NCBI GenBank assembly: GCA_028279725.1 | Contig: JANQNE010000011.1 | Location: 89,872 to 153,871, forward strand | Length of the DNA: 64,000 nt | From: Candidatus Nanoarchaeia archaeon | Lineage (GTDB): Archaea > Nanobdellota > Nanobdellia > Woesearchaeales > JANQNE01 | Direction: 5' to 3' | Shown: positions 1 to 64,000 of the stretch, one piece after another | How the letters are laid out: each line of letters starts with the position of its first letter | Numbering within the stretch: the stretch's first letter is position 1 | Position numbers and translations under genes: made by a program | The notes under the pieces: model-generated | The model's database searches: none | What the model was told of the DNA's origin: nothing | What the model saw: only the letters and a program-made list of their open reading frames with translations

Positions 1-191
1 CTGCTTCCAAACCTAGAAACAAAAAGATCTGCGACCACTATAGTCATTCCTAAGTTTATCAGCGCTCCTCCAACTATGGTCGGGACACGTGATTCAGATA
101 AAATGACAATCGTTAACCCTATAAGAAAAAGTAAGACTGCAATGACAACAATATATTTGTTGTATTGTTCTTTTATGTCTTTTGTGTTCAT
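1..191 (-). CDS. Membrane protein, 3' end missing at window edge
   Basis: An open frame on the minus strand starts with ATG at 191 (MNTKDIKEQYNKYIVVIAVL) and is still open at the window edge, so about 63 N-terminal residues are seen. Residues 13-28 and 36-55 form two hydrophobic membrane segments separated by a short SESRVPT loop, followed by the start of a basic stretch. The family is not recognised. The plus-strand frame over 76-282 is its antisense shadow. Confidence 0.6.
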   Translation of the reverse strand, partial: MNTKDIKEQYNKYIVVIAVLLFLIGLTIVILSESRVPTIVGGALINLGMTIVVADLFVSRFGS

Positions 192-346
192 CTTAAAACC
201 ATATACTTTCTTCTACTTTATCACCTCTATACTAAATATATGTAAAAATTCAAGTCTTAATTACCCGAGATTAAGCTCATAATTACGAAAAGAATTTTGT
301 AATTTATAAATCTTTTGCTGTTTTTTGCCTATTTTTCAAAAAGTTA

Positions 347-1084
347 TTAATTAGCTAGTGCTTCTGTTATTAGTTCCAGATCTCTTTCATGTTTATCTTC
401 TGTTAGGTCACTTTTAATCAGCAGACTCTTAAGAAATGTGTGATAGGCTGGGTTCCTCATCTTTATCATATTTCCATTCCATGTTACAGGTTCTGCTTCA
501 TATGGCTCATGTAAATAATATGATTTTCCTTGAATGCCAATCTCAGTTCCTGACTCAGTCTGGTTGACAAAGAATATATCCAGTATAGGCATATAAGAAT
601 TCAATGAGCTGTTTTCGCTGAAGAAACATAATTTATTTTTCCTGCTGGGAATACAGTCACTTTCTGACGCTTTTTCGTAGAAGGTCCACCTATAGTGTGT
701 GTCAGGCTTAATCTTTACGTCTACACCATTCAATTTTCCGAAAAGCTTCTTAGACCTGTTCTTTAATGCTTTCAATATATTGAGGCGCCTTCCTTCAACT
801 CTCCTATAGGTAGAATAACCTTTTGAAGCCATATAATCTATCAAATCTTTTGCCTGGTCTGAAGGGATTTCTATGTCAATATCATGATGAGGACGAGTTT
901 GCTTTCCCAAAAAAAGATCTATCCCTAACCCTCCAACCAAATACCAATCAAAAGGAGCATCATCAAGAAAGCTGCATAGCTTATCTATAGCTGAATCAAA
1001 TTCTTCTCCTTTGATGTGAGCCTCTATCGATTCTGGAGTTATCTTATCGATTATCAGCTTATATCTCTTAAAATTAAGTTCCAT
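347..1084 (-). CDS. Nucleotidyltransferase-fold protein (aminoglycoside adenylyltransferase-like)
   Basis: This 245-residue protein has the signature of minimal nucleotidyltransferases related to ANT(2'')/LinB-type enzymes: a WYLVGGLGIDLFLG segment (about residues 47-60) followed by PHHDIDIEIP, where the paired Asp residues would bind metal ions and catalyse nucleotide transfer. The substrate cannot be told; resistance should not be assumed, because this fold also serves tRNA and protein nucleotidylation. It stands alone in the same orientation as the repeat-kinase gene upstream. Both genes share an identical 15-base promoter sequence (1120-1134 and 3500-3514), which suggests common control. 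Confidence 0.7.
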   Translation of the reverse strand: MELNFKRYKLIIDKITPESIEAHIKGEEFDSAIDKLCSFLDDAPFDWYLVGGLGIDLFLGKQTRPHHDIDIEIPSDQAKDLIDYMASKGYSTYRRVEGRRLNILKALKNRSKKLFGKLNGVDVKIKPDTHYRWTFYEKASESDCIPSRKNKLCFFSENSSLNSYMPILDIFFVNQTESGTEIGIQGKSYYLHEPYEAEPVTWNGNMIKMRNPAYHTFLKSLLIKSDLTEDKHERDLELITEALAN

Positions 1085-1119
1085 TGAAATTCACTTTATT
1101 ATCTGGTGTTTTCAAGTTG

Positions 1120-1134
1120 TTTATATAATTAACT
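1120..1134 (-). promoter_or_regulatory. TATA-box promoter of the nucleotidyltransferase gene
   Basis: On the plus strand TTTATATAATTAACT, which on the minus strand gives an archaeal TATA box (AATTATATAAA) about 40 bases before the ATG at 1084. The identical 15-mer recurs at 3500-3514 before the next minus-strand gene. Confidence 0.55.
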
Positions 1135-1172
1135 GATAAATAACCTGAGGGATTTGTTTATCTCTTGAATAG

Positions 1173-3407
1173 TTATTTAGCATATTTGTCAAAGAGTTGC
1201 TTTATCTTGTGATAATCTTCTTTTTCTTTCAGAAGTGTTCTTATCAAGTGTCTCAATCTTTTATCTTCTACTTTTTTATTCACTTTATTGATGTAGCTTT
1301 GCAACAATCTACCAGATTTATCTTCGTAAGCTTCTTTCCTGTTATCCCTTATTTCATATTTCTCTTTTCTTTTGGATTTCGCTTGTTTTCCTCCTAGGAA
1401 GAGGATATCTCCTGTGCACAGATAATACATAAGTTCACCTAAGGGGATCAGGTCATTGGCTTTACTGGTTGGAGAGCCAAACTTATAGTTGTGTATCGAC
1501 TTGGCGTTCTTGTTTGTTGTTGCATTTCCGAGGTCTATTATCACTACCCTTCTATTCTTTTCTTCAACTATCACGTTTTGAGGCCTTATGTCTCTATGAT
1601 ACCATATTCCTGCATCTCTCATCTCTATTAAGCCATTCATTATGCCATGACCATATTTTATTGTATCGGCAGCAGATAAATTCCCATCTTTCTCCACAAT
1701 TTCACCCAAGGTTTTTCCTTTTATGTATTCTAATTCAATACCCACCCCTTCGTGGACATCTCCTTTCACCTTCATTACATTCTTTGGCTTTTCTATTCTT
1801 TTTAGAAGTTCAGCTTCTTTCTTTATATTTTTTGAAAATTTCCAAGCACTACCTTCTTTAAATAGTATCAATGAGTAATTTCCTGTTCCGATAAAAGAAT
1901 ATTTACTTTCTTTATCAAAGCTATACTTCCCTAATGCAGCGTGTTTGTCTTCAGAATAGAGGATAAAACTCAGAAGGGAATTGATTCTTCTTTTCTTCTT
2001 TTCATTAAATGAGCTCATAAGCTTGGAGGTTATCCCTATTGAATACAATAATGCTACACATGACACATTAAATCTTTTATCATATGAGTTTGCTTGCTCT
2101 GGTGAGATACTCCCTTCGATCAACCTATCAAAATAAATATCATAAAATCTTTTATCATACTTACTTACTTTTTTTGGGGAGCAGTTTAAGTTTACCAGAT
2201 CCGCTATTGTTCCAGAACCGAGGGTTTGAGGGTATTCTTTTGCTTTTTTTGGAGAACATCCTGCTTTGATCAGTTTTATTAGAAGATAATTGTCTCTTTC
2301 TATCTTTTTGTATTCTTTTGCCTGTTCAGGAGAATGACCTTTTTTAATAAGCTCAACAACAACAGATCCAGAAAAGTCCTTGTCAAAACTGTCTGCTTCC
2401 TCCGGAGAGATATTTAAATCGATCAATTCAACTATGTTTTTTCCAGTGAATCTTTTTTTGAATCTATTTGCTTCCTCCGGAGAGATATTCGCCTTTACTA
2501 ACCTAGGTACACATAGACCATTAAATCTTTTTTCATAATGTTTTTTGAAGAAATGTTTATTATAAGAATATGCAACATCTGGTTTAATCCCTTCTTCTAC
2601 AAGAAAACTTACATCCCATCCATTAAATAATCTTGACCCTTTAATCCCCATCAATTCATCAAATTTTTTATTGTAAGAATATGCAATTTCAGGCGGTATT
2701 TTTTTCTCTGCTAAGGCAACAACCCCATTTGGTATGGCTAACTCAACAAAGGATCCATCATTTTCTATGAATTCGCCATACTCCTTTACTCGTGTGGGGG
2801 AGCACCCTGCTTCTATCAATCTTATTATTTCACGCCCCCTGAATACTGGGCCATATTCTGCTGCTAATTCTGGAGGTATTCTTGCTTCAATCAAGTCTAT
2901 CAAACTTTCCGAAGGCCATATCTCTAATTTGTTGTATTCCTCTTCTTTTTCTCTTGAGATGCCTTTTTTTACTAGAATGTCCTCTTCTAAATCAATCTTA
3001 TCTTTATCTGCTTTTTTGGGGGAAATATTTGATTTAACAAAAGCTCTTATCTCTTCTTTGTTAAAAGATTCACTGTAGCTGTTTGCTTTTTTTGGAGAAC
3101 AACCAAACAAATTGAAAAAAAGTATATCTCCTATTTCAAATCTTTCATCATAATTGTTTGCTTTTTTAGGAGAGATTCCTGCATTAGATAAATCAATGAT
3201 GTCATATGCATGAAATCTTTCATGGTATTTTTCTGCTCTCTTTGGTGAATATTTCCAGTTAGATAAAACAACAATTTCATGACCATTGAACCTTTTAGGG
3301 CATTTATTTGCCTTACTTGGAGATATATCTGCTTTTTTTAATTCTCCTTTACCAATGGAACTAAACCGATCACTATATTCTTCTTCCACCCTTCCATCAA
3401 TTGGCAT
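1173..3407 (-). CDS. Protein kinase-like enzyme with about 16 N-terminal 25-residue repeats
   Basis: The protein has 744 residues. Residues 28 to about 455 consist of about 16 tandem copies of a 25-residue unit of the form (I/C)SPxxAxxYxxRFxGxxIxxLxxxG, probably a helical-hairpin solenoid; I cannot match it to a named repeat family. The C-terminal 270 residues form a kinase domain: a glycine-rich GTGNYS loop, a candidate Lys in AWKFSK, the catalytic loop YHRDIRPQN (Asp near residue 603 and Asn) and DLG in place of DFG. The kinase therefore looks catalytically competent. The repeats could be a protein- or peptide-recognition scaffold that presents substrates. No signal peptide is visible, so it is probably cytoplasmic. 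Its promoter matches that of the nucleotidyltransferase gene downstream. Confidence 0.8.
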   Translation of the reverse strand: MPIDGRVEEEYSDRFSSIGKGELKKADISPSKANKCPKRFNGHEIVVLSNWKYSPKRAEKYHERFHAYDIIDLSNAGISPKKANNYDERFEIGDILFFNLFGCSPKKANSYSESFNKEEIRAFVKSNISPKKADKDKIDLEEDILVKKGISREKEEEYNKLEIWPSESLIDLIEARIPPELAAEYGPVFRGREIIRLIEAGCSPTRVKEYGEFIENDGSFVELAIPNGVVALAEKKIPPEIAYSYNKKFDELMGIKGSRLFNGWDVSFLVEEGIKPDVAYSYNKHFFKKHYEKRFNGLCVPRLVKANISPEEANRFKKRFTGKNIVELIDLNISPEEADSFDKDFSGSVVVELIKKGHSPEQAKEYKKIERDNYLLIKLIKAGCSPKKAKEYPQTLGSGTIADLVNLNCSPKKVSKYDKRFYDIYFDRLIEGSISPEQANSYDKRFNVSCVALLYSIGITSKLMSSFNEKKKRRINSLLSFILYSEDKHAALGKYSFDKESKYSFIGTGNYSLILFKEGSAWKFSKNIKKEAELLKRIEKPKNVMKVKGDVHEGVGIELEYIKGKTLGEIVEKDGNLSAADTIKYGHGIMNGLIEMRDAGIWYHRDIRPQNVIVEEKNRRVVIIDLGNATTNKNAKSIHNYKFGSPTSKANDLIPLGELMYYLCTGDILFLGGKQAKSKRKEKYEIRDNRKEAYEDKSGRLLQSYINKVNKKVEDKRLRHLIRTLLKEKEDYHKIKQLFDKYAK

Positions 3408-3499
3408 CTATTTCAACCTGTTCAAATAACTGTGATAATCCCTGAGAACATCCTCAGGTGTATCTATTACACCTTTTTATGAGATAATTAATTTTAATA

Positions 3500-3514
3500 T
3501 TTATATAATTAACT
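3500..3514 (-). promoter_or_regulatory. TATA-box promoter of the repeat-kinase gene
   Basis: Plus-strand TTTATATAATTAACT, identical to 1120-1134. It lies about 95 bases upstream of the kinase ATG, leaving a leader that contains the inverted repeat CTGAG-AACATC-CTCAG at about 3441-3456. Confidence 0.45.
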
Positions 3515-3560
3515 TATGTATGTATACGAAATTCATAATATTGTTCTGAATTTTTGATAA

Positions 3561-3572
3561 ACTTTTTAAAGG
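3561..3572 (+). promoter_or_regulatory. TATA-box promoter of the lysine cluster
   Basis: ACTTTTTAAAGG lies 25-36 bases before the aspartokinase ATG at 3597, the spacing expected for a leaderless archaeal transcript. Confidence 0.45.
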
Positions 3573-3596
3573 AGTTGTTTTTTTGTTGGCTCTACA

Positions 3597-4913
3597 ATGA
3601 TAGTTATGAAATTCGGCGGGTCCTCTGTAAAAGATGCAGAGATGATTAAAACAGTTACATCTATCGTAAAAGATAGGCTTGACAAAAAACCGATTATCGT
3701 ACTTAGTGCAATAAAAGGTGTTACAGATAATCTGATCAAAGCTTTGGCTGAATCTATGAACAGCCAGTATAATGCTTATGAAGAGATTGTTGCTAAGCAC
3801 AAAGAGATCTTATCTGATCTTGGACTGGATGCTGGTGCTGTAGATGAAGAACTTGAAGAGCTAAAGAAAGCTTTGGAAGTTAATTCTAAAGTTAGGCAGA
3901 ATGATGCTAAGATCTTAGATTACATATCTTTCTTTGGAGAGAGGATGAGCACAAAGGTCTTTGCAGCGCATCTTAATAATGTTGGCATAAAAGCAAATGC
4001 ATTTGTTTCAGGAGATATTGGTTTGATAACAAATTCTAAGTTCGGGAAAGCAAGCATGCTTGACAGCTCTTATGAAATTATGAACCAAAACTTATCTAAT
4101 CTTGATGTACTTCCAGTTGTAACTGGTTTTGGGGGCAAGGATGAGAATGGAGAATACACTACATTTGACAGAGGAGGTTCTGACTATGTTGCTGCATTGA
4201 TAGGAGCTGCTGTAGGAGCAGAAGAGATACAGATATGGACCGATGTTAACGGAATAATGTCATGCGATCCAAGGATTGTTTCTAATGCAAAGACTATTCC
4301 TGAGCTTAGTTTTGATGAAGCTTCTGAGCTTGCATTCTTTGGAGCTAAGGTTTTGCATCCAAGGACAATATTGCCTGCGATCAAGAAGAACATTCCTGTA
4401 GTTGTGTTGAATACGTTTGAGCCTGATCATCCTGGTTCAAGGATATTGAATGAATCTAAAGACATAGATGGTGTGATAAAGGCAATATCATACAAGAAAG
4501 GGATAACAATCATCGATGTTAAATCAACAAGGATGTTGAATACTCATGGATTTTTGGCTAAATTGTTTGAGATCTTTGAAAGATATAAGAAATCTGTAGA
4601 TATGGTCTCAACTTCTGAGATACATGTTTCTATGAGTGTTGATTCTAAAGAAGATGTTGATAATATCTCCAAAGAGCTTGAAGGTGTTGCTATGGTGAAA
4701 GTTAAAGAAGGAAGATCCATAGTGTATGTAGTTGGAGCTAGTATGAAAAACCAGATAGGCCTTGCAGGAAAGATATTCAGCATACTTGGAGATAACGGAA
4801 TAAACATAGAGATGATGTCTCAGTGTTTTGAAGAAGTTAATGTTGGCTTTGTTGTTGAGGAATCCAAAGCACAGGATGCAGTTAAATTACTGCATGAGAA
4901 ATTAATAGATTAG
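3597..4913 (+). CDS. lysC: Aspartate kinase
   Basis: This 438-residue protein phosphorylates L-aspartate with ATP, the first step of lysine (and threonine/methionine) synthesis. It shows the family signatures MKFGGSSV at the N-terminus, the DRGGSDYVA active-site segment and TDVNGIMSCDPR in the amino-acid-kinase fold (residues 1-270), followed by two ACT domains in the last 150 residues that normally bind the feedback inhibitor. Length matches monofunctional aspartokinases. The ATG at 3597 (MIVMKF) is preceded by a TATA-like box rather than a ribosome site, so translation is probably leaderless; ATG 3606 is an alternative. It heads the lysine gene cluster and is followed by a regulator with its own promoter. 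Confidence 0.95.
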   Translation: MIVMKFGGSSVKDAEMIKTVTSIVKDRLDKKPIIVLSAIKGVTDNLIKALAESMNSQYNAYEEIVAKHKEILSDLGLDAGAVDEELEELKKALEVNSKVRQNDAKILDYISFFGERMSTKVFAAHLNNVGIKANAFVSGDIGLITNSKFGKASMLDSSYEIMNQNLSNLDVLPVVTGFGGKDENGEYTTFDRGGSDYVAALIGAAVGAEEIQIWTDVNGIMSCDPRIVSNAKTIPELSFDEASELAFFGAKVLHPRTILPAIKKNIPVVVLNTFEPDHPGSRILNESKDIDGVIKAISYKKGITIIDVKSTRMLNTHGFLAKLFEIFERYKKSVDMVSTSEIHVSMSVDSKEDVDNISKELEGVAMVKVKEGRSIVYVVGASMKNQIGLAGKIFSILGDNGINIEMMSQCFEEVNVGFVVEESKAQDAVKLLHEKLID

Positions 4914-4921
4914 TTACTAAT

Positions 4922-4972
4922 TTCGTACTATAGATTACTAAAAACGAAACACTTATAAAGTAATTCGTACTA
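4922..4972 (+). promoter_or_regulatory. Promoter and candidate operator of the Lrp-family gene
   Basis: TTATAAAG (4953-4960) is a TATA box 22-29 bases before the ATG at 4982. The 9-mer TTCGTACTA occurs twice as a direct repeat, at 4922-4930 and 4964-4972, flanking the TATA box, the second copy lying between the box and the start. This arrangement suits autoregulation by the encoded Lrp-type protein (inference). Confidence 0.5.
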
Positions 4973-4981
4973 CCAGCAGGG

Positions 4982-5383
4982 ATGGACAGAATAGATTCAA
5001 CAATAATGGAACGATTAAGGGATAACTCAAGAACTTCTTTCTTGGGAATATCTAAAGAGCTTAAGGTTTCAGAAGGGACTATAAGGAAGAGAGTTAAGGA
5101 TCTTGTTAAGAAAGGCAAGATAAAGAAATTTACAATCGAGACTGAAGCTGATACTTTTGCTATAGTTGGTGTTGAGACAGAGACTAAGACTGAAACAAAG
5201 AAGATCGTCAAGGAGATAAGCCAGCTTGGTGTCGGAAGCATATATGAAGTTACTGGAAGATTTGATGTTGTGTGTATGGTTCCTTTCACAGAAAGAGAAA
5301 AGGTCAATGAGATCTTGGAGAAGATAAGAGTTATTGAGGGTGTGGTTCATACTGAAACATTTACAGTATTGAATAAAAATTAA
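4982..5383 (+). CDS. Lrp/AsnC-family transcriptional regulator
   Basis: 133 residues. The N-terminal half is a winged helix-turn-helix typical of the family (IMERLRDNSRTSFLGISKELKVSE, then GTIRKRVKDLVKKGKI), and the C-terminal half is an amino-acid-sensing RAM/AsnC ligand domain (EISQLGVGSIYEVTGRFDVVCMV). Family members bind DNA as dimers or octamers and respond to amino acids. Placement between aspartokinase and dapB suggests that it senses lysine or a related amino acid and controls this cluster; that is inference. A direct repeat around its TATA box is a candidate self-binding site. Confidence 0.9.
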   Translation: MDRIDSTIMERLRDNSRTSFLGISKELKVSEGTIRKRVKDLVKKGKIKKFTIETEADTFAIVGVETETKTETKKIVKEISQLGVGSIYEVTGRFDVVCMVPFTEREKVNEILEKIRVIEGVVHTETFTVLNKN

Positions 5384-5399
5384 ATTGGGGATGATATTG

Positions 5400-5588
5400 A
5401 TGGGAGTTAGAAGAGACGTAAAACCTTATCCTGGAAGTATGGATGATTTAAGAAATTTGACTGAAAGAAAAGCTTTGGAAGATAGAGGTATGATCGCAAC
5501 TGGATCATATATTGATGGAGGAAGAGTGTATGCTGATATGTCAAGCAATCAGCCAAAAGTAACTACTCTTCCTTATAAGAGTGTATGA
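5400..5588 (+). CDS. Small hypothetical protein between the Lrp gene and dapB
   Basis: A short frame of about 62 residues (MGVRRDVKPYPGSMDDLRNL...) runs from ATG 5400, preceded by GGGGATGAT that can serve as a ribosome site, and ends in TGA that overlaps the dapB start (ATGA). ATG 5391 or TTG 5385 are alternative starts. The sequence is polar, with no membrane segment or known motif. The tight coupling to dapB supports it being translated; its role is unknown. Confidence 0.5.
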   Translation: MGVRRDVKPYPGSMDDLRNLTERKALEDRGMIATGSYIDGGRVYADMSSNQPKVTTLPYKSV

Positions 5589-6337
5589 AGATGGTAAAGA
5601 TAGCTTTGATCGGATACGGAAAGATGGGCAAGATCATAGAAAGTATGGCTAAAGAGAAAGGCCATGAGATCTGTGTAATCATAGACCCTAACTGTGAAGG
5701 ATGTGGAAAAGAGATAAATGAAAGCACTTTGAAAGATGCTGAGGTATGTATAGATTATACTCATCCAAGTGTTATAATCGATAATATCAAGAAAGTTGCT
5801 GCAGCAGGAAAGAATGTTGTTGTTGGAACTACAGGATGGTATGATAAGATGGATGATGTTAAGAAGATCGTAGAAGATTCTGGCATAGGATTGATATGGT
5901 CTGGTAATTTTTCAATCGGTGTTAATGCTTTTTTTAAGATAATCGAGAATGCTGCTGAGATATTCAACAATCTTGATAATTATGATGTTATGGCTAATGA
6001 ACTGCATCATAAGAACAAAGCAGATTCACCTTCTGGAACTGCTTCGATGATAGGGGATATACTTGTTAAAGGTATAGACAGGAAAGATAAGGTTGTTGTA
6101 GAGATGCTGGACAGAAAGATAGAAGATAATGAGATCCATGTTGCCAGTGTAAGGGGTGGATCGATACCTGGAACACATAGTGTATTGTTTGATAGCTTAC
6201 AAGATACTATTGAGCTGAAACATACAGCAAGAGGCAGAGAAGGATTTGCTTTTGGGTCTGTTTTAGCTGCTGAATTCCTTAATGGAAAAAAAGGATTCTT
6301 TGGAATAGATGATCTGATGAAGGATATAATAAGGTGA
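5585..6337 (+). CDS. dapB: 4-hydroxy-tetrahydrodipicolinate reductase
   Basis: This 250-residue protein reduces 4-hydroxy-tetrahydrodipicolinate to tetrahydrodipicolinate with NAD(P)H. It has the Rossmann GYGKMGK motif at the N-terminus, the GTTGWY segment, and the catalytic ELHHKNKADSPSGTA block (His and Lys essential in the family). It starts at ATG 5585, overlapping the stop of the small upstream frame; ATG 5591 is a possible alternative. It acts after DapA, although it is encoded before it here. Confidence 0.95.
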   Translation: MKMVKIALIGYGKMGKIIESMAKEKGHEICVIIDPNCEGCGKEINESTLKDAEVCIDYTHPSVIIDNIKKVAAAGKNVVVGTTGWYDKMDDVKKIVEDSGIGLIWSGNFSIGVNAFFKIIENAAEIFNNLDNYDVMANELHHKNKADSPSGTASMIGDILVKGIDRKDKVVVEMLDRKIEDNEIHVASVRGGSIPGTHSVLFDSLQDTIELKHTARGREGFAFGSVLAAEFLNGKKGFFGIDDLMKDIIR

Positions 6338-6342
6338 TAAAA

Positions 6343-6376
6343 AATGTGCGTAAAAATTAGAAATTTTTTGCACATT
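6343..6376 (+). terminator. Inverted repeat between dapB and dapA
   Basis: AATGTGC (6343-6349) pairs with GCACATT (6370-6376), and inside it AAAA pairs with TTTT, making an imperfect hairpin in the 60-base gap. It could act as an attenuator, processing site or weak terminator; dapA then has its own GGGGGTG-like leader. Which role applies is not known. Confidence 0.4.
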
Positions 6377-6397
6377 CGAAACATGGGGGTGTTTTGA

Positions 6398-7276
6398 ATG
6401 TTTGAGGGAACTTTTACTGCTATAATAACTCCGTTTAAGGAAGACAGGAGTGTAGATGAGGAAGCATTGAAGAAACTGATAGATTACAATATCGAGAATG
6501 GTGTCTCTGGAATAGTGCCATGCGGAACTACTGGAGAAAGTCCAACTTTGACTCATGAAGAACATGATCAGATAGTTGAGCTAGTGATAAAGCATGTTGA
6601 CAAAAGGGTTCCTGTAATAGCAGGAGCTGGATCTAATTGTACAAGAGAAGCTGTCAGGTTAGCTATGCATGCTGAAGATGCAGGGGCTGATGGTGTTCTT
6701 ATTGTTAATCCATACTATAACAAGCCGACACAGGAAGGATTGTATCTTCATTTTAAGGCAATAGCTGATAAGATAAAGATACCTGTTGTGGTGTATAATA
6801 TCAAAGGAAGGACTGGAGTCAATGTTGAGACCAGTACATTGATGAGACTGATAAGAGATTGCAAGAATATTGCTGCTGTTAAGGAAGCATCCGGTGATCT
6901 TGAACAGATGAAAGATGTTATTAAACAAAGGCCAGAACACTTTAGTGTTTTGAGCGGAGATGACAATATCACTCTTGATCTAATCAAGGCAGGAGGTAAT
7001 GGAGTTATTTCTGTTGCGAGCAATATAGTTCCTGAGAAGATGTCTACAATGGTGAATCTGGCATTAGACGGAAAGTTTGAGGAAGCTGAGAAGATTAATT
7101 CAGAGCTTGCTCCACTGTTTGATGTTGAGTTCATAGAAACAAATCCTATTCCTATAAAGTATATGCTTTCACTAAAGGATATGTGTGAAGAAATTTACAG
7201 GCTTCCTATGTGTGAGCTTACTGCTGAAAGCAAGGAAAAAGTAAAAGCAACGATGGGAGATATGAAACTAATCTAG
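6398..7276 (+). CDS. dapA: 4-hydroxy-tetrahydrodipicolinate synthase
   Basis: This 292-residue TIM-barrel enzyme of the DapA/N-acetylneuraminate lyase superfamily condenses pyruvate with aspartate semialdehyde. Visible signatures are CGTTGESPTL, the NPYYNKPTQEG loop, YNIKGRTGVN (usually YNVPGRT, so Lys replaces the common Pro), and the Schiff-base lysine in AAVKEASGDL. Length is standard. Hairpins lie in the gaps on both sides of it. Neighbouring dapB, asd, lysA and dapL settle the DapA assignment over other family members. Confidence 0.95.
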   Translation: MFEGTFTAIITPFKEDRSVDEEALKKLIDYNIENGVSGIVPCGTTGESPTLTHEEHDQIVELVIKHVDKRVPVIAGAGSNCTREAVRLAMHAEDAGADGVLIVNPYYNKPTQEGLYLHFKAIADKIKIPVVVYNIKGRTGVNVETSTLMRLIRDCKNIAAVKEASGDLEQMKDVIKQRPEHFSVLSGDDNITLDLIKAGGNGVISVASNIVPEKMSTMVNLALDGKFEEAEKINSELAPLFDVEFIETNPIPIKYMLSLKDMCEEIYRLPMCELTAESKEKVKATMGDMKLI

Positions 7277-7284
7277 AATTTTGA

Positions 7285-7331
7285 GGCACTGAGAAATCAA
7301 AGATTTCTGGTGCCACGAAATTAAAATTTCG
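7285..7331 (+). promoter_or_regulatory. Tandem hairpins between dapA and asd
   Basis: Two hairpins follow each other. In the first (7285-7314) GGCAC and GAAATC pair with GATTTC and GTGCC around an AAA loop, with a small bulge. The second (7316-7331) is the palindrome CGAAATTAAAATTTCG. They end directly at the GAGGTG ribosome site (7331-7336) of asd, so folding could mask or expose that site. This is inference from sequence symmetry. Confidence 0.45.
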
Positions 7332-7345
7332 AGGTGCGTGAGAAA

Positions 7346-8428
7346 ATGGAAAAATTAAAAGTTGGAGTGATCGGAGCGACCGGAATGGTCGGACAACAAT
7401 ACATAAGATTATTGGAAAATCATCCTTGGTTTGAAGTTATGTATGTAGCTGCTTCACCAAGATCAGCTGGAAAGAAATATTCTGAAGCTGTTGAAGGAAG
7501 GTGGGCAATGAAGACTCCTATTCCTGAAGGTGTTAAAGATCTTGAAGTACATGATGCTTCAAAAGTTGATGAAGCAAAAGAATGTGATTTTGTTTTCTCA
7601 GCTGTTGAGATGAGCAAAGATGAGATCAGAGCTATCGAAAATGAGTATGCTGCTGCTGATATACCAGTAGTTTCTAATAATTCAGCTCACAGGTGGACAG
7701 ACAATGTTCCAATGCTGATTCCAGAGATAAATCACAGCCATGTTGATATCATAGCTGACCAGAAAAAAGCTAATGGATGGAACAAAGGGTTTGTTGCTGT
7801 TAAGCCAAACTGTTCTTTGCAGAGTTATTTAACTCCAATATATGCTTTAATTGATGCTGGATATGAAGTAAAGGAAATAATCTTAACAACACTTCAAGCA
7901 ATCTCGGGGGCAGGAAAAACATTTGATTCATTTCCAGAAATATTAGATAATGTAATTCCTAATATTGGCGGAGAAGAAGAAAAAACTGAGAAGGAACCAT
8001 TTAAGATACTTGGAAAAGTTGAATCTGGCAAGATAATAAATGACGAATCGATAAAAATTTCATCAACAACTACAAGAGTTCCAGCTTCAGACGGACACAT
8101 GGCATGTGTGAGTGTTAAGTTTGGAGATAAAAAACCAACTGAAGATGAGATTAAGAAGATCTGGAATGAGTTTAGCTCTGAGCCACAAGAACTGAAGCTG
8201 CCATTTGCACCAGAAAAGGCAATTACATATCTGGATGATGAATTTAGACCTCAGACTAAATTAGACAGGGATAATGATAAAGGAATGACTGTTACATGTG
8301 GAAGACTAAGGCCTTGTAAGGTATTTGACATCAGATTTGTTGGACTTAGCCATAATACTGTAAGAGGAGCTGCTGGCGGCGGAGTACTTAACGCAGAACT
8401 TTTGAAAGCTAAAGGTTTCTTTGATTAA
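7346..8428 (+). CDS. asd: Aspartate-semialdehyde dehydrogenase
   Basis: About 360 residues. It reduces aspartyl phosphate to aspartate semialdehyde with NADPH, the step between aspartokinase and DapA. The N-terminal GATGMVGQQYIRLL nucleotide-binding motif, the catalytic Cys in KPNCSLQSY, and the RVPASDGHMACV histidine segment place it in the archaeal/fungal-type ASADH group. I chose ATG 7346 because GAGGTG at 7331-7336 is well spaced for it; a GTG at 7334 lies within that ribosome site. The stop lies one base before the lysA start. Confidence 0.94.
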   Translation: MEKLKVGVIGATGMVGQQYIRLLENHPWFEVMYVAASPRSAGKKYSEAVEGRWAMKTPIPEGVKDLEVHDASKVDEAKECDFVFSAVEMSKDEIRAIENEYAAADIPVVSNNSAHRWTDNVPMLIPEINHSHVDIIADQKKANGWNKGFVAVKPNCSLQSYLTPIYALIDAGYEVKEIILTTLQAISGAGKTFDSFPEILDNVIPNIGGEEEKTEKEPFKILGKVESGKIINDESIKISSTTTRVPASDGHMACVSVKFGDKKPTEDEIKKIWNEFSSEPQELKLPFAPEKAITYLDDEFRPQTKLDRDNDKGMTVTCGRLRPCKVFDIRFVGLSHNTVRGAAGGGVLNAELLKAKGFFD

Positions 8429-8429
8429 A

Positions 8430-9701
8430 ATGGTAGATGTAAAGCTTCCTTTTGACAAACAGAAAATAGTAGAGATAACTAAAGAGCATCCAACTCCTTT
8501 CCATATCTATGATGAGAAAGGATTAAGAGAGAATGCAAGAAGGTTTAAGGAAGCTTTTAGTATTCTTCCTGGATTTAAGGAATACTTTGCTGTCAAGGCA
8601 TGTCCAAATCCATTTCTTTTGAAAATATTGAAAGAGGAAGGATTTGGAACTGACTGCAGTTCTTTGCCTGAACTTATGCTTTCTGAAAAAGTAGGAATTG
8701 TCGGAGAAGATATAATGATGTCTTCTAATGATACACCTGCTGAAGAATTTGTAAAATGCAAGGAATTAGGCGGGATCATCAATCTGGATGATATCAGCCA
8801 CATCGATTTCTTAGAGAAAGCAGCTGGACTTCCTGAAATGATATGTTTCAGATATAATCCAGGGCCTGCTAAAAAGGGAAATGATATAATCGGTGATCCA
8901 AAGGAAGCTAAGTATGGTTTTACAAAAGAACAGATGATCGAAGGATATAAGATCCTGAAAGAGAAAGGTGTGAAGAGGTTTGGAATGCACACAATGATGG
9001 TGTCAAATGAACTTGAGGTTAGGGGGTTAGTCGAGACTGCTAGGTTGATGTTTGAACTAGCTTTAGAAGTTAAGGAGAAGGCTGGAATAGAGGTTGAGTT
9101 CATTAATCTAGGCGGTGGGATAGGAACTCCGCAGATGCCTGATCAGCCACATACTATGCCTTATGAAGATATCGCTAGAGACATGAAGAAGGTTTATGAG
9201 ATTGTTTTTGCAGGAGAGATGCAGCCTAAAGTGTATTTAGAGTGTGGCAGGACAATAACTGGTCCTTTTGGATGGCTGATAACAAAAGTCAGACATCTAA
9301 AGAAGACGTATAAGGATTATGTTGGAACTGATGCATGCATGGCTAATCTTATGAGGCCTGCTCTTTATGGAGCATATCATCATCTTGTTGTTCTTGGTAA
9401 GGAGAATGATGATTTGAGTCATAAATATGATGTTACTGGATCATTGTGTGAGAACAATGATAAGTTTGCTATCGACAGGATGTTTCCTGAGATTGAAGTC
9501 GGTGATTTACTAGTTATCTATAATGCTGGAGCTCATGGACATGCTATGGGTTTTAACTATAATGGGAAATTAAGGAGTGCTGAGATACTTCTTAGAGAAG
9601 ATGGAAGTGTTTTGCAGATAAGAAGAGCTGAGACTGTTGATGATTATTTTGCAACATTGGATTTTGATAAATTAGGTGAGTTTAATGGTCAAGAGAAATA
9701 A
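8430..9701 (+). CDS. lysA: Diaminopimelate decarboxylase
   Basis: This PLP-dependent fold-III enzyme of about 423 residues converts meso-diaminopimelate to L-lysine, the last step of the pathway. FAVKACPNPFLL carries the PLP lysine; NLGGGIGTPQ is the phosphate-binding loop; ECGRTITGPFGW and GAHGHAMGFNYNG match the C-terminal active-site parts. The start is ATG 8430, directly after the asd stop; the in-frame TTG at 8421 overlaps asd and is less likely. A related diamino acid decarboxylase role is possible, but the operon favours LysA. Confidence 0.9.
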   Translation: MVDVKLPFDKQKIVEITKEHPTPFHIYDEKGLRENARRFKEAFSILPGFKEYFAVKACPNPFLLKILKEEGFGTDCSSLPELMLSEKVGIVGEDIMMSSNDTPAEEFVKCKELGGIINLDDISHIDFLEKAAGLPEMICFRYNPGPAKKGNDIIGDPKEAKYGFTKEQMIEGYKILKEKGVKRFGMHTMMVSNELEVRGLVETARLMFELALEVKEKAGIEVEFINLGGGIGTPQMPDQPHTMPYEDIARDMKKVYEIVFAGEMQPKVYLECGRTITGPFGWLITKVRHLKKTYKDYVGTDACMANLMRPALYGAYHHLVVLGKENDDLSHKYDVTGSLCENNDKFAIDRMFPEIEVGDLLVIYNAGAHGHAMGFNYNGKLRSAEILLREDGSVLQIRRAETVDDYFATLDFDKLGEFNGQEK

Positions 9702-10902
9702 GAATTTAGCTAAATTGCAGGCAGGATATCTTTTTCCTGAGATAAACAGGAGAAAGAATGCTTTGTTGGAGAAAAGTCCTGATGCTAAAGTTATTAGTTT
9801 AGGTATAGGAAATACAACTGAGCCATTGACTCCTCATATTACTGAAGGATTGAAGAAAGCTTGTGAAGGAATGGGAACTGTTGGAGGTTATTCTGGCTAT
9901 GGTGATGAGCAAGGTATGACTGAGCTTCGTGCTAAGATAGCAGAAAAGATGTATAATGGAATTGTTGATGCTGATGAAGTATTTACTTCTGACGGAGCTA
10001 AGTGTGATTGCGGCAGATTACAACTTTTGTTTGGCAGTGAGGTGAGTATTGCTGTGCAGGATCCTGCTTATCCGGTGTATGTTGATGGAAGTGTTATAGC
10101 TGGAGCAACTGGAGAGTATAATAAGGATAAGGAGTTGTTTGATAATATTGAATATATGAGCTGCACTCCTGAAAATGATTTTTTTCCTGATCTTGATATT
10201 CTACCAAGGACTGATCTGATCTATTTTTGCAGTCCAAATAATCCAACTGGAGCAGTTGCTACAAAAGAGCAATTGAAGAAATTGGTTGATTTTGCTAAGA
10301 AGAATAAGTCGATTATTCTTTTTGATGCTGCTTACAGTGAATTTGTCAAGGACGATAGTCTGCCTAAGTCAATCTTTGAGATTGATGGAGCCAGGGAAGT
10401 TGCGATTGAAATCAATTCTTTTTCAAAGCCTATTGGTTTCACTGGTGTAAGATTAGGATGGACTCTTGTTCCTAAAGAGCTTAAGTTTGAAGATGGAAGT
10501 CTTGTTAGGGATGACTGGAACAGGATAATGACTACTGTTTTTAACGGAGCATCTAATATTGTTCAGTTAGGCGGGCTGGCTGCTTTAGATGATGAAGGAC
10601 TTAAGGAGATGAGAGAAGTTATTGATTTTTATATGGAGAATGCCAGACTGATCAAAGAAGGATTAGATTCTGTGGGTGTAAAGAGCTACTGGACAGGTAA
10701 TTCTCCTTATATCTGGGCTTATTTTCCTGGCAGAAAATCATGGGATGTTTTTTCTGAGATACTGGAGAAAGCTCATGTTGTTACAACACCAGGTTCTGGA
10801 TTTGGACCTGCTGGAGAAGGGTTTGTTCGTTTTAGTGCATTCGGGCATCGGGATGATGTTATCGAGGCTGTAAAAAGGGTCAAAGAGAAGTTAAATTTAT
10901 AA
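9685..10902 (+). CDS. dapL: LL-diaminopimelate aminotransferase
   Basis: About 405 residues, a class I/II PLP aminotransferase of the DapL group. It turns tetrahydrodipicolinate directly into LL-diaminopimelate with glutamate, bypassing the succinylase or acetylase steps. The N-terminal SLGIGNTTEPL and GGYSGYGDEQG motifs are characteristic of DapL; CSPNNPTGA and the PLP lysine in SFSKPIGFTGVRLGW follow. ATG 9685 follows AGGTGAG (9674-9680) and overlaps the end of lysA by 17 bases. The presence of dapL defines the route; the epimerase DapF needed before LysA is not seen in the window. Confidence 0.95.
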   Translation: MVKRNKNLAKLQAGYLFPEINRRKNALLEKSPDAKVISLGIGNTTEPLTPHITEGLKKACEGMGTVGGYSGYGDEQGMTELRAKIAEKMYNGIVDADEVFTSDGAKCDCGRLQLLFGSEVSIAVQDPAYPVYVDGSVIAGATGEYNKDKELFDNIEYMSCTPENDFFPDLDILPRTDLIYFCSPNNPTGAVATKEQLKKLVDFAKKNKSIILFDAAYSEFVKDDSLPKSIFEIDGAREVAIEINSFSKPIGFTGVRLGWTLVPKELKFEDGSLVRDDWNRIMTTVFNGASNIVQLGGLAALDDEGLKEMREVIDFYMENARLIKEGLDSVGVKSYWTGNSPYIWAYFPGRKSWDVFSEILEKAHVVTTPGSGFGPAGEGFVRFSAFGHRDDVIEAVKRVKEKLNL

Positions 10903-10905
10903 ATA
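10896..10905 (+). promoter_or_regulatory. TATA box of the pyrimidine operon
   Basis: TTTATAAATA overlaps the dapL stop codon and lies 34-43 bases before the pyrE ATG, which has its own GGGGTGAG ribosome site. It probably starts the pyr operon separately from the lysine genes. Confidence 0.6.
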
Positions 10906-10938
10906 TCCTCTGGATTTTGTTCTTATTGGGGTGAGTTT

Positions 10939-11619
10939 ATGTTCAATCAAGAGGAGTTTAACAAGTTTATAGAAGAGAATGGTGTTTATGGTTTTTTTGA
11001 GGATGCTATAACACTTAAATCCGGAAGAAAATCACATTTCTATGCTAACTGGAGGAATGTAGTTGAGGATGTGTTCTTGACTGACAAATTATCTGATTTT
11101 GTCGTTGATTTTGCAAAAGAAAATGGACTAGAAGTTGATACTTTTTATGGAGTTCCTGAAGGTGCAACTAAGCTGGGAGTTATAAGTCAGTTTAAGATGG
11201 CTAAAGGAAGTGAAGGATTTGCTAAAGGAAGCCATGTTTTGGCTATGGGAAGAGCAAAGCCAAAAGATCACGGAGCTCCAAAGGATAAGTTCTTTGTAGG
11301 AATGCCTAAAGGTAAAGTTATTGTTTTAGAGGATGTAACTACTACAGGCGGTTCTTTGATTACAACACTGGATGGCTTAAAGGAAGCTGGAGTAGATGTT
11401 GCTGGTGTAATTAGCTTAACAAACAGGATGGAAAAAAGAGATGATGGAAAAAGTGTAAAGGAAGCTGTTGAAGAAAAAGGGGTTAAGTTTTATTGTATGA
11501 GCACTGCTCTGGAGCTGCTGCCTATAATGTTTAAGAAATTGCAGCCTTCTGAAGAAGTTGGCAAAGCGATCGAGGCAGAGTTTGGAGAATATGGAGTAGA
11601 GCCTTTAAAGGTGTTATAA
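10939..11619 (+). CDS. pyrE: Orotate phosphoribosyltransferase
   Basis: This 226-residue protein couples orotate to PRPP to make OMP. The PRPP-binding signature VIVLEDVTTTGGSLITTLDGL is present at about residues 128-148, as is the N-terminal LKSGRKSHFYANWRN segment that binds orotate. It begins at ATG 10939 after GGGGTGAG and ends sharing one base with the next gene, so pyrE and the pyrD-pyrK gene are translationally close. It is longer than the minimal archaeal PyrE (about 180 residues), with an extended C-terminus. Confidence 0.94.
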   Translation: MFNQEEFNKFIEENGVYGFFEDAITLKSGRKSHFYANWRNVVEDVFLTDKLSDFVVDFAKENGLEVDTFYGVPEGATKLGVISQFKMAKGSEGFAKGSHVLAMGRAKPKDHGAPKDKFFVGMPKGKVIVLEDVTTTGGSLITTLDGLKEAGVDVAGVISLTNRMEKRDDGKSVKEAVEEKGVKFYCMSTALELLPIMFKKLQPSEEVGKAIEAEFGEYGVEPLKVL

Positions 11620-13226
11620 TGCAATTTTTTGGAAAGGAAATATCAGGAAGATTTACAATACCTTCAGGAATAATAACTACAAATGCTAAAGTAGTTGAGA
11701 AAGTTGCTAAAGAGATCCCTGAAGTTGGTGTTATTACAACTAAGAGTATTGGACTTGGTGCTCGTGAGGGAAATAGAGAGCCGATATTTACGCAATATGC
11801 TCCTGGATGTTTTATGAATGCTGTAGGGTTAACTAATCCTGGTGCTGAGATGTTTGCAAGACAGCTTAGTGAGATAAAGATTCCTTCTAATAAGTTTTTG
11901 TTGACATCAATATTTGGAAAAGATAAGGATGAGTTTGTTGAAGTTGCTAAGATATTAGCTCCTCATTCTGATGGATTGGAATTAAATTTATCTTGTCCTC
12001 ATGCTTCTGGATATGGGATGGCTATAGGCCAGGATAAAGAACTGGTTAAAGAGATCACTAAAGCTGTTAAGGAAGTTGTTGATATTCCTGTGATTGTTAA
12101 GTTAACTCCGAATGCTCCAAATATTGGAGAGATAGCTAAGTTTGCTGTTGACGGAGGAGCTGAGGGTATATGTGCGATCAATACTGTCGGTCCTGGAGAT
12201 TATACTGTTGATGGAAATCCTGTGCTTAGTAATGTAAGAGGTGGGATGAGTGGCAGAGGAGTGCTGCCTATCGGTCTGAAATGTGTCAAAGAGATAGCTG
12301 ATAGTGTTAAAGTTCCTATTATTGGATGTGGAGGTATTGCATGTGCCAGTGATGTTAAGGCTTATGAAGATGCAGGTGCTTCAGTATTTGGTGTCGGTTC
12401 TGCTTTGATTGGGTTGGATTCTTCAGAGTTAAAAGAGTATTTTGCTTTGCTTGCTGAAGATCTTGATAAGAAAACTGATAATGCTGGCCAGATGCTTAAA
12501 GAAAATATCGATATGAGCTTTAATAAGTTTAAGTTGGTTGAAAATAAGAAATTAGCTGATGATCTTTCTTTGTTAGTTTTTGATAAAGGCATTAAGATCA
12601 AGCCTGGGCAATTTGTGTTTGCATGGATACCAGGTGTTGGTGAAAAGCCTTTTTCTGTGCTGGATAACAATCCTTTGACTTTGTCTATACAGAAAAGGGG
12701 ATGTTTTACTGAGAAGATATTGAATTTGAGTGAGGGTGCAACTGTATATTTTAGAGGACCTTATGGTGTTGGTATAGAGAGGAAAAGTTCTAAGATTATG
12801 TTAGTTAGCGGTGGCTGTGGATTGGCTGCTCTGTATCAGATAGCAAAAGATTATGGAAATGCTGAAGTTTTTATCGGAGCAAGAGACAAAGAGCATCTGT
12901 TCTATGCTGAGAAAGCAAGGAAAGTTGCTGATGTCCATATTGCAACTGATGATGGAAGTGAAGGTCATAAGGGATTTGTGACTGAGATCTTAAAGAAGAG
13001 GTTGGAAGAGCTTAATCAGACAGGGATTGTCTTTTATAACTGCGGACCTGAGCCTATGATAAAGGCTGCGATGGAGATTGAAAGACAATATACTTCTGCT
13101 GATAAGATCTTTAATTCTGTTGATTATGTCACTAAATGTGGAGTTGGTATCTGCGGAAGCTGTGCAACTCCTGATGGAAAAAGAGCGTGTGTAGATGGAC
13201 CATTTGTTGGAGGAGTTAAAGAATGA
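11619..13226 (+). CDS. Dihydroorotate dehydrogenase fused to its electron-transfer subunit
   Basis: 535 residues join two proteins that are usually separate. Residues 1 to about 290 are a class 1B dihydroorotate dehydrogenase (FMN TIM barrel; NLSCPHASGYG with the catalytic Cys, INTVGPGDY, SGRGVLPIGLK, GCGGI). Residues about 300-535 are a PyrK-type ferredoxin reductase domain: FAD-binding KPFSVL, an NAD-binding GGCGLAALYQIA and a C-terminal 2Fe-2S site in KCGVGICGSC and ACVDGPF. The fused enzyme would oxidise dihydroorotate and pass electrons to NAD+. No stop or frameshift separates the halves. It overlaps the next gene by ATGA. Confidence 0.93.
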   Translation: MQFFGKEISGRFTIPSGIITTNAKVVEKVAKEIPEVGVITTKSIGLGAREGNREPIFTQYAPGCFMNAVGLTNPGAEMFARQLSEIKIPSNKFLLTSIFGKDKDEFVEVAKILAPHSDGLELNLSCPHASGYGMAIGQDKELVKEITKAVKEVVDIPVIVKLTPNAPNIGEIAKFAVDGGAEGICAINTVGPGDYTVDGNPVLSNVRGGMSGRGVLPIGLKCVKEIADSVKVPIIGCGGIACASDVKAYEDAGASVFGVGSALIGLDSSELKEYFALLAEDLDKKTDNAGQMLKENIDMSFNKFKLVENKKLADDLSLLVFDKGIKIKPGQFVFAWIPGVGEKPFSVLDNNPLTLSIQKRGCFTEKILNLSEGATVYFRGPYGVGIERKSSKIMLVSGGCGLAALYQIAKDYGNAEVFIGARDKEHLFYAEKARKVADVHIATDDGSEGHKGFVTEILKKRLEELNQTGIVFYNCGPEPMIKAAMEIERQYTSADKIFNSVDYVTKCGVGICGSCATPDGKRACVDGPFVGGVKE

Positions 13227-13561
13227 AGAAATTATATCCGTTACCAGATGAAGCTGTAAGACATTTTAATAAAGGAAATGTTTATGAGATCATTGGAGAA
13301 TATGCAATTGCACTTAAAGAATATAAAACTGCATTGGATAAAGGATTCAATGATAAATATGGTTTGTGCCAGTTTATGATAGATGTCGGTGTTAATGCAG
13401 GACTTCTTGAAAGGAAGACTGAAGAAGGAGTTGCTGAACTAAAGAGAATAGATCGTGCAAATACAGAAATTCTGGAGTCTGTAGAGATTTTGAAGTATGC
13501 TATGTCCTGGGTTGATTTATATGAAAAAAAGAATAGATCCACATGTACACTTCAGGGATGA
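13223..13561 (+). CDS. Small TPR-like protein in the pyr operon
   Basis: 112 residues, starting at an ATG that overlaps the stop of the pyrD-pyrK gene. The N-terminal part (DEAVRHFNKGNVYEIIGEYAIALKEYKTALDKG) has the alternating pattern of a tetratricopeptide-type helical hairpin; the rest is helical without a known motif. Its last 41 bases overlap the pyrC start in another frame. It may be a pathway scaffold or unrelated; function unknown. Confidence 0.65.
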   Translation: MKKLYPLPDEAVRHFNKGNVYEIIGEYAIALKEYKTALDKGFNDKYGLCQFMIDVGVNAGLLERKTEEGVAELKRIDRANTEILESVEILKYAMSWVDLYEKKNRSTCTLQG

Positions 13562-14480
13562 AGAGCAGAGCTATAAGGAAACTATAGCTCATGGGCTGAA
13601 GACTGCTGAAGAGCAGGGTGTTGAATATGTTTTTGATATGCCTAATGTTGTTAGGCCTGTGCTGAGTTCTAAAGATGTTGAAAGAAGACTTAAGTTAGTT
13701 CCTAGTAAAGAAAGGAAAAGATACTTTTTGTATATGGGAGCTACAAGTGATAAGAAACAGCTGGTTAAAGCTGCTGAATTGGTTAAGAAAAAGAAACAAG
13801 TTATTGGGTTGAAGATGTTTGCAGGCAAATCTGTTGGCAGTTTACAGATCTTAGAGGAGGAAGAACAAAAGAAAGTTTATTCTGTACTTGCTGAGTGTGG
13901 CTATACTGGAGTTATTGCTGTGCATTGTGAGAAAGAGAGTTTTATGAAGGATATTTTTGATTTTAGAAAACCTATAACTCATGCAAGGTCAAGACCAAAT
14001 ATAGCTGAAGTTGAGTCTATAAAAGATCAGATCAGGTTTGTTAAGGAAACTGGTTTTGATGGAGTTTTGCATATATGCCATGTTTCTTGTGCTGAGTCTG
14101 TTAAGATTATCGATAGGGCAAGGAAAGAGATAAAGATAACTTGCGGTGTTACTCCACATCATCTTAATTGGGATGAAAGTAAGTTGAAAGGTTCGCATGG
14201 GTTGCTGTATAAGATGAATCCTCCACTTAGAAGTAAGAGAGATGTTAAGGCATTGCAGAGGTTTGTTAAGAAAGGGCTAATAGATTGGATCGAGACAGAT
14301 CATGCTCCGCATACAATTGGTGAGAAGTTGTTCAAAGGATATATGTCTGGTTATCCTTCTCTTTATTTGTATAAGAACTGTGTTGAGAAGTTATTGCCTA
14401 GTTTAGGTTTGAGTTCAAAGCAGATAGAAGATATGACTTATAATAATATTGTAAAAGCGTTTAAACTAGAGGTGAATTAG
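13521..14480 (+). CDS. pyrC: Dihydroorotase
   Basis: About 319 residues, an amidohydrolase-fold metalloenzyme that cyclises carbamoyl aspartate. The N-terminal zinc motif RIDPHVHFRDEEQSYKET, a GLKMFAG lysine (candidate carbamylated bridging Lys), VHCEKE and HICHVS metal histidines, and DHAPH with the catalytic Asp are all visible. ATG 13521 gives a start just before the DPHVHFRD motif, as in short archaeal dihydroorotases; the frame is open further upstream but that part overlaps the previous gene. It ends immediately before pyrF. Confidence 0.93.
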   Translation: MKKRIDPHVHFRDEEQSYKETIAHGLKTAEEQGVEYVFDMPNVVRPVLSSKDVERRLKLVPSKERKRYFLYMGATSDKKQLVKAAELVKKKKQVIGLKMFAGKSVGSLQILEEEEQKKVYSVLAECGYTGVIAVHCEKESFMKDIFDFRKPITHARSRPNIAEVESIKDQIRFVKETGFDGVLHICHVSCAESVKIIDRARKEIKITCGVTPHHLNWDESKLKGSHGLLYKMNPPLRSKRDVKALQRFVKKGLIDWIETDHAPHTIGEKLFKGYMSGYPSLYLYKNCVEKLLPSLGLSSKQIEDMTYNNIVKAFKLEVN

Positions 14481-15218
14481 ATGGAACTGAATGAAAAAGA
14501 GAAATTGGCAAGAAGTATGGTCTGTTTGCCATTAGATGGATTAAATACTATTGAAGAAGTTAAAGCAAGAGTTGAAGAGCTAAGTCCTGTTGTTGGTTTG
14601 TTTAAGATCGGAAAGGAGTCATTTACAAGATTTGGACCTGAGATTGTTAAGATCATTCAAGACGGTGGAGCTGAAGTTTTTCTTGATCTGAAATATCACG
14701 ATATTCCAAATACTGTGAAAGGAGCTGCAAAAGCTGCTGCTGAGTTAGGGGCGTATATGTTCAATGTGCATGCATCTGGCGGACTTTCTATGATGGAAGC
14801 TGCTGTTGAAGGAGCTAAGTCTGCTGGTGGAAGGATGCCAAAGATAATTGCAGTTACAGTTTTAACCAGTATAGATAAAGAGATCATGAATAATGAGATC
14901 AAGATCATTGGAGATGTTGAAGAGCAGGTTTTGAATCTAGCTCAATTAACTCAAAAAGCTGGACTTGATGGTGTTGTCTGTTCTGCAGCTGATCTTTATG
15001 CTATCAAAGATAAATTGCCTGATGGTTTTATGTTTGTAACTCCTGGGATAAAAGGACCAAATACTGCTGCTGGTGCTGATCAGAAGAGGGTGTTTACACC
15101 TGGAAATGCTGTCCAAGATGGAAGTTCTGTATTGGTTATCGGCAGAGCTATAACAGGAGCTGAAGATAAGGTTAAAGCTGGACTAGAAGTTCTGCAGGAT
15201 ATGGCGAAGAATTTATGA
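14481..15218 (+). CDS. pyrF: Orotidine 5'-phosphate decarboxylase
   Basis: This 245-residue TIM-barrel enzyme converts OMP to UMP, the last step of the pathway encoded here. The hallmark catalytic DLKYHDIPNT motif (Asp-Lys-Asp network) is at about residues 70-79, with FVTPGIKGP and a C-terminal VIGRAITGAEDK phosphate-binding segment. The ATG is contiguous with the pyrC stop. Length is that of the bacterial-type group 1 enzyme. Confidence 0.95.
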   Translation: MELNEKEKLARSMVCLPLDGLNTIEEVKARVEELSPVVGLFKIGKESFTRFGPEIVKIIQDGGAEVFLDLKYHDIPNTVKGAAKAAAELGAYMFNVHASGGLSMMEAAVEGAKSAGGRMPKIIAVTVLTSIDKEIMNNEIKIIGDVEEQVLNLAQLTQKAGLDGVVCSAADLYAIKDKLPDGFMFVTPGIKGPNTAAGADQKRVFTPGNAVQDGSSVLVIGRAITGAEDKVKAGLEVLQDMAKNL

Positions 15219-15376
15219 TAAAAAATAACTTAGGTAAATTGAAGAAATGGGCCAGGTATCTTGGTCTGTTTTTTGTTGCTTCTGGACTTATATTATACAC
15301 TAGGCCAAATTCTAAGATGATCTTGATATTTGGAATTGTTATATTTGGTCTTAGTTTTTTGATTAGGGAGCAATAA
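15215..15376 (+). CDS. Small two-helix membrane protein
   Basis: A 53-residue frame starts with ATG at 15215 overlapping the pyrF stop (ATGA) and encodes a basic N-terminus (MIKNNLGKLKKWARYL) followed by two hydrophobic segments (LFFVASGLILY and MILIFGIVIFGLSFLI). Translational coupling to pyrF and clean membrane topology support a real gene. Function unknown. Confidence 0.55.
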   Translation: MIKNNLGKLKKWARYLGLFFVASGLILYTRPNSKMILIFGIVIFGLSFLIREQ

Positions 15377-15410
15377 GTTTGGTAAGAACATCTAATGAAG
15401 TAGAGTAGAT

Positions 15411-15935
15411 TTAGCTCATTCTATCATAAATAAGTTGTCCTAGTTTATCAAGCTGACATTTGTGTTGGAACTGTTGCAGTCCTATTTCACCATAATAACC
15501 ATTTTTATAGAAAGTGATCATATCTCCTCCACCCATTGCTGCAGATACTCCAACAAAATTGTTCTCACCATTTATGACATTATAATTCTTAAAATCCTGT
15601 TTTGCTCCCTCATAGTCATTAAACCATTCTTCAAAGCCCCTATCTGTTTTCATTATACCAAAATAAACAAAATTGCTGTTCACTTGTGCCTCTCCTACAG
15701 GTTTATATGAAACTTTGCATGCAGAAGGCAGACTAGTTCTCCCAGGATTTGCTATTATCCTCTCTTCAACATTTGCTTGACAAAGGGAATTAATATCTTC
15801 TTTTGTGAGCAATTCACTACAATCCAGAGTAGGATTTTCTTCAATCTGTCTTGTATGAGCTACTTTTTCAGAAGACTCAACACACGCACTAAGAAAAACA
15901 ATTACTAACAGTAAGAAGACCAATACTCCTTTCAT
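15411..15935 (-). CDS. Putative lipoprotein
   Basis: About 174 residues from ATG 15935: MKGVLVFLLLVIVFLSAC is a lipoprotein signal with Cys in the lipobox (LSAC), so the mature protein should be anchored outside the membrane. The mature part has paired cysteines (LDCSELL, INSLCQ, ACKVSY, HKCQLD) that could form disulfides, but no domain I can name. I prefer ATG 15935 over 15974 because a TATA box at 15957-15966 would place transcription start close to it. It converges with the pyr operon. Confidence 0.7.
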   Translation of the reverse strand: MKGVLVFLLLVIVFLSACVESSEKVAHTRQIEENPTLDCSELLTKEDINSLCQANVEERIIANPGRTSLPSACKVSYKPVGEAQVNSNFVYFGIMKTDRGFEEWFNDYEGAKQDFKNYNVINGENNFVGVSAAMGGGDMITFYKNGYYGEIGLQQFQHKCQLDKLGQLIYDRMS

Positions 15936-15956
15936 AAATAACTCATTACTTCTGTA

Positions 15957-15966
15957 TTTTATAAAT
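15957..15966 (-). promoter_or_regulatory. TATA box of the lipoprotein gene
   Basis: TTTTATAAAT on the plus strand, ATTTATAAAA on the minus, 22-31 bases upstream of the ATG at 15935; consistent with a leaderless transcript. Confidence 0.5.
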
Positions 15967-16069
15967 TTTTCCAAACAATCATAGCCTTGGCAGGCTGGTG
16001 TTAATAATCAGCTGTTCAGAATCCCCATCTCCTTCTATTTATAAAGGGTTTTATAATATTTCCGAAACA

Positions 16070-16099
16070 TTTAAATATATACAATGTATACCAGGTATA
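16070..16099 (+). promoter_or_regulatory. Promoter and palindromic operator of the ribbon-helix-helix gene
   Basis: TTTAAATATAT (16070-16080) is a TATA-like box. The perfect palindrome TATACC-A-GGTATA (16087-16099) lies just downstream, where transcription would start, before the GGGGGGT ribosome site and ATG 16121. Ribbon-helix-helix proteins commonly bind such short palindromes in their own promoters. Confidence 0.5.
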
Positions 16100-16120
16100 T
16101 TTGGGGGGTATTGATCTAGG

Positions 16121-16267
16121 ATGAGAAAAACAGAGCTAGCTACAACGATGAGGGTTTCAAAAGAGACTAAGAATATGTTAGCTAACCTTGACTTGGCAAG
16201 AAAGAACGACTCTTACAACGACATCATAATGAAGTTGGTGAAAGAGTACACCGGTAAAGCTAGGTAA
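16121..16267 (+). CDS. Ribbon-helix-helix DNA-binding protein
   Basis: A 48-residue frame, MRKTELATTMRVSKETKNML followed by ANLDLARKNDSYNDIIMKLV, fits the short ribbon-helix-helix pattern: a beta strand (ATTMRVS), helix A (KETKNMLANLDLARK) and helix B (SYNDIIMKLVKEY). A GGGGGGT ribosome site lies 12-18 bases upstream of the ATG. It lies 21 bases before the large secreted hydrolase gene and may regulate it or itself through the palindrome at 16087-16099 (inference). Confidence 0.7.
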   Translation: MRKTELATTMRVSKETKNMLANLDLARKNDSYNDIIMKLVKEYTGKAR

Positions 16268-16288
16268 AGTGTGTGAGGGATTACATCC

Positions 16289-19200
16289 ATGAATACAAGA
16301 AATGCAGGTATATTCATATTGGTACTTATGTTCTTGACAGTTATATCTACTTCTACGTATGTTGTTTTGGTCATGGATGATAGTGAAGGTATAAAGATCC
16401 CAAATCTGTATAAGACTTTTAAGATCGATAATATAATCTCTTCATTTAAGGATAAAGATAATTCTATAAAAGAGGTCAGTTCTGAATATATTGAGAATGA
16501 GAAAAAGACAAGGGTTGTCGAGGAGGTAATCAGCAAGGTAGTTAAGAAAGAAAAAGAGATGATACCTTTTGCTGGTGATCAGGTCTGTTTTAGCGCAGAG
16601 AACAGCATCGTGAGTGCTGACATGTGCCCTGCGCCTCTAGCTGGCAATGATTTTGGAAGCAACTATTCTGGAGCTGATTTTGAAGTATTTACTGTATTTT
16701 CTAACCAGACTGGAATGATCGCTAATCTGGGAATGTTTGTTACCCAAAATTTTACAACATCATCAAGTTCTGCAGGCAATCCTATAGGTCATGATACGGA
16801 AGCTGTCTTAGAGAATTCCCAGGTTGAAGTAAAGAAGAGAGTAATAATAGAACCTTATGTCCAGGATTATTTCCAGATAAAATATACTGTAAAAAATCTA
16901 GTTAGTCCTTATTTTAGAGATCAAGGATATTTCAAGACTGCAAGTGATATACTTAGATATGAATTTGGGAGAGATAATCAAAAACCTGCTGTTGCAGATC
17001 TTGATAATGATGGTGATATGGATCTGGCTGTTGCAGAGAACAGTGCTATTGAATATTTTGAGAACCAAGGAAATAATACACACCCCAATTATGTTTTAGT
17101 TGATAACAGACAGAATCTTACTGACCTTAATCTTTTCCAGGGATATTTTTCAGGAGGAGTTCCTCAGTTTGCAGATATTGATGATGATGGAGATGAAGAT
17201 CTTTTCTTTGGGATGGATACAGGAGATAATATTGATTTCTATGAGAATATAGGAACAAGTTCAATACCTTCTTTTTTGCCTGCTAACAATACAATAATAG
17301 ATACTATCAATACATATAACAAGGGATTGGGTGTTAGTGAGAGACATACAACATTCCAGATTCTTGACTATGATAATGATGGTGATTTTGATATAATGCT
17401 TAAAGGAAATTCTGATAAGACTTTTGCCTATTTTGAGAATATTGGAACTGTTTCAAGCCCAAGCTGGAGTCATGTTAATATCACTGTTCCTACACTTAGT
17501 GCTTATCCTACTTTTGTAAAGTATGGTGCTGACAATATATATGATATATATGATGATGGAAGTTTTTATGAGAATACAGGAACTGCTTTAAGTCCTGTAT
17601 GGACAAAAAACAGTGATACGTTTATCAGCCACATATATGAGGGCGGGGGTGGAATATCAGTCTATGATCTAGATAATGATGGAGATGAAGATATGATTTT
17701 TGGAGTTAACAATACAATATATCTTTATTCAAGAGGAAAATCTGAAACACTTAAAGATGTCAGAATAGGAGAATATATGACGCATTATATCGCAAACACG
17801 ACAGAAGATGGGCAGGTGTTGTATGATGCATCAGAAGATATGATGGTGATTATCCCGGAAATATCTCAGCAAAATAAAGGGTCTTACATATACGCTGATA
17901 AGCAGTCTGTCAGTCATGGACTTTCAAATAATAGTATTTATGGTGGGAGCTATGGTGACACGTATAATGCGCTACTTAACAGAATACCTCTTAATGGGGT
18001 TGATAACTACACAGCTGATTACTTCACTCTAAGCGGAGAGGCTATAGTTGGTATAGAATATGGATTAGGTGATATTCCTGTCGGCGGAGAAGAAAGCGTT
18101 ACAATCACGTTTAAGTTCGGAACAATCGCAGGAAGAGGAAATGCTGATCTTTATGTTGATGGAGAAGATATAAGATTTGACGGAAGCAATATATCTTTTG
18201 AGATCGATAATCTGGGAAATAATACTGCTTCAGACTTTAAGATACTGTTTATCGAGATGGATGCTAATGATGTTGTAAAGACTAAAGAAGAGGTCTTTAA
18301 TGGAACGATAAAATCAAATGGTATGGCAAATTATTCGACAGTGTGGGCTGTTGAGAAAGGAAATACGCTTATGGTTGTATTGGATCCTGACAATGATGTT
18401 TATGAGACTAATGAAGTGAATAATAAGGCTGAGAAGATAAAATACAGGAAGAATGTGTATGTTGTATCTGATGTTGAGCCTACAATATTAAATTCATTGT
18501 TTGAGCAGTATGTTAAGGAGAAATTAGAAGGGGTAAATATAGTAGATAATGAGAATGATGCTGACTATGTTGTACATGTCGGAAATAACCCTTATAATTC
18601 TCAGACCTTGGATGATGGATGGGGATATACTGAAGGAATGATCAAGAGAGGATGGAAGAAGGGAAGGAGCACATATAATGGATTAGTTGATGTGTTTAAG
18701 GTTGGCGGAAAGACAAGAGTTATGGTTGAAGGAGTGGGAGCTGATGGTTTAGTTGCTGCTCTGAAAAGAGTTGATTATTCTGCTCTTGAGAATAACGGAG
18801 ATTTTGTCAATAAGAAAGATGCAGACGGTATTGAAGTGTTTGAGTGGTTTAGGCTGGCTGCTAACAAGCCTTATCTTTATCAGAACAATCAGCAGTTCTA
18901 TGATATTGTAAGTGATGCACTTTATGGGAAGTATTCAGAAGATGATAAATTAGTTAAGACAACTGGCGGAATTATGTTGAGATTGAAGAACTTAGGAACT
19001 TATAAGAGTTCTGAGTTAAGGGAATATGAAGGACTGCCTGATTATCCTGTTGTTATGGCTGGCGGACTTTGGAGTGATATCAGTACGTGGGAAAATTTAG
19101 GTGAGGAATTGGCTGATTCAGGAAGAGATGTATGGTTGGCTGAGATTACCGGTGGACCTTATGCAGAAGTAGGTGGTTATGATTATACATATTCACAGGT

Positions 19201-19969
19201 TATAAACGAACACGTGCCGGCTATTGTTGGGGGTGTATTGAATTTTACTGGAAAATCACAGATACAGTATGTCGGACATAGTAATGGTGGAAGAAGTATG
19301 CTGGATACGTTAAGTGCTTACAGTTCTACTGGAATGGCTAATTCAGGATGGTATTGTAATGCGACAACATGTGCTCAATCAGATCCGAATTGGTTACAGA
19401 GCAGTTTTGGAGTTAATCCTGTAGAGACATATGTTGGAGCTGGAGTTCCTGGTGCGTTTGAAGAGTTGACTCTTTTAACAAGTATACTAAATGAATCTGG
19501 AGAGGGAGCAATACAGTTCTTTAACAATATTAACAAAGAGCATGTTAGTTTCAAAGAAGTTGCTAAACAAACAAATTTTGTAGGTAAAACTTTAGGTGCA
19601 TTTAGTACTGGAGATGAAAAGATTTCAGTTAACTTATTTAGTCAATATTATGATTGGATTAATTCAACTAATGATGTTCAACCAGGAATCAATCTATACT
19701 TGGATAAATTTGTTATTATTGGTGGAAAAGGTGGGTTGGATGGATATAGTAATGATTTATTGGTACCTATAAAAGACATAAATTCAATATATGGTGGAAT
19801 TAATTCATCAAATAAATACAATTACCAATTAGGTGTGATTCATAAAGGGATGTCTGATGATGATTATATTAAAGATTTTACCAGAAAACAACTAAATAAC
19901 ATCATAGATTATGATGTAATTGAATGTACATTTTTAGTTAATTCAACAAATACTACGGGGTGTCAATAA
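16289..19969 (+). CDS. Large secreted protein: FG-GAP repeats, CARDB-like domain and alpha/beta hydrolase
   Basis: 1226 residues. A hydrophobic N-terminus (AGIFILVLMFLTVISTSTYVVLVM) exports or anchors it. Residues about 230-490 hold four calcium-loop FG-GAP/VCBS-type motifs (ADLDNDGDMDL, ADIDDDGDEDL, LDYDNDGDFDI, YDLDNDGDEDM), usually a beta-propeller. A CARDB-like beta domain follows (residues about 630-720; ISFEIDNLGNNTASDFKI...EVNN). The C-terminal 320 residues look like a lipase-type alpha/beta hydrolase with nucleophile elbow GHSNGG (Ser near residue 998). Many NxT/NxS sites fit a glycosylated surface protein. It may be an extracellular esterase or lipase on a calcium-dependent adhesion scaffold; substrate unknown. 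Confidence 0.85.
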   Translation: MNTRNAGIFILVLMFLTVISTSTYVVLVMDDSEGIKIPNLYKTFKIDNIISSFKDKDNSIKEVSSEYIENEKKTRVVEEVISKVVKKEKEMIPFAGDQVCFSAENSIVSADMCPAPLAGNDFGSNYSGADFEVFTVFSNQTGMIANLGMFVTQNFTTSSSSAGNPIGHDTEAVLENSQVEVKKRVIIEPYVQDYFQIKYTVKNLVSPYFRDQGYFKTASDILRYEFGRDNQKPAVADLDNDGDMDLAVAENSAIEYFENQGNNTHPNYVLVDNRQNLTDLNLFQGYFSGGVPQFADIDDDGDEDLFFGMDTGDNIDFYENIGTSSIPSFLPANNTIIDTINTYNKGLGVSERHTTFQILDYDNDGDFDIMLKGNSDKTFAYFENIGTVSSPSWSHVNITVPTLSAYPTFVKYGADNIYDIYDDGSFYENTGTALSPVWTKNSDTFISHIYEGGGGISVYDLDNDGDEDMIFGVNNTIYLYSRGKSETLKDVRIGEYMTHYIANTTEDGQVLYDASEDMMVIIPEISQQNKGSYIYADKQSVSHGLSNNSIYGGSYGDTYNALLNRIPLNGVDNYTADYFTLSGEAIVGIEYGLGDIPVGGEESVTITFKFGTIAGRGNADLYVDGEDIRFDGSNISFEIDNLGNNTASDFKILFIEMDANDVVKTKEEVFNGTIKSNGMANYSTVWAVEKGNTLMVVLDPDNDVYETNEVNNKAEKIKYRKNVYVVSDVEPTILNSLFEQYVKEKLEGVNIVDNENDADYVVHVGNNPYNSQTLDDGWGYTEGMIKRGWKKGRSTYNGLVDVFKVGGKTRVMVEGVGADGLVAALKRVDYSALENNGDFVNKKDADGIEVFEWFRLAANKPYLYQNNQQFYDIVSDALYGKYSEDDKLVKTTGGIMLRLKNLGTYKSSELREYEGLPDYPVVMAGGLWSDISTWENLGEELADSGRDVWLAEITGGPYAEVGGYDYTYSQVINEHVPAIVGGVLNFTGKSQIQYVGHSNGGRSMLDTLSAYSSTGMANSGWYCNATTCAQSDPNWLQSSFGVNPVETYVGAGVPGAFEELTLLTSILNESGEGAIQFFNNINKEHVSFKEVAKQTNFVGKTLGAFSTGDEKISVNLFSQYYDWINSTNDVQPGINLYLDKFVIIGGKGGLDGYSNDLLVPIKDINSIYGGINSSNKYNYQLGVIHKGMSDDDYIKDFTRKQLNNIIDYDVIECTFLVNSTNTTGCQ

Positions 19970-19974
19970 ATAAA

Positions 19975-20367
19975 ATGGTATCTGAAAAACTAAAGAATAT
20001 TTTGTTAATAAATATAATAAATTCAATTATAGCCTTTCCTTTTTTACTTAGTTACTATTTGAAGGCCCATGGAAGCCCTTCTGGTTTTGGTATGATTGAA
20101 GTTGGAGCAATGGGTGTTTTTTTAATTGGACCTTTAGCTCTTATTTCCTCAATAATTAGTACAGTTGTATTAAAAGAAAAATCACCTTTAATCATAATTA
20201 AATCTGTTTTGTTATTGATATTTGTCACTTATTTATTTACAGCCTTATTGTTAGTTAAAGGTGTTGATTTAATAATAACTTTCGTTACAATTTTTGTTTT
20301 TATTGTATTAATTTCAGCGGTTGGTTACGTTTTATCAATCATAGTGCAGAAACTAATTAAAAAATGA
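19975..20367 (+). CDS. Four-helix membrane protein
   Basis: About 130 residues from ATG 19975 with four hydrophobic stretches (ILLINIINSIIAFPFLLSYY, IEVGAMGVFLIGPLALISSII, IIIKSVLLLIFVTYLFTALLLV, LIITFVTIFVFIVLISAVGY). The in-frame GTG at 19960 overlaps the upstream gene. It starts 5 bases after the hydrolase gene and overlaps the next one by ATGA, so it belongs to the same unit. Family not recognised. Confidence 0.7.
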   Translation: MVSEKLKNILLINIINSIIAFPFLLSYYLKAHGSPSGFGMIEVGAMGVFLIGPLALISSIISTVVLKEKSPLIIIKSVLLLIFVTYLFTALLLVKGVDLIITFVTIFVFIVLISAVGYVLSIIVQKLIKK

Positions 20368-23300
20368 ACTCAAAAATAACTAAAGGAATACTGTACTGTA
20401 TGATCTTGGTAATGAGCATCTCGGTAGCTTCTGCTATCAGCTTGGATGAGCTGCTTGCTGGTTATGACTGGAGCTATGATAGCGGTGATATCAATGTTAC
20501 TGCTTATTCGAGCTATGGACTGGATACTGGTGGAAGTGCGCTGTTTGATCTTGCTGTTGTGAACTTAACTGTTGATGTTACAACTGCCGGCACATATACG
20601 TTTGTCGGAGGGCTTAAGGACTTCTTTGGAGAGGAAGCTGCAACTACTGAGCTTACAGCTACACTTGGAACAGGAGTAAGCAATGTTTTGATCAATTTCT
20701 CAGCTAAAGAACTGGAGCAAGATATCCACAACCTAAGTGTTAGGATAAGTGACAGCAGTATTGTGTTTGAAGAGTATGATGCTTATGAGGTAACGATCGA
20801 TTCAAACTATGAACCATATCCTGTTAGGCTGACAGGAATAGCAGATACAGGTGTAAATACTGATGGTGACGGAGAATTTGAAAAACTAGAGTTTAATATA
20901 ACAGTAAATGCGACTGAAGCTGCACAATATGAGATAACTGGTTATCTATCAGATTCAGCAAACAGGATAATAAAAGCGTCAAAGAACCATACATTGGGTG
21001 TTGGGATCTCAACAATTGACATTCCTTTTGATTCAAGAAGCATAAGGACAGCACATATGGATGGAAATTTCACATTAAAACTTATTGAGATAAAGAATAC
21101 AAGCGAGGAAATTGTCAAATCATATATACAGAATTTCGGAGCTAATTACACAATAACTAATTTTGATCCTGAAGGGGTGCTTATAACAGATACTTTCTCA
21201 GACAAAGGTATTGATACAAATGCAAACATATATTATGACAAGGTTGAGCTGAACTTGACAGTCTATTCTGACCAGTCAAAGACTGTTGATATTGAAGGAG
21301 CTATAACAGACAGTTATGGAAACTTTGTTGAAGAATTCAACAAGACAGCCAGCTTAAGTTCAGGGAATAATGTGATAGAATTTGAGCTTAACGGAACAAG
21401 CATATACAATACTAAGATCAACGGACCTTACAGGATAGGATATGTCAATGTAATTGAAGGAAGTACTAATCTGGATACTGTAAGAAATCTTGGTTCACTG
21501 CAGAACATTACTTCTTATGCAAACTGTGAACGTCCTGCTCAGGCAGACTTTGAGATAAGTGCAGGTGATATCGAGATAATTGACCTGAATAACGGATTAC
21601 ATACTGTAAAGGTTGATGTAAGAAATACAGGAGACAGGACTGCTTTTATCGGTCAGGTTAATGTATTTGATAATCTTTCTAATGAATTAGGAGAGAGCAA
21701 TGTGTATTATATACCAAAAGCAAGCCAGAAGACATTAACATTCCATAGATTGGATATCAGCAACAGCGATACGATAAGCGTATTCTTAGACTTTAATGAT
21801 CTGGTTGAAGAGAAGAATGAATCAAATAATATGGTCAAATTAAACACAACAATAGGTGTTAATGCTAACTCAAATACGACAAGCGGAGATGCTACTTTAT
21901 CTGTAAGCTTCAGTTCAACTGTGAGTGAAGGTAATGGTGGAGTAAGCTATGTATGGAAGTTTGGAGATGGGGCAACTTCTGCAAGCCAGAACCCAGAACA
22001 TGATTATACAACACCTGGAAATCATACTGCAAGCCTTACAATCACTGATATAACTGGATTAACAGCTTCAGACCAGATAAGTATAGAGGTTATGACACCT
22101 CCTGATACAACACCTCCTGCTGGAGTAAGCGGATTAGGAGAGACAACTAAAACAAACCAGACAATAAGATGGGATTGGACAAATCCAAGCGATAGTGATT
22201 TTAGCCATGTTATGGTATATCTGGATGGAGTGTTCCAGTCAAATACTTCAAATACATTCTTCAATAAATTAGGATTGCAAGCTAATACGACATATACAAT
22301 ATCAACAAGAACTGTTGACACTAACGGAAATATAAATATGACATGGGTGAATGACAGTGCAACAACTGATGAGACTGTCGGTGATATAACACCGCCTGGA
22401 CCTATAACTGGACTGAATATGCCTTTTAATGATAATGTCAGTATTTACTGGCAATGGACTGATCCTGCTGATGGAGATTACAGCCATGCAATTGTATATC
22501 TGAATGGAGTTTTCCAGGAGAATACAACTGTAGATCATTATGCAACTGGATTGACACCGGGAACAAATTACACTATATCTGTAAAGACTGTTGATGTAAA
22601 TGGAAATATCAATCATGCTGCTGTAAATGACACAAGATCAACAACCGGAACAGCACCTGTAGATACAACACCACCTGCTGGAGTAAGCAATCTTGCTAAC
22701 CAGGATGAAGGAGATGACTGGATATACTGGACATGGACAAATCCTACTGATCTTGATTTCAGCCATTCAGTTGTGTATATAGATGCTGTCTGGAAGATAA
22801 ATACATCAGGAACATCTTATAATGCTACAGGATTATCAAGCGGAACAAGCTATGAGATAGAGATAGAGACTGTTGATAACAGCGGAAATATCAATACAAC
22901 TCAGCAGACAGATACTGCAAGCACAACAACACCTGGGGATACAACACCACCAGGACCTGTCACAGGATTGAGCGAAAGTACTGTGACAAATGAGAGCATA
23001 AGATGGGACTGGACAAATCCAACTGATGGAGATTTCAGCCATGTTATTGTTGTTATTGGAAGTGTAAATGTTGCAAATACTTCAAACAATTATTATGAAG
23101 CGACTGGATTGAGTGCAGATACGAGCTATACGATATCACTGCAGACAGTTGATAGTAGTGGGAACATCAATACCAATAGTGTGCAGGATAGTGCAAGGAC
23201 AAATGCAAATGTTCAGCCTGGATCAGATGCTGTTTATGCAGATGCTGGAACACCTTTATTTGGGATGGTGGGGGAGAATATAAAGTTTAATGGATCATAT

Positions 23301-25067
23301 TCATATGCTGAGAGCGGAATAAACACTTATGCATGGGATTTTGGAGACAGCTCAAATGGCAATGGAATTAGTCCAACACATGCTTATTCAGCTGCTGGAA
23401 ACTATACTGCAGCTTTGACCATTACTTCAACTGGAGGAAACTCAAGTGTTGATAATGTCAAGGTTGTTATAACAGATGAGCCAAGCTATAATTATGATTC
23501 TTATGTGGGAGATTTTACAAAATCAACTGCTCAGGTCGAGATTATCGTAAGGCAATATGGAGAAGATAATGTTAATGCATTCAGGAAACAGACTGATTAT
23601 ACAAAAGTTGATGCAATAGTAAAGATTACAGGGGACAGTGATATAACTGTTGACCAGGTTAAGTTGTTATCAATGGAATCAAACAGCTGTGTGCCTATTG
23701 GAAATGATTATTTTAAATGCCAGGTATTTGATTCAGGATATGCTACTGAAAGCATAGATACTTATCAGCTTCCTATAAGCGTGTATAATGATGGAGCAAG
23801 CCTGATAGATTCTGTAAACTCATACATTGTTGTTGATTTTAAAGTTCCTGATATCAATTCATTGGATGCTGATTCTGCTCTTGTAAATACTGCAGCTGTA
23901 TCTTTGAGCTATGATCTTACAGATTATTCATATCTTACAGAGGATGGATCAGGAATAGGGAAGATCGAGCTTTATGATGGAAGTGTTTCAAGCGCTAACT
24001 ATCTTGCTACTGAAAGGATTGATGGTGGTGTTAGTGAAACTGGAAGCTTTAGTTATGATTCTGGTGTTGCTGACGGAGCTGTTGAAAGCTTAAGCTTATG
24101 CGCAGTTGTCTATGACAAATTAGGGCAGAGCACTGAGCAATGTGGAATTAGTGTAGTGGTTGACAGGAAAGATCCTGTTATTATTGCAAACTCATTAAAG
24201 ATAATGAAAGATGGAAGTGAAGTTACAGAAGTTTATGATGGAGATAATGTGAATATATCTATACAGATAACTGAAGAGAATGGATTAGATGATTCAAGTG
24301 TTAGTGCAGATCTTTCTGAACTGAATTCAGCTTATTCAAGTGTTACAGCAGACAGCTGTTCAGCAAGCGGAAATACATGGACATGTGTATGGAATGATAA
24401 AGAAGTTGATATCAGTGCTGATATGACAGTTAATATTGATATAAGTTTCTCAGATGATGCTGGAAATAGTAATACTGGAAGTGAATCAAAGTCAATAACT
24501 ATGGGAAATAGGAATCCTGTTTTGACAGTTTCTGATATAAGTGTAAATGAAGGAGATATAGTTAATATTAATCCTAGCACAAGTGATCCTGATGGGGATA
24601 CTGTTACAGTAAGTTATAGCGGCTGGATGACAGCTGATGGCTATGTTTCAGATTATGATGATTCTGGAAGCCATACTGTTACTGTTACAGCTGATGATGG
24701 CAATGGAGGAGTTGTTTCAGAGGATATTACAATCACTGTGAGTGATGTTCCTGTAGCTGATCTTAATATTGAGTTTATTGATGTAGTTGATGGAGATAAT
24801 CCATTGATACTGGAATTTGTCTTGAAGAATATAGGAGAGGTTGCAGCTAGCGGTATAAATTGGGAGGTTGACACTACTAATGCCAATAATGGCTTATCAG
24901 GCAGTGTGGCTAGCCTTGACGTGGGAGCTGCTGTAAGGGTGTTCTCATTCATCAATTACGGGCAGTCTGGAACCTTTGATTTCACGCTTAATATAGACCC
25001 TAATGGCAATATTCCGGAGCTAGATGAGGCAAATAACGTGCATAATCAGCAGGTTACTATGTCTTGA
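20364..25067 (+). CDS. Giant secreted multidomain surface protein (CARDB, PKD, FN3 repeats)
   Basis: 1567 residues with a cleavable-type signal (MNSKITKGILYCMILVMSIS, then VASA). Domains in order: beta-sandwich units; a CARDB domain (about 395-490, ADFEISAGDIEIIDL...NESNN); a PKD domain (about 500-570, WKFGDG); four FN3-like repeats of about 95 residues, each opening with TTPPxxVxxL and containing WxWTNP (about 575-950); a second PKD domain (WDFGDS); a DxDGDxV cadherin-like module (about 1390-1470); a C-terminal CARDB domain. No C-terminal membrane anchor is seen, so it may be secreted or held by other surface proteins. It is probably an adhesin or S-layer-associated filament. Confidence 0.85.
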   Translation: MNSKITKGILYCMILVMSISVASAISLDELLAGYDWSYDSGDINVTAYSSYGLDTGGSALFDLAVVNLTVDVTTAGTYTFVGGLKDFFGEEAATTELTATLGTGVSNVLINFSAKELEQDIHNLSVRISDSSIVFEEYDAYEVTIDSNYEPYPVRLTGIADTGVNTDGDGEFEKLEFNITVNATEAAQYEITGYLSDSANRIIKASKNHTLGVGISTIDIPFDSRSIRTAHMDGNFTLKLIEIKNTSEEIVKSYIQNFGANYTITNFDPEGVLITDTFSDKGIDTNANIYYDKVELNLTVYSDQSKTVDIEGAITDSYGNFVEEFNKTASLSSGNNVIEFELNGTSIYNTKINGPYRIGYVNVIEGSTNLDTVRNLGSLQNITSYANCERPAQADFEISAGDIEIIDLNNGLHTVKVDVRNTGDRTAFIGQVNVFDNLSNELGESNVYYIPKASQKTLTFHRLDISNSDTISVFLDFNDLVEEKNESNNMVKLNTTIGVNANSNTTSGDATLSVSFSSTVSEGNGGVSYVWKFGDGATSASQNPEHDYTTPGNHTASLTITDITGLTASDQISIEVMTPPDTTPPAGVSGLGETTKTNQTIRWDWTNPSDSDFSHVMVYLDGVFQSNTSNTFFNKLGLQANTTYTISTRTVDTNGNINMTWVNDSATTDETVGDITPPGPITGLNMPFNDNVSIYWQWTDPADGDYSHAIVYLNGVFQENTTVDHYATGLTPGTNYTISVKTVDVNGNINHAAVNDTRSTTGTAPVDTTPPAGVSNLANQDEGDDWIYWTWTNPTDLDFSHSVVYIDAVWKINTSGTSYNATGLSSGTSYEIEIETVDNSGNINTTQQTDTASTTTPGDTTPPGPVTGLSESTVTNESIRWDWTNPTDGDFSHVIVVIGSVNVANTSNNYYEATGLSADTSYTISLQTVDSSGNINTNSVQDSARTNANVQPGSDAVYADAGTPLFGMVGENIKFNGSYSYAESGINTYAWDFGDSSNGNGISPTHAYSAAGNYTAALTITSTGGNSSVDNVKVVITDEPSYNYDSYVGDFTKSTAQVEIIVRQYGEDNVNAFRKQTDYTKVDAIVKITGDSDITVDQVKLLSMESNSCVPIGNDYFKCQVFDSGYATESIDTYQLPISVYNDGASLIDSVNSYIVVDFKVPDINSLDADSALVNTAAVSLSYDLTDYSYLTEDGSGIGKIELYDGSVSSANYLATERIDGGVSETGSFSYDSGVADGAVESLSLCAVVYDKLGQSTEQCGISVVVDRKDPVIIANSLKIMKDGSEVTEVYDGDNVNISIQITEENGLDDSSVSADLSELNSAYSSVTADSCSASGNTWTCVWNDKEVDISADMTVNIDISFSDDAGNSNTGSESKSITMGNRNPVLTVSDISVNEGDIVNINPSTSDPDGDTVTVSYSGWMTADGYVSDYDDSGSHTVTVTADDGNGGVVSEDITITVSDVPVADLNIEFIDVVDGDNPLILEFVLKNIGEVAASGINWEVDTTNANNGLSGSVASLDVGAAVRVFSFINYGQSGTFDFTLNIDPNGNIPELDEANNVHNQQVTMS

Positions 25068-25092
25068 AAGTATATATTACAGAATACAAATG

Positions 25093-25102
25093 TTTATAAA
25101 TA
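25093..25102 (+). promoter_or_regulatory. TATA box of the lipoprotein gene at 25144
   Basis: TTTATAAATA lies 42-51 bases before the ATG; a short leader with AGGTG (25131-25135) follows. Confidence 0.6.
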
Positions 25103-25143
25103 TGTTGTATCTAATGGGTAGTAACAAATAAGGTGTTTTATAA

Positions 25144-26142
25144 ATGGACAAAAATAACTACACAAGTTTTGGAAAGGCAGCACTAGTTGGCCTACTTATC
25201 AGCCTTTATGGCTTATTTGGATGTAGTAAGAAGAGCAGCCCTACTGCATCAAACGCAGATCCAGTTAAAGTGCCTTCTATCACTAAATTTGAGATCAATG
25301 GAAATGCTAAATATGCTTTAGATCCTTATCTTACTATAAAGCTTTTAGAGTTTGAGAATATAAATTCTGTACAAGCTCATGGAGATGTCCAGAAAGATGG
25401 ATATCAGCCAGTAGGTCCTGATTCAACAATTGATGCTGTTGCTACAACAACTCAAGGTCAAAAGAAAATCGGTATAACTGGACAGAATGCAGATGGAGTT
25501 ACAGATACAATCTGGCATCCAAGCGGTATAATTTTAGATAGTGATCCTCCACAAAGTCTTGATTCTATAGACACTTTGATAGATTCATATAACGACAAAT
25601 ATAATTTTAATATAGACTTAAATGATACAGATTCCGGAAGTTATGTTATAACTGGAGCTACAACAGCCAGCGGAGATATCAGAGATCTTGACAATGTTGT
25701 ATATAATGAAGGAATAAATAATATCAAGATAACCGCATTTGATGAGGCAGGAAATCCTGTTGAAAAGGATATTGTGATGAATACCAAAAAAGTTGGCCTT
25801 GATTATGCATTGGATGTATTAGATTCATTGGGTTATGAAGCTAATGATTCAACACCTGAACCTATAGTGTTGAGAGATTCAAGCGATAACGAAGTACAGC
25901 TTCAGGTTGATAAGATGATCAGCAAGACCAATGTTGATAAGATCTGGGTTTTATATGATGAGAACAAGACAATAAGTGCTCAGGCATTAGAGGCGATCAA
26001 CCGTTTTAATGATATCATGGAGTCTAGAAATCAGGCTAAAAGGATAATCTATATCGATGGTCCAAAGTGGGCTAATGATATGAGTGTACAGATGGGCAAT
26101 GAGATTGGAATATATGAATCACAGCTGCCTACAAGAAATTAA
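25144..26142 (+). CDS. Putative lipoprotein
   Basis: 332 residues with a lipoprotein signal (ALVGLLISLYGLFGCSKKSS, lipobox LFGC). Residues about 45-215 read as two beta-sandwich repeats of the bacterial Ig type (VPSITKFEINGNAKYALDP..., DDPPQSLDSIDTLIDSYND...), and the C-terminal 110 residues are mixed alpha/beta with no motif I can name (KTNVDKIWVLYDENKTISA). It has its own TATA box and AGGTG site and is followed 2 bases later by a zinc-ribbon gene. Function unknown; surface location inferred. Confidence 0.7.
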   Translation: MDKNNYTSFGKAALVGLLISLYGLFGCSKKSSPTASNADPVKVPSITKFEINGNAKYALDPYLTIKLLEFENINSVQAHGDVQKDGYQPVGPDSTIDAVATTTQGQKKIGITGQNADGVTDTIWHPSGIILDSDPPQSLDSIDTLIDSYNDKYNFNIDLNDTDSGSYVITGATTASGDIRDLDNVVYNEGINNIKITAFDEAGNPVEKDIVMNTKKVGLDYALDVLDSLGYEANDSTPEPIVLRDSSDNEVQLQVDKMISKTNVDKIWVLYDENKTISAQALEAINRFNDIMESRNQAKRIIYIDGPKWANDMSVQMGNEIGIYESQLPTRN

Positions 26143-26143
26143 A

Positions 26144-26281
26144 ATGGGAAGAGAAAAAGACCTATCAGGACTGCAGAATGAGGCTAAAGTTAGATTGTGC
26201 CCTGACTGTAAGAATGAAGAGATAGAACATAGGAATGGAGAATTCTTCTGCAAGAAGTGCGGATTAGTTATAGATGAGTAG
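26144..26281 (+). CDS. Small zinc-ribbon protein
   Basis: 45 residues from ATG 26144 (MGREKDLSGLQNEAKVRLCP...). The sequence CPDCKNEEIEHRNGEFFCKKCG gives a CxxC-x13-CxxC zinc ribbon like that at the N-terminus of TFIIB or in small archaeal zinc proteins, here without any further domain. It is 2 bases after the lipoprotein gene. It probably binds nucleic acid or protein. Confidence 0.65.
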   Translation: MGREKDLSGLQNEAKVRLCPDCKNEEIEHRNGEFFCKKCGLVIDE

Positions 26282-26335
26282 ATTTTCTTTGAAGTTATCA
26301 CAAGCTTTAAAAACAGGCTATTTTTCTAAGGCATT

Positions 26336-27016
26336 ATGGAAACATTATTTGTCGAAGCTGAGATAGACGTAGATGTTAAGAAGATAGTGGAGAAAGCTCT
26401 GCCTAGATTGGGGGAGAAAGTTGGGCTTTTGACTACTGCGCAGCATCTTAGTAAAGTTGATGACATGATAAAGATCTTAGAAGGGGATGGGAAAGAAGTT
26501 TTTTTAGGGGAGAATAAGAAAACCAAGAATAAAGCTGAGATATTGGGCTGTGAGTTCAGTGCAGCTGAGAGTATTAAAGAAAAGGTTGATTCTTTCCTTT
26601 ATGTGGGAACCGGAAGATTCCATCCCTTAGGTATTGTTTTGGATGGTGGAAAGAAGGTTGTAGTTGCTAATCCTCTTGGTGAAGTAAAAGAGATAAGTGA
26701 TAAAGATATTGAAAAAATTGAGAAGAAGAGGAAAGGAGCTTTAGCAAAATTTTTGGTGTCAAAGAACATTGGTGTTTTAGTTACGACAAAGCCTGGGCAG
26801 AACAGGATAAAAGAAGCTTTGGAATTAAAGGAGAAGCTGGATGATAAGAAAGTATATGTGCTTTTGAGCAGTACTTTAGATTTTAATGAACTGGAGAATT
26901 TTCCTTTTATCGACTGTTATGTCAATACGATGTGCTACAGGATCGGGTTAGATGATAGTATAAGGGTGGGGAAGCCTATAATAAATATAGAGGACATTCG
27001 TCACCAAATGGGGTAA
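26336..27016 (+). CDS. Short Dph2-type diphthamide synthase
   Basis: 226 residues matching the 2-(3-amino-3-carboxypropyl)histidine synthase family, which uses SAM and a 4Fe-4S cluster for the first step of diphthamide formation on EF-2. Clear family segments are EILGCEFSAA, FLYVGTGRFHPLGIVL, GVLVTTKPGQNRIKEA and CYVNTMCYRIGLDDS. Known archaeal Dph2 proteins are about 340 residues with one cluster Cys in each of three domains; here the Cys of ILGC and of NTMC are present but the N-terminal domain, with the first conserved Cys, is largely missing. The frame opens with a fresh TATA-like box (about 26304-26313), so this is not an obvious assembly break. Confidence 0.8.
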   Translation: METLFVEAEIDVDVKKIVEKALPRLGEKVGLLTTAQHLSKVDDMIKILEGDGKEVFLGENKKTKNKAEILGCEFSAAESIKEKVDSFLYVGTGRFHPLGIVLDGGKKVVVANPLGEVKEISDKDIEKIEKKRKGALAKFLVSKNIGVLVTTKPGQNRIKEALELKEKLDDKKVYVLLSSTLDFNELENFPFIDCYVNTMCYRIGLDDSIRVGKPIINIEDIRHQMG

Positions 27017-27043
27017 AAAAAGTATCTACTCTCGAGCGAAAAC

Positions 27044-27062
27044 TTTATATACCATTTATAAT
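27044..27062 (+). promoter_or_regulatory. TATA region of the acidic lipoprotein gene
   Basis: TTTATATA (27044-27051) and TTTATAAT (27055-27062) are two overlapping candidate boxes; GGAGGGG at 27093-27099 is a strong ribosome site before ATG 27107. Confidence 0.55.
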
Positions 27063-27106
27063 TTTAGAATAATAACAAATAATCATGAATGTGGAGGGGT
27101 AAAAAA

Positions 27107-28006
27107 ATGAAGGTGAGAAATTTAGCTATTATTTCTATCATATCACTTATGTTTATCCTAAGTGGTTGTGAACTTTACGACTATTCAAAGATACAGGGAG
27201 GAGAGATTCCTGTGACTGTCGCAAAAGAAGTTGATAATGGCGAAGAAGAAGTAGAAGATGTTGATGAGTTCAAGAAACAGCTTGAAAAATTACAATCAAT
27301 AATCGAGCTTGAAGAATCTAGCGAGCTAGAGGAAGAAAAGGTTGAAGAGGTTGTCGAGGAAGTCTCTGAAGAGCCAGTTATAGTTATCGATGAAGGAGAT
27401 CTTAAGCTAGAGGTTGTTGAAGAAGAGCTAAAAGCTGAAGAGAAAGAAGAGGTTGTCGAGGAGGAAGTAGAGAAGGTTGAAGAAGGAACTTTCTCAGGTG
27501 TTCCAACGATAACTGTAAATGAAGGGGAGCTTGTTAACTTAAATCTTAAGTCAAGCGATCCTGACGGAGACAAGATCGTATATACTTTTACAAAACCGCT
27601 TGATGATGAAGGAAAGTGGCAGACCGGCTATGATGATGCTGGAAATTACAAGGTTAAGATAACAGCATCTGATGGAAAGCTTACTTCAGAACAGGATGTA
27701 TTGGTTGTTGTCAAGGAAGTTAACAGAGCTCCAATTATCAGTGGTGTAAGTGATCTTACAGTTAAAGAAGGAGAAATTGTAACATTGAGTCCAAAGGTTA
27801 CAGATCCTGACGGCGGAACTATAACGATAAGCTACAGCGGATGGATGAATGCTGAGTCAAAAGAAGTTGAGTATGACCAGGCAGGAATGCATACTGTAAC
27901 TGTTACAGCGACAGACAGCGACGGAGAAAGCAGCAAGAAGACAATAACTGTAACTGTAGAAAATGTCAATAGAGCGCCAAAGATCATATCAATAACAAAC
28001 AGCTAA
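27107..28006 (+). CDS. Acidic lipoprotein with two cadherin/PKD-like repeats
   Basis: 299 residues from ATG 27107. MKVRNLAIISIISLMFILSG with Cys next is a lipoprotein signal. Residues about 35-130 are an extreme Glu/Val-rich linker (many VEE and EEV steps), followed by two beta-sandwich repeats of about 80 residues (TVNEGELVNLNLKSSDPDGD..., TVKEGEIVTLSPKVTDPDGG...). The second repeat shares the ISYSGWM and HTVTVTATD segments with the giant protein encoded at 20364-25067, which implies related surface structures. It probably sits at the outer face with the acidic stalk as spacer. Confidence 0.8.
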   Translation: MKVRNLAIISIISLMFILSGCELYDYSKIQGGEIPVTVAKEVDNGEEEVEDVDEFKKQLEKLQSIIELEESSELEEEKVEEVVEEVSEEPVIVIDEGDLKLEVVEEELKAEEKEEVVEEEVEKVEEGTFSGVPTITVNEGELVNLNLKSSDPDGDKIVYTFTKPLDDEGKWQTGYDDAGNYKVKITASDGKLTSEQDVLVVVKEVNRAPIISGVSDLTVKEGEIVTLSPKVTDPDGGTITISYSGWMNAESKEVEYDQAGMHTVTVTATDSDGESSKKTITVTVENVNRAPKIISITNS

Positions 28007-28033
28007 GGCTGTTTTTTATTTCTTTTATTTTTA
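27998..28033 (+). terminator. Hairpin plus T-run terminator
   Basis: AACAGC (27998-28003) and GCTGTT (28008-28013) form a stem around TAAG, which contains the stop codon, followed by TTTTTT and further T-rich sequence. This resembles an intrinsic terminator ending the acidic lipoprotein transcript. Confidence 0.65.
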
Positions 28034-28039
28034 ATAAAT

Positions 28040-28048
28040 TTTATAAAG
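28040..28048 (+). promoter_or_regulatory. TATA box of the HIT gene
   Basis: TTTATAAAG, 22-30 bases before ATG 28070: leaderless spacing. Confidence 0.55.
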
Positions 28049-28069
28049 TTCTTTTCTATTGTTTATTCT

Positions 28070-28465
28070 ATGGGATGTATTTTTTGTGATCTATCGGTCA
28101 CTAAGAAGGACGAGATTGTCCTGGAAAATGAACATTTTTTTAGTATATATGATGATAACCCGATCAGTGAAGGGCACAGTTTAATCATACCCAAGGAGCA
28201 TGTTGATTCTTTCTTTAAATTATCTCCTGAACAAGTCAATAACATGTATGAATTGCTTGGGAAGATGAAGAATGCTGTTGATGAAAGATTTAACCCCGAT
28301 GGATACAATATCGGAATAAATGAAGGAAGAGATGCTGGACAGACAGTATCTCACCTGCACATCCATCTTATTCCCAGATATAGGGGAGATGTAGAAAATC
28401 CAACTGGAGGAGTAAGGCATATATTTCCAGAAAAAGCAGACTATACTAAGAAATCTAAGAAATAA
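28070..28465 (+). CDS. HIT-family nucleotide hydrolase/transferase
   Basis: 131 residues of the histidine-triad family: CIFCDL at the N-terminus, IPKEHVDSFFKL and the catalytic triad HLHIHLIPR (His-x-His-x-His) near residue 96. Such proteins hydrolyse nucleoside phosphoramidates or dinucleoside polyphosphates. Length and motif order are typical of Hint/Fhit-like branches; the exact substrate is not shown. It abuts the convergent cysteine-cluster gene without a gap. Confidence 0.92.
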   Translation: MGCIFCDLSVTKKDEIVLENEHFFSIYDDNPISEGHSLIIPKEHVDSFFKLSPEQVNNMYELLGKMKNAVDERFNPDGYNIGINEGRDAGQTVSHLHIHLIPRYRGDVENPTGGVRHIFPEKADYTKKSKK

Positions 28466-28828
28466 TCAATCTTCGTCTTCTTTCAAGACTATATTTTTTT
28501 CTTTGATGTATTTATCTACATCTTCAGGTTCTTTGAACAAAACTTTGTGGGTATCTCCATCACCGAACATCTCGCATTCATCGTGCTCATAATCCCTGCA
28601 GATATTTGATCTTTTATTATAATAAGAGCACATGTTGTCTTCTTTAAGAAATTTGCATCTTGTGGTGAATTCTACCATCCATTCATCTTCGTGGTCAAGA
28701 TATACTGTTATATTTTCATGGCACAGATACCATTTTATTGCATCAGCATCTACTTTAGTGAATGGTCCGTCTATTTCAACTGCTACGTATTTGCAGCATT
28801 TTCCGTCGCATTCCTTACAGCTTGGCAT
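28466..28828 (-). CDS. YkgJ-type cysteine-cluster protein
   Basis: 120 residues with the pattern CKECDGKCCKY near the N-terminus, CKFL and CSYYNKRSNICRDYEHDEC in the middle, as in the YkgJ/Fe-S or zinc-chelating cysteine-cluster family. Metal binding is likely; the partner is unknown. A second member lies at 30646-30951. The TATA box is on the minus strand near 28852-28861 (CCTTATAAACC). Confidence 0.85.
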   Translation of the reverse strand: MPSCKECDGKCCKYVAVEIDGPFTKVDADAIKWYLCHENITVYLDHEDEWMVEFTTRCKFLKEDNMCSYYNKRSNICRDYEHDECEMFGDGDTHKVLFKEPEDVDKYIKEKNIVLKEDED

Positions 28829-28885
28829 AGTTGTTTGAGAGTGAAGAAGTGGTTTATAAGGTTTACTATTTTAGAGGAATCCAAA

Positions 28886-28922
28886 AAGTTTAAATAAGGG
28901 TGTGTTGGGTATTGATTATCAA
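28886..28922 (+). promoter_or_regulatory. Promoter with TTGATTATCAA palindrome
   Basis: TTTAAATA (28889-28896) is the TATA box of the small membrane protein gene. The palindrome TTGAT-T-ATCAA (28912-28922) ends two bases before ATG 28925. The same motif occurs at 29845-29855 in the same position relative to another TATA box and start, on the far side of the PAS-HTH gene. Confidence 0.55.
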
Positions 28923-28924
28923 GC

Positions 28925-29191
28925 ATGGATGAAAAAGAGGAACTAAGGAAGAGGATATTGGGAAACAGGCAGGAAAGAAGGCCGACTCTCAGAAGCTGTA
29001 TTTTTCTTTATGTTTTTGCGATAGTGATCATATTGTCACTTCTAGGATTATTGATGGCTACAGGAATTATAGAATCTGGAAGCAGTTCTGGTGCTGTTAT
29101 CACAGATATGCCTCATGAAGCTAGGGATGGAAGGATTGTCGATAAAGAAGTGAATATTTCTGAAGAAATGTATCTATCTGATCATACCTGA
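28925..29191 (+). CDS. Small single-pass membrane protein
   Basis: 88 residues: charged N-terminus (MDEKEELRKRILGNRQERRP), one membrane segment (FLYVFAIVIILSLLGLLMATG) and a short polar outer part. It converges with and overlaps the end of the PAS-HTH regulator by 18 bases. The palindrome at its start makes it a candidate target of that regulator. Function unknown. Confidence 0.6.
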   Translation: MDEKEELRKRILGNRQERRPTLRSCIFLYVFAIVIILSLLGLLMATGIIESGSSSGAVITDMPHEARDGRIVDKEVNISEEMYLSDHT

Positions 29192-29767
29192 AACATCAAC
29201 TATCATCTCTAAAACGCCGTTGATTTTTCCGTGAATATCTTTAAGAGGGGATGTTATTACCATCAAAGAAACTTTTTCTCCGTCTTTTCCGGGAATCGTC
29301 TTGAGTTCTTTGTGTGCTTTTCCATCTGAAAGTGTCTTCTTTGCAGGACAGTTGCTGCATTCTTCTGATTTTCCCCTAAAGATAGCATAGCATGGCTTTT
29401 CTTTGAACTGCTCTGGTCTTTTGCCAGTCCTTTTTTCTACATACTTATTGAACCATTTTATGTTCATGTCTTTGTCTGTTATGACTACTCCAACTCCAAA
29501 GTCATCAACCATCTTCTTTATAGGGCTTGTGCTATCCCAGTTGTCAAGTCCTTTGAAGACAGGGGCCTGGGTTATGAAATAGACCTTAGACATCCCGACT
29601 TCTTTATAGTCGACAAAATGTATGACCTTCAGGATATTGAGGTATTTACTCACAGTCATCCTGTTGATACTAGTCTTACGGGCAATATCTGAAGGTGTTG
29701 CACCATCTTTGCTAGCCTTTAAGAAAGATAATATTTTTTCTATCGTATCTTTTTCTTCATCACTCAT
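29174..29767 (-). CDS. HTH-PAS regulatory protein
   Basis: 197 residues from ATG 29767. Residues 1-75 form a winged helix-turn-helix (DTIEKILSFLKASKDGATPS, then IARKTSINRMTVSKYLN), and residues about 95-197 a PAS domain (FGVGVVITDKDMNIKWFNKYVEKRTGKRPEQF...) with ECSNCPAKK, whose Cys pair could bind a metal or redox cofactor. The frame extends upstream to 29962, but that part is antisense to a basic small gene, and a TATA box (about 29793-29800) places transcription start near 29767. A single-component sensor regulator is likely. Palindromes TTGATWATCAA lie on both sides and are candidate operators. Confidence 0.85.
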   Translation of the reverse strand: MSDEEKDTIEKILSFLKASKDGATPSDIARKTSINRMTVSKYLNILKVIHFVDYKEVGMSKVYFITQAPVFKGLDNWDSTSPIKKMVDDFGVGVVITDKDMNIKWFNKYVEKRTGKRPEQFKEKPCYAIFRGKSEECSNCPAKKTLSDGKAHKELKTIPGKDGEKVSLMVITSPLKDIHGKINGVLEMIVDVSGMIR

Positions 29768-29840
29768 TATTGAGTATGTCAGGCTAAACTCCTTTATAAA
29801 TCTTATTGATTTACCGAAAAGGTTAAATAGTAGCTTAGAA

Positions 29841-29857
29841 GTGTTGATAATCAACAC
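29841..29857 (+). promoter_or_regulatory. 17-base palindromic operator GTGTTGATAATCAACAC
   Basis: A perfect palindrome (GTGTTGAT-A-ATCAACAC) in the divergent interval between the HTH-PAS gene and the small basic gene, ending just before ATG 29859 and about 22 bases after a TTAAATA box (29823-29829). Its core TTGATAATCAA matches 28912-28922. It is a candidate binding site of the HTH-PAS protein. Confidence 0.65.
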
Positions 29858-29858
29858 A

Positions 29859-29984
29859 ATGGCAGGAAAAACCAAGATTAAAAACGCGGATGTGTTGGAA
29901 GAGTATCTAAAACAGTCAAAAAAGAGAAAAGTGAAGTATGCAGAGTTTGCTAAGAAGTTCAAAAAGAAGAAGAAAAAGAAATAG
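29859..29984 (+). CDS. Small, very basic protein
   Basis: 41 residues, MAGKTKIKNADVLEEYLKQS then a tail ending in a run of eight lysines after KKF. Almost half the residues are Lys or Arg, suggesting nucleic acid binding. It is preceded by a palindromic operator and a TATA-like box at leaderless distance. No family is recognised. Confidence 0.55.
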   Translation: MAGKTKIKNADVLEEYLKQSKKRKVKYAEFAKKFKKKKKKK

Positions 29985-29993
29985 TTATAAATT
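29985..29993 (+). promoter_or_regulatory. TATA box of nth
   Basis: TTATAAATT, 21-29 bases before ATG 30014, directly after the basic small gene: leaderless spacing. Confidence 0.5.
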
Positions 29994-30013
29994 TTGACGA
30001 AATAGTTCTGGTC

Positions 30014-30649
30014 ATGATAGATAAAATAGTGAAGTTTCTCAAAAGTGAATATAGCGGAGATGAGTTCGCTACTAAAAACAAGAGGGATCCTTTCAGGGTT
30101 TTAGTTAGTTGTCTGATAAGTCTTCGTACAAAGGATGAGGTTACATTTGAGGCAAGCAAGAGGCTGTATAAGCTGGCTGACAGCCCTAAAAAGATGATGA
30201 ACCTGGATGTAAGAAAGATAGAGAAAGCTATCTATCCTGCTGGTTTCTACAAGACTAAAGCAAAGAGGATCAAGGAGATCAGCAAGAGGTTAGTTGAAGA
30301 GCATAAGTCTAAGGTTCCTTCTGATATTGATGAGCTTATGAAGTTTAATGGTGTAGGAAGAAAGACTGCAAATATTGTTATTACATTTGGCTATGATAAG
30401 CCAGGGATCGCTGTCGACACTCATGTGCATAGGATATCAAATAGATTAGGATTTGTCAATACACAGAATCCCCATGATACTGAGTTTGCATTGAGGAAGA
30501 AATTGCCTAAGAAATACTGGATAGTGTTTAATGAGCTGATCGTAAGGCATGGGCAGAATACATGCAAACCGATAGGACCTAAGTGTTTTGAGTGCGGGAT
30601 AAAAAGATATTGCAAGAAAGTTGGTGTTGATAAGAGGTATTGGAAATGA
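30014..30649 (+). CDS. nth: Endonuclease III (DNA glycosylase/AP lyase)
   Basis: 211 residues. It removes oxidised pyrimidines and cleaves the abasic site. The helix-hairpin-helix FNGVGRKTANIV with the catalytic Lys, the catalytic Asp in AVDTHVHRISNRLG, and the C-terminal 4Fe-4S ligands CKPIGPKCFECGIKRYC (C-x6-C-x2-C-x5-C) are complete. Length is standard. It overlaps the next gene by ATGA. Confidence 0.95.
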   Translation: MIDKIVKFLKSEYSGDEFATKNKRDPFRVLVSCLISLRTKDEVTFEASKRLYKLADSPKKMMNLDVRKIEKAIYPAGFYKTKAKRIKEISKRLVEEHKSKVPSDIDELMKFNGVGRKTANIVITFGYDKPGIAVDTHVHRISNRLGFVNTQNPHDTEFALRKKLPKKYWIVFNELIVRHGQNTCKPIGPKCFECGIKRYCKKVGVDKRYWK

Positions 30650-30951
30650 GTTTTAACTGTAAGAGATGTGGTTATTGCTGTACATTGGTTCCTAGATTAG
30701 GTTTTTTTGAGATGATCAAGATATGGTTGAAGGGGAATAGGAACTTTATTGAGAAAGATGGGGCTGGAAGGAGATGTATAAAGCTTGTCGACGGAGACTG
30801 TTATTTTTTAGAAAGAAAGGATGGAAAGACTTCATGCAGAATCTATGATGTTAGGCCACAGACATGCAGAGATTTTCCTTATGGGGAAAAGAACAATACT
30901 GGAGAATGTAATGTTGATAAAAGAAGCTTTAAAGAGAAATATTTAAGCTGA
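30646..30951 (+). CDS. YkgJ-type cysteine-cluster protein
   Basis: About 101 residues from ATG 30646 (MSFNCKRCGYCCTLVPRLGF). The CKRCGYCC, CRIYDVRPQTCRDFPYG and GEC motifs match the same cysteine-cluster family as 28466-28828, here closer to canonical forms. It is coupled to nth, so it may supply or guard a metal centre (inference). Its 3' end overlaps the convergent eS1 gene by 9 bases. Confidence 0.85.
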   Translation: MSFNCKRCGYCCTLVPRLGFFEMIKIWLKGNRNFIEKDGAGRRCIKLVDGDCYFLERKDGKTSCRIYDVRPQTCRDFPYGEKNNTGECNVDKRSFKEKYLS

Positions 30952-31641
30952 TTTTTCTTCAGCTTTTTTAGGAGCAGGTTTTTCTTCCTTTTTTGGAGCT
31001 GCTTTCTTTTCTGCAGGTTTTGGTGCTTCTTTCTTTGGAGCTGGCTTTTCTGCCTCTTTCTTAGCTTCCCCAGAAACCTTTTTCATAGCTCTTATCTCAC
31101 TAGTCCTTATAGGATAGATCTTGTTAAGGTCATCTCTCAATGATCTTTGGATCTTGTGAGATATAAGGTCATTAACCAGATTATAATATAGAAGTGAAGC
31201 TACTTTTTTTGTTAGTGAAGCTCTTATTGTCTTTCTTATAGTGTTTGATATAGAGCTTTTTGACTTGCTTCTTGTAAAGACCATAGGCTTTATCCTGACT
31301 GTTACTTCATCTTTTGTCTTCACTAAGAATGATTCGTTAATAGCTTTGTTTCCTCTTTTTACTAACCTTTTTATTGAAGCTGGGACAAGATCATAGGCAA
31401 CTACATCAGTTGTTGCTCCTTCCGGCCTTGTACCTGAAACTTTGAATGAGATATTTGTGTTCTGCTTTTTCATATCTCCTGTTATGCTCATCAGATTAGC
31501 AGTCATGCATTTATCCATAAGCATCTGCTGGTCTGTAACATATGATTCTCCTAAAACTGCTTCTCCAAATATCTTAGGAGCAAATACTTTAAACCAACGC
31601 TTTTTCTTTATCTTTGTTGACGCTTGCTTTGCTTTTGCCAT
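30943..31641 (-). CDS. Small-subunit ribosomal protein eS1 (S3Ae)
   Basis: 232 residues. The archaeal/eukaryotic-specific ribosomal protein S3Ae is recognised from KKKRWFKVFAPKIFGEAVLG, SFKVSGTRPEGATTDVVAYD and SITGDM...; the C-terminal 50 residues are a low-complexity Lys/Ala/Pro/Glu tail (PAPKKEAPKPAEKKAAPKK). This gene is a firm archaeal marker. A TATA box (31664-31672) places it as a single leaderless transcript. Confidence 0.95.
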   Translation of the reverse strand: MAKAKQASTKIKKKRWFKVFAPKIFGEAVLGESYVTDQQMLMDKCMTANLMSITGDMKKQNTNISFKVSGTRPEGATTDVVAYDLVPASIKRLVKRGNKAINESFLVKTKDEVTVRIKPMVFTRSKSKSSISNTIRKTIRASLTKKVASLLYYNLVNDLISHKIQRSLRDDLNKIYPIRTSEIRAMKKVSGEAKKEAEKPAPKKEAPKPAEKKAAPKKEEKPAPKKAEEKSA

Positions 31642-31663
31642 AGTGAATGGGGAGAAATAGGGG

Positions 31664-31672
31664 ATTTATAAA
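31664..31672 (-). promoter_or_regulatory. TATA box of the eS1 gene
   Basis: TTTATAAAT on the minus strand, 23-31 bases before ATG 31641. Confidence 0.6.
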
Positions 31673-31686
31673 GGTTATGGTTTAAA

Positions 31687-32031
31687 TCAGTTAGAATGAG
31701 GGTTATTTGCCCTTTTTAGACCCATCTCGATAAGGTAGTGTTTTACTGCTGCTTCTAATTCATCTATGGATTTATATCCAAAAGTGGAGTGAGAGTATCC
31801 CTGGTCAGTACGGCAATTGTTCATGGGAATCGAAAGCTCAACTCTAAGGTGTTCACTTATACCTTCGCTGAATGCAGATTTTTCTGGTGAAAGTGCTGGC
31901 TGGAGTTTTGTCCTGAATTCCAGATCTTTTAAAGATCTGATTCCATCTGCACATCTCTTGCCATCGAAATTATGATTGACGAAATCTAAGATCTGGTATG
32001 CAAGTTCTGATTTTAGTCCTTTGCCTTTCAT
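31687..32031 (-). CDS. Hypothetical protein downstream of gyrB
   Basis: About 114 residues from ATG 32031, one base after the gyrB stop. The longer frame to 32094 overlaps the end of gyrB and is unlikely. The protein is soluble and mixed alpha/beta (MKGKGLKSELAYQILDFVNH...SIDELEAAVKHYLIEMGLKR); I recognise no family. Cotranscription with gyrB is probable. Confidence 0.6.
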   Translation of the reverse strand: MKGKGLKSELAYQILDFVNHNFDGKRCADGIRSLKDLEFRTKLQPALSPEKSAFSEGISEHLRVELSIPMNNCRTDQGYSHSTFGYKSIDELEAAVKHYLIEMGLKRANNPHSN

Positions 32032-32032
32032 C

Positions 32033-33931
<1,899 letters not shown>

Positions 33932-33950
33932 TTAATCTATTTCGGCTTAT

Positions 33951-34056
33951 TTCTCGTCGAGAAAATGCGAGATGTATAATAAGTAGTAATGTGTTTTTGT
34001 TTATAAATGTTTTGGTTGAAAAATGGCTCTAGAGAGCCTGTACTGCCAGAATTCTG
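33951..34056. promoter_or_regulatory. Divergent gyrB control region with three palindromes
   Basis: The gap between gyrB and the PG-binding-like gene holds TTCTCG-T-CGAGAA (33951-33963, in the gyrB leader), GGCTCT-AG-AGAGCC (34025-34038) and CAGAATTCTG (34047-34056). The gyrB TATA box is TTTATAAA at 34000-34007. Autoregulation or supercoil sensing is possible, but nothing here proves it. Confidence 0.45.
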
Positions 34057-34107
34057 CAGATTTAGCTATTTTTTAGTTGTTACTTTGGAGTGGGATTTTG
34101 GGCAACA

Positions 34108-34115
34108 TTTATAAA
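34108..34115 (+). promoter_or_regulatory. TATA box of the PG-binding-like gene
   Basis: TTTATAAA, 24-31 bases before ATG 34139. Confidence 0.55.
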
Positions 34116-34138
34116 GGATTTAAAGGCTAGAGCTTGAG

Positions 34139-34795
34139 ATGAAAGGAAAACTACTAGTTGCTGGGCTATTGGCAGTTATAGGATACAATATATTGAGGTG
34201 TCCTGCCCCTAAAACAGCAAGTAATCATGAAAAGGATAGTGTTATGATCGAAAATTTTTGGAAAGTGATAAGAGAGGTCAATGATATACAATACGAAGAA
34301 CTTGAAAGAATAGTCATGACTGAGAGAGTGAGGATAGCAAGGGCGACAAGTTATCTTCAGGGATTTCTTAAGATCGAAGATAATGGAAGATATGATGATG
34401 TCACATGGGATGCTGTGAAAGCTTTTCAGACAAGGTATAATAAGCAGGGATTTAAGCCAAGGATAAAGGTTGATGGTATGTTTGGGCAGGAATTACTTAA
34501 TGCAATGGAAAATGTTTATAAAGCAAGAGGTTATAGGGATGATATAGTGATGGGATGGTTAGGAGATGCAGCTGCAAGAAACATTCCATTGCATAGATAT
34601 CCAAATCCTGCAAAAGATCCTTTAGAACATGGATATGATTCAAGGACAACTGAGATGTTCAGGTTTTTTGAAAATGAAAGAAAAAAGAGGGAAGATGGTA
34701 ATAAGAGCAGGTCTGATTCTGCTATCTCTGATATTATGTTCTACTATCACCTTGGGCTTGAACGTGATCATAACGGCAGACGAGTTAGCAGATAA
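34139..34795 (+). CDS. Exported protein with peptidoglycan-binding-like domain
   Basis: 218 residues with a short hydrophobic N-terminus (MKGKLLVAGLLAVIGYNILR, then Cys) that may be a signal or lipoprotein anchor. Residues about 72-125 (ATSYLQGFLKIEDNGRYDDVTWDAV...FQTRYN...VDGMFGQELLNAM) follow the PG_binding_1 pattern of a three-helix domain that in bacteria binds cell-wall glycan. Its 3' end (34674-34795) overlaps the signal peptide of the next gene in another frame. The ligand in an archaeon is unclear (pseudomurein, S-layer glycan or a partner's wall). Confidence 0.65.
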   Translation: MKGKLLVAGLLAVIGYNILRCPAPKTASNHEKDSVMIENFWKVIREVNDIQYEELERIVMTERVRIARATSYLQGFLKIEDNGRYDDVTWDAVKAFQTRYNKQGFKPRIKVDGMFGQELLNAMENVYKARGYRDDIVMGWLGDAAARNIPLHRYPNPAKDPLEHGYDSRTTEMFRFFENERKKREDGNKSRSDSAISDIMFYYHLGLERDHNGRRVSR

Positions 34796-36611
34796 AGCCA
34801 AGGTGTTTGCTGATTTTAGAGGAAGTGATGTTGTTAACTTAAGTTTTATCGATTCTAATTATGAAGAGGCTGAGAATAATGGTTATGTGGGGTATAATAA
34901 CCAGAACATAGAAGGATCTGAAAGTATTGTAGGTTATGACTATTCTCTTGCAAAGAAGATCATCAGTTTTTTGAGGGAGAATGATTATGATATGATAACC
35001 TTGTTTGGAGATGCTAAGTTAGTTCCTCCAAGCTATTATTTCTATAATGATATTGGCGTGAATGTCTATGATAAATGGATTCCAACTGATTTTTTCTATG
35101 CTAGTGCTGATTATGATCTTGATATGGAAGGTGTTGTAGGAAGGATTCCTGTGATGGATGAGAATGAAGCTGATAATTATCTTGATAAGGTTATGAATTG
35201 GGTTGAGAATGATAAGGCTGTTGTTGCTGGAGGAAAGATAACTGAGTCTGTTTTTTATGAAGGTGAGCTTGCTGCAGTTGATTCTTTGAATAAAGGTTTT
35301 TTTGGAGATGATGTTGAGAAGTTTTTTGAAAGTGACGGGAATTTTGAAAGTGATAAGGTTGAAGAGTATTTTTCAGGCGGTGCTGGAGTATTATATATTG
35401 TTGGGCATGGTGATGGAGACAGCATGATATTTGAGGATGGAGAGATCAATTCAAGAGATATAATGACTGATATTGCAAGTTATGATGTGCCTTTTGTTGT
35501 TTCTGTGCTTTGTAATAACGGAGCTTTTGATACAAGGCTTACTGGTCAGATATATTCAAAGTCTTTTGGTGAGAGTATAGTTGCTTCAAAAGCAGGCGGT
35601 GTTGCTTATCTTGGTGCTTCAAGATTCAGCTATGGTGTTCCTGAATATGATGATGGAGGGATAAAGAAGAGCTATATGACTGAGCTTATAGATGATATAT
35701 TGGATGAGACGGGAAGTTTGGGTGAAAGAGTTAAGAAAGGTGTAAAGAAATATGTTGAAAGCAATAATATGATAGATAAGTATAATCTTAGGACTGTGTT
35801 TGAGCTTGTTCTTTTAGGAGATCCTGCTATCAGTTTGAAGGAAAGGGGGAGTAGTGTTAGTGTGCCTGAGCTTGATGTTGAAGATATAAATGGAATTGTT
35901 AATGTGACCAGCTCTGAAGCTGTTGATTTTAAATTGATCAAAGATGATGAAGTTGTGAGTTCTGGAAAAGGTGATAGTTTTGGATTTAGTTATTCTGATG
36001 GTGTTTATCTTCTGAAAGCTGATAATGGGAAGGAGAAGAGATTATATTTTGGGCTGGAGGATGAAGAGGTTGAGACTGTTATCGTAAAAAAAGTATATGT
36101 TGAGGATGAAGGGGACAGAAAGAAGCATGATGTTGCCATAATAGATTCTGAGCTTAGCAATGGTTTTTTGAAGTGTGACAGGAAGACCAAGCTGGATATA
36201 AAGATAAGAAATGATGGAAGAAGTACTGAGAATGTTGTATTGGATGTCAAGAGTGAGGAATTAGATATCGAGAGCAGTAAAGAGATCAAGATCAGAGAGA
36301 GTGATGAATATGAAGTTAGCTATGCTCTTGATTTTCCTGAAGCTGAGGCAGGAGAATATTCTATCAATATTAGATTGTATGATGATTATGAAGTGTTTGA
36401 TAATGAGTATGTAAGCTTGGTTGTTGAAGACTGTGTTGTTAAGAATGATGATTCAGTTGAAGAAAATATGGTCGTTATTCCACCAAAGCCAAAAGTTGCT
36501 GAAAAGGACTGGTTATGGAATGCTGTGGGTATTGTTTTGATTGCAGGAGTAACTATGTTCTTGATAATGTTTAGTGTTATGAAGTTAGGAAAAACAAAAA
36601 GCTTTAAATAA
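34674..36611 (+). CDS. Membrane-anchored C25/gingipain-like (caspase-fold) protease
   Basis: 645 residues from ATG 34674 (ATG 34695 possible). A basic n-region and the core VIRAGLILLSLILCSTITLG form the signal. The middle 340 residues match the C25 peptidase fold: the catalytic pair appears as VGHGDGDS (His near residue 245) and SVLCNNGAFD (Cys near residue 280), followed by ESIVASKAGGVAYLGASRFSY, all typical of gingipain-like clan CD enzymes. Beta-sandwich regions follow and a single C-terminal helix (WLWNAVGIVLIAGVTMFLIM) anchors it. It probably cleaves after basic residues outside the cell (specificity not shown) and may process surface proteins or attack neighbours. Confidence 0.8.
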   Translation: MKEKRGKMVIRAGLILLSLILCSTITLGLNVIITADELADKAKVFADFRGSDVVNLSFIDSNYEEAENNGYVGYNNQNIEGSESIVGYDYSLAKKIISFLRENDYDMITLFGDAKLVPPSYYFYNDIGVNVYDKWIPTDFFYASADYDLDMEGVVGRIPVMDENEADNYLDKVMNWVENDKAVVAGGKITESVFYEGELAAVDSLNKGFFGDDVEKFFESDGNFESDKVEEYFSGGAGVLYIVGHGDGDSMIFEDGEINSRDIMTDIASYDVPFVVSVLCNNGAFDTRLTGQIYSKSFGESIVASKAGGVAYLGASRFSYGVPEYDDGGIKKSYMTELIDDILDETGSLGERVKKGVKKYVESNNMIDKYNLRTVFELVLLGDPAISLKERGSSVSVPELDVEDINGIVNVTSSEAVDFKLIKDDEVVSSGKGDSFGFSYSDGVYLLKADNGKEKRLYFGLEDEEVETVIVKKVYVEDEGDRKKHDVAIIDSELSNGFLKCDRKTKLDIKIRNDGRSTENVVLDVKSEELDIESSKEIKIRESDEYEVSYALDFPEAEAGEYSINIRLYDDYEVFDNEYVSLVVEDCVVKNDDSVEENMVVIPPKPKVAEKDWLWNAVGIVLIAGVTMFLIMFSVMKLGKTKSFK

Positions 36612-36645
36612 GGAGTATGCAATTTATTCTTTAGAGGTGATCTAT

Positions 36646-37587
36646 TTGAGGCCTATGCTTGAAGTTATTAAAGAGATGCCAGAACAGGTTGTTGATGCTT
36701 TCAACAATTATGCAAAAGATGTTTCTTTTAATGGTTTTAATAAGATAGTCTGTGCTGGGATGGGTGGTTCTGGGGTTACTGGAGCTGTGATAAAGGCTAT
36801 GGCTGATTTTCCTGTTTCTGTCTATAATGATTATAGAGTTTATGAAAATATAGATTCAAAGACATTATTGGTAATTGTATCTTATTCTGGGAATACTGAG
36901 GAATCTTTGGAAGTGTATGAAGAAGGAGTTAAGAAAGGATGTAAGATCTGTGGGATAACATCTGGGGGGAAACTGCAAAAGATGTGTGAGAAAGATAATA
37001 TAGAATATGTAAAGATCCCAGAAGGATACGAACCCAGGGCAGCTATCGCTTATCTTGTGTTTGCTCTTGCAAGAGTTTTGCAGAATTCTGGTGTATTGGA
37101 TGTCAATATTGAAGGACTTTCTGCATTGATGAATGAAGGATATTTTGATGATAAGGCTAAAGAGATCGCTAAAGCTATAGGGAATAAGCTGCCGATAATA
37201 TATTCTTCTGAGAAGTTTAAGGCTGTTGCTTACAGATGGAAATGTGATATCAATGAGAACAGCAAGATGTGGGGAATCTCAAATGTTTTTCCAGAGGCGA
37301 ACCACAATGAGATACTTCCTATGACAAAGCAGAAAGATGTGTTTATTGTTTTGATCAAAGATAAAGATGATGACAAGAGAGTAAAGAGAAGGATGGAAGT
37401 TATAGAGAAGATAGCTAAGAAAAGCAAAGTTGGTGTTATGATTGTTGAGCCGAAAGGTGAGAATATAGTTGAAAAAGTGTTTTCTACTGTGTTTCTAGGA
37501 AGTTTAGTTAGCTGTTATCTGGCAAAGAACCATAAAGTAGATGCTAATGAGATGGAGCTGCTTGAAGATTTCAAGAAGATGCTCTAA
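36646..37587 (+). CDS. Bifunctional phosphoglucose/phosphomannose isomerase
   Basis: About 313 residues with two SIS domains. IVCAGMGGSGVTGAVIK binds phosphate, VSYSGNTEESLEVYEE is the SIS sugar-phosphate signature, and NENSKMWGISNVFPEANHNEI carries the His/Glu region of the archaeal PGI/PMI family. It interconverts glucose-6-P or mannose-6-P with fructose-6-P, linking sugars to glycan synthesis. GAGGTGATC (36634-36642) lies four bases before TTG 36646, so I take that as the start; ATG 36655 is the alternative. Confidence 0.9.
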   Translation: MRPMLEVIKEMPEQVVDAFNNYAKDVSFNGFNKIVCAGMGGSGVTGAVIKAMADFPVSVYNDYRVYENIDSKTLLVIVSYSGNTEESLEVYEEGVKKGCKICGITSGGKLQKMCEKDNIEYVKIPEGYEPRAAIAYLVFALARVLQNSGVLDVNIEGLSALMNEGYFDDKAKEIAKAIGNKLPIIYSSEKFKAVAYRWKCDINENSKMWGISNVFPEANHNEILPMTKQKDVFIVLIKDKDDDKRVKRRMEVIEKIAKKSKVGVMIVEPKGENIVEKVFSTVFLGSLVSCYLAKNHKVDANEMELLEDFKKML

Positions 37588-37618
37588 GTAAAAGTATGTG
37601 AAAATCAAAAGAAATAAT

Positions 37619-37948
37619 TTATCCTAATGAGTTCTCAATCTTTTTCATGACTGAGTCTACACATGTAAATAAGTTTCTGTCTGTTATCTCAGCTGTGTGG
37701 ACTTTTCCGTTGTCTATCAGCTTTCCATGCACTTCGTACTTTTTAGATCCTTCTGTCTCATGGACCTGCTTCATATTTACGGATAGCTTTTCGAAGTTCT
37801 GAAGGCTGTCTGAGAATTTTCTTGCGTATGTTCCTACAATCTTTTTCAGAATTATCATAGAGCCACCATCTACTTCCTTAAAACCGCTAAGCTCTATGTT
37901 GCCACCTAACTGGACAGCTTCCTCTTCAGATGAAGTTTCTTCTACCAT
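37619..37948 (-). CDS. Ribosome hibernation factor-like (HPF/RaiA fold) protein
   Basis: 109 residues. From residue 17 the order strand (NIELSGF), helix (IILKKIVGTYARKFSDSL), strands (EKLSVNMKQVH, KKYEVHGKLIDN, KVHTAEITDRN) and helix (LFTCVDSVMKKIENSLG) is that of the HPF/RaiA fold, whose members block the ribosomal A and P sites in stationary phase. Identity is inferred from pattern, without a decisive motif. The N-terminus is acidic (SSEEEAVQ). A dsRNA-binding relation is the alternative. Confidence 0.55.
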   Translation of the reverse strand: MVEETSSEEEAVQLGGNIELSGFKEVDGGSMIILKKIVGTYARKFSDSLQNFEKLSVNMKQVHETEGSKKYEVHGKLIDNGKVHTAEITDRNLFTCVDSVMKKIENSLG

Positions 37949-38024
37949 TTCTACACCCCTATGTGCTATTTTAGTATACCTTTGGTTTGTGAGTTTATAA
38001 ATGTTGCTGTTTTATAGAGAGAAA

Positions 38025-38049
38025 TTTAAATATCACCTGGAGTTTCCAG
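38025..38049 (+). promoter_or_regulatory. TATA box with adjacent palindrome
   Basis: TTTAAATA (38025-38032) followed by the perfect palindrome CTGGA-GTT-TCCAG (38037-38049), just before ATG 38055. The position at the transcription start suits a repressor site. Confidence 0.5.
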
Positions 38050-38054
38050 GATGC

Positions 38055-38378
38055 ATGGGGGATATGTTAGAAGTAAAGGCAAAGGACTTTTTTGAGGAAT
38101 ATTCCGGCAAAAGATTCAAGATGAGCGCAGCTGGAGGCATAGTTCCAGCTATTGTGGAAAGGAGAAAAGGAAGATATGAAGTTGTATTTAGTTATGGAGA
38201 TGAGGGGAAGATATATTTTGCACCTTTGAAGGATAACTTTTCTTTTCAGAAAGAGAATGGAGTTCCTGTACTGTATAATGCGTTTGTTCCTACTCCTTCT
38301 GTGAGGATTGAAGTTATAGTTGACGGTGAAAAGGGATATATGGATTATATGAGGAAATTGTTTGATCAAGATGGATAA
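38055..38378 (+). CDS. Hypothetical protein upstream of the tRNA methylthiotransferase
   Basis: About 107 residues from ATG 38055, chosen because a TATA box lies 23-30 bases upstream; the frame extends to 38001 but crosses that promoter. The protein is soluble, mostly beta strands (GIVPAIVERRKGRYEVVFSY, KIYFAPLK, VRIEVIVDGEKGYMDYM). No family recognised. It overlaps the next gene by 8 bases, so the two are coupled. Confidence 0.6.
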   Translation: MGDMLEVKAKDFFEEYSGKRFKMSAAGGIVPAIVERRKGRYEVVFSYGDEGKIYFAPLKDNFSFQKENGVPVLYNAFVPTPSVRIEVIVDGEKGYMDYMRKLFDQDG

Positions 38379-39633
38379 GATCTATATTGAAACATCAGGA
38401 TGCAGTTTGAATCAGAGTGATTCTGAAGTTATGGCTGGATTATTGGAGAAAGCCGGGTTTAAGATAGTTGATAATGCTGATGATGGTGATCTGGTTATTA
38501 TTAATACATGCACTGTGAAAGGTCCTACTGAAAATTCTTTTTGGAAGAGATTAGATGAGTTGAAGGGAAGCAAGAAAGTTATTGTTTCAGGATGTATAGC
38601 GCAGACTGAGCCTTCTAAGTTAGAGGGGTTGAGTTTGATCGGGCCTTACCAGATCAACAGGATAGTTGAAGTTGTTGAGGAGACTCTTAATGACAATGTT
38701 GTTAGTTTGCTTGTTAAGGAGAAAAATGAAAGACTGAATCTTCCTAAGATAAGGAAGAACAAAGCTGTTGAGATAATTCCGATATGTGCTGGGTGTTTAG
38801 GAGATCCTTGTGCTTATTGCAAGGTTAAGGAAGCTCGTGGGGATTTGATGTCTTATGATAAAGATGCTATCGTTAGTCAAGTTATGAAAGCTAGAGCTGC
38901 TGGTGTTAAGGAGATTTGGCTGACTGCGCAGGATACTGGATGTTATGGAAAAGATATCGGTATGGATTTAGTTAAGTTACTGAAGAATGTGCTGCTTGTT
39001 GAGGGAGATTTTAAGGTTAGAGTTGGGATGATGAACCCTAACTTTGTTCTGGAGATGTTAGATGAGCTTATTGAAGTTTTTAAGCATGACAAGATATTCA
39101 AGTTTTTGCATATTCCGATTCAGAGCGGGAATAATGAAATTCTTAAGAGGATGAGAAGAAAGTATAGTGTTGAAGATTTTACAAAGATAGTCGCAAGATT
39201 CAGGGCAGAGATTCCTGATATCGTTATTGCTACTGATATAATATGCGGTTTTCCTGGGGAAACGAAAGAGCAGTTTATGGATTCTGTTGAATTAGTTAGA
39301 AAGATAACTCCTGATGTTTTGAACAGGTCTAGGTTTTGGGCAAGGCCCGGAACTGAAGCTGAAAAGATGGATGGGCAGATCCATGGGAAGGAGACAAAGA
39401 AAAGAAGCCAGTTCCTGACTGAAGTTTTCAGCAATGTTTCTTTGATGAGAAATGAAAGATGGATCGGATGGGAAGGTCCAATAATTATTGATGAAAAAGG
39501 AAAGGATGGGATGATCGGAAGGAATTTTGCTTATAAGTCTGTTATGGTTGACGGAGAATATGAATTGGGAGAAACTGTTAAAGTTAAGGTTGTTAAGGCA
39601 AAAACATTTAATCTAAGAGCAGAAGTCAGATAA
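38371..39633 (+). CDS. Archaeal MiaB-like tRNA methylthiotransferase (t6A type)
   Basis: About 420 residues. It is expected to add a methylthio group to N6-threonylcarbamoyladenosine at tRNA position 37. The N-terminal domain has three cluster cysteines (TSGCSLNQSD, INTCTVKGPTE, VSGCIAQTE). The radical SAM motif reads GCLGDPCAYCKVKEARG, that is Cys-x4-Cys-x2-Cys instead of the usual Cys-x3-Cys-x2-Cys. The HIPIQSGNNEILKRMRRKYS and DIICGFPGET segments and a C-terminal TRAM domain (ETVKVKVVKAKTFNLRAEV) confirm the family. The start is ATG 38371. Confidence 0.92.
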   Translation: MDKIYIETSGCSLNQSDSEVMAGLLEKAGFKIVDNADDGDLVIINTCTVKGPTENSFWKRLDELKGSKKVIVSGCIAQTEPSKLEGLSLIGPYQINRIVEVVEETLNDNVVSLLVKEKNERLNLPKIRKNKAVEIIPICAGCLGDPCAYCKVKEARGDLMSYDKDAIVSQVMKARAAGVKEIWLTAQDTGCYGKDIGMDLVKLLKNVLLVEGDFKVRVGMMNPNFVLEMLDELIEVFKHDKIFKFLHIPIQSGNNEILKRMRRKYSVEDFTKIVARFRAEIPDIVIATDIICGFPGETKEQFMDSVELVRKITPDVLNRSRFWARPGTEAEKMDGQIHGKETKKRSQFLTEVFSNVSLMRNERWIGWEGPIIIDEKGKDGMIGRNFAYKSVMVDGEYELGETVKVKVVKAKTFNLRAEVR

Positions 39634-40704
39634 CATCTTTTGCCTGTAGCCATTTATCTTTATGAAAGGAGCAGCTCTTTTGATCGAGATTCCCAGAGCT
39701 GTGAAATCTCTTGTTTTTGTTATTGTGTTTGTTTGTCTTGTGCTTATTATGTTCTGTGCTGTTTTTGGACCTATGCTTGGTATTCGGATTAGTTCATAGT
39801 AAGATGCTTGGTTTATGTCAACTGCTGAATCGAAATATTCTCTTGCTAATGCAACTTTTGGATCTATTCTTGGAAGCATTCCATCGTCCATGATTCTTGT
39901 GAATTCGCTTACTTTGAAGTTATAGTTTCTCATTAGGAAGTCTGCGTTGTAAAGATGGTTTTGTCTTAGCAATGGTTCTTCTGGAGTGTTTTGCAAAGGA
40001 GTTCCTTTGACTGGCCTGAATCTTGAGTAGAAGACTCTTCTTAGATCAAAGTTCTTGTATTCCCAGTCTGCCATCTTTATGATGTCTTTGTCTGTTGAGA
40101 TGTTGTTTATTATCATCTGTGTGCTTTGTCCTGTCTTCATCTTTGATATCCATGACTGTCTTCTTAGGATGTCTGTCTTGTAGTCTTTGCATGTGCTTAG
40201 TTCTGACATTATGCTTTTGTTTGGTGTTTCTAGGTTGATGCTCATACGGGTTGATAGTTCTGATGCTTGTTTTATGAGTTCGTAAGAAGTTCCTGGCAGA
40301 ACTTTGAAATGGATGTATCCTTTGAATTTTTCTTTGTATCTTAGAAGCTTTACTGCTTCAAGCATCTTTTCTGTTATCTTGTCTGGGTTTGCTGCAATGC
40401 CTGAGCTTAGGAAAAGCCCTTCTACTTTTAGATTTTTTACTAAGTACATGAATATAGAAGAAAGTTCTTTTGGTGTGTATTCTGCTTTGTTCTTTGAGCT
40501 GTTTTTTGCGTTTGAGCAGTATTTGCAGTCAAAGGAGCATGAGTTGCTCATAAGTGTTTTGAATAGAATACAGTTTTTGTTTTCAGCTTTGGCGTGATAG
40601 ATACCTCCAAGGCTGTCTCTTACTTTTACTTCGCAACTCTTTGGTCCGCAGGTGTCGTATCTCCCACCGTCACCCAGAATCTTGGCTTTTTCGAAGATGT
40701 TCAT
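39613..40704 (-). CDS. Radical SAM protein with helix-hairpin-helix domain (DNA modification/repair type)
   Basis: 363 residues of the COG4277 / putative DNA modification-repair radical SAM family. KILGDGGRYDTCGPKSC opens the protein; CSFDCKYC is a canonical Cx3Cx2C motif; ISLETPNKSI-like and RVFYSRFRPVKGTPL segments lie in the barrel; residues about 300-363 (VDINQASYYELIRIPSIGPKTAQNIIS) form a helix-hairpin-helix DNA-binding domain. In bacteria the family often neighbours a uracil-DNA-glycosylase-like protein, not seen here. It overlaps the convergent tRNA enzyme by 21 bases and the recombinase by ATGA. The reaction is unknown. Confidence 0.85.
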   Translation of the reverse strand: MNIFEKAKILGDGGRYDTCGPKSCEVKVRDSLGGIYHAKAENKNCILFKTLMSNSCSFDCKYCSNAKNSSKNKAEYTPKELSSIFMYLVKNLKVEGLFLSSGIAANPDKITEKMLEAVKLLRYKEKFKGYIHFKVLPGTSYELIKQASELSTRMSINLETPNKSIMSELSTCKDYKTDILRRQSWISKMKTGQSTQMIINNISTDKDIIKMADWEYKNFDLRRVFYSRFRPVKGTPLQNTPEEPLLRQNHLYNADFLMRNYNFKVSEFTRIMDDGMLPRIDPKVALAREYFDSAVDINQASYYELIRIPSIGPKTAQNIISTRQTNTITKTRDFTALGISIKRAAPFIKINGYRQKMLSDFCS

Positions 40705-41531
40705 CTTAGACTATCCAACGGGCTTTTTATTGACAATAATCTTGGCATTGCTGTATGGACATAGATATTTGTTGTTTCTATCGAATTATGGCCAAGCATA
40801 GATTGTATTGTTGTAAGCGAACAATCATCTTCTACAAGATGTGTTGCAAAAGAATGTCTTAATGTGTGTGGGTGGATGTGTTTCTTTATACCAGCTTTTT
40901 TTGCAGCGTGTCTGATAATCTCCTGCACACTCCTTTGATGCATATGCCTTCCATTGTTTCCCTGAAAAAGCCATAGGCCTTCATTGCTATTGATATGTTC
41001 AACAAGATTGTCTTTTATAGAATCTGCAATTATGAAGGCTCTGTCCTTGTTTCCTTTGCCTTTTCTGACCCACCCGTAATTATTCTCTAACTCAAGATCA
41101 GTTATCTTAAGGTTCAAAAGTTCACTTACCCTGAGGCCTGCAGAATATAGTAAAGATATCATAAGTTTATGTTTTGGATTAGAGATTGAATTGATCAGTT
41201 TTAGTGTCTCTTCTTTTGTCAGGAAGATTGGCAAAGTTTTTGGTCTTCTGGAGAATTTGATGTTTATGAAGATGTTTTTTCCTAGAACATCCTGCATAAA
41301 GAATTTTAGAGCAGACATGTGGACATTTAATGTGCTTCCACATGCTTTCTTTTGTAGTAAGTAATCCAGATAATCTTTTATCTGTTTCTTTGTTATCTTT
41401 CTTGGACTTGTTTTGTATCTTCTGAAGAATTGATTTAGGCATTGACAATATGTTTTGATAGTCTTTTTGCTAAAACCTCTCCTTAAGCATTCTTTTTTTG
41501 TTAATTCGATCGGATCTATTTTAACCACCAA
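40701..41531 (-). CDS. Tyrosine recombinase, XerA-like
   Basis: 276 residues. An N-terminal SAM-like core-binding domain precedes the catalytic domain with Arg in SAGLRVSELLNL, Lys in GKGNKDRAF, HTLRHSFATHL (His-x-x-Arg), GHNSIETT and the nucleophile Tyr in TNIYVHT. The size matches archaeal XerA, which resolves chromosome dimers. No ATG is at hand; TTG 41531 or GTG 41528 lie about 22-25 bases after a TATA box (41553-41561), consistent with leaderless initiation. It is next to a cassette-like island, so a role in integrating cassettes should be weighed. Confidence 0.9.
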   Translation of the reverse strand: MVVKIDPIELTKKECLRRGFSKKTIKTYCQCLNQFFRRYKTSPRKITKKQIKDYLDYLLQKKACGSTLNVHMSALKFFMQDVLGKNIFINIKFSRRPKTLPIFLTKEETLKLINSISNPKHKLMISLLYSAGLRVSELLNLKITDLELENNYGWVRKGKGNKDRAFIIADSIKDNLVEHINSNEGLWLFQGNNGRHMHQRSVQEIIRHAAKKAGIKKHIHPHTLRHSFATHLVEDDCSLTTIQSMLGHNSIETTNIYVHTAMPRLLSIKSPLDSLR

Positions 41532-41970
41532 ACTGTATTATGGCAAAACTAGCTTATATACTTTGTTCGCACGTGTCCAGTGTCCAGTGAACGTATTTGA
41601 GTTTATTATTTTCTATATAGAAAATAATTAAAAATCAATTTTTAAGATCTCAAAATCAACTCATTAACTCTTTCTAAGCCATAAATTAAGCATAATGCGC
41701 ATAGAAAGAGTTAGCCAAAATTTTCTTACTGCCTAGTAGGTTCACTTCGTTCCCGAAGAATATTTTAAGATAGGTGCCTTCGTTTAATCGCATAAAGAAA
41801 CAAGAATTAGGAAATGCTTCGCACTATCCTATAACAACGATTAAACGGTTTTGTTTCACTCCACCCAAATTTTTACTTACTTTAGAAACAGACGAGAGAG
41901 GGCTAGTCCTAACGGACATTTAGACTTTTACTGCGTAAAAGAAATTGATATAAACAATTATTAAGATTGA
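41532..41970. repeat. Left boundary of the island: hairpin-rich, inverted copy of the right boundary
   Basis: This 439-base gap has no credible gene. It contains hairpins TAACTCTTTCTA/TAGAAAGAGTTA (41665-41676/41702-41713), CGTTTAATCG/CGATTAAACG (41781-41790/41838-41847) and CTTTTAC/GTAAAAG (41925-41941). Six blocks recur as reverse complements, in colinear inverted order, at 48085-48264: GTTAGCC 41710-41716, TTTTCTTACTGCC 41721-41733, CCGAAGAAT 41753-41761, AGATAGGTGCC 41768-41778, TTTTTACTTACTTTA 41870-41884 and GACGAGAGAGGGCT 41891-41904. ACCCAAATTTTT (41863-41874) is a motif shared with the two palindromic elements. Confidence 0.85.
41553..41561 (-). promoter_or_regulatory. TATA box of the recombinase/radical SAM operon
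   Basis: TATATAAGC on the minus strand, about 25 bases before the TTG/GTG start. Confidence 0.5.
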
Positions 41971-43722
41971 TTAAACTTTCTTCAAATCATGTTCAAATCC
42001 AATTCTAGATATGTGATTTGAAAATCTGATTAAAATATCTGATAAATAAGGGTCCTTTAATCTTCCTACTCTTTTCAACGGATAAGACACTGTATCATCT
42101 TCATGTAAGCCTTCTAAACTTTTATTCAAAAATATCTTTGGAATCTCATCCCTGTCATTAATTTCTTCATATTTTTCTTTGATTAACTTAATATGGTTTT
42201 CGAAGCCTAGAGAAGTATTCTTATCTAACTCGTAATTCTCATTCTTTGTAAATTTACATTCTCCAGATATGTTTAAAGAGCATAGATCTAAAGGTAATAA
42301 ATTAGAAGCAAACACTTCTCCAAAATCTATATAATAAGTTTCTTTTTCCCCCTTGAAATATTCTAATGGATAATATTTTCCGGTCTTAGAAAAATTTTCA
42401 AGGTGAAAACTTATTCTGTTTAATTCTTCTTTTTTAGTTTTTTTAAAATCTTCTTCATCGGAGATTTCAAAGATTTTTCCAAAACTTTTTCGAATTTCCC
42501 TCAACAAAAAATCCATACTAGAATTTTTTTTGACAATTTTAACTAAAGCAGCTTCACTAATCTTACGTTTATTTGTTCTCAACAAAATATCACATGGCTG
42601 AGCTAATAAAATATAATAATCATTATTATTTGAACAAAAAATATCTCCTGAAGCGATTGGCATATGGTTCTTATTGAGAAAATCAGCATCTTCGTATCTA
42701 TCATCTTTTAAGATATCTTTTATATCTTTTCGATGTTCTGGGAAGTATCTAATTTCAATTTTGTTGATATCTTTAAGTATCTTTGTGATTTTCTTAATAT
42801 CTTTATCTTTTTTTATTTCTTTCATTAAATCTTCGTTATGAAACAGCCTATATAACCTAACGAATGTTTCTTCTTCTAAGACTCCCTCTCTAGAAGAAGA
42901 TTGAAAAATTATTTGGTCGAAGTGATTAATATCTAAATTCTTTATTTTTTCCAAAGAAGAATTATTAGTCTTATCAATTATCTCAGAATACTTTCTAGTT
43001 AGAATATGTGCATAAAAATTTAAGATAACTAGTTTAATTCCATGTAGAAATTGATCTATCTCTTGAGTTCGCCATTTGCCAAGAGGATAAATGTTATACT
43101 TTTTTTTAAATTCATTGTCCCATTCGTTCCATTCTTCCTTACAACAATGGAGGGTATGTGTAAACAAGCCACAGAAAATTAGACCATCAAATTTCTTTTC
43201 TTCGATAATTTCATCTATATAATTTCTACTATTTTTCCCTTTTCCTAATTCCTTATCAAATAAAATTAAAAGCTTGTTATTAGCATTTACTTTTTTAATG
43301 ATATCCTTCTTTTGAGATTCCCAATCTTCTGGACTGAGTTTATGGAATGTTACCTTATCTTTAAAGACTTCAGAAAGAACAACAAATGACGAGAGATCCC
43401 TTTCTAAATCTTCTTGAGGCTCGTCACCTAAAAGTTTGTTCAATTTATGGTAATATGTGTTCTTTTCTTCTGGAGAAAAGCCTTCAAATTTTTCTTTTAG
43501 CTTTTTCTCTAATACTGCTTTATTTGGAAAAGATTCTTTAAAAATTCCCTTCAGACTCTCATTCTTAGAGATGTCATAAACGGCTTTTGCCTTTCCCAAA
43601 AAGTTTTCTGAAGTTGCTACTACAGACAAATCATTATCAACCAAAACTACTTCCTTGATATTAACAGGATTGAATAATCCCAGAATTCTATTGTCCTTTT
43701 GAAGAGATACTAACTCAGCCAT
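41971..43722 (-). CDS. Unrecognised protein of the GHKL/methyltransferase cassette, possible receiver-like segment
   Basis: 583 residues, last gene of the cassette, overlapping the ATPase gene by 8 bases. The opening segment (VNIKEVVLVDNDLSVVATSE) and a later segment (KLLILFDKELGKGKNSRNYI, then FDGLIFCGLFTHT) resemble the strand-acid-strand layout of response-regulator receivers, with Asp of LFDKEL as a conceivable phosphoacceptor; the similarity is weak. Residues about 365-395 carry MPIASGDIFCSNNNDYYILL then AQPCDILLR, which looks like a conserved motif of unknown function. No nuclease, helicase or membrane segment is recognised. It is probably the partner or effector of the ATPase. Confidence 0.7.
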   Translation of the reverse strand: MAELVSLQKDNRILGLFNPVNIKEVVLVDNDLSVVATSENFLGKAKAVYDISKNESLKGIFKESFPNKAVLEKKLKEKFEGFSPEEKNTYYHKLNKLLGDEPQEDLERDLSSFVVLSEVFKDKVTFHKLSPEDWESQKKDIIKKVNANNKLLILFDKELGKGKNSRNYIDEIIEEKKFDGLIFCGLFTHTLHCCKEEWNEWDNEFKKKYNIYPLGKWRTQEIDQFLHGIKLVILNFYAHILTRKYSEIIDKTNNSSLEKIKNLDINHFDQIIFQSSSREGVLEEETFVRLYRLFHNEDLMKEIKKDKDIKKITKILKDINKIEIRYFPEHRKDIKDILKDDRYEDADFLNKNHMPIASGDIFCSNNNDYYILLAQPCDILLRTNKRKISEAALVKIVKKNSSMDFLLREIRKSFGKIFEISDEEDFKKTKKEELNRISFHLENFSKTGKYYPLEYFKGEKETYYIDFGEVFASNLLPLDLCSLNISGECKFTKNENYELDKNTSLGFENHIKLIKEKYEEINDRDEIPKIFLNKSLEGLHEDDTVSYPLKRVGRLKDPYLSDILIRFSNHISRIGFEHDLKKV

Positions 43723-46219
43723 TTAAGATTCTCCCGAAATCAATTTCAAATTTGTACTTTCGTCCATACTTATTTCTCCCATCTAATAATTCAATAGAAC
43801 AATTCTCAGCATCTAAGAATTGGGAGATTATGAAAAGTCCCAGTCCCCGACCTTTACTCTTACAAGTTATAAATGGTTCAAATAGACTATTTTCAACTGA
43901 AGGGTCAATACCTTTTCCATTATCCCATATCCTTAAGTAAGGACGATCAATTTCAACCATTATCTCTGCGTTATTTATTGACTTTGTTTTCAAATTTTCA
44001 ATAAGCCAATATTCTGAATTTAAAACAATGTTATCAATAATTTGGAATAGTTTTCCACGATTTATTTTTATAGAAAATATTTCAATTGGATTTAGTTTGA
44101 TATTGATATTTTTTTGTGCGAATCTAATGTTATAATAATTCAATTCTTCATGCCAAAATTTTTCTAAGTTGATTATGTCTTTTTGTTCCCTTACATACTT
44201 TAAAGAAGGAGTGATATGTGTTAGTTGCTTCCTAATGGAATTTAATGTACTTTTAACATGTTCAACATAAACAAAGATATCAGAATTCTTAGGGTATTTC
44301 TTCTTAAATTTTGTACTCGCCAATCTTGTTTTATCATAAAGTCTATCTATAATGTTATTTATTTCATGAATCAAAGCTTCAACGGTAATACCTAAACTAG
44401 AAGTTTCTAGTAACATAGGTATTTGTTCTCTCAAATGTTCAATCTCAGTTTTCACAAATTCAGCTTTTTTTGAAATAGTCTGACTTTCTTTAGTTACAGT
44501 ATCTTCCTGCTTCTTAAGCTCATCTCTGATTGAAAAAAGCCTGGTAATAATTCCTCTGGGTGGCAATTCAACGTTAATTAACTCTTTTGCAATATTATTG
44601 ACTTTTCCACTAAGTTCTTTAGTGTTATCTACCACTAGTTTACCATCCCACCCTTTAGTTGAACCTTTGCTCTTGAAGTTAATTATATCTTTTAAGGCAC
44701 TATCTGGAGTAACTTTATCTTTTGCTGATTCTGATACTTCATCACCGATTTTGACTCTCTTAAATTTTGACAGAGATTCTTTTCTAATGAAAGCGTGTAG
44801 TTCTTCTGTATAATCAACAAATTGCTGTAATATTTTGTAAAAATTTAGGTAATAAGACGTTTCGATAAAACCTTCTCTGTTTGTAGTTTCCTTCAAGCAA
44901 CTATTATCTTTTGCTGATATTGAGATATATCCTAAAGTATTGCTAGGTCTTAAACCATACCAAGATTTCCCAGAAGTTTGTTGTTTACTTAAGTTCAACC
45001 AATCATGAGGAACTTTAATTCCGAATCCATCTCTAAAAACTTTAATTCCAGATAATACTTTCATAGTGTCTCTAAACGCTTTTCTTGAATCAAAGATGTT
45101 ATGTGAATCATTAATTTCATTATAAGTTCTACCTAAATCAAAGTAGTAAATATTTCCACTAAATGCTCCAGGAGAAGCAAGCTTTTCATTCACAATAGAT
45201 AATTTATCCATATCCTTTAACTTGTATTCTTTATTAACTTCTAAATAATAATTAGAGTCATCAGACTTAAGAATGTTGTATGTTTTTGATTTTTTTTCTT
45301 TAACTAAAAATTCTCTAAACTCTTTTCCATCATCTTTACTCAGATATTTTTTAAAGAAACTTATTGCCTCTTGATCTCTAGAAGATTTTAGAAAATCAAA
45401 TTTAATTTTTCCTTTAATTGTAAAAACATCTTTAGAATCAAATTCTAAATTGTACTTAATATCTGCTATGTCTAAGATATTTTCTGTTATTTCAAACAAG
45501 TCAATATTATCACCATTAATTGTAAGAGTGAATATGAAATCTGATTGCTCTTTGTATGGAGAAACTAATGAGTAAATTTTATTGATTAAGTCATTTTTAC
45601 TATTTTCCAAATAATCAAGGTCATTTAATCCAGAAATGATTAAATATGTTCCTTTTGGTTTTATCCTAGGAATTATTTCATACTTGGGCTCGACACTTGA
45701 AAGTAGCACGTCATCTTTAAAATCATTCCAACTAAATCCTACATGAAAACATTTTTCCTTCGTGTTTTTCGGGAAAGTATAGATATCTACATTTAATCCT
45801 AACCTTTGTGCTCCCAACCGACCCAATCCTTTATCTCCAAGAGGCGTTCTCCCTTCATCAGTGGTTTGTCCTTTTTTTTTCATTTGTTCTTTAGGAGAAG
45901 CAGAAATAGTCAGAAATCCATTTTGTATTTCTTTTTCAGTCATTCCAAAACCATCGTCTTCCACTATTATTACACCTTTTGATTTTGGATAAAAAGAATT
46001 AAATTCGGTTAATTCTGAATGATTTTTTAAAACTTCAGACGCGGTTTTCCTCGTCTCAATGAATAAACTGGAGTAGCTTGCATCGGCATCATAACTATTT
46101 TTAATCAACTCCAATAATGCCTGCCCATCATCAGTTATCAATTCTTGTCCAAGTCTAAATACAACTGAGGAGTTTATCTCTATTGAAAAATTAGTGTCAG
46201 CTTTAGATTTTTTTGCCAT
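43715..46219 (-). CDS. Protein with two GHKL ATPase domains (Hsp90/MORC-like and histidine-kinase-like)
   Basis: 834 residues from ATG 46219. The N-terminal domain has N-box QALLELIKNSYDADA (34-47), G1 EDDGFGMTEKEI (about 87-98) and G2 GDKGLGRLGAQRLG (about 120-133), as in Hsp90/MORC/MutL-type ATPases. A helical middle region follows. The C-terminal domain is histidine-kinase-like: an H-box-like EALIHEINNIIDRL (His near 616), N-box QIIDNIVLNSEYWL, G1 RIWDNGKGID, F-box LFEPFIT and G2 GRGLGLFIISQFL (about 790). Both nucleotide sites look intact. It is coupled by overlap to both neighbours. It may sense an invader or DNA state and signal by phosphotransfer or conformational change. Confidence 0.88.
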   Translation of the reverse strand: MAKKSKADTNFSIEINSSVVFRLGQELITDDGQALLELIKNSYDADASYSSLFIETRKTASEVLKNHSELTEFNSFYPKSKGVIIVEDDGFGMTEKEIQNGFLTISASPKEQMKKKGQTTDEGRTPLGDKGLGRLGAQRLGLNVDIYTFPKNTKEKCFHVGFSWNDFKDDVLLSSVEPKYEIIPRIKPKGTYLIISGLNDLDYLENSKNDLINKIYSLVSPYKEQSDFIFTLTINGDNIDLFEITENILDIADIKYNLEFDSKDVFTIKGKIKFDFLKSSRDQEAISFFKKYLSKDDGKEFREFLVKEKKSKTYNILKSDDSNYYLEVNKEYKLKDMDKLSIVNEKLASPGAFSGNIYYFDLGRTYNEINDSHNIFDSRKAFRDTMKVLSGIKVFRDGFGIKVPHDWLNLSKQQTSGKSWYGLRPSNTLGYISISAKDNSCLKETTNREGFIETSYYLNFYKILQQFVDYTEELHAFIRKESLSKFKRVKIGDEVSESAKDKVTPDSALKDIINFKSKGSTKGWDGKLVVDNTKELSGKVNNIAKELINVELPPRGIITRLFSIRDELKKQEDTVTKESQTISKKAEFVKTEIEHLREQIPMLLETSSLGITVEALIHEINNIIDRLYDKTRLASTKFKKKYPKNSDIFVYVEHVKSTLNSIRKQLTHITPSLKYVREQKDIINLEKFWHEELNYYNIRFAQKNINIKLNPIEIFSIKINRGKLFQIIDNIVLNSEYWLIENLKTKSINNAEIMVEIDRPYLRIWDNGKGIDPSVENSLFEPFITCKSKGRGLGLFIISQFLDAENCSIELLDGRNKYGRKYKFEIDFGRILNG

Positions 46220-46220
46220 C

Positions 46221-47576
46221 TTAAACAACTTTCCTCATAATTAGAATCTCTTCTTTTGTCATAGTTTTAGTGTTTTTATTTCTAGAAGCCATACGTTTAT
46301 TACAAATATCTCTATCCAATTTTAATACTAATTTTGAACCGTAATGCTCTAAAATTTCTTGCAAAATTTTGTCTAACGGAATAGATATTCCCCCTACATT
46401 TCTATTTCCCACAGTCCAAACCATGTAGCCATCTTTTCGTAAAACTGATAAACAGTTTTTTAGACTATTTCTTAAATCTTCATAAAAATTGATAACCTTA
46501 TAGGTTTTATCCTTATGTTCAACACTAAGATCTGCAATAATTCTCTTTAATGTAGGAGATATATCAAAAAGCTCTTTGCAAACTTTTCTATTAATATCTT
46601 TAGATGTTGAACCACCTAAACTAAGTTTGTCAATGTATGTAGTAATATTTAGAACGTCTTGAGGAATTTTGTTATCAATATCTTTTGTAGGAATAAATTG
46701 AAGCGGTAGATAAGAAAATTGCCCATAAGTAACAGTAGTATGATTGTCTCCATAAGGGGGGGAAGAGATTATCAAATCAATTTTTTTACCATTCATACAT
46801 GGAATTTTTTTAGCGGAATCGCCCAAATGTAATTTTATTTGGTGTTTATATGACCCTTTACTCAACTCATTAGCATCATTTAAATCAGATTTGTGTAAGC
46901 AAAAATGTTCATAATTATTTCGAAGGATTGATTTAAATTTTCCAATCACATCTATTTCTCTACTATCAATATCCTCCTTAGATCTAATATGTAGCTTAAA
47001 CGTAGATGTCCTAGAGTTACTTGATTGTCTTATAGTCTCTCCAAATGCAACCCAAAAAAATCTTCTTGCCCATAGCATATTTTCATCCAGAATTGCTCTT
47101 CTAATTCTTGATAAACTCTGTAATACTTCTTTTGTAAACCATTTGTCTCTATTTACAAAGGATACATCAATAGATAATTTATCATCAGAATCTATTTTGC
47201 TATTCAAACTATCAATTTTATTTTTAATTGCTTTTTCATAGAACGGACCTTTCTTAGCTTTACATAATAGAATTGCTAGTGGATTAATGTCAAGCCCTTG
47301 AAAAGATAGCCCATGATACATACATTCAGCCATAACCGTGCCTGAACCAACAAATGGATCAAGTACAGTTTTGATGTTACTTACATTTTTTACAATGCAG
47401 CTTATTAATTCCGATTGCATTGCTGGAACCATCATTGCAGGATAATTAAAATAAACATGACTTTTTTGTCGTTTTGTATCTTCTTTAAATGACCAATAAT
47501 CTGAATCTTTAGCAATTAGTTCATTGTAAATATTCATATCAATATTATCTTGAACAGAATCAGTCTGGGTGCTCAT
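46221..47576 (-). CDS. DNA methyltransferase (N4-cytosine/N6-adenine class)
   Basis: 451 residues from ATG 47576, whose ATGA overlaps the stop of the HTH gene. Motif I DPFVGSGTVMAECMYHG (about 71-87) binds SAM, followed by QGLDINPLA; motif IV is SSPPYGDNHTT (about 269-279), the catalytic signature of amino-methyltransferases, with SPPY often seen in N4-cytosine enzymes. About 190 residues between them may hold target recognition. No restriction nuclease is recognised beside it, so in the cassette it probably marks self DNA or regulates. Confidence 0.9.
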   Translation of the reverse strand: MSTQTDSVQDNIDMNIYNELIAKDSDYWSFKEDTKRQKSHVYFNYPAMMVPAMQSELISCIVKNVSNIKTVLDPFVGSGTVMAECMYHGLSFQGLDINPLAILLCKAKKGPFYEKAIKNKIDSLNSKIDSDDKLSIDVSFVNRDKWFTKEVLQSLSRIRRAILDENMLWARRFFWVAFGETIRQSSNSRTSTFKLHIRSKEDIDSREIDVIGKFKSILRNNYEHFCLHKSDLNDANELSKGSYKHQIKLHLGDSAKKIPCMNGKKIDLIISSPPYGDNHTTVTYGQFSYLPLQFIPTKDIDNKIPQDVLNITTYIDKLSLGGSTSKDINRKVCKELFDISPTLKRIIADLSVEHKDKTYKVINFYEDLRNSLKNCLSVLRKDGYMVWTVGNRNVGGISIPLDKILQEILEHYGSKLVLKLDRDICNKRMASRNKNTKTMTKEEILIMRKVV

Positions 47577-47848
47577 TTTATATCGCCCCATCTTTGCTGA
47601 ATGTTGGCTAGAAACCTTAATCCTTCATCAGTTATTGAAATTTTAAAAGAATCTTTTTTAGATGGACTATTTTCTTTTCCAATTTTCTCTATTTTGATAA
47701 ATCCATATTTTTCTAGTGCTATACAGTTATTCTTTATTGTAACAAAACTAGTCCCAATTAATCTAGTAAGCTGAAAAAAAGAATTTATAGATTCTTTTCT
47801 TAGCTCTTTCAATATTTTAAATCTTATTTCATCGCTGCTACGTAACAT
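47573..47848 (-). CDS. Winged-helix regulator of the cassette
   Basis: 91 residues: DEIRFKILKELRKESINSFF, QLTRLIGTSFVTIKNNCIAL (helix-turn-helix with recognition helix) and YGFIKIEKIGKENS...KISITDEGLRFL (wing), an archaeal MarR/ArsR-like winged helix of minimal size. It is first in the operon. The half-site CAGTATAG abuts its ATG at 47849-47856, so it or the divergent ribbon-helix-helix protein probably represses the shared promoter. Confidence 0.8.
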   Translation of the reverse strand: MLRSSDEIRFKILKELRKESINSFFQLTRLIGTSFVTIKNNCIALEKYGFIKIEKIGKENSPSKKDSFKISITDEGLRFLANIQQRWGDIK

Positions 47849-47901
47849 CAGTATAGATTTAGAGAAACATTTATATATAAGTTCAGTATAGTTCTATACT
47901 G
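47849..47901. promoter_or_regulatory. Bidirectional promoter with CAGTATAG operator sites
   Basis: One symmetric TATA element (TTTATATATAAG, 47870-47881) lies 22 bases from the minus-strand ATG (47848) and 27 bases from the plus-strand ATG (47909), so it can serve both leaderless genes. CAGTATAG-TT-CTATACTG (47884-47901) is a perfect 18-base palindrome on the plus-strand side, and a third CAGTATAG half-site lies at 47849-47856 on the other. Confidence 0.75.
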
Positions 47902-47908
47902 TTGAACC

Positions 47909-48112
47909 ATGACCTACGCTTTAGTAATTCCACCACAATATCTAGGAGATTTGGTTAAGATTAGAGAAAAAACCAAGACAAGTATAAGAAAACAAATATT
48001 ACAAAGCATAGAAAAACACATTGCTGAATCTAAGAAAACAAAAAATACTTCTAAATATTCTTTTTCAGAAAAAGAACCAAAAACAGCCCTCTCTCGTCCT
48101 ACGGACAAATAG
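47909..48112 (+). CDS. Small ribbon-helix-helix-type protein divergent from the cassette operon
   Basis: 67 residues. Residues 1-40 (MTYALVIPPQYLGDLVKIRE, then KTKTSIRKQILQSIEKHIAE) fit a short beta strand plus two helices, as in ribbon-helix-helix repressors. The last 15 residues (EPKTALSRPTDK end) are coded by the inverted-repeat boundary (from 48085), so the gene runs into the repeat. It is a probable autoregulator acting at the 47884-47901 palindrome. Confidence 0.65.
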   Translation: MTYALVIPPQYLGDLVKIREKTKTSIRKQILQSIEKHIAESKKTKNTSKYSFSEKEPKTALSRPTDK

Positions 48113-48264
48113 TCTGCTTTGCAGGAATTTATATTAAAGTAAGTAAAAACTACGGCACCTATCTGATTCTTCGGCAGTAAGAAAACTCTCGATGAGTCTC
48201 CTTCGGAGCCTCTTCGAGCCACGCCTTGCAGGCTCTCCTCCCTTCGGTCGTCGGGTCGGCTAAC
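48085..48264. repeat. Right boundary of the cassette: inverted copy of the left boundary
   Basis: Blocks AGCCCTCTCTCGTC (48085-48098), TAAAGTAAGTAAAAA (48135-48149), GGCACCTATCT (48154-48164), ATTCTTCGG (48166-48174), GGCAGTAAGAAAA (48173-48185) and GGCTAAC (48258-48264) are exact reverse complements of blocks at 41710-41904, in matching order. Between blocks the two sides differ by insertions of hairpin units, such as CTGC-TTT-GCAG at 48114-48124. No gene is seen between 48113 and 48486. Confidence 0.85.
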
Positions 48265-48407
48265 AAGCATTAAAAGGAAAATCCTTGCAGGATTTTACCC
48301 AAATTTTTTCTCATCTCTGAAAATGCTCCAGCTCTGTTCGGCTTCGCCTCACGAGGTCGCATTTTCGAGGAGAAAAAACTTCTTTTAATGCCGATGTTAG
48401 TTTCAAT
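48258..48407. repeat. Palindromic element 1 (attC-like layout)
   Basis: Ends CTAACA (48260-48265) and TGTTAG (48395-48400), then stem GCATTAAAAG/CTTTTAATGC (48267-48276/48382-48391). Inside are a hairpin AAAATCC-TTGCA-GGATTTT (48278-48296), the motif ACCCAAATTTTTTCTC (48297-48312), stem TTTTTTCTC/GAGAAAAAA (48304-48312/48370-48378) and stem GAAAATGC/GCATTTTC (48319-48326/48359-48366): a branched fold. The right end AGAAAAAACTTC and TGTTAGTTTCAAT are identical to element 2. Confidence 0.8.
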
Positions 48408-48424
48408 CAGCAAAAGATAAATTC
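48407..48424 (+). repeat. 18-base inverted repeat, left copy
   Basis: TCAGCAAAAGATAAATTC; its exact reverse complement is at 48811-48828. The pair brackets the gene at 48487-48777. Confidence 0.85.
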
Positions 48425-48455
48425 TCCATATCAACACATCAGTAAAACCAATATC

Positions 48456-48464
48456 TTTATATAC
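48456..48464 (+). promoter_or_regulatory. TATA box of the 96-residue gene
   Basis: TTTATATAC, 23-31 bases before ATG 48487. Confidence 0.5.
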
Positions 48465-48486
48465 TACTTATTAGTTACAACAATCT

Positions 48487-48777
48487 ATGAAAGATCTTGA
48501 AAGCAAATCAAATGTAACATATCCAATTCAGTTAGGAGAAGTAGAACCTTCCTTACAGAAATGGGGTGATTGTGATTTCTTACAACATGAAGGAAAGGCT
48601 GTCATTTATCGAAATGATTTACGATTTCAAGCAGCATATGAATCAGATAAACTGAACATTGTTGGTCATGTTGAATCAGATATGCTTCCAGCTGTTGAGA
48701 AACTAGAGTATATTATTGGTCAAGTTAGGAGAGTTGGTGATGATGAAGTGCAATCATTACTTCCTCCATTAAAATAA
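48487..48777 (+). CDS. Hypothetical protein bracketed by inverted repeats
   Basis: 96 residues, soluble (MKDLESKSNVTYPIQLGEVE...HVESDMLPAVEKLEYIIGQV). Strand-rich N-terminus and a helical C-terminus; no recognised family. It has its own TATA box and lies between palindromic elements 1 and 2 inside an 18-base inverted repeat, so it looks like a single-gene accessory cassette. Confidence 0.65.
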   Translation: MKDLESKSNVTYPIQLGEVEPSLQKWGDCDFLQHEGKAVIYRNDLRFQAAYESDKLNIVGHVESDMLPAVEKLEYIIGQVRRVGDDEVQSLLPPLK

Positions 48778-48810
48778 TTCTTGTATTCAATATTGTATTT
48801 TCTAGTTAAG

Positions 48811-48828
48811 GAATTTATCTTTTGCTGA
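48811..48828 (-). repeat. 18-base inverted repeat, right copy
   Basis: GAATTTATCTTTTGCTGA, reverse complement of 48407-48424. A hairpin (CTGAC.CTGCG-GA-CGCAG.GTCAG, 48825-48850) follows that the left side lacks. Confidence 0.85.
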
Positions 48829-48870
48829 CTCTGCGGACGCAGGTCGTCAGAACTTCGTAACTGGCGACGA

Positions 48871-49016
48871 AACTAACAATCGTTTGGAGGTTTCCACGTC
48901 GTTCGCTCTGCTCACTCCGCGTCCACCCAAATTTTTCCTTCCGTCCGAGTCTCTTCACTTCGTGATGAGCCTCTGGAGTCAGAAAAAACTTCTCCAAACT
49001 CCATGTTAGTTTCAAT
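48871..49016. repeat. Palindromic element 2 (attC-like layout)
   Basis: Ends CTAACA (48873-48878) and TGTTAG (49004-49009), then stem GTTTGGAG/CTCCAAAC (48882-48889/48992-48999), the motif ACCCAAATTTTTC (48925-48937) and AGAAAAAACTTC (48981-48992). Same layout and orientation as element 1, but the variable stem has different bases that still pair. The interval 48778-49075 holds no credible gene. Confidence 0.8.
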
Positions 49017-49075
49017 TCTTTCTGAAACCAAAAGCTTATAAATCTCCTTTTTAACACTCTTCTTGAGGTGATCAT

Positions 49076-49312
49076 ATGGTCAATTTTGGAAAACAATCAA
49101 TTCTCGCTGGGGTAGTCTCTTTCATTGTTTTATTTCTGGCTTTGCAGGGGACAATTGAAATGGTCTTCATCAATTTTGCAGTATTGCTGATTGCTATAAT
49201 ACTGGGCATAATAGCTGTTGCCAAAGAGCAGAAGGTATCAGGGATTATCGGTATCTGCATCGGATCTGCAAATCTACTCATATCAATATCATTGATCTTA
49301 TTAAATAATTGA
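49076..49312 (+). CDS. Small membrane protein (DUF4190-like layout)
   Basis: 78 residues with three hydrophobic segments (ILAGVVSFIVLFLALQG, MVFINFAVLLIAIILGIIAV, IIGICIGSANLLISISLILL) separated by AKEQKVSG. The layout resembles DUF4190-type small membrane proteins; this is weak. A GAGGTGATC ribosome site (49065-49073) lies before ATG 49076 and a TATA box (about 49036-49043, TTATAAAT) upstream. Confidence 0.6.
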   Translation: MVNFGKQSILAGVVSFIVLFLALQGTIEMVFINFAVLLIAIILGIIAVAKEQKVSGIIGICIGSANLLISISLILLNN

Positions 49313-49359
49313 TCTTTTGGTCTCAGAAAAATCTCAAATCAAATAAACTAAGCATTTTT

Positions 49360-49824
49360 TTAATTTAGATAAAAAAGAAAGAAATTCAAGACAGCTGCAA
49401 AGCTGACCCATAATATATAAGGGATCAAAAGATAAGCAGAGGTCTTGTTAATCCTATAGAAGCAGACTATTGTAAATAAGATTGCATTCCATAAGAATAT
49501 TATCTCTATAAAAGCAAATAAAGGCTTTTGCAATCCGAAAAACAGCACAGACCACATAGCATTCAAAAATATCTGAATTCCAAAGAAAGTAAAAGCCATA
49601 TCCTTATTTTTAGATTTTTCAATCCAGACAAGATAGAGCGAGATCCCCATCAAAAGATAAAGTGCTGTCCAGACTGGACCAAAGACCCATGAAGGGGGGT
49701 TAAAAGTAGGTTTAACCAGATCAACATACCATGTCGATACTGAAGTAGATGTAAAAAATCCTCCGATAGCACTGGCTAAAAACGGAATAATCAGTGATAT
49801 AAAAAGCTTGTATATTTTTTTCAT
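49360..49824 (-). CDS. tspO: TspO/MBR family membrane protein
   Basis: 154 residues with five membrane helices and the family signature KPTFNPPSWVFGPVWTALYLLMGISLYLVW, which forms the porphyrin/sterol-binding cavity. Bacterial and archaeal homologues bind tetrapyrroles and take part in stress signalling. Its ATG overlaps the upstream gene by 4 bases. It is the last gene of a minus-strand set behind the giant surface gene. Confidence 0.93.
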   Translation of the reverse strand: MKKIYKLFISLIIPFLASAIGGFFTSTSVSTWYVDLVKPTFNPPSWVFGPVWTALYLLMGISLYLVWIEKSKNKDMAFTFFGIQIFLNAMWSVLFFGLQKPLFAFIEIIFLWNAILFTIVCFYRINKTSAYLLIPYILWVSFAAVLNFFLFYLN

Positions 49825-50330
49825 ATTTTCCTCGCATCATAAGCCCAATGCAATAAAGCCTGCCTTTGCTTTGGCCTGCAGGTATATTTTCCTTTCACAC
49901 AATTTTTTCTTACAGCTCCCACATGCCTTTTTATCGCTTTCCATCTTTTGATCTGTATCTTATCTTCATCTATTAGCCTTCTTCCCATATAGTATCTGCA
50001 ATACCATTGAAACCATCCTCTCGGATCGTGTCTGGAATTTATCCATCCTTTTTTTATCCAAACTAACAGAGGAAGTGAAGCGTTTATACTAAAATAATTC
50101 AGTTTAGGATCATGCTTCTCATGACATAGCTTAGCTTTAGCAAACCAGGACTTAGGAAACTCTTTCCTGCAGTCTGTCATGTATTTTCCTCCAAAAACAC
50201 CCAGTTCAAGCATCTGTTTAGGAGTAAGTTCTGGTTTAAATTCAGGATCAAAGTTTTTTCCAATAGGCTCAGTCAAATAATAAACATAGTTCTTCTGCAT
50301 AAGGTCATTAACAACAACTTTTTTCCTCAT
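49821..50330 (-). CDS. Conserved hypothetical protein paired with tspO
   Basis: 169 residues, soluble and rich in Trp, Tyr and Lys: YVYYLTEPIGKNFDPEFKPE, LTPKQMLELGVFGGKYMTDC, WINSRHDPRGWFQWYCRYYM, GRR. I recall near-identical motifs in uncharacterised proteins of bacteria and plants, but no function. GGTGATA before ATG 50330 is the ribosome site. Its overlap with tspO suggests joint expression. Confidence 0.8.
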   Translation of the reverse strand: MRKKVVVNDLMQKNYVYYLTEPIGKNFDPEFKPELTPKQMLELGVFGGKYMTDCRKEFPKSWFAKAKLCHEKHDPKLNYFSINASLPLLVWIKKGWINSRHDPRGWFQWYCRYYMGRRLIDEDKIQIKRWKAIKRHVGAVRKNCVKGKYTCRPKQRQALLHWAYDARKI

Positions 50331-50362
50331 TTTATCACCTTAATCCTATATTGATAAGATCT

Positions 50363-51103
50363 TCACTTAACGATTATCGAAGCTTTATCATCAAATGGAT
50401 TTGTTCTCATCGATATTGAAAGCAGATAAGGGCAGTTTTTGTTCAGATAAAACATGTAATGGATCCATTCAGTCACAAGTGCCTCATATACCCTTAAAAT
50501 ATCTTTTTTTAGATGTTCACTATCCTTTTTAGTGCTTGTCTTGATCCCTTTTCTCTTCTCAAGCTCATCAGTAAGATGGAAAACAGCCTTCAAAAGGTTA
50601 GTGAATGAATCAAACTCAAGCAAATTTGGGTTTTCTATAAGCCTTACAAAAAACCTTTTATTATCAATAAGTATGGATCTTAGTCTTTTGATGTTGACTT
50701 TTTTAAAATCAATATCAAAATTATGCTTTCTCAAGGTCCTTATCACATCATGAAATTTCTTTTCTGACCAGTCATCTTTTACTACCAGCTCTTTTTTTAT
50801 CTCTTTGATCTCAGGATCATACTTGGAAAGAAACTTTAAAAGAGGTGTTCCTCCATCACTAAAAAAAACTCCAAGGATCATGCTTATCTTGTCCAGGCTT
50901 ACCTCTTTCCGGTGCTTAATCAAGATACTATTTACAAATAATGTTACGATCAATACATTGATAGGCAAAAAAGCCAGTGCAGTCATGCTCCAAAGAAAGA
51001 TATGATTAATATCATTAAAAAAGAAAAAATGAGTACAATATAAAACAGCAGATAAACTAACTAAAATAAAAGCAAACTTAAATTCCCATCTTATTTTTTT
51101 CAT
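50363..51103 (-). CDS. Membrane-anchored conserved hypothetical protein
   Basis: 246 residues with two N-terminal membrane helices (FAFILVSLSAVLYCTHFFFF, IFLWSMTALAFLPINVLIVTLF) and a helical cytoplasmic C-terminal domain of about 180 residues (KKELVVKDDWSEKKFHDVIR..., LTEWIHYMFYLNKNCPYLLS). Family not recognised. AAGGAGG (51110-51116) just upstream, overlapping the stop of the giant gene, is a strong ribosome site, so it is probably cotranscribed with it. Confidence 0.7.
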   Translation of the reverse strand: MKKIRWEFKFAFILVSLSAVLYCTHFFFFNDINHIFLWSMTALAFLPINVLIVTLFVNSILIKHRKEVSLDKISMILGVFFSDGGTPLLKFLSKYDPEIKEIKKELVVKDDWSEKKFHDVIRTLRKHNFDIDFKKVNIKRLRSILIDNKRFFVRLIENPNLLEFDSFTNLLKAVFHLTDELEKRKGIKTSTKKDSEHLKKDILRVYEALVTEWIHYMFYLNKNCPYLLSISMRTNPFDDKASIIVK

Positions 51104-51114
51104 TTTATGCCTCC

Positions 51115-54100
51115 TTAATCATTATGCGGATCAGACTGTCCTGTGATGATTATCGATCCGCTGCAGGATCCACCGACAGCTATAGCAGGAATTCCCAGAC
51201 CATAATAAGTTGTTTTTTTAGGTGTTGGATCAGTTTCAGTTCCTGGAACAGAATCCAGATCAAGCTCTACATTAGACTCTGACAGGTCAGTGCCTGAGCC
51301 ATAAGTAAAAGGATTGCCTCCATATTCTAAAAAAGTAACTTCTATCGAGCTTGTATTGCAAGAAAGATTTGTTCCTGAAAGCAGGACATCTAACCCAGAA
51401 TTTCCCAGATTTGTAACATTGATCTCCTGATTTAGATTTGTCGTATTTGCTCCAAGAGCGATCTCTCCAAAGTTTACGATAGATGGATCAATAGTAAATG
51501 CAGATAATGTATTTAACTCTGTAGTTGCTGACCCATTAGTTCCAGTTCCCTGGGAATCCTGGGGAGAGATCAAAAATGTCCAGTTAGTAAAAGAGCTGTT
51601 AGACCCTGCATCTGTAGGTATTGCATAATGTGAAACATTGAATGTGCAATTATAACTGATCGTATTTCCTGTGCCATCACTGTTATCTGTGCAGGCTGCA
51701 GTATAATGATCGCTGTTATTATCATCAGCATCAGCCCCAGATGTAGTCAGAAACAGATATCCTGTTGCATTAGAAATATCAGCAAATCCATTAAGATCTG
51801 TGATTGTAGCACTTCCGATAACTGTCGTGTTAGTTCCAGAAGACAAGGTGATATCACTTCCACTATTTATGCTGACATCAGAAGGGTCAGGGACATCATT
51901 TTGGACGGCAAAAGTTGTTGTCTCTGAACTATTGATATTTCCTGTGGTGTCATTAGCTATAATACGAACGGTGTAGGTTCCGATAAGACCTGGAGCAGCA
52001 TAAGTATTGTCAAAGTTGTCTCCTCCGGAATTTGTCAATGTAATCTGGCTGATGCTTCCATTTGGCAGAGTTATATTTGCAATAACTGCAGAAACACCTA
52101 TCAGATCAGTTATATTTGCATCTATCTCAAAACTGGCTGTTGTGTTTAGACTGCTTCCTGGAGTTATGTTAAGAGCAGTAACAGCTGGAGCAGTCGTATC
52201 TGTGAATCCTAAAGTAAAATAATCTCCGTTTGTAAAATTAATGTCTGTAAAGCTTACAGTGTTTCCTGTCTTTGTTCCAGTACTCTCTATCGTTGCATTA
52301 TCAAATGTTCCGTCATCATCAATAAGCAAGACAAAACTATCATAATCTGCAATAGTGAGGTTATCTGATATATCAAATGCAACTGTTACAAGGCCAACAC
52401 TGTCTCCATCGCCATTACCTCCATCATCTTTGTCAGCTCTCCAGGATTGGTTCATCCTGCTGTAATTGACAGGAGCGTCTGTTGAGATGCTTATTCCGCC
52501 ATTGTTATGTGCAACTGTCAAAGAATCGTTCAGATCAAGAGATGTGGGAGCTGAAATCGTTACAAAAGAAATTACTGCTGAAGATATATCAACTGTAGCG
52601 CTGCAGTTTCCAGGAAACTGTCCAATGCCATTGATATCATTGTTGTGCGGAGCAGGAAAGCCGTAATTGTCTTCAACTCCAAAAAAATCCCTTCCATACT
52701 TATCTCCAAGATAGATATCAACCATCTCAAGCTCGCAGGTGGTCAGCACCCTGTCATAAATTATTATCTCAGCAATTTTTGAGTTATGGTGCTGGTTTCC
52801 AGCCCTATTTTGGTTTATCCTATAATGCTCAAAAACCCTTCCTTCAGTAGTGTTTCCGGAATTTGCCTGCTGCCCTTCATTATACAGCACAACATTATTG
52901 CCATCATGTGTAACAGAATATAGCTTGATCTCATTACTAAAGTTTTCAAAATTAAATTTAGTTGATGCCCCATATCTAAAAGCATTGCCGCTATCTGTGT
53001 AATCTATCTGAAAATGATCTACATGTGCTGGTTCGCCATTTGAAAAAAATGAATCATATAATGAAGGGCTTGTGTCTCTACTTTGAATAACTGTAAATAT
53101 AGTAAAATCACTTGTGTATTGTGATGCGAGTTCATGTCTTAATGTGTCTCCAGCAGATTTGCTAAAATTAAGTACAGAAAGCCCGTTAAACTGATCGGTA
53201 ATATATTCAGGAGCTCCTTTACCGGAAACATTGGTAGCATTATGACCATAGCTTGATTTGTCCTGCCAGCATAATACTTCCTGGTTTTCAGATGTTACAG
53301 CTGTGCTGCAGCTCTCATCAGTATAAAGTGTTGAATTGTCTGTTGCATCATACCAGACTCTTAAGTTGCCTATATCTGATGGATCTTTTAATTCTGCTGT
53401 AAAGACAGAAGATACTGAACTGTTAATATTTGCAGCAGTGTCATTTGCAATAATAGTAATATTATACTTTCCTGCAAGAACAGGTATAGTGAAATTTGCA
53501 CTATATATATCTCCTGCAATATTTGCCAATGTAACCTGCTGTATCGTATTATTTGGAAACGTAATATTGGCGATAACAGTGTCCAGATGAGTATCTGTAA
53601 CAGTAGCATTAATCTGCAAAACATGGCTAGTATTAAATGTCTGTCCTGAAGGATAAAGGCCTGTAACACCCGGATTAGTCGTGTCAAGAGTGATATTTCT
53701 ACTATCTGTCGTATTGCTATTGCCTGCTAAGTCCATGACTGTTACATTATAATAATATGCTGCATCACTTAATCCGGTAAAGTTGATGCTTCTTTGTGCA
53801 GTTGTGTATGTTGTCTCATTTAGCAACCCAAATGTTGAGTTAAATAATCTGAATGTAATATTGGCTTCATTTGTTTCAGTGATACTAACATTAATATAAA
53901 CAAAGTTCTGGCTTATGATAGTGTTGTTATCCTGCGTTCCTGTGCCATAAGAGATCAATGGAGGTGTTGTATCGATTGTTACAGTCCTGAGCTCTGTCTG
54001 ATTCTTTTGTCCGCTTGCTGCAACTGCATAACTGATAAATGTGTGATCTCCATCTGCAAGATCTGAGAAGTTATTCACATATTGATTTGCTGAGGCATTA

Positions 54101-57100
54101 TATAGAAAAAGTATCTCAGCAGCAGAAAGCGGACGGTTAAATATGAGCATCTCATCTATCGATCCGTTAAAATATTCGCTTGAACCATCAGGATTGACTC
54201 CGATCCTCCCATTATCGCTGGAAACACCAGACATAGAGTCTGCTATAGATGCATTCAATACACCATCTACATAAATATTATATGTTGAGCCATTATATGT
54301 TGCAACATAGTGATACCATGTCTGTGTTGATATCGCTCTGATATCTGTTGTTGTTCCTGTTCCACTGCTGTCTCTATAAAAAAATTGCAGCTGATCTGTC
54401 TGACCAAGAGTAAGTGATACAGCAGATAATGTGCTTGAATTCCTGAAGGTTATGATCCTATTAGCAAAATTACCACTGCCAATACTGTCTGCATTTAACC
54501 ATACACTGATGCTCCATGAATCCTTATCTGGAATAAATATATCAGATGCAGGCAGACTGATGTAGTCTCCTGATCCATCAAGATGCACAGCTTTTCCAAA
54601 CTTACCTGTATCATTAATCAGAGCATTGCCTGTTAATGACCCATTATTTCCGTCTGAAATATCCACTGGATCTCCACTTCCATTAGTATCGTCCATCCTC
54701 ATCCAAAAAACAAGCTCATTGTCAAAATCAGTGAAAGTGTAATGATCAGGCTCGCTTGAATTAGAAGTTACATTAATGATGAAGTTATTTTGAGGATGTA
54801 AAGATCCGTTGCTTAATGTTGGGTCAACAAAAGATATCTGAGGAGCAGGCTCATCCAGCCCTAATGTAAAATAATTTCCATTAGAGAAATTTACGCTCGT
54901 AAATGTTATGATATTTCCACTTACAGAATAACCAGTGGTGTGTGCTGCTGAGTCGCTAAAATTTGTATCATTATCAATCAGTAATGCAAGTGTTCCAGCT
55001 ATTATAATATCAGTAGTTGAGAGATCAAAAGAGATTGAGACATTTCCCGGAGAGTTATCAACATCAACTCTCCAGCTTTGGCTAATCCTCCTGGTATAAT
55101 TCCCAGGAACATCAGATATCAGAGAAAATCCCAGATTATCATGTGCAAAAGTTAAAGAATCGTTTAAGTCAAGTGAACCTGGATCAGAGATCGTAGCTAT
55201 CGATGACTGCGCTGAAGTAACCTCAGTACTGACACTGCAGTTTCCCAGATATTCACTGATCCCATTTATATTATTATCATGAGGGGAAGAGAACCCATAA
55301 CCTTCTGAGATCCCGCTAAAGTCCTTTCCATATTTCCCTCCAAGATAATTATTGATAATATCAATCTGGCAAGGAGTAAGTATCCTGTCATACACTATTA
55401 TCTCAGAAATATCCCCATCATAATATCCATTATCACCATCTCTTCCGATAAACATCTGTGTCTGCGCAGCAGTTGCATGAGACTCGTCAGTAAATCTTGT
55501 CTTTAGATCACCATCAAAATATATCTGAGAGCCATTAACAGGCCCGGAATTTGTCCCTCCGCTCACATTTCCATCGTAAACTGCAGTAAGCAAAAAAACA
55601 GAATCAACAGTGCCTGCTCCGTCAATAGAAAGTCCTGAAGATGCACCTCCCAAACTGATAAGGCCATCATCGACTCCATCTGTTCCCAGTCCTGCATTAT
55701 ATGAAAAGAGACTGTAATAAAACCTGTCCCAAGATCCATCATCATTCCCCCATATTGCCTGTCCTTGATCTGAAGTATCATTTGTCCTTGGACGATATAC
55801 TGCAAAAAGCGTTATATCTTCTGTTGTATTTGCACGGATATCGATCCCTGTCTCATAGACTGTCTCATTGCTTTTGTTAAATCTGAGTGTAGTAGAGCTG
55901 CTTATCTTTTCCTGAGCTGCTGATCTGTACTTTGCTGCACCTTTTCCAGATACAACAGTTGCATTGCTGCCTCCTGCTTTGTTCTCCCAGCAGAATACTT
56001 CCTGATTATCAGCAGTAACAGGATTGGAGCAGGAACTGTCTGTGAAAAGAGATGTATTGTCTGCTCCGTCATACCATGCCAGGATGCTATTAATATCATT
56101 TGGATCTCCTAAACTCACTAAAAATACAGCACTCTCAGTATTATTTAAATTTCCTGCTGAATCATTTACAGATACAGAAATATTATAGATTCCTGCAAGA
56201 GAAGGAATCGTAAAATTAGCGCTGTAAAGATTTCCTGATACCTGTACTAAGGTCAACTGTGTTACTGTTGAATTGGGATAAGTGATGTTAGCAAGAGCAG
56301 TGTCAACACTATTATCGATAATTGTTGCATTTATAGTTATTGCTTCGCTTGTGTTATAAGTCTGATCAGAAGGGGAGATGTCTGTTACAGAAGGAATCTG
56401 GTCAAGTATAATAGTCCTTGCTGCTGTTGTATTGCACAGATTATTCTGATCACAGGCTGTTGCATTATAATGATAAGTTCCTTCTGCAACTCCTGTAAAA
56501 TTAATTAAGCTAATAGAAGCAAGCACTGTTTTGTTAATTAAACTGAATGTAGAATTATAAAGCCTGTAAGTCAGATTTGAAAAATGATCATCTGTCACAC
56601 TAACATTTACTTCTATATAATCCCGCACTAATGATGTTCCGTTTGGCTGTGTTGGGCTCGCATAGGAAATTGTAGGGGAATCAGTATCAAGCACTGCCAG
56701 AGTAAAAAAATCATCTCCGTTAAAATCAACATCCTGAAAGGTAACTGTGCTAGAATCGCTATAATTTGCCACAATCCCGGAAACAGAGGTGAAATTAATG
56801 TTTGTGTTTTTTATCAGGAACAGGTGGCTTTTATTTGTGGAACTTAAGTTCATCGAGGAAATATTCATAATCAAGTCTATAGTTCCAACATCACCTGTCT
56901 GATCTAATCTCCAGGTCCTTTGCAGCATATCTTTACCAGCTGGTGTATTTGTCGATGTTGTAGTTAATGGCCCATTATCATGTCCCCAGACTAAAAATTC
57001 CCTGTCTCCAATACCTGTAGCATTGCTGATGTCAACTATGTTTCCAGAGTGAATTGATTTTGACCTTGTCTGGTTAAGTGATGATGTATCATCTCTTCCG

Positions 57101-58053
57101 ATGCCTGCAATATTATTTGTGTAATTAACATGTGTTGATGTACTTGCATAGATAGTGTTTCCGGATGAATCCAGATAATCTAAACTGGTATGTAAGGTAA
57201 TGCCATATTTTATCGCAAGATAAGATTCAACCTTCTGTTTTTCTGTTGTGTTTATCTTTCTCTGATAAAGGATGAGTTCTGCAATAGTTCCCTGCCAGAA
57301 GCTATGACCTCCTTCATGACCAATACGAGTATAGTCTGCGTTGCTAAGTGTTCCGTTTGAGGCAGTTGCCGGGTGAACAGGAATGTTTCTTCCATCAATA
57401 GAGAGTGTTACTGCTTCTCCACTAGTCCAATGGATACTTGCAAGCAAAGGATTGGCGTTTACGATGTTACTTTCATTCCCTTCATAAAGAACCTCTGTTC
57501 CTGTATCTATTCCTGTTTTAATTGTATCATCCTTACCAGACAAGGCGCCTGCATCATCAAAACGAAGACCCCATGGCGCTTCAGCACCTGATAGATCACT
57601 CTCAGAATTAAAGACATACCTATCAGCTCCTGCCACATCAGAATCCACTACAACAAAAGTGCTGAATTCACTTATCCCATTAATATAACTTTCTCCATCT
57701 GCATCCTCAAGGAAATCTTCACTGCCATCAAAGTCAAGCGATGGATTAAAATTGATTGCTTTTGTTCCTGTTCTAAGTGTAGGCCTGATATTTCCTGATG
57801 CAGTAAAGTCGTGGCTGTTTCCAGATAAATCCTGCCAGCACCCGATCCTGTCTCCGTCAGAAGAAGAAGCAGTTCCGCCGCATGAATCCTGAAAAAGAGA
57901 TGAATCATTATCTGCATCAAGCCAAAATGTAAGATTATCGCTGACTCCTCCTGGGTCTGCGTAAGTTATCTGCAGAGCAATCAGAACATCAAATAATAAT
58001 ATGAATACTAAAACTAACTTTTTCAGGTTAGAAAGACTAAATAAAGATAACAT
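51115..58053 (-). CDS. Giant LamG-rich surface protein
   Basis: 2312 residues. The signal peptide core is LVLVFILLFDVLIALQITYA. Four LamG/concanavalin-like jelly-roll units follow (opening DNLTFWLDADNDSSLFQD..., INSILAWYDGADNTSLFTDS..., ELVFWMRMDDTNGSGDP..., IGNLRVWYDATDNSTLYTDE...), each about 200-250 residues, separated by Ig-like repeats of about 90 residues (TPPLISYGT..., VTDISPSDQTYNTSEAITIN...). The last 280 residues match the divergent neighbour (58212-59162), ending YYGLGIPAIAVGGSCSGSII. Many NxT/NxS sites suggest N-glycosylation. No C-terminal anchor is seen. Role: probably cell-cell adhesion or glycan binding. Confidence 0.88.
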   Translation of the reverse strand: MLSLFSLSNLKKLVLVFILLFDVLIALQITYADPGGVSDNLTFWLDADNDSSLFQDSCGGTASSSDGDRIGCWQDLSGNSHDFTASGNIRPTLRTGTKAINFNPSLDFDGSEDFLEDADGESYINGISEFSTFVVVDSDVAGADRYVFNSESDLSGAEAPWGLRFDDAGALSGKDDTIKTGIDTGTEVLYEGNESNIVNANPLLASIHWTSGEAVTLSIDGRNIPVHPATASNGTLSNADYTRIGHEGGHSFWQGTIAELILYQRKINTTEKQKVESYLAIKYGITLHTSLDYLDSSGNTIYASTSTHVNYTNNIAGIGRDDTSSLNQTRSKSIHSGNIVDISNATGIGDREFLVWGHDNGPLTTTSTNTPAGKDMLQRTWRLDQTGDVGTIDLIMNISSMNLSSTNKSHLFLIKNTNINFTSVSGIVANYSDSSTVTFQDVDFNGDDFFTLAVLDTDSPTISYASPTQPNGTSLVRDYIEVNVSVTDDHFSNLTYRLYNSTFSLINKTVLASISLINFTGVAEGTYHYNATACDQNNLCNTTAARTIILDQIPSVTDISPSDQTYNTSEAITINATIIDNSVDTALANITYPNSTVTQLTLVQVSGNLYSANFTIPSLAGIYNISVSVNDSAGNLNNTESAVFLVSLGDPNDINSILAWYDGADNTSLFTDSSCSNPVTADNQEVFCWENKAGGSNATVVSGKGAAKYRSAAQEKISSSTTLRFNKSNETVYETGIDIRANTTEDITLFAVYRPRTNDTSDQGQAIWGNDDGSWDRFYYSLFSYNAGLGTDGVDDGLISLGGASSGLSIDGAGTVDSVFLLTAVYDGNVSGGTNSGPVNGSQIYFDGDLKTRFTDESHATAAQTQMFIGRDGDNGYYDGDISEIIVYDRILTPCQIDIINNYLGGKYGKDFSGISEGYGFSSPHDNNINGISEYLGNCSVSTEVTSAQSSIATISDPGSLDLNDSLTFAHDNLGFSLISDVPGNYTRRISQSWRVDVDNSPGNVSISFDLSTTDIIIAGTLALLIDNDTNFSDSAAHTTGYSVSGNIITFTSVNFSNGNYFTLGLDEPAPQISFVDPTLSNGSLHPQNNFIINVTSNSSEPDHYTFTDFDNELVFWMRMDDTNGSGDPVDISDGNNGSLTGNALINDTGKFGKAVHLDGSGDYISLPASDIFIPDKDSWSISVWLNADSIGSGNFANRIITFRNSSTLSAVSLTLGQTDQLQFFYRDSSGTGTTTDIRAISTQTWYHYVATYNGSTYNIYVDGVLNASIADSMSGVSSDNGRIGVNPDGSSEYFNGSIDEMLIFNRPLSAAEILFLYNASANQYVNNFSDLADGDHTFISYAVAASGQKNQTELRTVTIDTTPPLISYGTGTQDNNTIISQNFVYINVSITETNEANITFRLFNSTFGLLNETTYTTAQRSINFTGLSDAAYYYNVTVMDLAGNSNTTDSRNITLDTTNPGVTGLYPSGQTFNTSHVLQINATVTDTHLDTVIANITFPNNTIQQVTLANIAGDIYSANFTIPVLAGKYNITIIANDTAANINSSVSSVFTAELKDPSDIGNLRVWYDATDNSTLYTDESCSTAVTSENQEVLCWQDKSSYGHNATNVSGKGAPEYITDQFNGLSVLNFSKSAGDTLRHELASQYTSDFTIFTVIQSRDTSPSLYDSFFSNGEPAHVDHFQIDYTDSGNAFRYGASTKFNFENFSNEIKLYSVTHDGNNVVLYNEGQQANSGNTTEGRVFEHYRINQNRAGNQHHNSKIAEIIIYDRVLTTCELEMVDIYLGDKYGRDFFGVEDNYGFPAPHNNDINGIGQFPGNCSATVDISSAVISFVTISAPTSLDLNDSLTVAHNNGGISISTDAPVNYSRMNQSWRADKDDGGNGDGDSVGLVTVAFDISDNLTIADYDSFVLLIDDDGTFDNATIESTGTKTGNTVSFTDINFTNGDYFTLGFTDTTAPAVTALNITPGSSLNTTASFEIDANITDLIGVSAVIANITLPNGSISQITLTNSGGDNFDNTYAAPGLIGTYTVRIIANDTTGNINSSETTTFAVQNDVPDPSDVSINSGSDITLSSGTNTTVIGSATITDLNGFADISNATGYLFLTTSGADADDNNSDHYTAACTDNSDGTGNTISYNCTFNVSHYAIPTDAGSNSSFTNWTFLISPQDSQGTGTNGSATTELNTLSAFTIDPSIVNFGEIALGANTTNLNQEINVTNLGNSGLDVLLSGTNLSCNTSSIEVTFLEYGGNPFTYGSGTDLSESNVELDLDSVPGTETDPTPKKTTYYGLGIPAIAVGGSCSGSIIITGQSDPHND

Positions 58054-58211
58054 AGCAACCCCTATCTTTTTTTAATATACTCACATCCACTATCTTTTAG
58101 CTCTGAAATACACATATATAATCATGTTTGATTCTCTTACAGTAGATAACGCTAATCCATCTAAGAAAGTAAAAAATAATATTTTAATAATTTTGATAAT
58201 TTATTCTCTTA

Positions 58212-59162
58212 ATGGTCAATAAGTCCAATATACCTATAAGAGGATTTATCATCTCTATAATGCTTCTATCGATGGGGGGTTTTGTCCTAGCTGATACTGC
58301 AACAACCAGCGCCAGTATCGGAAATTCAGCTCCAGTTGCAAGTTCAGTCCAAGTTGCAGACGGAAATCTTAATCTGGGGGATGTTTTTCTTACTTCAAAT
58401 ACGACGACTCAGCTAAATTTTTCTGCAACTGTTACAGACAATAATGGCTGTACAGATATAAGTGCAGTTAATGCAACATTCTTTAGGACCAATATTACAG
58501 GAGGAAGCACAGCATCAGACAATAACAGGACACACTACAGCATGATATGCAGCGTTCAATCAGGGACATGTACAGGAGACCAGGATATAGCTGCAACATA
58601 TGACTGCAAGATGAATGCTACATGGTATCTTGATCCAACAGATAGCGGATCAGCTTATGAAACAACAAACTGGACAATAAATGTAACTCCTTATGATGGC
58701 TCTGGTATCGGTACAAGCGGCACAACTGTCTATGATGTTAAGACTCTGACTTCATTTTCTTTGCTAAACACAAGCATCAATTTTGGAACATTGGGTTTAG
58801 GAGCAAACACAACAAATACAAATCAAGAGATCTTTATCGCTAATCTGGGGAATGAGCCTATAGATATCAGTTTAACAGGATATGGTGTCAGTATAGGAGA
58901 TAATCTTTCGATGAACTGCACACTAGGAAATATCACTATTGGCATGTTAGAATACAGTAAAACAAATTTTACTTATGGTTCAGGCACAGACCTGAGCAAT
59001 ACAAGCACAGAACTTGATTTTGATCTAGACAGAGGATCTGAGTCAAATCAAAGACCTCAGAACCAATCATATTATGGTTTTTCTATTCCTTCAGAAGGAG
59101 TTGGAGGAACATGTAGCGGTAATCTTGTTATTGTAGCTACAAGCGATCCTAGCTTAGACTAG
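58212..59162 (+). CDS. Secreted protein related to the C-terminus of the giant surface protein
   Basis: 316 residues with signal peptide (GFIISIMLLSMGGFVLADT). From residue 45 on it parallels the end of the giant protein: NFGTLGLGANTTNTNQEI, NFTYGSGTDLS and YYGFSIPSEGVGGTCSGNLV have close counterparts there. This stand-alone copy may act as a subunit or minor pilin-like partner carrying the same docking domain. It heads a plus-strand set with three membrane-anchored proteins. Confidence 0.8.
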   Translation: MVNKSNIPIRGFIISIMLLSMGGFVLADTATTSASIGNSAPVASSVQVADGNLNLGDVFLTSNTTTQLNFSATVTDNNGCTDISAVNATFFRTNITGGSTASDNNRTHYSMICSVQSGTCTGDQDIAATYDCKMNATWYLDPTDSGSAYETTNWTINVTPYDGSGIGTSGTTVYDVKTLTSFSLLNTSINFGTLGLGANTTNTNQEIFIANLGNEPIDISLTGYGVSIGDNLSMNCTLGNITIGMLEYSKTNFTYGSGTDLSNTSTELDFDLDRGSESNQRPQNQSYYGFSIPSEGVGGTCSGNLVIVATSDPSLD

Positions 59163-59166
59163 AAAA

Positions 59167-60315
59167 ATGAAAAAATATATCTTATTTCTAGTATTTATTT
59201 TATTAGCCTGCAATGCATCTGCAATAGGAGTCAGCCCTCCAAGAATCTTGCTAGAAGACATACCAAAGGGATATGTTCTGGAAAAATCAGTTCTCCTTAG
59301 CGGAATCCAGAAACAAAGCATGATTACGATCTTATTCAGCGGTGAAGGATCAGAATGGGTGGAATCAAAACTTGGAAATAGTTTTGTAAAGCAGGATAAT
59401 AATGACCTAGAACTTCCTTTTATCATAACTATACCAGAAAAAGCACCTAATGGGGAATATGATGCCTCTGCGCAGATAATAGTCTCTTCAGACAAAAAAG
59501 CTGTAGAACCAAACAGTGCAGCTATATCTTCAGGACTTATGGTAAACATAAGGTTTACAGTGTCTGGAAAAGAAGTCAGAAGATACAGCATAACAAATGT
59601 ACAGATCCCAAATACAGAAGCAGGACTTCCTACTGCTGTAATAATGAAGATAAATAATAAAGGTAATGTTCTGATAAAGCCGGATGAAGTAAATATCACA
59701 ATAAAAGACAAAGAAAAAAGGATTATAACTTCATCCATTACAAAAGATATCACATCAGTCGAGCCCTATACTGCCGGGGAAAGCATAGCATCCTTTGATC
59801 TGGATCTTGCTCCGGAATTTTATTTTGCAGATGTAGATATCCATACAGATGAGGGCATAAAAAGGATAGAGAACCTTCCTTTTAATGTTTTCCATAGAGG
59901 AGCATTAAAAGCAGACGGAGAATTTATCAAACTGGAGGTCCCAGGAAATGTTGAGAGAATTGCTAAGATAGATGCTTATTTTACTAATAAAGGAGAGATC
60001 GATATGCACTCTGTCTTAAAAGCTGAAGTATACAGAAAAGACAGCCTTATCGATATTATCGAGAGTGAGCCGGCATTTGTCAGGAAGGGAGATACAAAAA
60101 TATTTACTTATTATTATAAAGTTCCAAAGAGCTGCGAATATACAATCAAAGCACGGATAGAGTTCTTAGGCAAATCGACAGATACAAAACAAGCTACATT
60201 TACTGCAACAGCCGGCAGTCTAGATTCCCAATACATACCACTATCAGCGGTAGCAGCAGCAATGCTGGCATTTTTGGTAGTTTCTATGATGATGATAAAA
60301 AAGAGGGAAAAATGA
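59167..60315 (+). CDS. Secreted beta-sandwich protein with C-terminal membrane anchor
   Basis: 382 residues. Signal MKKYILFLVFILLACNASA, mature start IGVSPPRILLEDIPKGYVLE. Three immunoglobulin-like beta domains follow and a C-terminal helix (YIPLSAVAAAMLAFLVVSMMMIKKREK) anchors it. Opening, size and anchor resemble DUF916-type proteins of bacterial WxL surface complexes; this is a structural analogy only. It overlaps the next gene by ATGA. Confidence 0.75.
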   Translation: MKKYILFLVFILLACNASAIGVSPPRILLEDIPKGYVLEKSVLLSGIQKQSMITILFSGEGSEWVESKLGNSFVKQDNNDLELPFIITIPEKAPNGEYDASAQIIVSSDKKAVEPNSAAISSGLMVNIRFTVSGKEVRRYSITNVQIPNTEAGLPTAVIMKINNKGNVLIKPDEVNITIKDKEKRIITSSITKDITSVEPYTAGESIASFDLDLAPEFYFADVDIHTDEGIKRIENLPFNVFHRGALKADGEFIKLEVPGNVERIAKIDAYFTNKGEIDMHSVLKAEVYRKDSLIDIIESEPAFVRKGDTKIFTYYYKVPKSCEYTIKARIEFLGKSTDTKQATFTATAGSLDSQYIPLSAVAAAMLAFLVVSMMMIKKREK

Positions 60316-61121
60316 GATATACTTTGATGGTTATATTGCTGTTAATATTACCTTTTGCAGCTGCCAGTGATATAGGGGTCAGCCCTTCAAAAATAATAAA
60401 ACATAATCTTCTTAGAGATTCCAGCTTAGAAGAAACGATCATACTAAGCAGAAGCAGCGGAGAAAATATAAGCATAACAACAACTGTAACAGGAGAAGCA
60501 AGCGGGTGGATCACTTATCCTGCAGATATCTTATTTTCTGAAGAAGATCGTCTGATCCGGCATCCCCTGAAAATAACAGTTCCAAAAGATGCTGATCTAG
60601 GCAAATATACAGCCACAGTTGACTATTTCATCCTTGGAAAGGATAATCTGCACATGGCATTTTCCATCCCGATAAGCTTACAGATCACCGATGAAGAGGA
60701 TATGAGCTATACTATCAAACACATAAAATCAAAACAAGAAAACAGCAGTATCATAATCTCTTTTGAAGTCTACAATAAGGGCAATGTTTATTCCGGACCT
60801 ATATCTGCTTCTATCGAGATATCTAACAATGGAGATAAGCAGGTAGTCTATGAGGGAGAAGGTGCAATAGACAAGGTAAGGCCATTCAGCATAGAAGAAA
60901 GGCATGCTGTTTTTGATGCAAAAATAAGCCCTGGAAACTACTGGATAAATGTGAATCTAGAAGGAAATGGGCAGCAGTATAATGAAAAGATATTTTTTGA
61001 GGCTGATAAGAATATTGTATATAATACAGAAAGGACGAAAGGACCTGGATACTTACTGCTGATACCCTTAATTGGCCTTATCCTTGTGATTATCTTTATC
61101 ATAACAATAAAAAAAAGATAG
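60312..61121 (+). CDS. Paralogue of the preceding membrane-anchored protein
   Basis: 269 residues: signal (YTLMVILLLILPFAAAS), mature start DIGVSPSKIIKHNLLRDSSL parallel to IGVSPPRI of the previous protein, two beta-sandwich domains and a C-terminal helix (GYLLLIPLIGLILVIIFIITIKKR). The shared opening and topology indicate duplication. Tandem copies of different length suggest a complex. Confidence 0.75.
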   Translation: MRYTLMVILLLILPFAAASDIGVSPSKIIKHNLLRDSSLEETIILSRSSGENISITTTVTGEASGWITYPADILFSEEDRLIRHPLKITVPKDADLGKYTATVDYFILGKDNLHMAFSIPISLQITDEEDMSYTIKHIKSKQENSSIIISFEVYNKGNVYSGPISASIEISNNGDKQVVYEGEGAIDKVRPFSIEERHAVFDAKISPGNYWINVNLEGNGQQYNEKIFFEADKNIVYNTERTKGPGYLLLIPLIGLILVIIFIITIKKR

Positions 61122-61132
61122 GGAAATAGATA

Positions 61133-62599
61133 ATGAAACTAAAAATAAAAGTTTATTTCTATATGCTTTTATTGTTTATATTAGCACTTGAGGCATATGC
61201 ACAGGTCAATCTTGGCACTGCTATCCTGAACAGCCCTCCCTCAATATCAGAAATACAGACATACAGCAGATATGATTCTTCAACAGATAATCTTTTAGAA
61301 AATAGCTTTTTTATCTGCACAGGAGAAGAAAACAGAACAATACACCTCAGGATCGTAGCTCAAGACAATAATTCTAATCTTGAAATCTCTGATGGAGGAA
61401 ACCTGAGCTTTAAGACTGCTTATCTGATCAATGATTCAGAAGCAGATATCCCCTCCTTTGGCAGCTCATATATAGAACCGATCTTTGAATCAAACACAGG
61501 CATAACACAAGTGAGCTATATCTATAATATCACTCTTTCCAATACAAGCTTTTACAGGATCACCGCTAATGTGACTGATTCAAACAATGCAGTTTCAACA
61601 GGAACTTATGTATTTTCTATCAACAACACTGATTGTGTCAGAACATCCCAGGATGTTAACCTAATCGCAAACCAATCTTATACATTGCAGGCTGATTTTA
61701 CAGAGATCGATATTGTCGTCGATGATAATATAACCGGCAGGATAATAATAACAGAATACAACCATAGCCCAACCAATATCACTCCTTCAGATTCACTGGA
61801 TAAGTTTGTAACTGTGGATATAACAGGACCGATAAAAAATGTAACTGTAAATCTAAGCATAATAATCAACTATACTGATGCAGAACTGTCTGATAAAGGA
61901 TTTGATGAAGATAATCTGCAATTATATAATTGGAACGGAACAGACTGGGAATCAGCACAAAGCACTCTTTCTACTTCTGAGAATACTATAACCTTTACTG
62001 TTCAAGGAACAAAGAACGGAATTTCAGATGAGCGTCTTGGATCTTTTTCTGTAATAGGAACTGAAGAAGAAACACAAGATCTGATCCAAGAATCCGGAAA
62101 CAGCGGAACAGGAGGAGGATCAGGAGGAGGGGGAATACCAATAAGAACTCCTGCTAATGATGAGCTATCAGAAGACTTAGAACAGAACAATGAAGGTGTA
62201 TCTGCTGAGCCAGACAATAATGTAGGAAGTCCTGGTGAAGATGATCAAGATAACAGGACAATGGAATATCCGTCTGCTGGTAATCCTGATGGTAATATAA
62301 CAGAACAATCCTATCTAAATGCTATAACAGGAAATGTCATTAAAGAATTTCCCCTATTGGGTGATATAAATTACTGCCTGCTGATAATCATCATCCTGTT
62401 AATCGTCTGGCTAATAACACTTTTCTTGTATGCTAAAGAACGCAGAAAAAAGAACGCTTTATACAAGATAGAATCTGAAAAGAAGAAGCTGACCCTTAAG
62501 AAGAAAAAGATCTCAGAAAAGATCAATTCCTTAAAGGAAAAAAGGAAAAAAGAGATAGAAACGATCCAGAAAAGACTGAATAGATATAAAAGATCATGA
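61133..62599 (+). CDS. Membrane protein with extracellular beta domain and cytoplasmic coiled coil
   Basis: 488 residues. Signal (VYFYMLLLFILALEAYAQ); an extracellular region of about 300 residues, including a PGF-pre-PGF-like beta domain (DKFVTVDITGPIKNVTVNLS...NLQLYNWNGTDWE); a Gly/Ser/Asn-rich linker (about 320-400); one membrane helix (YCLLIIIILLIVWLITLFLYA); and a basic coiled coil of about 65 residues (KKNALYKIESEKKKLTLKKK...) inside the cell. It could transmit surface contact to the cytoplasm. It is the last of the four-gene set. Confidence 0.78.
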   Translation: MKLKIKVYFYMLLLFILALEAYAQVNLGTAILNSPPSISEIQTYSRYDSSTDNLLENSFFICTGEENRTIHLRIVAQDNNSNLEISDGGNLSFKTAYLINDSEADIPSFGSSYIEPIFESNTGITQVSYIYNITLSNTSFYRITANVTDSNNAVSTGTYVFSINNTDCVRTSQDVNLIANQSYTLQADFTEIDIVVDDNITGRIIITEYNHSPTNITPSDSLDKFVTVDITGPIKNVTVNLSIIINYTDAELSDKGFDEDNLQLYNWNGTDWESAQSTLSTSENTITFTVQGTKNGISDERLGSFSVIGTEEETQDLIQESGNSGTGGGSGGGGIPIRTPANDELSEDLEQNNEGVSAEPDNNVGSPGEDDQDNRTMEYPSAGNPDGNITEQSYLNAITGNVIKEFPLLGDINYCLLIIIILLIVWLITLFLYAKERRKKNALYKIESEKKKLTLKKKKISEKINSLKEKRKKEIETIQKRLNRYKRS

Positions 62600-62618
62600 T
62601 AAAAAGGAGGCGGATAAA

Positions 62619-63038
62619 ATGGAAAATGATATTGTTTGGACACCTGTCATGTCTGTAAATGATAAAAACATAGATAGCCAGCATAAAGAAATAATCGAAA
62701 CACTCAGGAAGTTTGGTGAAAAAATAGTGCTTAGAGCAAACATCAATCAAGTAAAAGGCCTGATTGATGTTTTTGAAGATTATTCTGTTAAGCACTTAGA
62801 TCATGAAGAAAAATATATGAAAGCCCATAAATTTCCTGAACTTGACAACCATAAGAAACTTCATGATTCATATAAGGAATATTTCAAAGATCTGAACAAA
62901 AAGTTAAAAGATGAGCAATCTGATCAATTTTTAGCAAAATTAGTGGATATAGAGAGATTTCTTAGCAATTGGTGGACTAATCATATCTTAGTAGAAGACC
63001 GTAAGTATGCTCTGTATATCAAGTCGCATCCTAAATGA
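62619..63038 (+). CDS. Bacteriohemerythrin
   Basis: 139 residues of the hemerythrin family, four helices carrying a di-iron O2-binding site. Ligands are visible as SQHKEI (His), HLDHEEKYM (His and Glu), DNHKKLHDSY (His) and WWTNHILVEDRKY (His and Asp). It opens with the typical IVWTPVMSVNDKNIDSQH. AAAGGAGG (62604-62611) is a strong ribosome site. It may carry, sense or scavenge oxygen. Confidence 0.93.
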   Translation: MENDIVWTPVMSVNDKNIDSQHKEIIETLRKFGEKIVLRANINQVKGLIDVFEDYSVKHLDHEEKYMKAHKFPELDNHKKLHDSYKEYFKDLNKKLKDEQSDQFLAKLVDIERFLSNWWTNHILVEDRKYALYIKSHPK

Positions 63039-63097
63039 TCTTGATAAATAATTAAAGATAATAGGCAGTCTCTGAATTCTTTATTTACAAATATTAT

Positions 63098-63640
63098 TTA
63101 ATTAGAACTGATGTTGTAGATGACTGGAACTGTCCTGCAATCTGGTTCTCCTACTTTTGGTTTTAAACCTAATCTGTATATTGATCTAAGATCTTCAAAC
63201 ATATGCGGCATGAAAACAGAAATAAGCTTTTCTGCAGTTTCCCTCATGTATCCTGGGTCTGCGATCTTTGCAGGGTCTTCAGTCCAGTGGACTCCTGCAT
63301 AGTTATTTAATCTATTTACAAACCTCTGTCCTTTATTTAGTATAGACAAAGCCTCATCAAAATCTTTGCTTTCTTTTGATTCTTCGAATATCTTCTGTTT
63401 GACATGACCTATAATATCCCCTCCTAACCTAATCCTGCATCTAGCCTGTTCATAATTGGTTCCAGAATAAGACGGGAACAAGAATAGGTTTCCGCTTCTG
63501 TAGATACGATCCATGACGACTGGTTCTTTAACCTCACTATAATATCTAAAACTAGATTCAGGATCCTGTTTTTTGGGTAAACTGGAGGCAGGAACTACCT
63601 GGATACCTCGGTTTGCTAGATTTTCTAGTAAGCTTTCCAT
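63098..63640 (-). CDS. Hypothetical protein
   Basis: About 180 residues from ATG 63640. Soluble, helical in the centre (EQARCRIRLGGDIIGHVKQK, IFEESKESKDFDEALSILNK), without any motif I can name. A TATA box on the minus strand near 63663-63670 (TTATAAAT) is at leaderless distance. Unknown function. Confidence 0.65.
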   Translation of the reverse strand: MESLLENLANRGIQVVPASSLPKKQDPESSFRYYSEVKEPVVMDRIYRSGNLFLFPSYSGTNYEQARCRIRLGGDIIGHVKQKIFEESKESKDFDEALSILNKGQRFVNRLNNYAGVHWTEDPAKIADPGYMRETAEKLISVFMPHMFEDLRSIYRLGLKPKVGEPDCRTVPVIYNISSN

Positions 63641-63703
63641 AATCAAAAGGAGATTTGTAATTATTTATAAGCCTTACTGAATAAACTTTTAAATGACAAA
63701 AGC

Positions 63704-63713
63704 TTTATAAAAA
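63704..63713 (+). promoter_or_regulatory. TATA box of the last gene
   Basis: TTTATAAAAA, 22-31 bases before ATG 63735. Confidence 0.5.
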
Positions 63714-63734
63714 ACAGAAATTGATGTATAGAGA

Positions 63735-64000
63735 ATGAAAAAACAAGGCGGAGTAGGAGTGTTTATAATGATCTGTTTAGTTTTGATTATAGTATTTGGT
63801 TTTATATTATTGTTATTGATCGGACCTGAAGAGAAGAAAACTCCGAATAGGTATGTCTCTGTAGTGATGGAGGAAGAGATAATAGTTCCAGAGAAAGTGT
63901 ATGAAGAGTCCGTTAAGGATTTTGTTGAAGAGGAAGAGGATAGAAGTTATAGAGATGATGATTCTGATAGTGAAGATGAGGATGAAGAGCGAGATGATGA
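63735..64000 (+). CDS. Acidic single-pass membrane protein, 3' end missing
   Basis: 88 codons are seen before the window ends. MKKQGGVGVFIMICLVLIIV begins one membrane helix (FIMICLVLIIVFGFILLLLI), followed by an increasingly acidic region rich in Glu and Asp (EEEEDRSY, DSDSEDEDEERDD). Family unknown; the C-terminus lies outside the window. Confidence 0.55.
   Translation, partial: MKKQGGVGVFIMICLVLIIVFGFILLLLIGPEEKKTPNRYVSVVMEEEIIVPEKVYEESVKDFVEEEEDRSYRDDDSDSEDEDEERDD

Follow-up and report, generated by a model that had tools for sequence, protein, structure and literature searches.

The locus studied here raises the question of whether a DNA methyltransferase gene, a gene for a protein with two GHKL ATPase domains and a gene for a 583-residue partner, stacked on one strand behind a winged-helix gene in an archaeon, make up a functional unit and, if so, what that unit does. 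It lies in a 64,000-nucleotide stretch of contig JANQNE010000011.1 from Candidatus Nanoarchaeia archaeon (hereafter the window; coordinates in Table 1 count from its first letter). An earlier note had proposed an undescribed defence or epigenetic cassette of four overlapping minus-strand genes, divergent from a ribbon-helix-helix gene, and the four open reading frames were found as claimed. The TTG start of the GHKL frame gives 837 aa, and an ATG three codons in gives a one-base gap to the methyltransferase gene. In the latter, an ATG at codon 6 gives an ATGA overlap with the winged-helix gene, and at the second archaeal locus (L015) the methyltransferase frame begins at the equivalent of this codon. 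Winged-helix matches of the 91-aa protein in Pfam were weak and below cut-offs; the protein is probably an autoregulator of the operon. The ribbon-helix-helix label of the 67-aa gene found no support in Pfam, and L015 has no counterpart of this gene.

Table 1 Features of the cassette in the window
Feature	Coordinates	Strand	Basis
583-aa partner, predicted response regulator with C-terminal effector-like domain	41971..43722	-	ORF listing; homologues
Receiver-like half of partner, about residues 20-216 (acidic D29/D31, phosphoacceptor D156, T190, K216), long insertion after first strand	43075..43665	-	Residue conservation
C-terminal domain of partner, about residues 355-575; motif GDIF...YYILLAQPCD...R, closing KRVGRL helix	41998..42660	-	MazF/PemK-like fold proposed from homologue's model
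837-aa dual-GHKL histidine-kinase-like protein	43715..46228	-	ORF listing; Pfam; homologue alignment
N-terminal MORC/MutL-like GHKL ATPase, residues 36-176	45701..46123	-	HATPase_c_3 PF13589 1.6e-14
H621, predicted phosphorylated histidine (H-box)	44366..44368	-	H in 82/92 aligned homologues
C-terminal kinase-type GHKL, residues 726-825	43754..44053	-	HATPase_c PF02518 1.7e-12
DNA methyltransferase, N6-adenine or N4-cytosine type	46221..47591 (456 aa; likely start 47576)	-	PF01555, PADLOC MTase_II
Winged-helix protein, 91 aa	47573..47848	-	Weak HTH matches; 82% identical in L015, same position
Divergent 67-aa ORF, outside conserved core	47909..48112	+	Pfam: no family; no L015 counterpart

The core genes proved to be linked in unrelated hosts. 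The order methyltransferase, GHKL protein, partner was found in the archaeon, on an alphaproteobacterial plasmid (Rhizobium etli pRetMIM1f) and on a Bacteroidota plasmid (Hymenobacter monticola), with further occurrences in another archaeon and among viral contigs. Because the GHKL and partner genes are adjacent on the R. etli and H. monticola plasmids, with a methyltransferase gene of the same family upstream, the set is more than a chance arrangement. The methyltransferase, GHKL and partner genes form its core. A winged-helix gene in the corresponding position was found at L015, the closest archaeal locus, but at no other, and the 67-aa gene is not found even there. Identity between the window and L015 was uneven (methyltransferase 85%, winged helix 82%, GHKL 45%, partner 32%). 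A recombination breakpoint inside the GHKL gene was considered and rejected, the higher identity of the first 160 residues being seen in other pairs too. Since identity at four-fold sites is similar in the methyltransferase (35/79) and GHKL (30/71) genes, recombination and unequal constraint are both kept as accounts, and either may underlie the uneven pattern.

Searches for the partner returned the window's own genome alone among the 99 genomes searched from its order (itself counted), two among 371 of the phylum (own included) and one among 289 of an alphaproteobacterial class. A search of genome contigs with a single sequence gave two matches, limited to the C-terminal kinase region, and the partner was absent from both genomes; phage records gave a single weak GHKL match. 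When viral contigs were searched with a three-row partner alignment, none of the 28 pattern matches was a relative, and a GHKL-only query of viral contigs yielded 72 loci (two of which, L080 and L087, had no ORF above the score limit and were not tabulated). In 74 of 81 tabulated loci the GHKL gene is followed within 200 bases, on its own strand, by a gene of 150 aa or more. The window partner's own branch comprises eight loci, of which seven have a methyltransferase gene (six upstream, L017 downstream); the eighth (G492, L088) carries kinase and partner, with no methyltransferase on its 11-kb contig.

Pfam bore out the dual GHKL ATPase of the earlier note, placing HATPase_c_3 and HATPase_c near the two ends of the 837-aa protein. 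In an alignment of 92 of the 96 tabulated homologues (L014, L079, L089 and L169, shorter than 650 aa, were left out), residues E40, N44, D91, G93, G95, G131, G134 and G136 of the N-terminal ATPase were invariant (92/92), and the column after H621 (H621-E622 in the window) held E in 74 and D in 10. Column counts were used instead of a strict H-box/N-box regular expression, which matched just 35 of the 92. Judged from the alignment, the protein is histidine-kinase-like, with a MORC-like ATPase followed by the predicted H-box histidine H621 and then a kinase ATPase. H621 was kept in all 68 homologues whose partner belongs to one of families F1-F5 or to F7, and among the 10 homologues that lack it no neighbouring gene matched receiver-family or receiver profiles at E ≤ 0.01. 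Eight of these 10 have a neighbouring methyltransferase, either C5-type (L078, L082-L084, L173) or of the window type (L127, L133, L137). Proteins without the histidine have mostly lost the whole kinase half, so that what co-occurs here is modules rather than single residues. Of the 82 loci that have the histidine, five (L025, L042, L067, L072, L090) lack an adjoining downstream gene on the same strand though the contig continues, and in L107 and L130 the adjacent downstream gene is unclassified.

The GHKL protein might itself be a restriction enzyme, as in the BbrUII/HgiDII family, with the partner only regulating or loading it. Both that family (NF050001) and the window place an N-terminal GHKL ATPase beside a DNA methyltransferase, the N-terminal half matches NF050001 at 6.5e-16, and methyltransferases of the window subfamily directly adjoin single-GHKL proteins that have no receiver gene beside them; they lie upstream of these in L093 and L094, where identity to the query is 37%, and on the downstream side in L127, L133 and L137. 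This lack of a receiver gene at L093 and L094 is also where the BbrUII/HgiDII type departs from the window. However, the NF050001 match is confined to residues 85-245 and scores 58 bits against a cut-off of 550, family-model searches found no nuclease domain in the 837-aa protein beyond it, and sister systems in which the receiver is minimal have an additional gene of nuclease type; we consider this reading unlikely. Of a type II restriction-modification system, the methyltransferase is present, and family models picked out no nuclease domain among the cassette proteins apart from that partial match. M.HgiDII and M.BbrUII are m5C enzymes according to PMC5867850.

For the 583-aa protein, described earlier as effector or receiver, none of Pfam, PADLOC and NCBIfam gave a family match of useful significance, and its description is backed by conserved receiver residues and by the profile matches of its relatives. 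D29/D31, D156, T190 and K216 were invariant in three sequences, and D29, D156 and K216 in eight. In an alignment of 67 of the 74 downstream genes (leaving out L030, L043, L051, L060, L083, L084 and L085 [154 aa]), D156 aligned in all and D29 in at least 90%, two of the 67 being C5 methyltransferases. Pfam Response_reg (PF00072) matched five of the 67, the window partner not among them. Compared with canonical receivers by profile, branches F1c (4.3e-14), F3 (1.9e-12), F4 (1.6e-7), F2 (9.7e-6) and F1b (3e-5) matched, and the window branch reached only E = 0.056, in register at D156. Full-length profiles related the window branch to F1b (8e-7), F1c (2.6e-4), F2 (0.0028), F3 (0.015), F4 (0.018) and F5 (0.11); the links beyond F1b are weak, so that the window connects only indirectly with the F2 protein that was modelled.

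AlphaFold2 prediction of the window partner from 13 sequences gave no usable model (pLDDT 56), and the Foldseek hits for it (poxvirus resolvases and clamp loaders among them, none below E = 0.19) were treated as noise. Because of this poor model and the receiver match noted above, the domains of the window partner were assigned through relatives. The L021 homologue, modelled at pLDDT 79, shows the topology of a receiver, with D12, D59 and K129 where they are expected, and structural comparison with receivers gave Z of about 10; a profile search of solved structures gave weak rows, nearly all of them receivers (best E 0.0085 and 0.034). Residue conservation in its branch and the profile matches of five related branches make the partner most likely the response regulator of the dual-GHKL kinase.

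For the methyltransferase, Pfam N6_N4_Mtase (PF01555) matched at 6.3e-14 and PADLOC-DB MTase_II at 4.2e-116. The SAM motif (DP..GS.T) and SPPY, claimed to be intact, were invariant in six family members. Methyltransferase genes near the GHKL loci fell into several Pfam classes (Eco57I 13, N6_Mtase 12, N6_N4_Mtase 12, C5 6; overlapping tallies over 37 of 38 upstream genes, L060 left out, plus the downstream methyltransferase of L017). A motif census, crude in that it may count partner genes and therefore given no weight here, placed a methyltransferase within three genes upstream or four downstream in 56 of 85 loci.

We favour, with a probability of roughly 0.55, the reading that the cassette is a methylation-guarded two-component restriction or abortive-infection system, whose kinase signals the presence of unmodified DNA and whose receiver protein acts as an effector switched by phosphorylation. 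The methyltransferase would mark the host's own DNA, and the N-terminal MORC/MutL-like half of the kinase would bind DNA or a DNA-bound complex and detect unmodified target sites. Detection would lead the C-terminal GHKL domain to phosphorylate H621, from which the phosphate would pass to the partner's D156, a route to which residue conservation and co-occurrence point, and phosphorylation would then release the partner's C-terminal MazF/PemK-like domain as the effector. The winged-helix gene probably sets operon dose.

The same two-component pair could instead serve ordinary signal transduction, controlling the expression or activity of the neighbouring orphan methyltransferase as an epigenetic switch, not defence. 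The host does use phosphorelays (receivers at seven places and HATPase_c at six, one of them the window kinase), a winged helix heads the operon, and Bellieny-Rabelo et al. 2021 (PMC8011034) propose signalling as a control of restriction-modification. We nevertheless hold this account to be improbable: family models recognised no DNA-binding output domain in the window partner, many relatives belong to plasmids or viral contigs and accompany methyltransferases of several classes, and the third genes of F3 loci are nuclease-type.

Candidate outputs were sought in the partner's C-terminal domain and in neighbouring genes. With the homologue's model, MazF-family chains made up nine of the best 50 PDB rows in Foldseek (E 0.0086-0.031, without aligned range) and PemK-like proteins three of the best 50 rows from a viral library; a second structural look (VIA) gave receivers only among the best 50 rows, over model residues 1-162, and so speaks neither for nor against the MazF-like part. 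Comparison by sequence profile (hhalign with three toxins, then with 11) was not significant in either case (E 0.037-0.21 for C-terminal alignments), and PF02452 gave no row for the window partner at E ≤ 10. The predicted barrel of the homologue suggests that the C-terminal domain is MazF/PemK-like; the partner differs from these toxins in having no sequence-profile match and in its conserved C-D and R residues, which, to our knowledge, are not the toxin's known catalytic residues. PemK/MazF had first been guessed from sequence, ahead of the fold search.

An HNH or metallo-beta-lactamase gene lay next door in 12 of 13 receiver-only loci, while loci with long partners like that of the window mostly had none. 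All 12 third genes of F3 were HNH (8) or metallo-beta-lactamase (4). A separate third gene accompanied 25 of 31 loci of F3-F5 versus seven of 36 loci of F1-F2 (Fisher p = 5.6e-7, which overstates independence, the loci being related and including near-duplicates). The third genes analysed were 34 of 36 (L017 and L060 left out). Given this swap pattern and the homologue's model, the MazF/PemK-like domain may take the role of the separate HNH or metallo-beta-lactamase proteins of sister systems. A more specific form of the favoured reading, which we advance as a doubtful possibility, is restriction without a classical restriction enzyme: unmodified DNA would act through the MORC-histidine-kinase and a His-Asp phosphorelay on a receiver-fused MazF/PemK-like toxin, turning methylation status into an RNA-cleaving or growth-arresting response, and receiver-only versions would signal to separate HNH or metallo-beta-lactamase nucleases. 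The mobile contexts (plasmids, viral contigs) and the MazF-like domain suggested in a homologue would also suit a selfish addiction module, in which a cell that loses the methyltransferase would be killed by kinase and partner and which would do nothing against phage. Such a module predicts toxicity of kinase and partner alone; it would be compatible with defence as well, and we regard it as very unlikely.

Several known systems share parts of this design. PADLOC holds the signature proteins of BREX, Pgl and DISARM. The claim that the set matches none of these was upheld, PADLOC-DB returning nothing for the GHKL and 583-aa proteins, hence no signature protein beyond a methyltransferase, and chiefly generic MTase_II models for the methyltransferase. 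Detocs is an example of histidine-kinase signalling in phage defence, and we know of no methyltransferase in it. Iyer et al. 2008 (PMC2292703) describe MORC/paraMORC ATPases encoded in restriction-modification operons, and VcSduA is a paraMORC3-type Shedu shown to be anti-phage (PMC12137116). Both resemble the window in using a GHKL ATPase as a switch in a DNA-defence setting, but they fuse or pair with nucleases and helicases, and the sections of the two papers that were considered describe no phosphorelay.

The closest likeness undoes the label 'undescribed'. Bellieny-Rabelo et al. 2021 (PMC8011034) report the same general kind of system in bacteria, HEF_HK/Response_reg_2, found computationally in a search confined to Bacteria and tied to restriction-modification. 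Its kinase has HATPase_c_3, a histidine-kinase-like core and HATPase_c, and genes for a receiver protein and a methyltransferase are linked to it. Like it, the window combines a methyltransferase gene with a kinase of HATPase_c_3, H-box (histidine then E/D) and HATPase_c, and with a neighbouring gene carrying invariant receiver residues, the receiver nature of the window copy resting on relatives. The kinase profiles align along most of their length (5.9e-46), and for the GD...CD motif in the C-terminal part of the partner the alignment reaches 1.5e-5 across 36 columns. Unlike HEF_HK/Response_reg_2, the window proteins matched neither PF19191 nor PF19192 at E ≤ 10 (most rows above 0.1 are removed by HMMER filters), and the window has an archaeal host, an N6/N4-type methyltransferase and a kinase of 837 aa versus 974-993 in five control loci. 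Among controls, PF19191 matched the L100 kinase at 1.8e-7 (over the cut-off) and the L119 kinase at 1.5e-4 (22.6 bits; cut-off 24.1), and PF19192 matched the partners of L100, L119 and L134; in the close viral relative L016, PF19191 gave 0.043, at the H-box. The window cassette is thus a variant of a kind already described in 2021. Among the records listed from open-licence PubMed Central literature, judged from titles and abstract beginnings, PMC8011034 alone describes this combination, and the passages considered in PMC12839542 contain nothing on it; that literature yielded no published account of such a cassette in an archaeon, of effectors fused in some loci and separate in others, or of a MazF-like output, and subscription papers or further records may differ.

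If the favoured reading is true, the cassette would join DNA-methylation self-marking, MORC-type ATPase sensing and two-component phosphorelay, which are normally separate, and the same logic would be present in an archaeon. MORC-like ATPases in restriction would gain a readable output, phosphate on the partner, and the function of HEF_HK/Response_reg_2 would become directly testable, with the fused-versus-separate effector pattern providing a concrete set of candidate output domains.

ORF listing of the window returned a run of four minus-strand genes, with the same overlaps that the earlier note had described, plus a small divergent ORF (see table). The 583-aa partner protein matched no Pfam, PADLOC-DB or NCBIfam family at useful significance, and family searches found no other defence families among the flanking genes tested. 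Ribosomal protein S27e, which also scored above its cut-off in four archaeal controls, identifies the host as an archaeon. The XerA-type recombinase gene downstream may be a host gene or a trace of mobility.

Coordinates of the cassette, its flanks and related loci (L handles denote loci of GHKL homologues)
Location	Strand	Feature
Window 47848 to 41971	minus	Four-gene run
	minus	91-aa protein, winged-helix-like
	minus	456-aa protein, DNA methyltransferase, N6/N4-type
	minus	837-aa protein, HATPase_c_3 N-terminal, HATPase_c C-terminal (Pfam)
Window 40701-41531		XerA-type tyrosine recombinase, archaeal type (236.6 bits, cut-off 220)
Window 51115-58053		2312-aa ORF on the far flank; signal-like start, repeated extracellular-looking segments
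Window 16289-19969, 20364-25067, 34629-36611		Large surface-type proteins (FG-GAP, CARDB; PKD, fn3) and a Peptidase_C25 protein, archaeal genome
Window 46221-47848; L015:9930-11557		Methyltransferase and winged helix, 82-85% identical
L012:5619-10788		Burkholderia aenigmatica plasmid: methyltransferase-type gene, GHKL, response regulator, metallo-beta-lactamase fold protein, consecutive
L007:2407-18310		Chlorohelix plasmid: dual-GHKL kinase and long partner within a cysteine desulfurase, DUF4007, PAPS-reductase, FtsK-like set
L093:8001-11085; L094:7008-10543		Window's methyltransferase type adjoining a single-GHKL protein, no receiver gene

Linkage in other genomes, by which the earlier note had proposed to judge the cassette, was found in several hosts. 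In tblastn searches of plasmids, GHKL and partner genes were adjacent on pRetMIM1f of Rhizobium etli and on a plasmid of Hymenobacter monticola, preceded in both by a gene of the window's methyltransferase family. A second genome from the window's order (L015) has the complete set of four, arranged as in the window. An alphaproteobacterial genome had kinase and partner, with no methyltransferase on its 11-kb contig. The partner was rare, occurring in 2 of 371 genomes of a phylum sample and 1 of 289 of an alphaproteobacterial class sample. Between the two archaeal genomes, GHKL and partner were only 45% and 32% identical, and the unequal identity across the cassette may reflect module exchange or very unequal constraint. 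Plasmid loci were also seen at L012 and L007; the gene set of the latter is one that we take to resemble DNA phosphorothioation systems.

With the GHKL alignment as sole query, 72 viral-contig loci were recovered, and 81 loci (viral-contig, named and genome loci) were tabulated. In 74 of them the GHKL gene was followed, within 200 bases, by a gene of 150 aa or more on the same strand; in 38 it was preceded, again within 200 bases, by a same-strand gene of 250 aa or more. Overlapping Pfam tallies for 37 upstream genes and one downstream gene gave Eco57I 13, N6_Mtase 12, N6_N4_Mtase 12 and C5 6. Grouping by blastp linkage sorted the downstream genes into families F1 (n = 19, window included), F2 (n = 17), F3 (n = 13, short at 209-228 aa), F4 (n = 13) and F5 (n = 5), with smaller groups of four (C5 methyltransferases), two and one.

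Partner residues V25, V28, D29, D31, D156, T190 and K216 were invariant in the first three sequences, and D29, D156 and K216 in eight. Profile comparison with 17 canonical receivers gave matches for the F1 branch F1c (4.3e-14), F3 (1.9e-12), F4 (1.6e-7), F2 (9.7e-6), the F1 branch F1b (3e-5) and F5 (1.3e-4); the window's own branch reached only 0.056, in register at D156. HMM iteration connects this branch with other members of F1, and the C-terminal half connects it with F1b (8e-7); direct profile links to F1c, F2, F3, F4 and F5 were weak (2.6e-4 to 0.11). A Campylobacter F1 member is annotated 'response regulator' in its database record. For L021, an F2 homologue, AlphaFold2 gave a model (pLDDT 79) with a receiver fold in which the acidic residues, the phosphoacceptor and the lysine are correctly placed; it matched receivers at Z about 10.

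Across 92 kinase homologues the N-terminal ATP-site residues were invariant, the H-box histidine (H621) was kept in 82, and the N- and G-box residues of the kinase half in 79 to 88. A further histidine in the first alignment, H671, was not conserved outside the window branch. All 68 homologues with an F1-F5 or F7 partner had the H-box histidine. The remaining 14 histidine-bearing loci comprised three with an F4 partner (L116-L118), two with a Response_reg_2 partner (L119, L134), two whose neighbouring gene was left unclassified (L107, L130), two stopping at a contig edge (L031, L034) and five without an adjacent same-strand gene. Neighbours of the 10 histidine-less homologues matched no receiver-family or canonical receiver profile at E <= 0.01; eight had a downstream methyltransferase instead, C5-type at L078, L082-L084 and L173 and reading like the window's subfamily at L127, L133 and L137. 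Because most histidine-less proteins miss the entire kinase half, this pattern is a co-occurrence of modules.

By one criterion for all families (150 aa or longer, on the same strand, gap below 120 bases), a third gene followed the partner in 12/13 F3, 9/13 F4 and 4/5 F5 loci, and in 4/19 F1 and 3/17 F2 loci. All 12 F3 third genes were typed (HNH 8, metallo-beta-lactamase 4). Third genes of four F4 loci (L045, L057, L058, L063) and one F5 locus (L059), examined singly, fell into no family; among F1-F2 loci, L044 had HNH_2, and L009 and L018 genes without a recognised family. We read the output as modular, with minimal receivers probably acting on a separate nuclease and long ones bringing their own domain.

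In F1, F2 and Response_reg_2 proteins alike, a C-terminal strand leads into P/A-x-C-D or a motif close to it. F1b and F2 additionally share a final helix, R...R.G, and F1 and F2 C-terminal profiles matched at 1.1e-7. In the L021 model this region forms a strand run and C-terminal helix. MazF/MoxT-type toxins made up 9 of the best 50 Foldseek matches to the PDB (E 0.0086-0.031, probability 0.93-0.99, target-normalised TM 0.46-0.56), and PemK-like proteins 3 of 50 in a viral library. The matches carry alignment lengths without aligned ranges; since 160-177 columns suit the C-terminal region plus insertion, and a receiver is unlike the MazF barrel, we infer that they fall there. Sequence profiles gave no confirmation of a MazF/PemK relationship for the domain.

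Bellieny-Rabelo et al. 2021 (PMC8011034) suggested that HEF_HK and Response_reg_2 form a two-component system tied to restriction-modification and related to paraMORCs, gave 91.6% linkage across 644 regions, and remarked on HNH_2 and Vsr neighbours; the consulted sections of that paper give neither output domain nor functional experiment. Neither of the two Pfam models, each of which recognises control loci, matches the window cassette; nevertheless the cassette is homologous, window-branch kinase profiles aligning with those of bona fide Response_reg_2 loci over most of their length (5.9e-46). We would class it as a divergent branch of that kind, probably working likewise. Single-GHKL arrangements as at L093 and L094 also occur at L127, L133 and L137, and these viral-contig loci look like BbrUII/HgiDII-type restriction; since the methyltransferase subfamily pairs with single-GHKL proteins too (L093, L094), the cassette is tied to such restriction.

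The earlier note had observed rightly, and the arrangement is more orderly than first seen: linkage, receiver-kinase pairing and effector swap are supported by computation. We rate the general kind as already known and the cassette itself as a variant with a predicted function. The kinase would sense unmodified DNA and pass phosphate to the partner, whose output domain would supply the effector chemistry, and the cassette may act in defence.

Follow-up and report, generated by a model that had tools for sequence, protein, structure and literature searches.

Folded attC-like sites with a linked XerA-family recombinase suggest an integron-like cassette platform in Nanobdellota archaea

Integrons are textbook gene-capture machines, and two palindromic elements in a 64,000-nucleotide stretch of DNA from a Candidatus Nanoarchaeia archaeon (the window; contig JANQNE010000011.1 of assembly GCA_028279725.1) raise the question of whether they are recombination sites of such a machine. 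A first-pass annotation had likened them to integron attC sites. We confirmed both elements (attC-A, element 1, and attC-B, element 2, the latter at the array's outer end; Table 1). Both fold far better than shuffled sequence, with z-scores of -5.1 for element 1 and -2.8 for element 2 with its flanks. The motifs reported as common to them are exact (ATGTTAGTTTCAAT twice, AGAAAAAACTTC twice, plus ACCCAAATTTTT), and their stems do differ by compensation (GCATTAAAAG/CTTTTAATGC versus GTTTGGAG/CTCCAAAC). attC-A has the order ATTGAAACTAACA-TC-S1-GAAGTTTTTTCT..ATTTGGG-hairpin-S1'-TGTTA. The sites lie 461 bp apart, their R boxes are GTTAGTT and GTTAGCC, and the minus strand is the better-folding strand of both (G.T wobble). 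The predicted exchange points are G48396^T48397 (+ strand) for attC-A and G49005^T49006 for attC-B. An Rfam 15 scan of positions 38000-51000 gave no match near a gathering score. It is very probable, in our assessment, that the two elements are attC-like recombination sites that close two cassettes of an integron-like platform.

When 145 relatives were searched at the DNA level, 55 had matches, and their neighbourhoods repeatedly showed a site of one kind. Its parts are, in order, ATTGnnnTAACA, an unpaired TC, S1 (a helix of 11 bp), AAGT...hairpin...ATTTGG, in most cases another hairpin, then S1' and TGTTA. The sites are roughly 75-190 nt long, with structured hairpins. We built a covariance model from 20 short example sites, none taken from the window, and used it in place of the loose pattern CTAACA..TGTTAG, which has four unrelated matches elsewhere in the genome. 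Within the window's 1.42-Mb genome, this model from other genomes matched two places only, which are exactly the two annotated elements, both in one array. Within the order, 131 of 353 genomes had a model match for the site; for the phylum-wide sample the figure was 125 of 371. Both counts are lower bounds, with few candidates scored per genome. Nearly all genomes are MAGs.

A pattern scan of named genomes placed the site in Woesearchaeota, Pacearchaeota, Nanoarchaeota and Aenigmatarchaeota, and under a handful of further labels, which may reflect errors in binning. Matching sites were also seen under Patescibacteria, Dojkabacteria, uncultured bacterium or Methanosarcinales labels (L157, L175, L189, L151, L207, L209), and one of these contigs (L157) has sites with a linked recombinase; either cross-domain spread or mis-binned contigs would explain them. 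Matches labelled Thioploca, Methanosarcinales, Patescibacteria and others, which may be mis-binned contigs, were kept out of our claims. A match on a Bacteroidia contig (L163) was treated as chance because the covariance model did not match it. An exact-pattern search of viral contigs gave no matches, and thus no evidence for viral carriage.

We observed double-sided changes at 10 of the 11 S1 pairs, both in the 20-sequence set and in 139 sites, the latter in an alignment fitted to the covariance model that therefore leans towards it. When the S1 partners were slid by 1-3 columns, pairing fell from about 90% to 35-52%. Across the 11 pairs, 95.6% of cells are paired and there are no conserved bulges; the sole conserved bulge of the site is the TC between the R arm and S1. 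A G.T pair at the base of hairpin 1, which on the opposite strand is an A.C mismatch, is kept in 131 of 135 cases. With DNA energies, 187 of 194 sites fold better on one and the same strand (P = 3e-31). From covariation and predicted folding, the site thus has the folded single strand, R box, stem, variable terminal structure and strand preference of an attC. The two or three extrahelical bases that attC sites have in the L stem (PMC2727003) are absent here. The departure from the GTTRRRY consensus noted earlier for the window is family-wide, with a fit in just 64 of 197 and 60 of 197 R boxes for the two arms. By themselves, covariation and strand bias would also fit a structured RNA.

No strand mixing occurred in any of 61 loci (197 sites), and across the 88 neighbouring pairs of the first set, sites are a median of 883 bp apart, with extremes of 79 bp and 11.6 kb. 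The sites are not placed at random with respect to gene boundaries. In every one of more than 30 loci with both a recombinase and an array, a non-random sample since loci were picked for having sites, the tyrosine recombinase lies at the same end, on the same strand and downstream in site orientation; its distance from the sites is 0.35-6.7 kb in the first set. Reversed, this layout is that of a classical integron, with the recombinase by the primary site and facing away from the array, then attI, then the cassettes, and with the folded strand corresponding to the bottom strand of an integron. A closed Pacearchaeota chromosome (CP061211.1) carries six sites and then int, and a 511-kb Pacearchaeota contig carries six or seven sites with int 275 bp from the last. 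The fairest estimate of linkage comes from the 14 good assemblies that bear sites: nine have a recombinase and sites on one contig, no more than about 12 kb apart, and in five the recombinase lies elsewhere in the assembly, several of those sites being near contig ends. Array organization, strand bias, covariation, and the linkage and polarity of the recombinase can, as far as sequence goes, be read directly from these loci.

One single-contig genome (G118) gave no match at the covariance-model threshold; it has BLAST-level pieces of the element at 672-1637 and, across the contig origin, a recombinase of the same polarity ~3.7 kb from them. Two genomes of the same genus (G248 and G250) are syntenic at the recombinase locus, with the recombinase and its downstream region in common, and have a detectable site beside the recombinase in G248 only, a difference in array presence that is suggestive only, as the far flank in G248 lies outside the assembly. 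Sites in L096, L098, L105, L106, L113, L119 and others are a few hundred bases to 2 kb from contig ends, which suggests that assemblies break at arrays and that array counts are too low. Five recombinase matches contain one in-frame stop (G136:C3:3241, G153:C12:1500, G317:C7:948, G045:C2:115684 and G039:C3:105511), four of them near sites. Such matches would suggest decaying integrases, which are found in many bacterial chromosomal integrons.

The palindrome that we call the attI-like site ends 133 bp before int in the window (predicted exchange point G41710^T41711, + strand). About 18 loci carry, 94-250 bp before int, an attI-like ATTGnnnTAACAyCTATTAAACG with its own short stem. The window site is divergent; in the clade of its recombinase, palindromes of the TAACwCnnTATATGC...GAGTTA type replace that sequence, and related integrases have TAACTCTTTATATGC (L301), TAACACTTTATATGC (L282) and TAACTCAATATATGC (L303) in the same place. 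attI-like and attC-like sites are unlike in structure, and the attI-like site at int has half of the attC-like motif in common. Within 300 bp upstream of int, CACTGGWCA was found at 8 of 36 loci compared to 0.45 expected, and it may be a regulatory or accessory recombinase site. This box is often doubled (window, L058, L097, L111, L114, L119, L131, L190).

Homology across genomes that covers a site starts at ATTG or TAAC. A site and its tail are therefore part of one cassette, and the flank upstream is part of the next; the edge between cassettes falls at the AAC/GTT triplet, where integrons also have it. Of 276 cross-genome matches, 79 continued for 40 nt or more beyond the tail, but only 5 reached 20 nt or more upstream of the head. 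The two ends of a cassette are complementary to each other, with a mean local score of 29.8 compared to 19.4 for the ends of other cassettes (P = 2e-36); the score across one site is also 19.4. To our knowledge, cassette-specific terminal inverted repeats have no counterpart in classical bacterial integrons. The attI-like site, the cassette boundary and these repeats are evident in the DNA itself.

Cassette content is diverse and accessory, including methyltransferases, MFS, GmrSD, Fic, NUDIX and GNAT proteins and, as read from ORFs, RelBE-like toxin-antitoxin pairs. Bacterial integrons have a strong bias in cassette gene orientation; orientation here is mixed (40 versus 62). A PADLOC PDC-S18 candidate defence gene, 81% identical between copies (L280:9777-10688 and L279:5996-6904), occurs in cassettes of two Pacearchaeota genomes at different array positions. 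Divergence of the flanks has blurred the boundaries of a cassette common to G429 and G486 (81% aa).

From left to right on the + strand, the window platform consists of the recombinase gene (- strand), the attI-like site, cassette 1 with attC-A, and cassette 2 with attC-B, and the array has these two cassettes only (Table 1). The earlier description of single genes between elements holds for the 609-bp cassette but not for the ~6.7 kb between the recombinase and element 1, a cassette with four or five genes. The three overlapping genes at 41971-47848 encode a type II methyltransferase, a protein of 837 aa that has two HATPase domains, and a match-less protein of 583 aa, and they look like an undescribed restriction-like defence operon on one cassette. 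The region 41720-41960 recurs at the array ends of L042, L045, L046, L051 and L052. We rejected a reading of 41680-41960 as an inverted third element, since this region adjoins the attI-like site and forms cassette 1's far arm, which is complementary to the other end of the cassette. Adjoining the array's outer end is a gene for a TspO/MBR family protein (49360-49824; Pfam 1.5e-49), and a few genes past the array lies one for a predicted surface protein of 2312 aa (51115-58053) with internal DNA repeats (52433/55064 and 53254/55975, 65-66% identity).

Table 1. Features of the recombinase-cassette platform, in window coordinates
Feature	Position	Strand	Basis
Array-linked tyrosine recombinase, 276 aa, XerA family	40701..41531	-	Pfam PF00589 2e-42
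Two overlapping CACTGGACA boxes, recombinase promoter region	41574..41589		Upstream-box scan
attI-like site, TAACTCTTTCTATGC...TAGAAAGAGTTA palindrome	41665..41713	-	14-pair stem
Cassette 1, 6.7 kb, attI-like site to attC-A	41711..48396		Boundary inferred from cross-genome homology starts
Cassette 1 terminal arm	41720..41960	+	Inverted similarity to 48083-48245 (TTTTCTTACTGCC..GATAGGTGCC..TTTTTACTTACTTTA..GACGAGAGAGGGC)
Cassette 1 gene, 583 aa	41971..43722	-	No Pfam or PADLOC match
Cassette 1 gene, 837 aa, HATPase_c_3 / HATPase_c	43715..46228	-	Pfam 1.6e-14 and 1.7e-12
Cassette 1 gene, DNA N4/N6 methyltransferase (type II MTase)	46221..47591	-	PF01555 6e-14; PADLOC MTase_II 4e-116
Cassette 1 gene, small winged-helix-like protein	47573..47848	-	Pfam HTH_34 1.9e-4, under cut-off
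Small ORF, 67 aa, possible cassette 1 gene	47909..48112	+	ORF only, no family match
Cassette 1 terminal arm, attC-A side	48083..48245	-	Inverted similarity to 41720-41960
attC-A (element 1)	48257..48408	-	CM R1 65.4 bits, E 1.3e-11 genome-wide
Cassette 2, 609 bp	48397..49005		ATGTTAGTTTCAAT copies 609 bp apart
Cassette 2 left terminal inverted repeat TCAGCAAAAGATAAATTC	48407..48424		100% complementary to 48811-48828
Cassette 2 gene, 96 aa	48487..48777	+	No family match
Cassette 2 right terminal inverted repeat	48811..48828		Perfect 18-bp repeat with 48407..48424
attC-B (element 2), array's outer end	48870..49017	-	CM R1 39.1 bits, E 2.8e-5 genome-wide

We assessed the window recombinase against models of both candidate families. 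It scored 236.6 bits with NF040815 (archaeal XerA), above the cut-off of 220, and 194.7 bits with TIGR02249 (NCBIfam integron integrase), under the cut-off of 265. Other linked proteins scored 172-242 with NF040815, some under its cut-off, and seven other array-linked recombinases scored 132-215 with TIGR02249, all under its cut-off. The window recombinase aligns end to end with XerA structures (5hxy, 4a8e), including the catalytic motifs. IntI4 (2a3v) aligns in two blocks, 15-181 and 240-318 versus 17-180 and 195-273 of the query, with 58 inter-block residues in IntI4 compared to 14 in the window recombinase. About 44 residues are thus missing where the IntI-specific domain (near patch III), considered essential for integrons of bacteria, lies; the insertion that the first-pass annotation had proposed to look for is absent, and the protein is of the XerA family. 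Linked recombinases aligned over 198-276 aa only. No second full tyrosine recombinase was found in the window's genome. In a recombinase tree, the array-linked proteins do not form one clade; six unlinked ones (L254-L257, L265, L266) make up two small all-unlinked groups, and the other six unlinked ones nest among the array-linked ones. Housekeeping XerA as the sole explanation is weakened by these separate groups of unlinked XerA.

The resemblance to attC arrays therefore survives in part. It extends to the layout (same-strand arrays, cassette-sized spacing, AAC/GTT cassette edge), a linked tyrosine recombinase of fixed polarity, the attI-like site and one preferred folding strand, but not to strict membership. 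Having no IntI insertion, no strict GTTRRRY boxes and no extrahelical bases in the L-like helix, the system falls, by the criteria tested, outside the IntI/attC family; it works like an integron.

We propose that the single-stranded minus strand of a site would fold into a stem that carries a 2-nt bulge (TC) and branches at its top. The XerA-family recombinase would bind the folded R arm (TAACA/TGTTA), which would be exchanged with the attI-like site, or with another folded site, at the AAC/GTT triplet. Cassettes would be inserted at attI and excised as circles. In a circle, the cassette inverted repeats would flank and lengthen the attC stem, and in an array they would draw neighbouring attC hairpins together. 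Single-strand recombination, the exact cleavage bond and the role of the repeats are what we infer here, and chief among these points is that the XerA-family recombinase of the window would be the acting enzyme, with catalysis on the folded strand. The genomes examined showed no recombination product, no circle and no strain polymorphism.

Two alternatives assign the sites to known recombinases. One is a canonical integron, of the kind reported for 75 MAGs of archaea, in which ordinary attC sites are worked by an IntI-type integrase. It shares the layout, the AAC/GTT crossover triplet and the folded-strand logic, and integrons with IntI have been reported in Archaea including Nanoarchaeota (PMC9668308). 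We consider it very unlikely, given a window recombinase that lacks the IntI insertion and fails TIGR02249, as do seven further array-linked ones, and linked recombinases that aligned over 198-276 aa only. Moreover, GTTRRRY fits about a third of R boxes, the S1 helix has no extrahelical bases, and the window's genome holds no second full recombinase. A similarly small probability goes to a pdif-like Xer/dif system, in which the host chromosome-dimer recombinase would exchange double-stranded modules at dif-like sites without single-strand folding. The recombinase is indeed XerA-family and the sole full one in the window's genome, and XerA acts on dif in archaea (PMC2958812). Hairpins of roughly 75-190 nt with strand-specific folding are unlike 28-bp dif sites, however; some genomes have further XerA proteins in separate clades unlinked to arrays, and attI-like and attC-like sites differ structurally.

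The remaining alternatives involve no cassette recombination site. Structured non-coding RNAs or transcription terminators between accessory genes would explain the strong RNA-style covariation and the stable hairpins. They would have to be reconciled with the lack of an Rfam family match, a polarity fixed towards the recombinase whatever the orientation of neighbouring genes, the half-motif in common with the attI-like site at int, homology that breaks at TAAC and inverted repeats specific to each cassette, and we judge this extremely unlikely. Least credible are non-autonomous transposons (MITEs) or dispersed repeats accumulating in islands. Their hallmarks of terminal inverted repeats, AT-richness and repetition near contig ends are present, but the window's genome has two copies only, both in one array, with stems that differ by compensatory change and are not copies; each of the 61 loci keeps one orientation throughout, and the unit of similarity is the site with the cassette end, not the repeat alone.

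Returning to attC-like sites in an integron-like platform, we lean towards a separate integron lineage, common across DPANN archaea, that would have a XerA-family recombinase without an I2 domain and folded single-strand sites without extrahelical bases. The TC bulge, G.T pair and three-way junction would choose the strand, and the inverted repeats would be a handle for capture or synapsis; the lineage would be an independent integron invention or an intermediate of the kind that seems to be missing between Xer/dif and IntI. The co-dependence of the IntI I2 domain and attC extrahelical bases poses a chicken-and-egg problem of origin, with XerCD and CTX phage named as its sole partial parallel (Escudero et al. 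2016, PMC4792948). An integron architecture with neither feature makes the question of origin directly testable. A literature search, with preprints outside its scope and subscription papers scarce, found no description of the system. Ghaly et al. (2022; PMC9668308) searched with models of IntI and canonical attC and reported archaeal integrons in 75 of 6718 genomes; some Nanoarchaeota attCs in that set could overlap our sites. Tools tuned to IntI and canonical attC could overlook DPANN cassette arrays, which many of these supposedly minimal symbionts may hold. If so, such arrays are a plausible route for restriction, toxin-antitoxin and surface-modification genes into DPANN genomes.

In the pdif modules of Acinetobacter plasmids, gene modules are likewise exchanged by Xer recombinases, but the flanking sites are short, dif-like and double-stranded, whereas those here are long, folded and all in one orientation. 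Archaeal XerA/dif (NF040815; 5hxy, 4a8e) has the same recombinase family and a similar protein length; XerA works on chromosomal dif, while the recombinase here sits at arrays of structured sites. XerCD-dependent CTX phage integration also combines an I2-less Xer recombinase with a folded ssDNA site without extrahelical bases (PMC4792948), although the phage hijacks host XerCD and has no cassette array, and the recombinase gene here lies with its array. The closest likeness in architecture is to integrons (IntI/attI/attC), with a recombinase at one fixed end, an adjoining attI-like site, tandem same-strand sites, cassette spacing, accessory genes, a folded single strand with a variable top and an AAC/GTT exchange triplet on the same side. 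Unlike integrons, the system has a XerA-family recombinase without the IntI-specific insertion, GTTANNY-like R boxes, an unbroken S1 helix without extrahelical bases, a TC bulge, a nearly invariant G.T pair, a branched top with AAGT..ATTTGG and cassette-specific terminal inverted repeats, and its sites occur in about a third of sampled Nanobdellota genomes.
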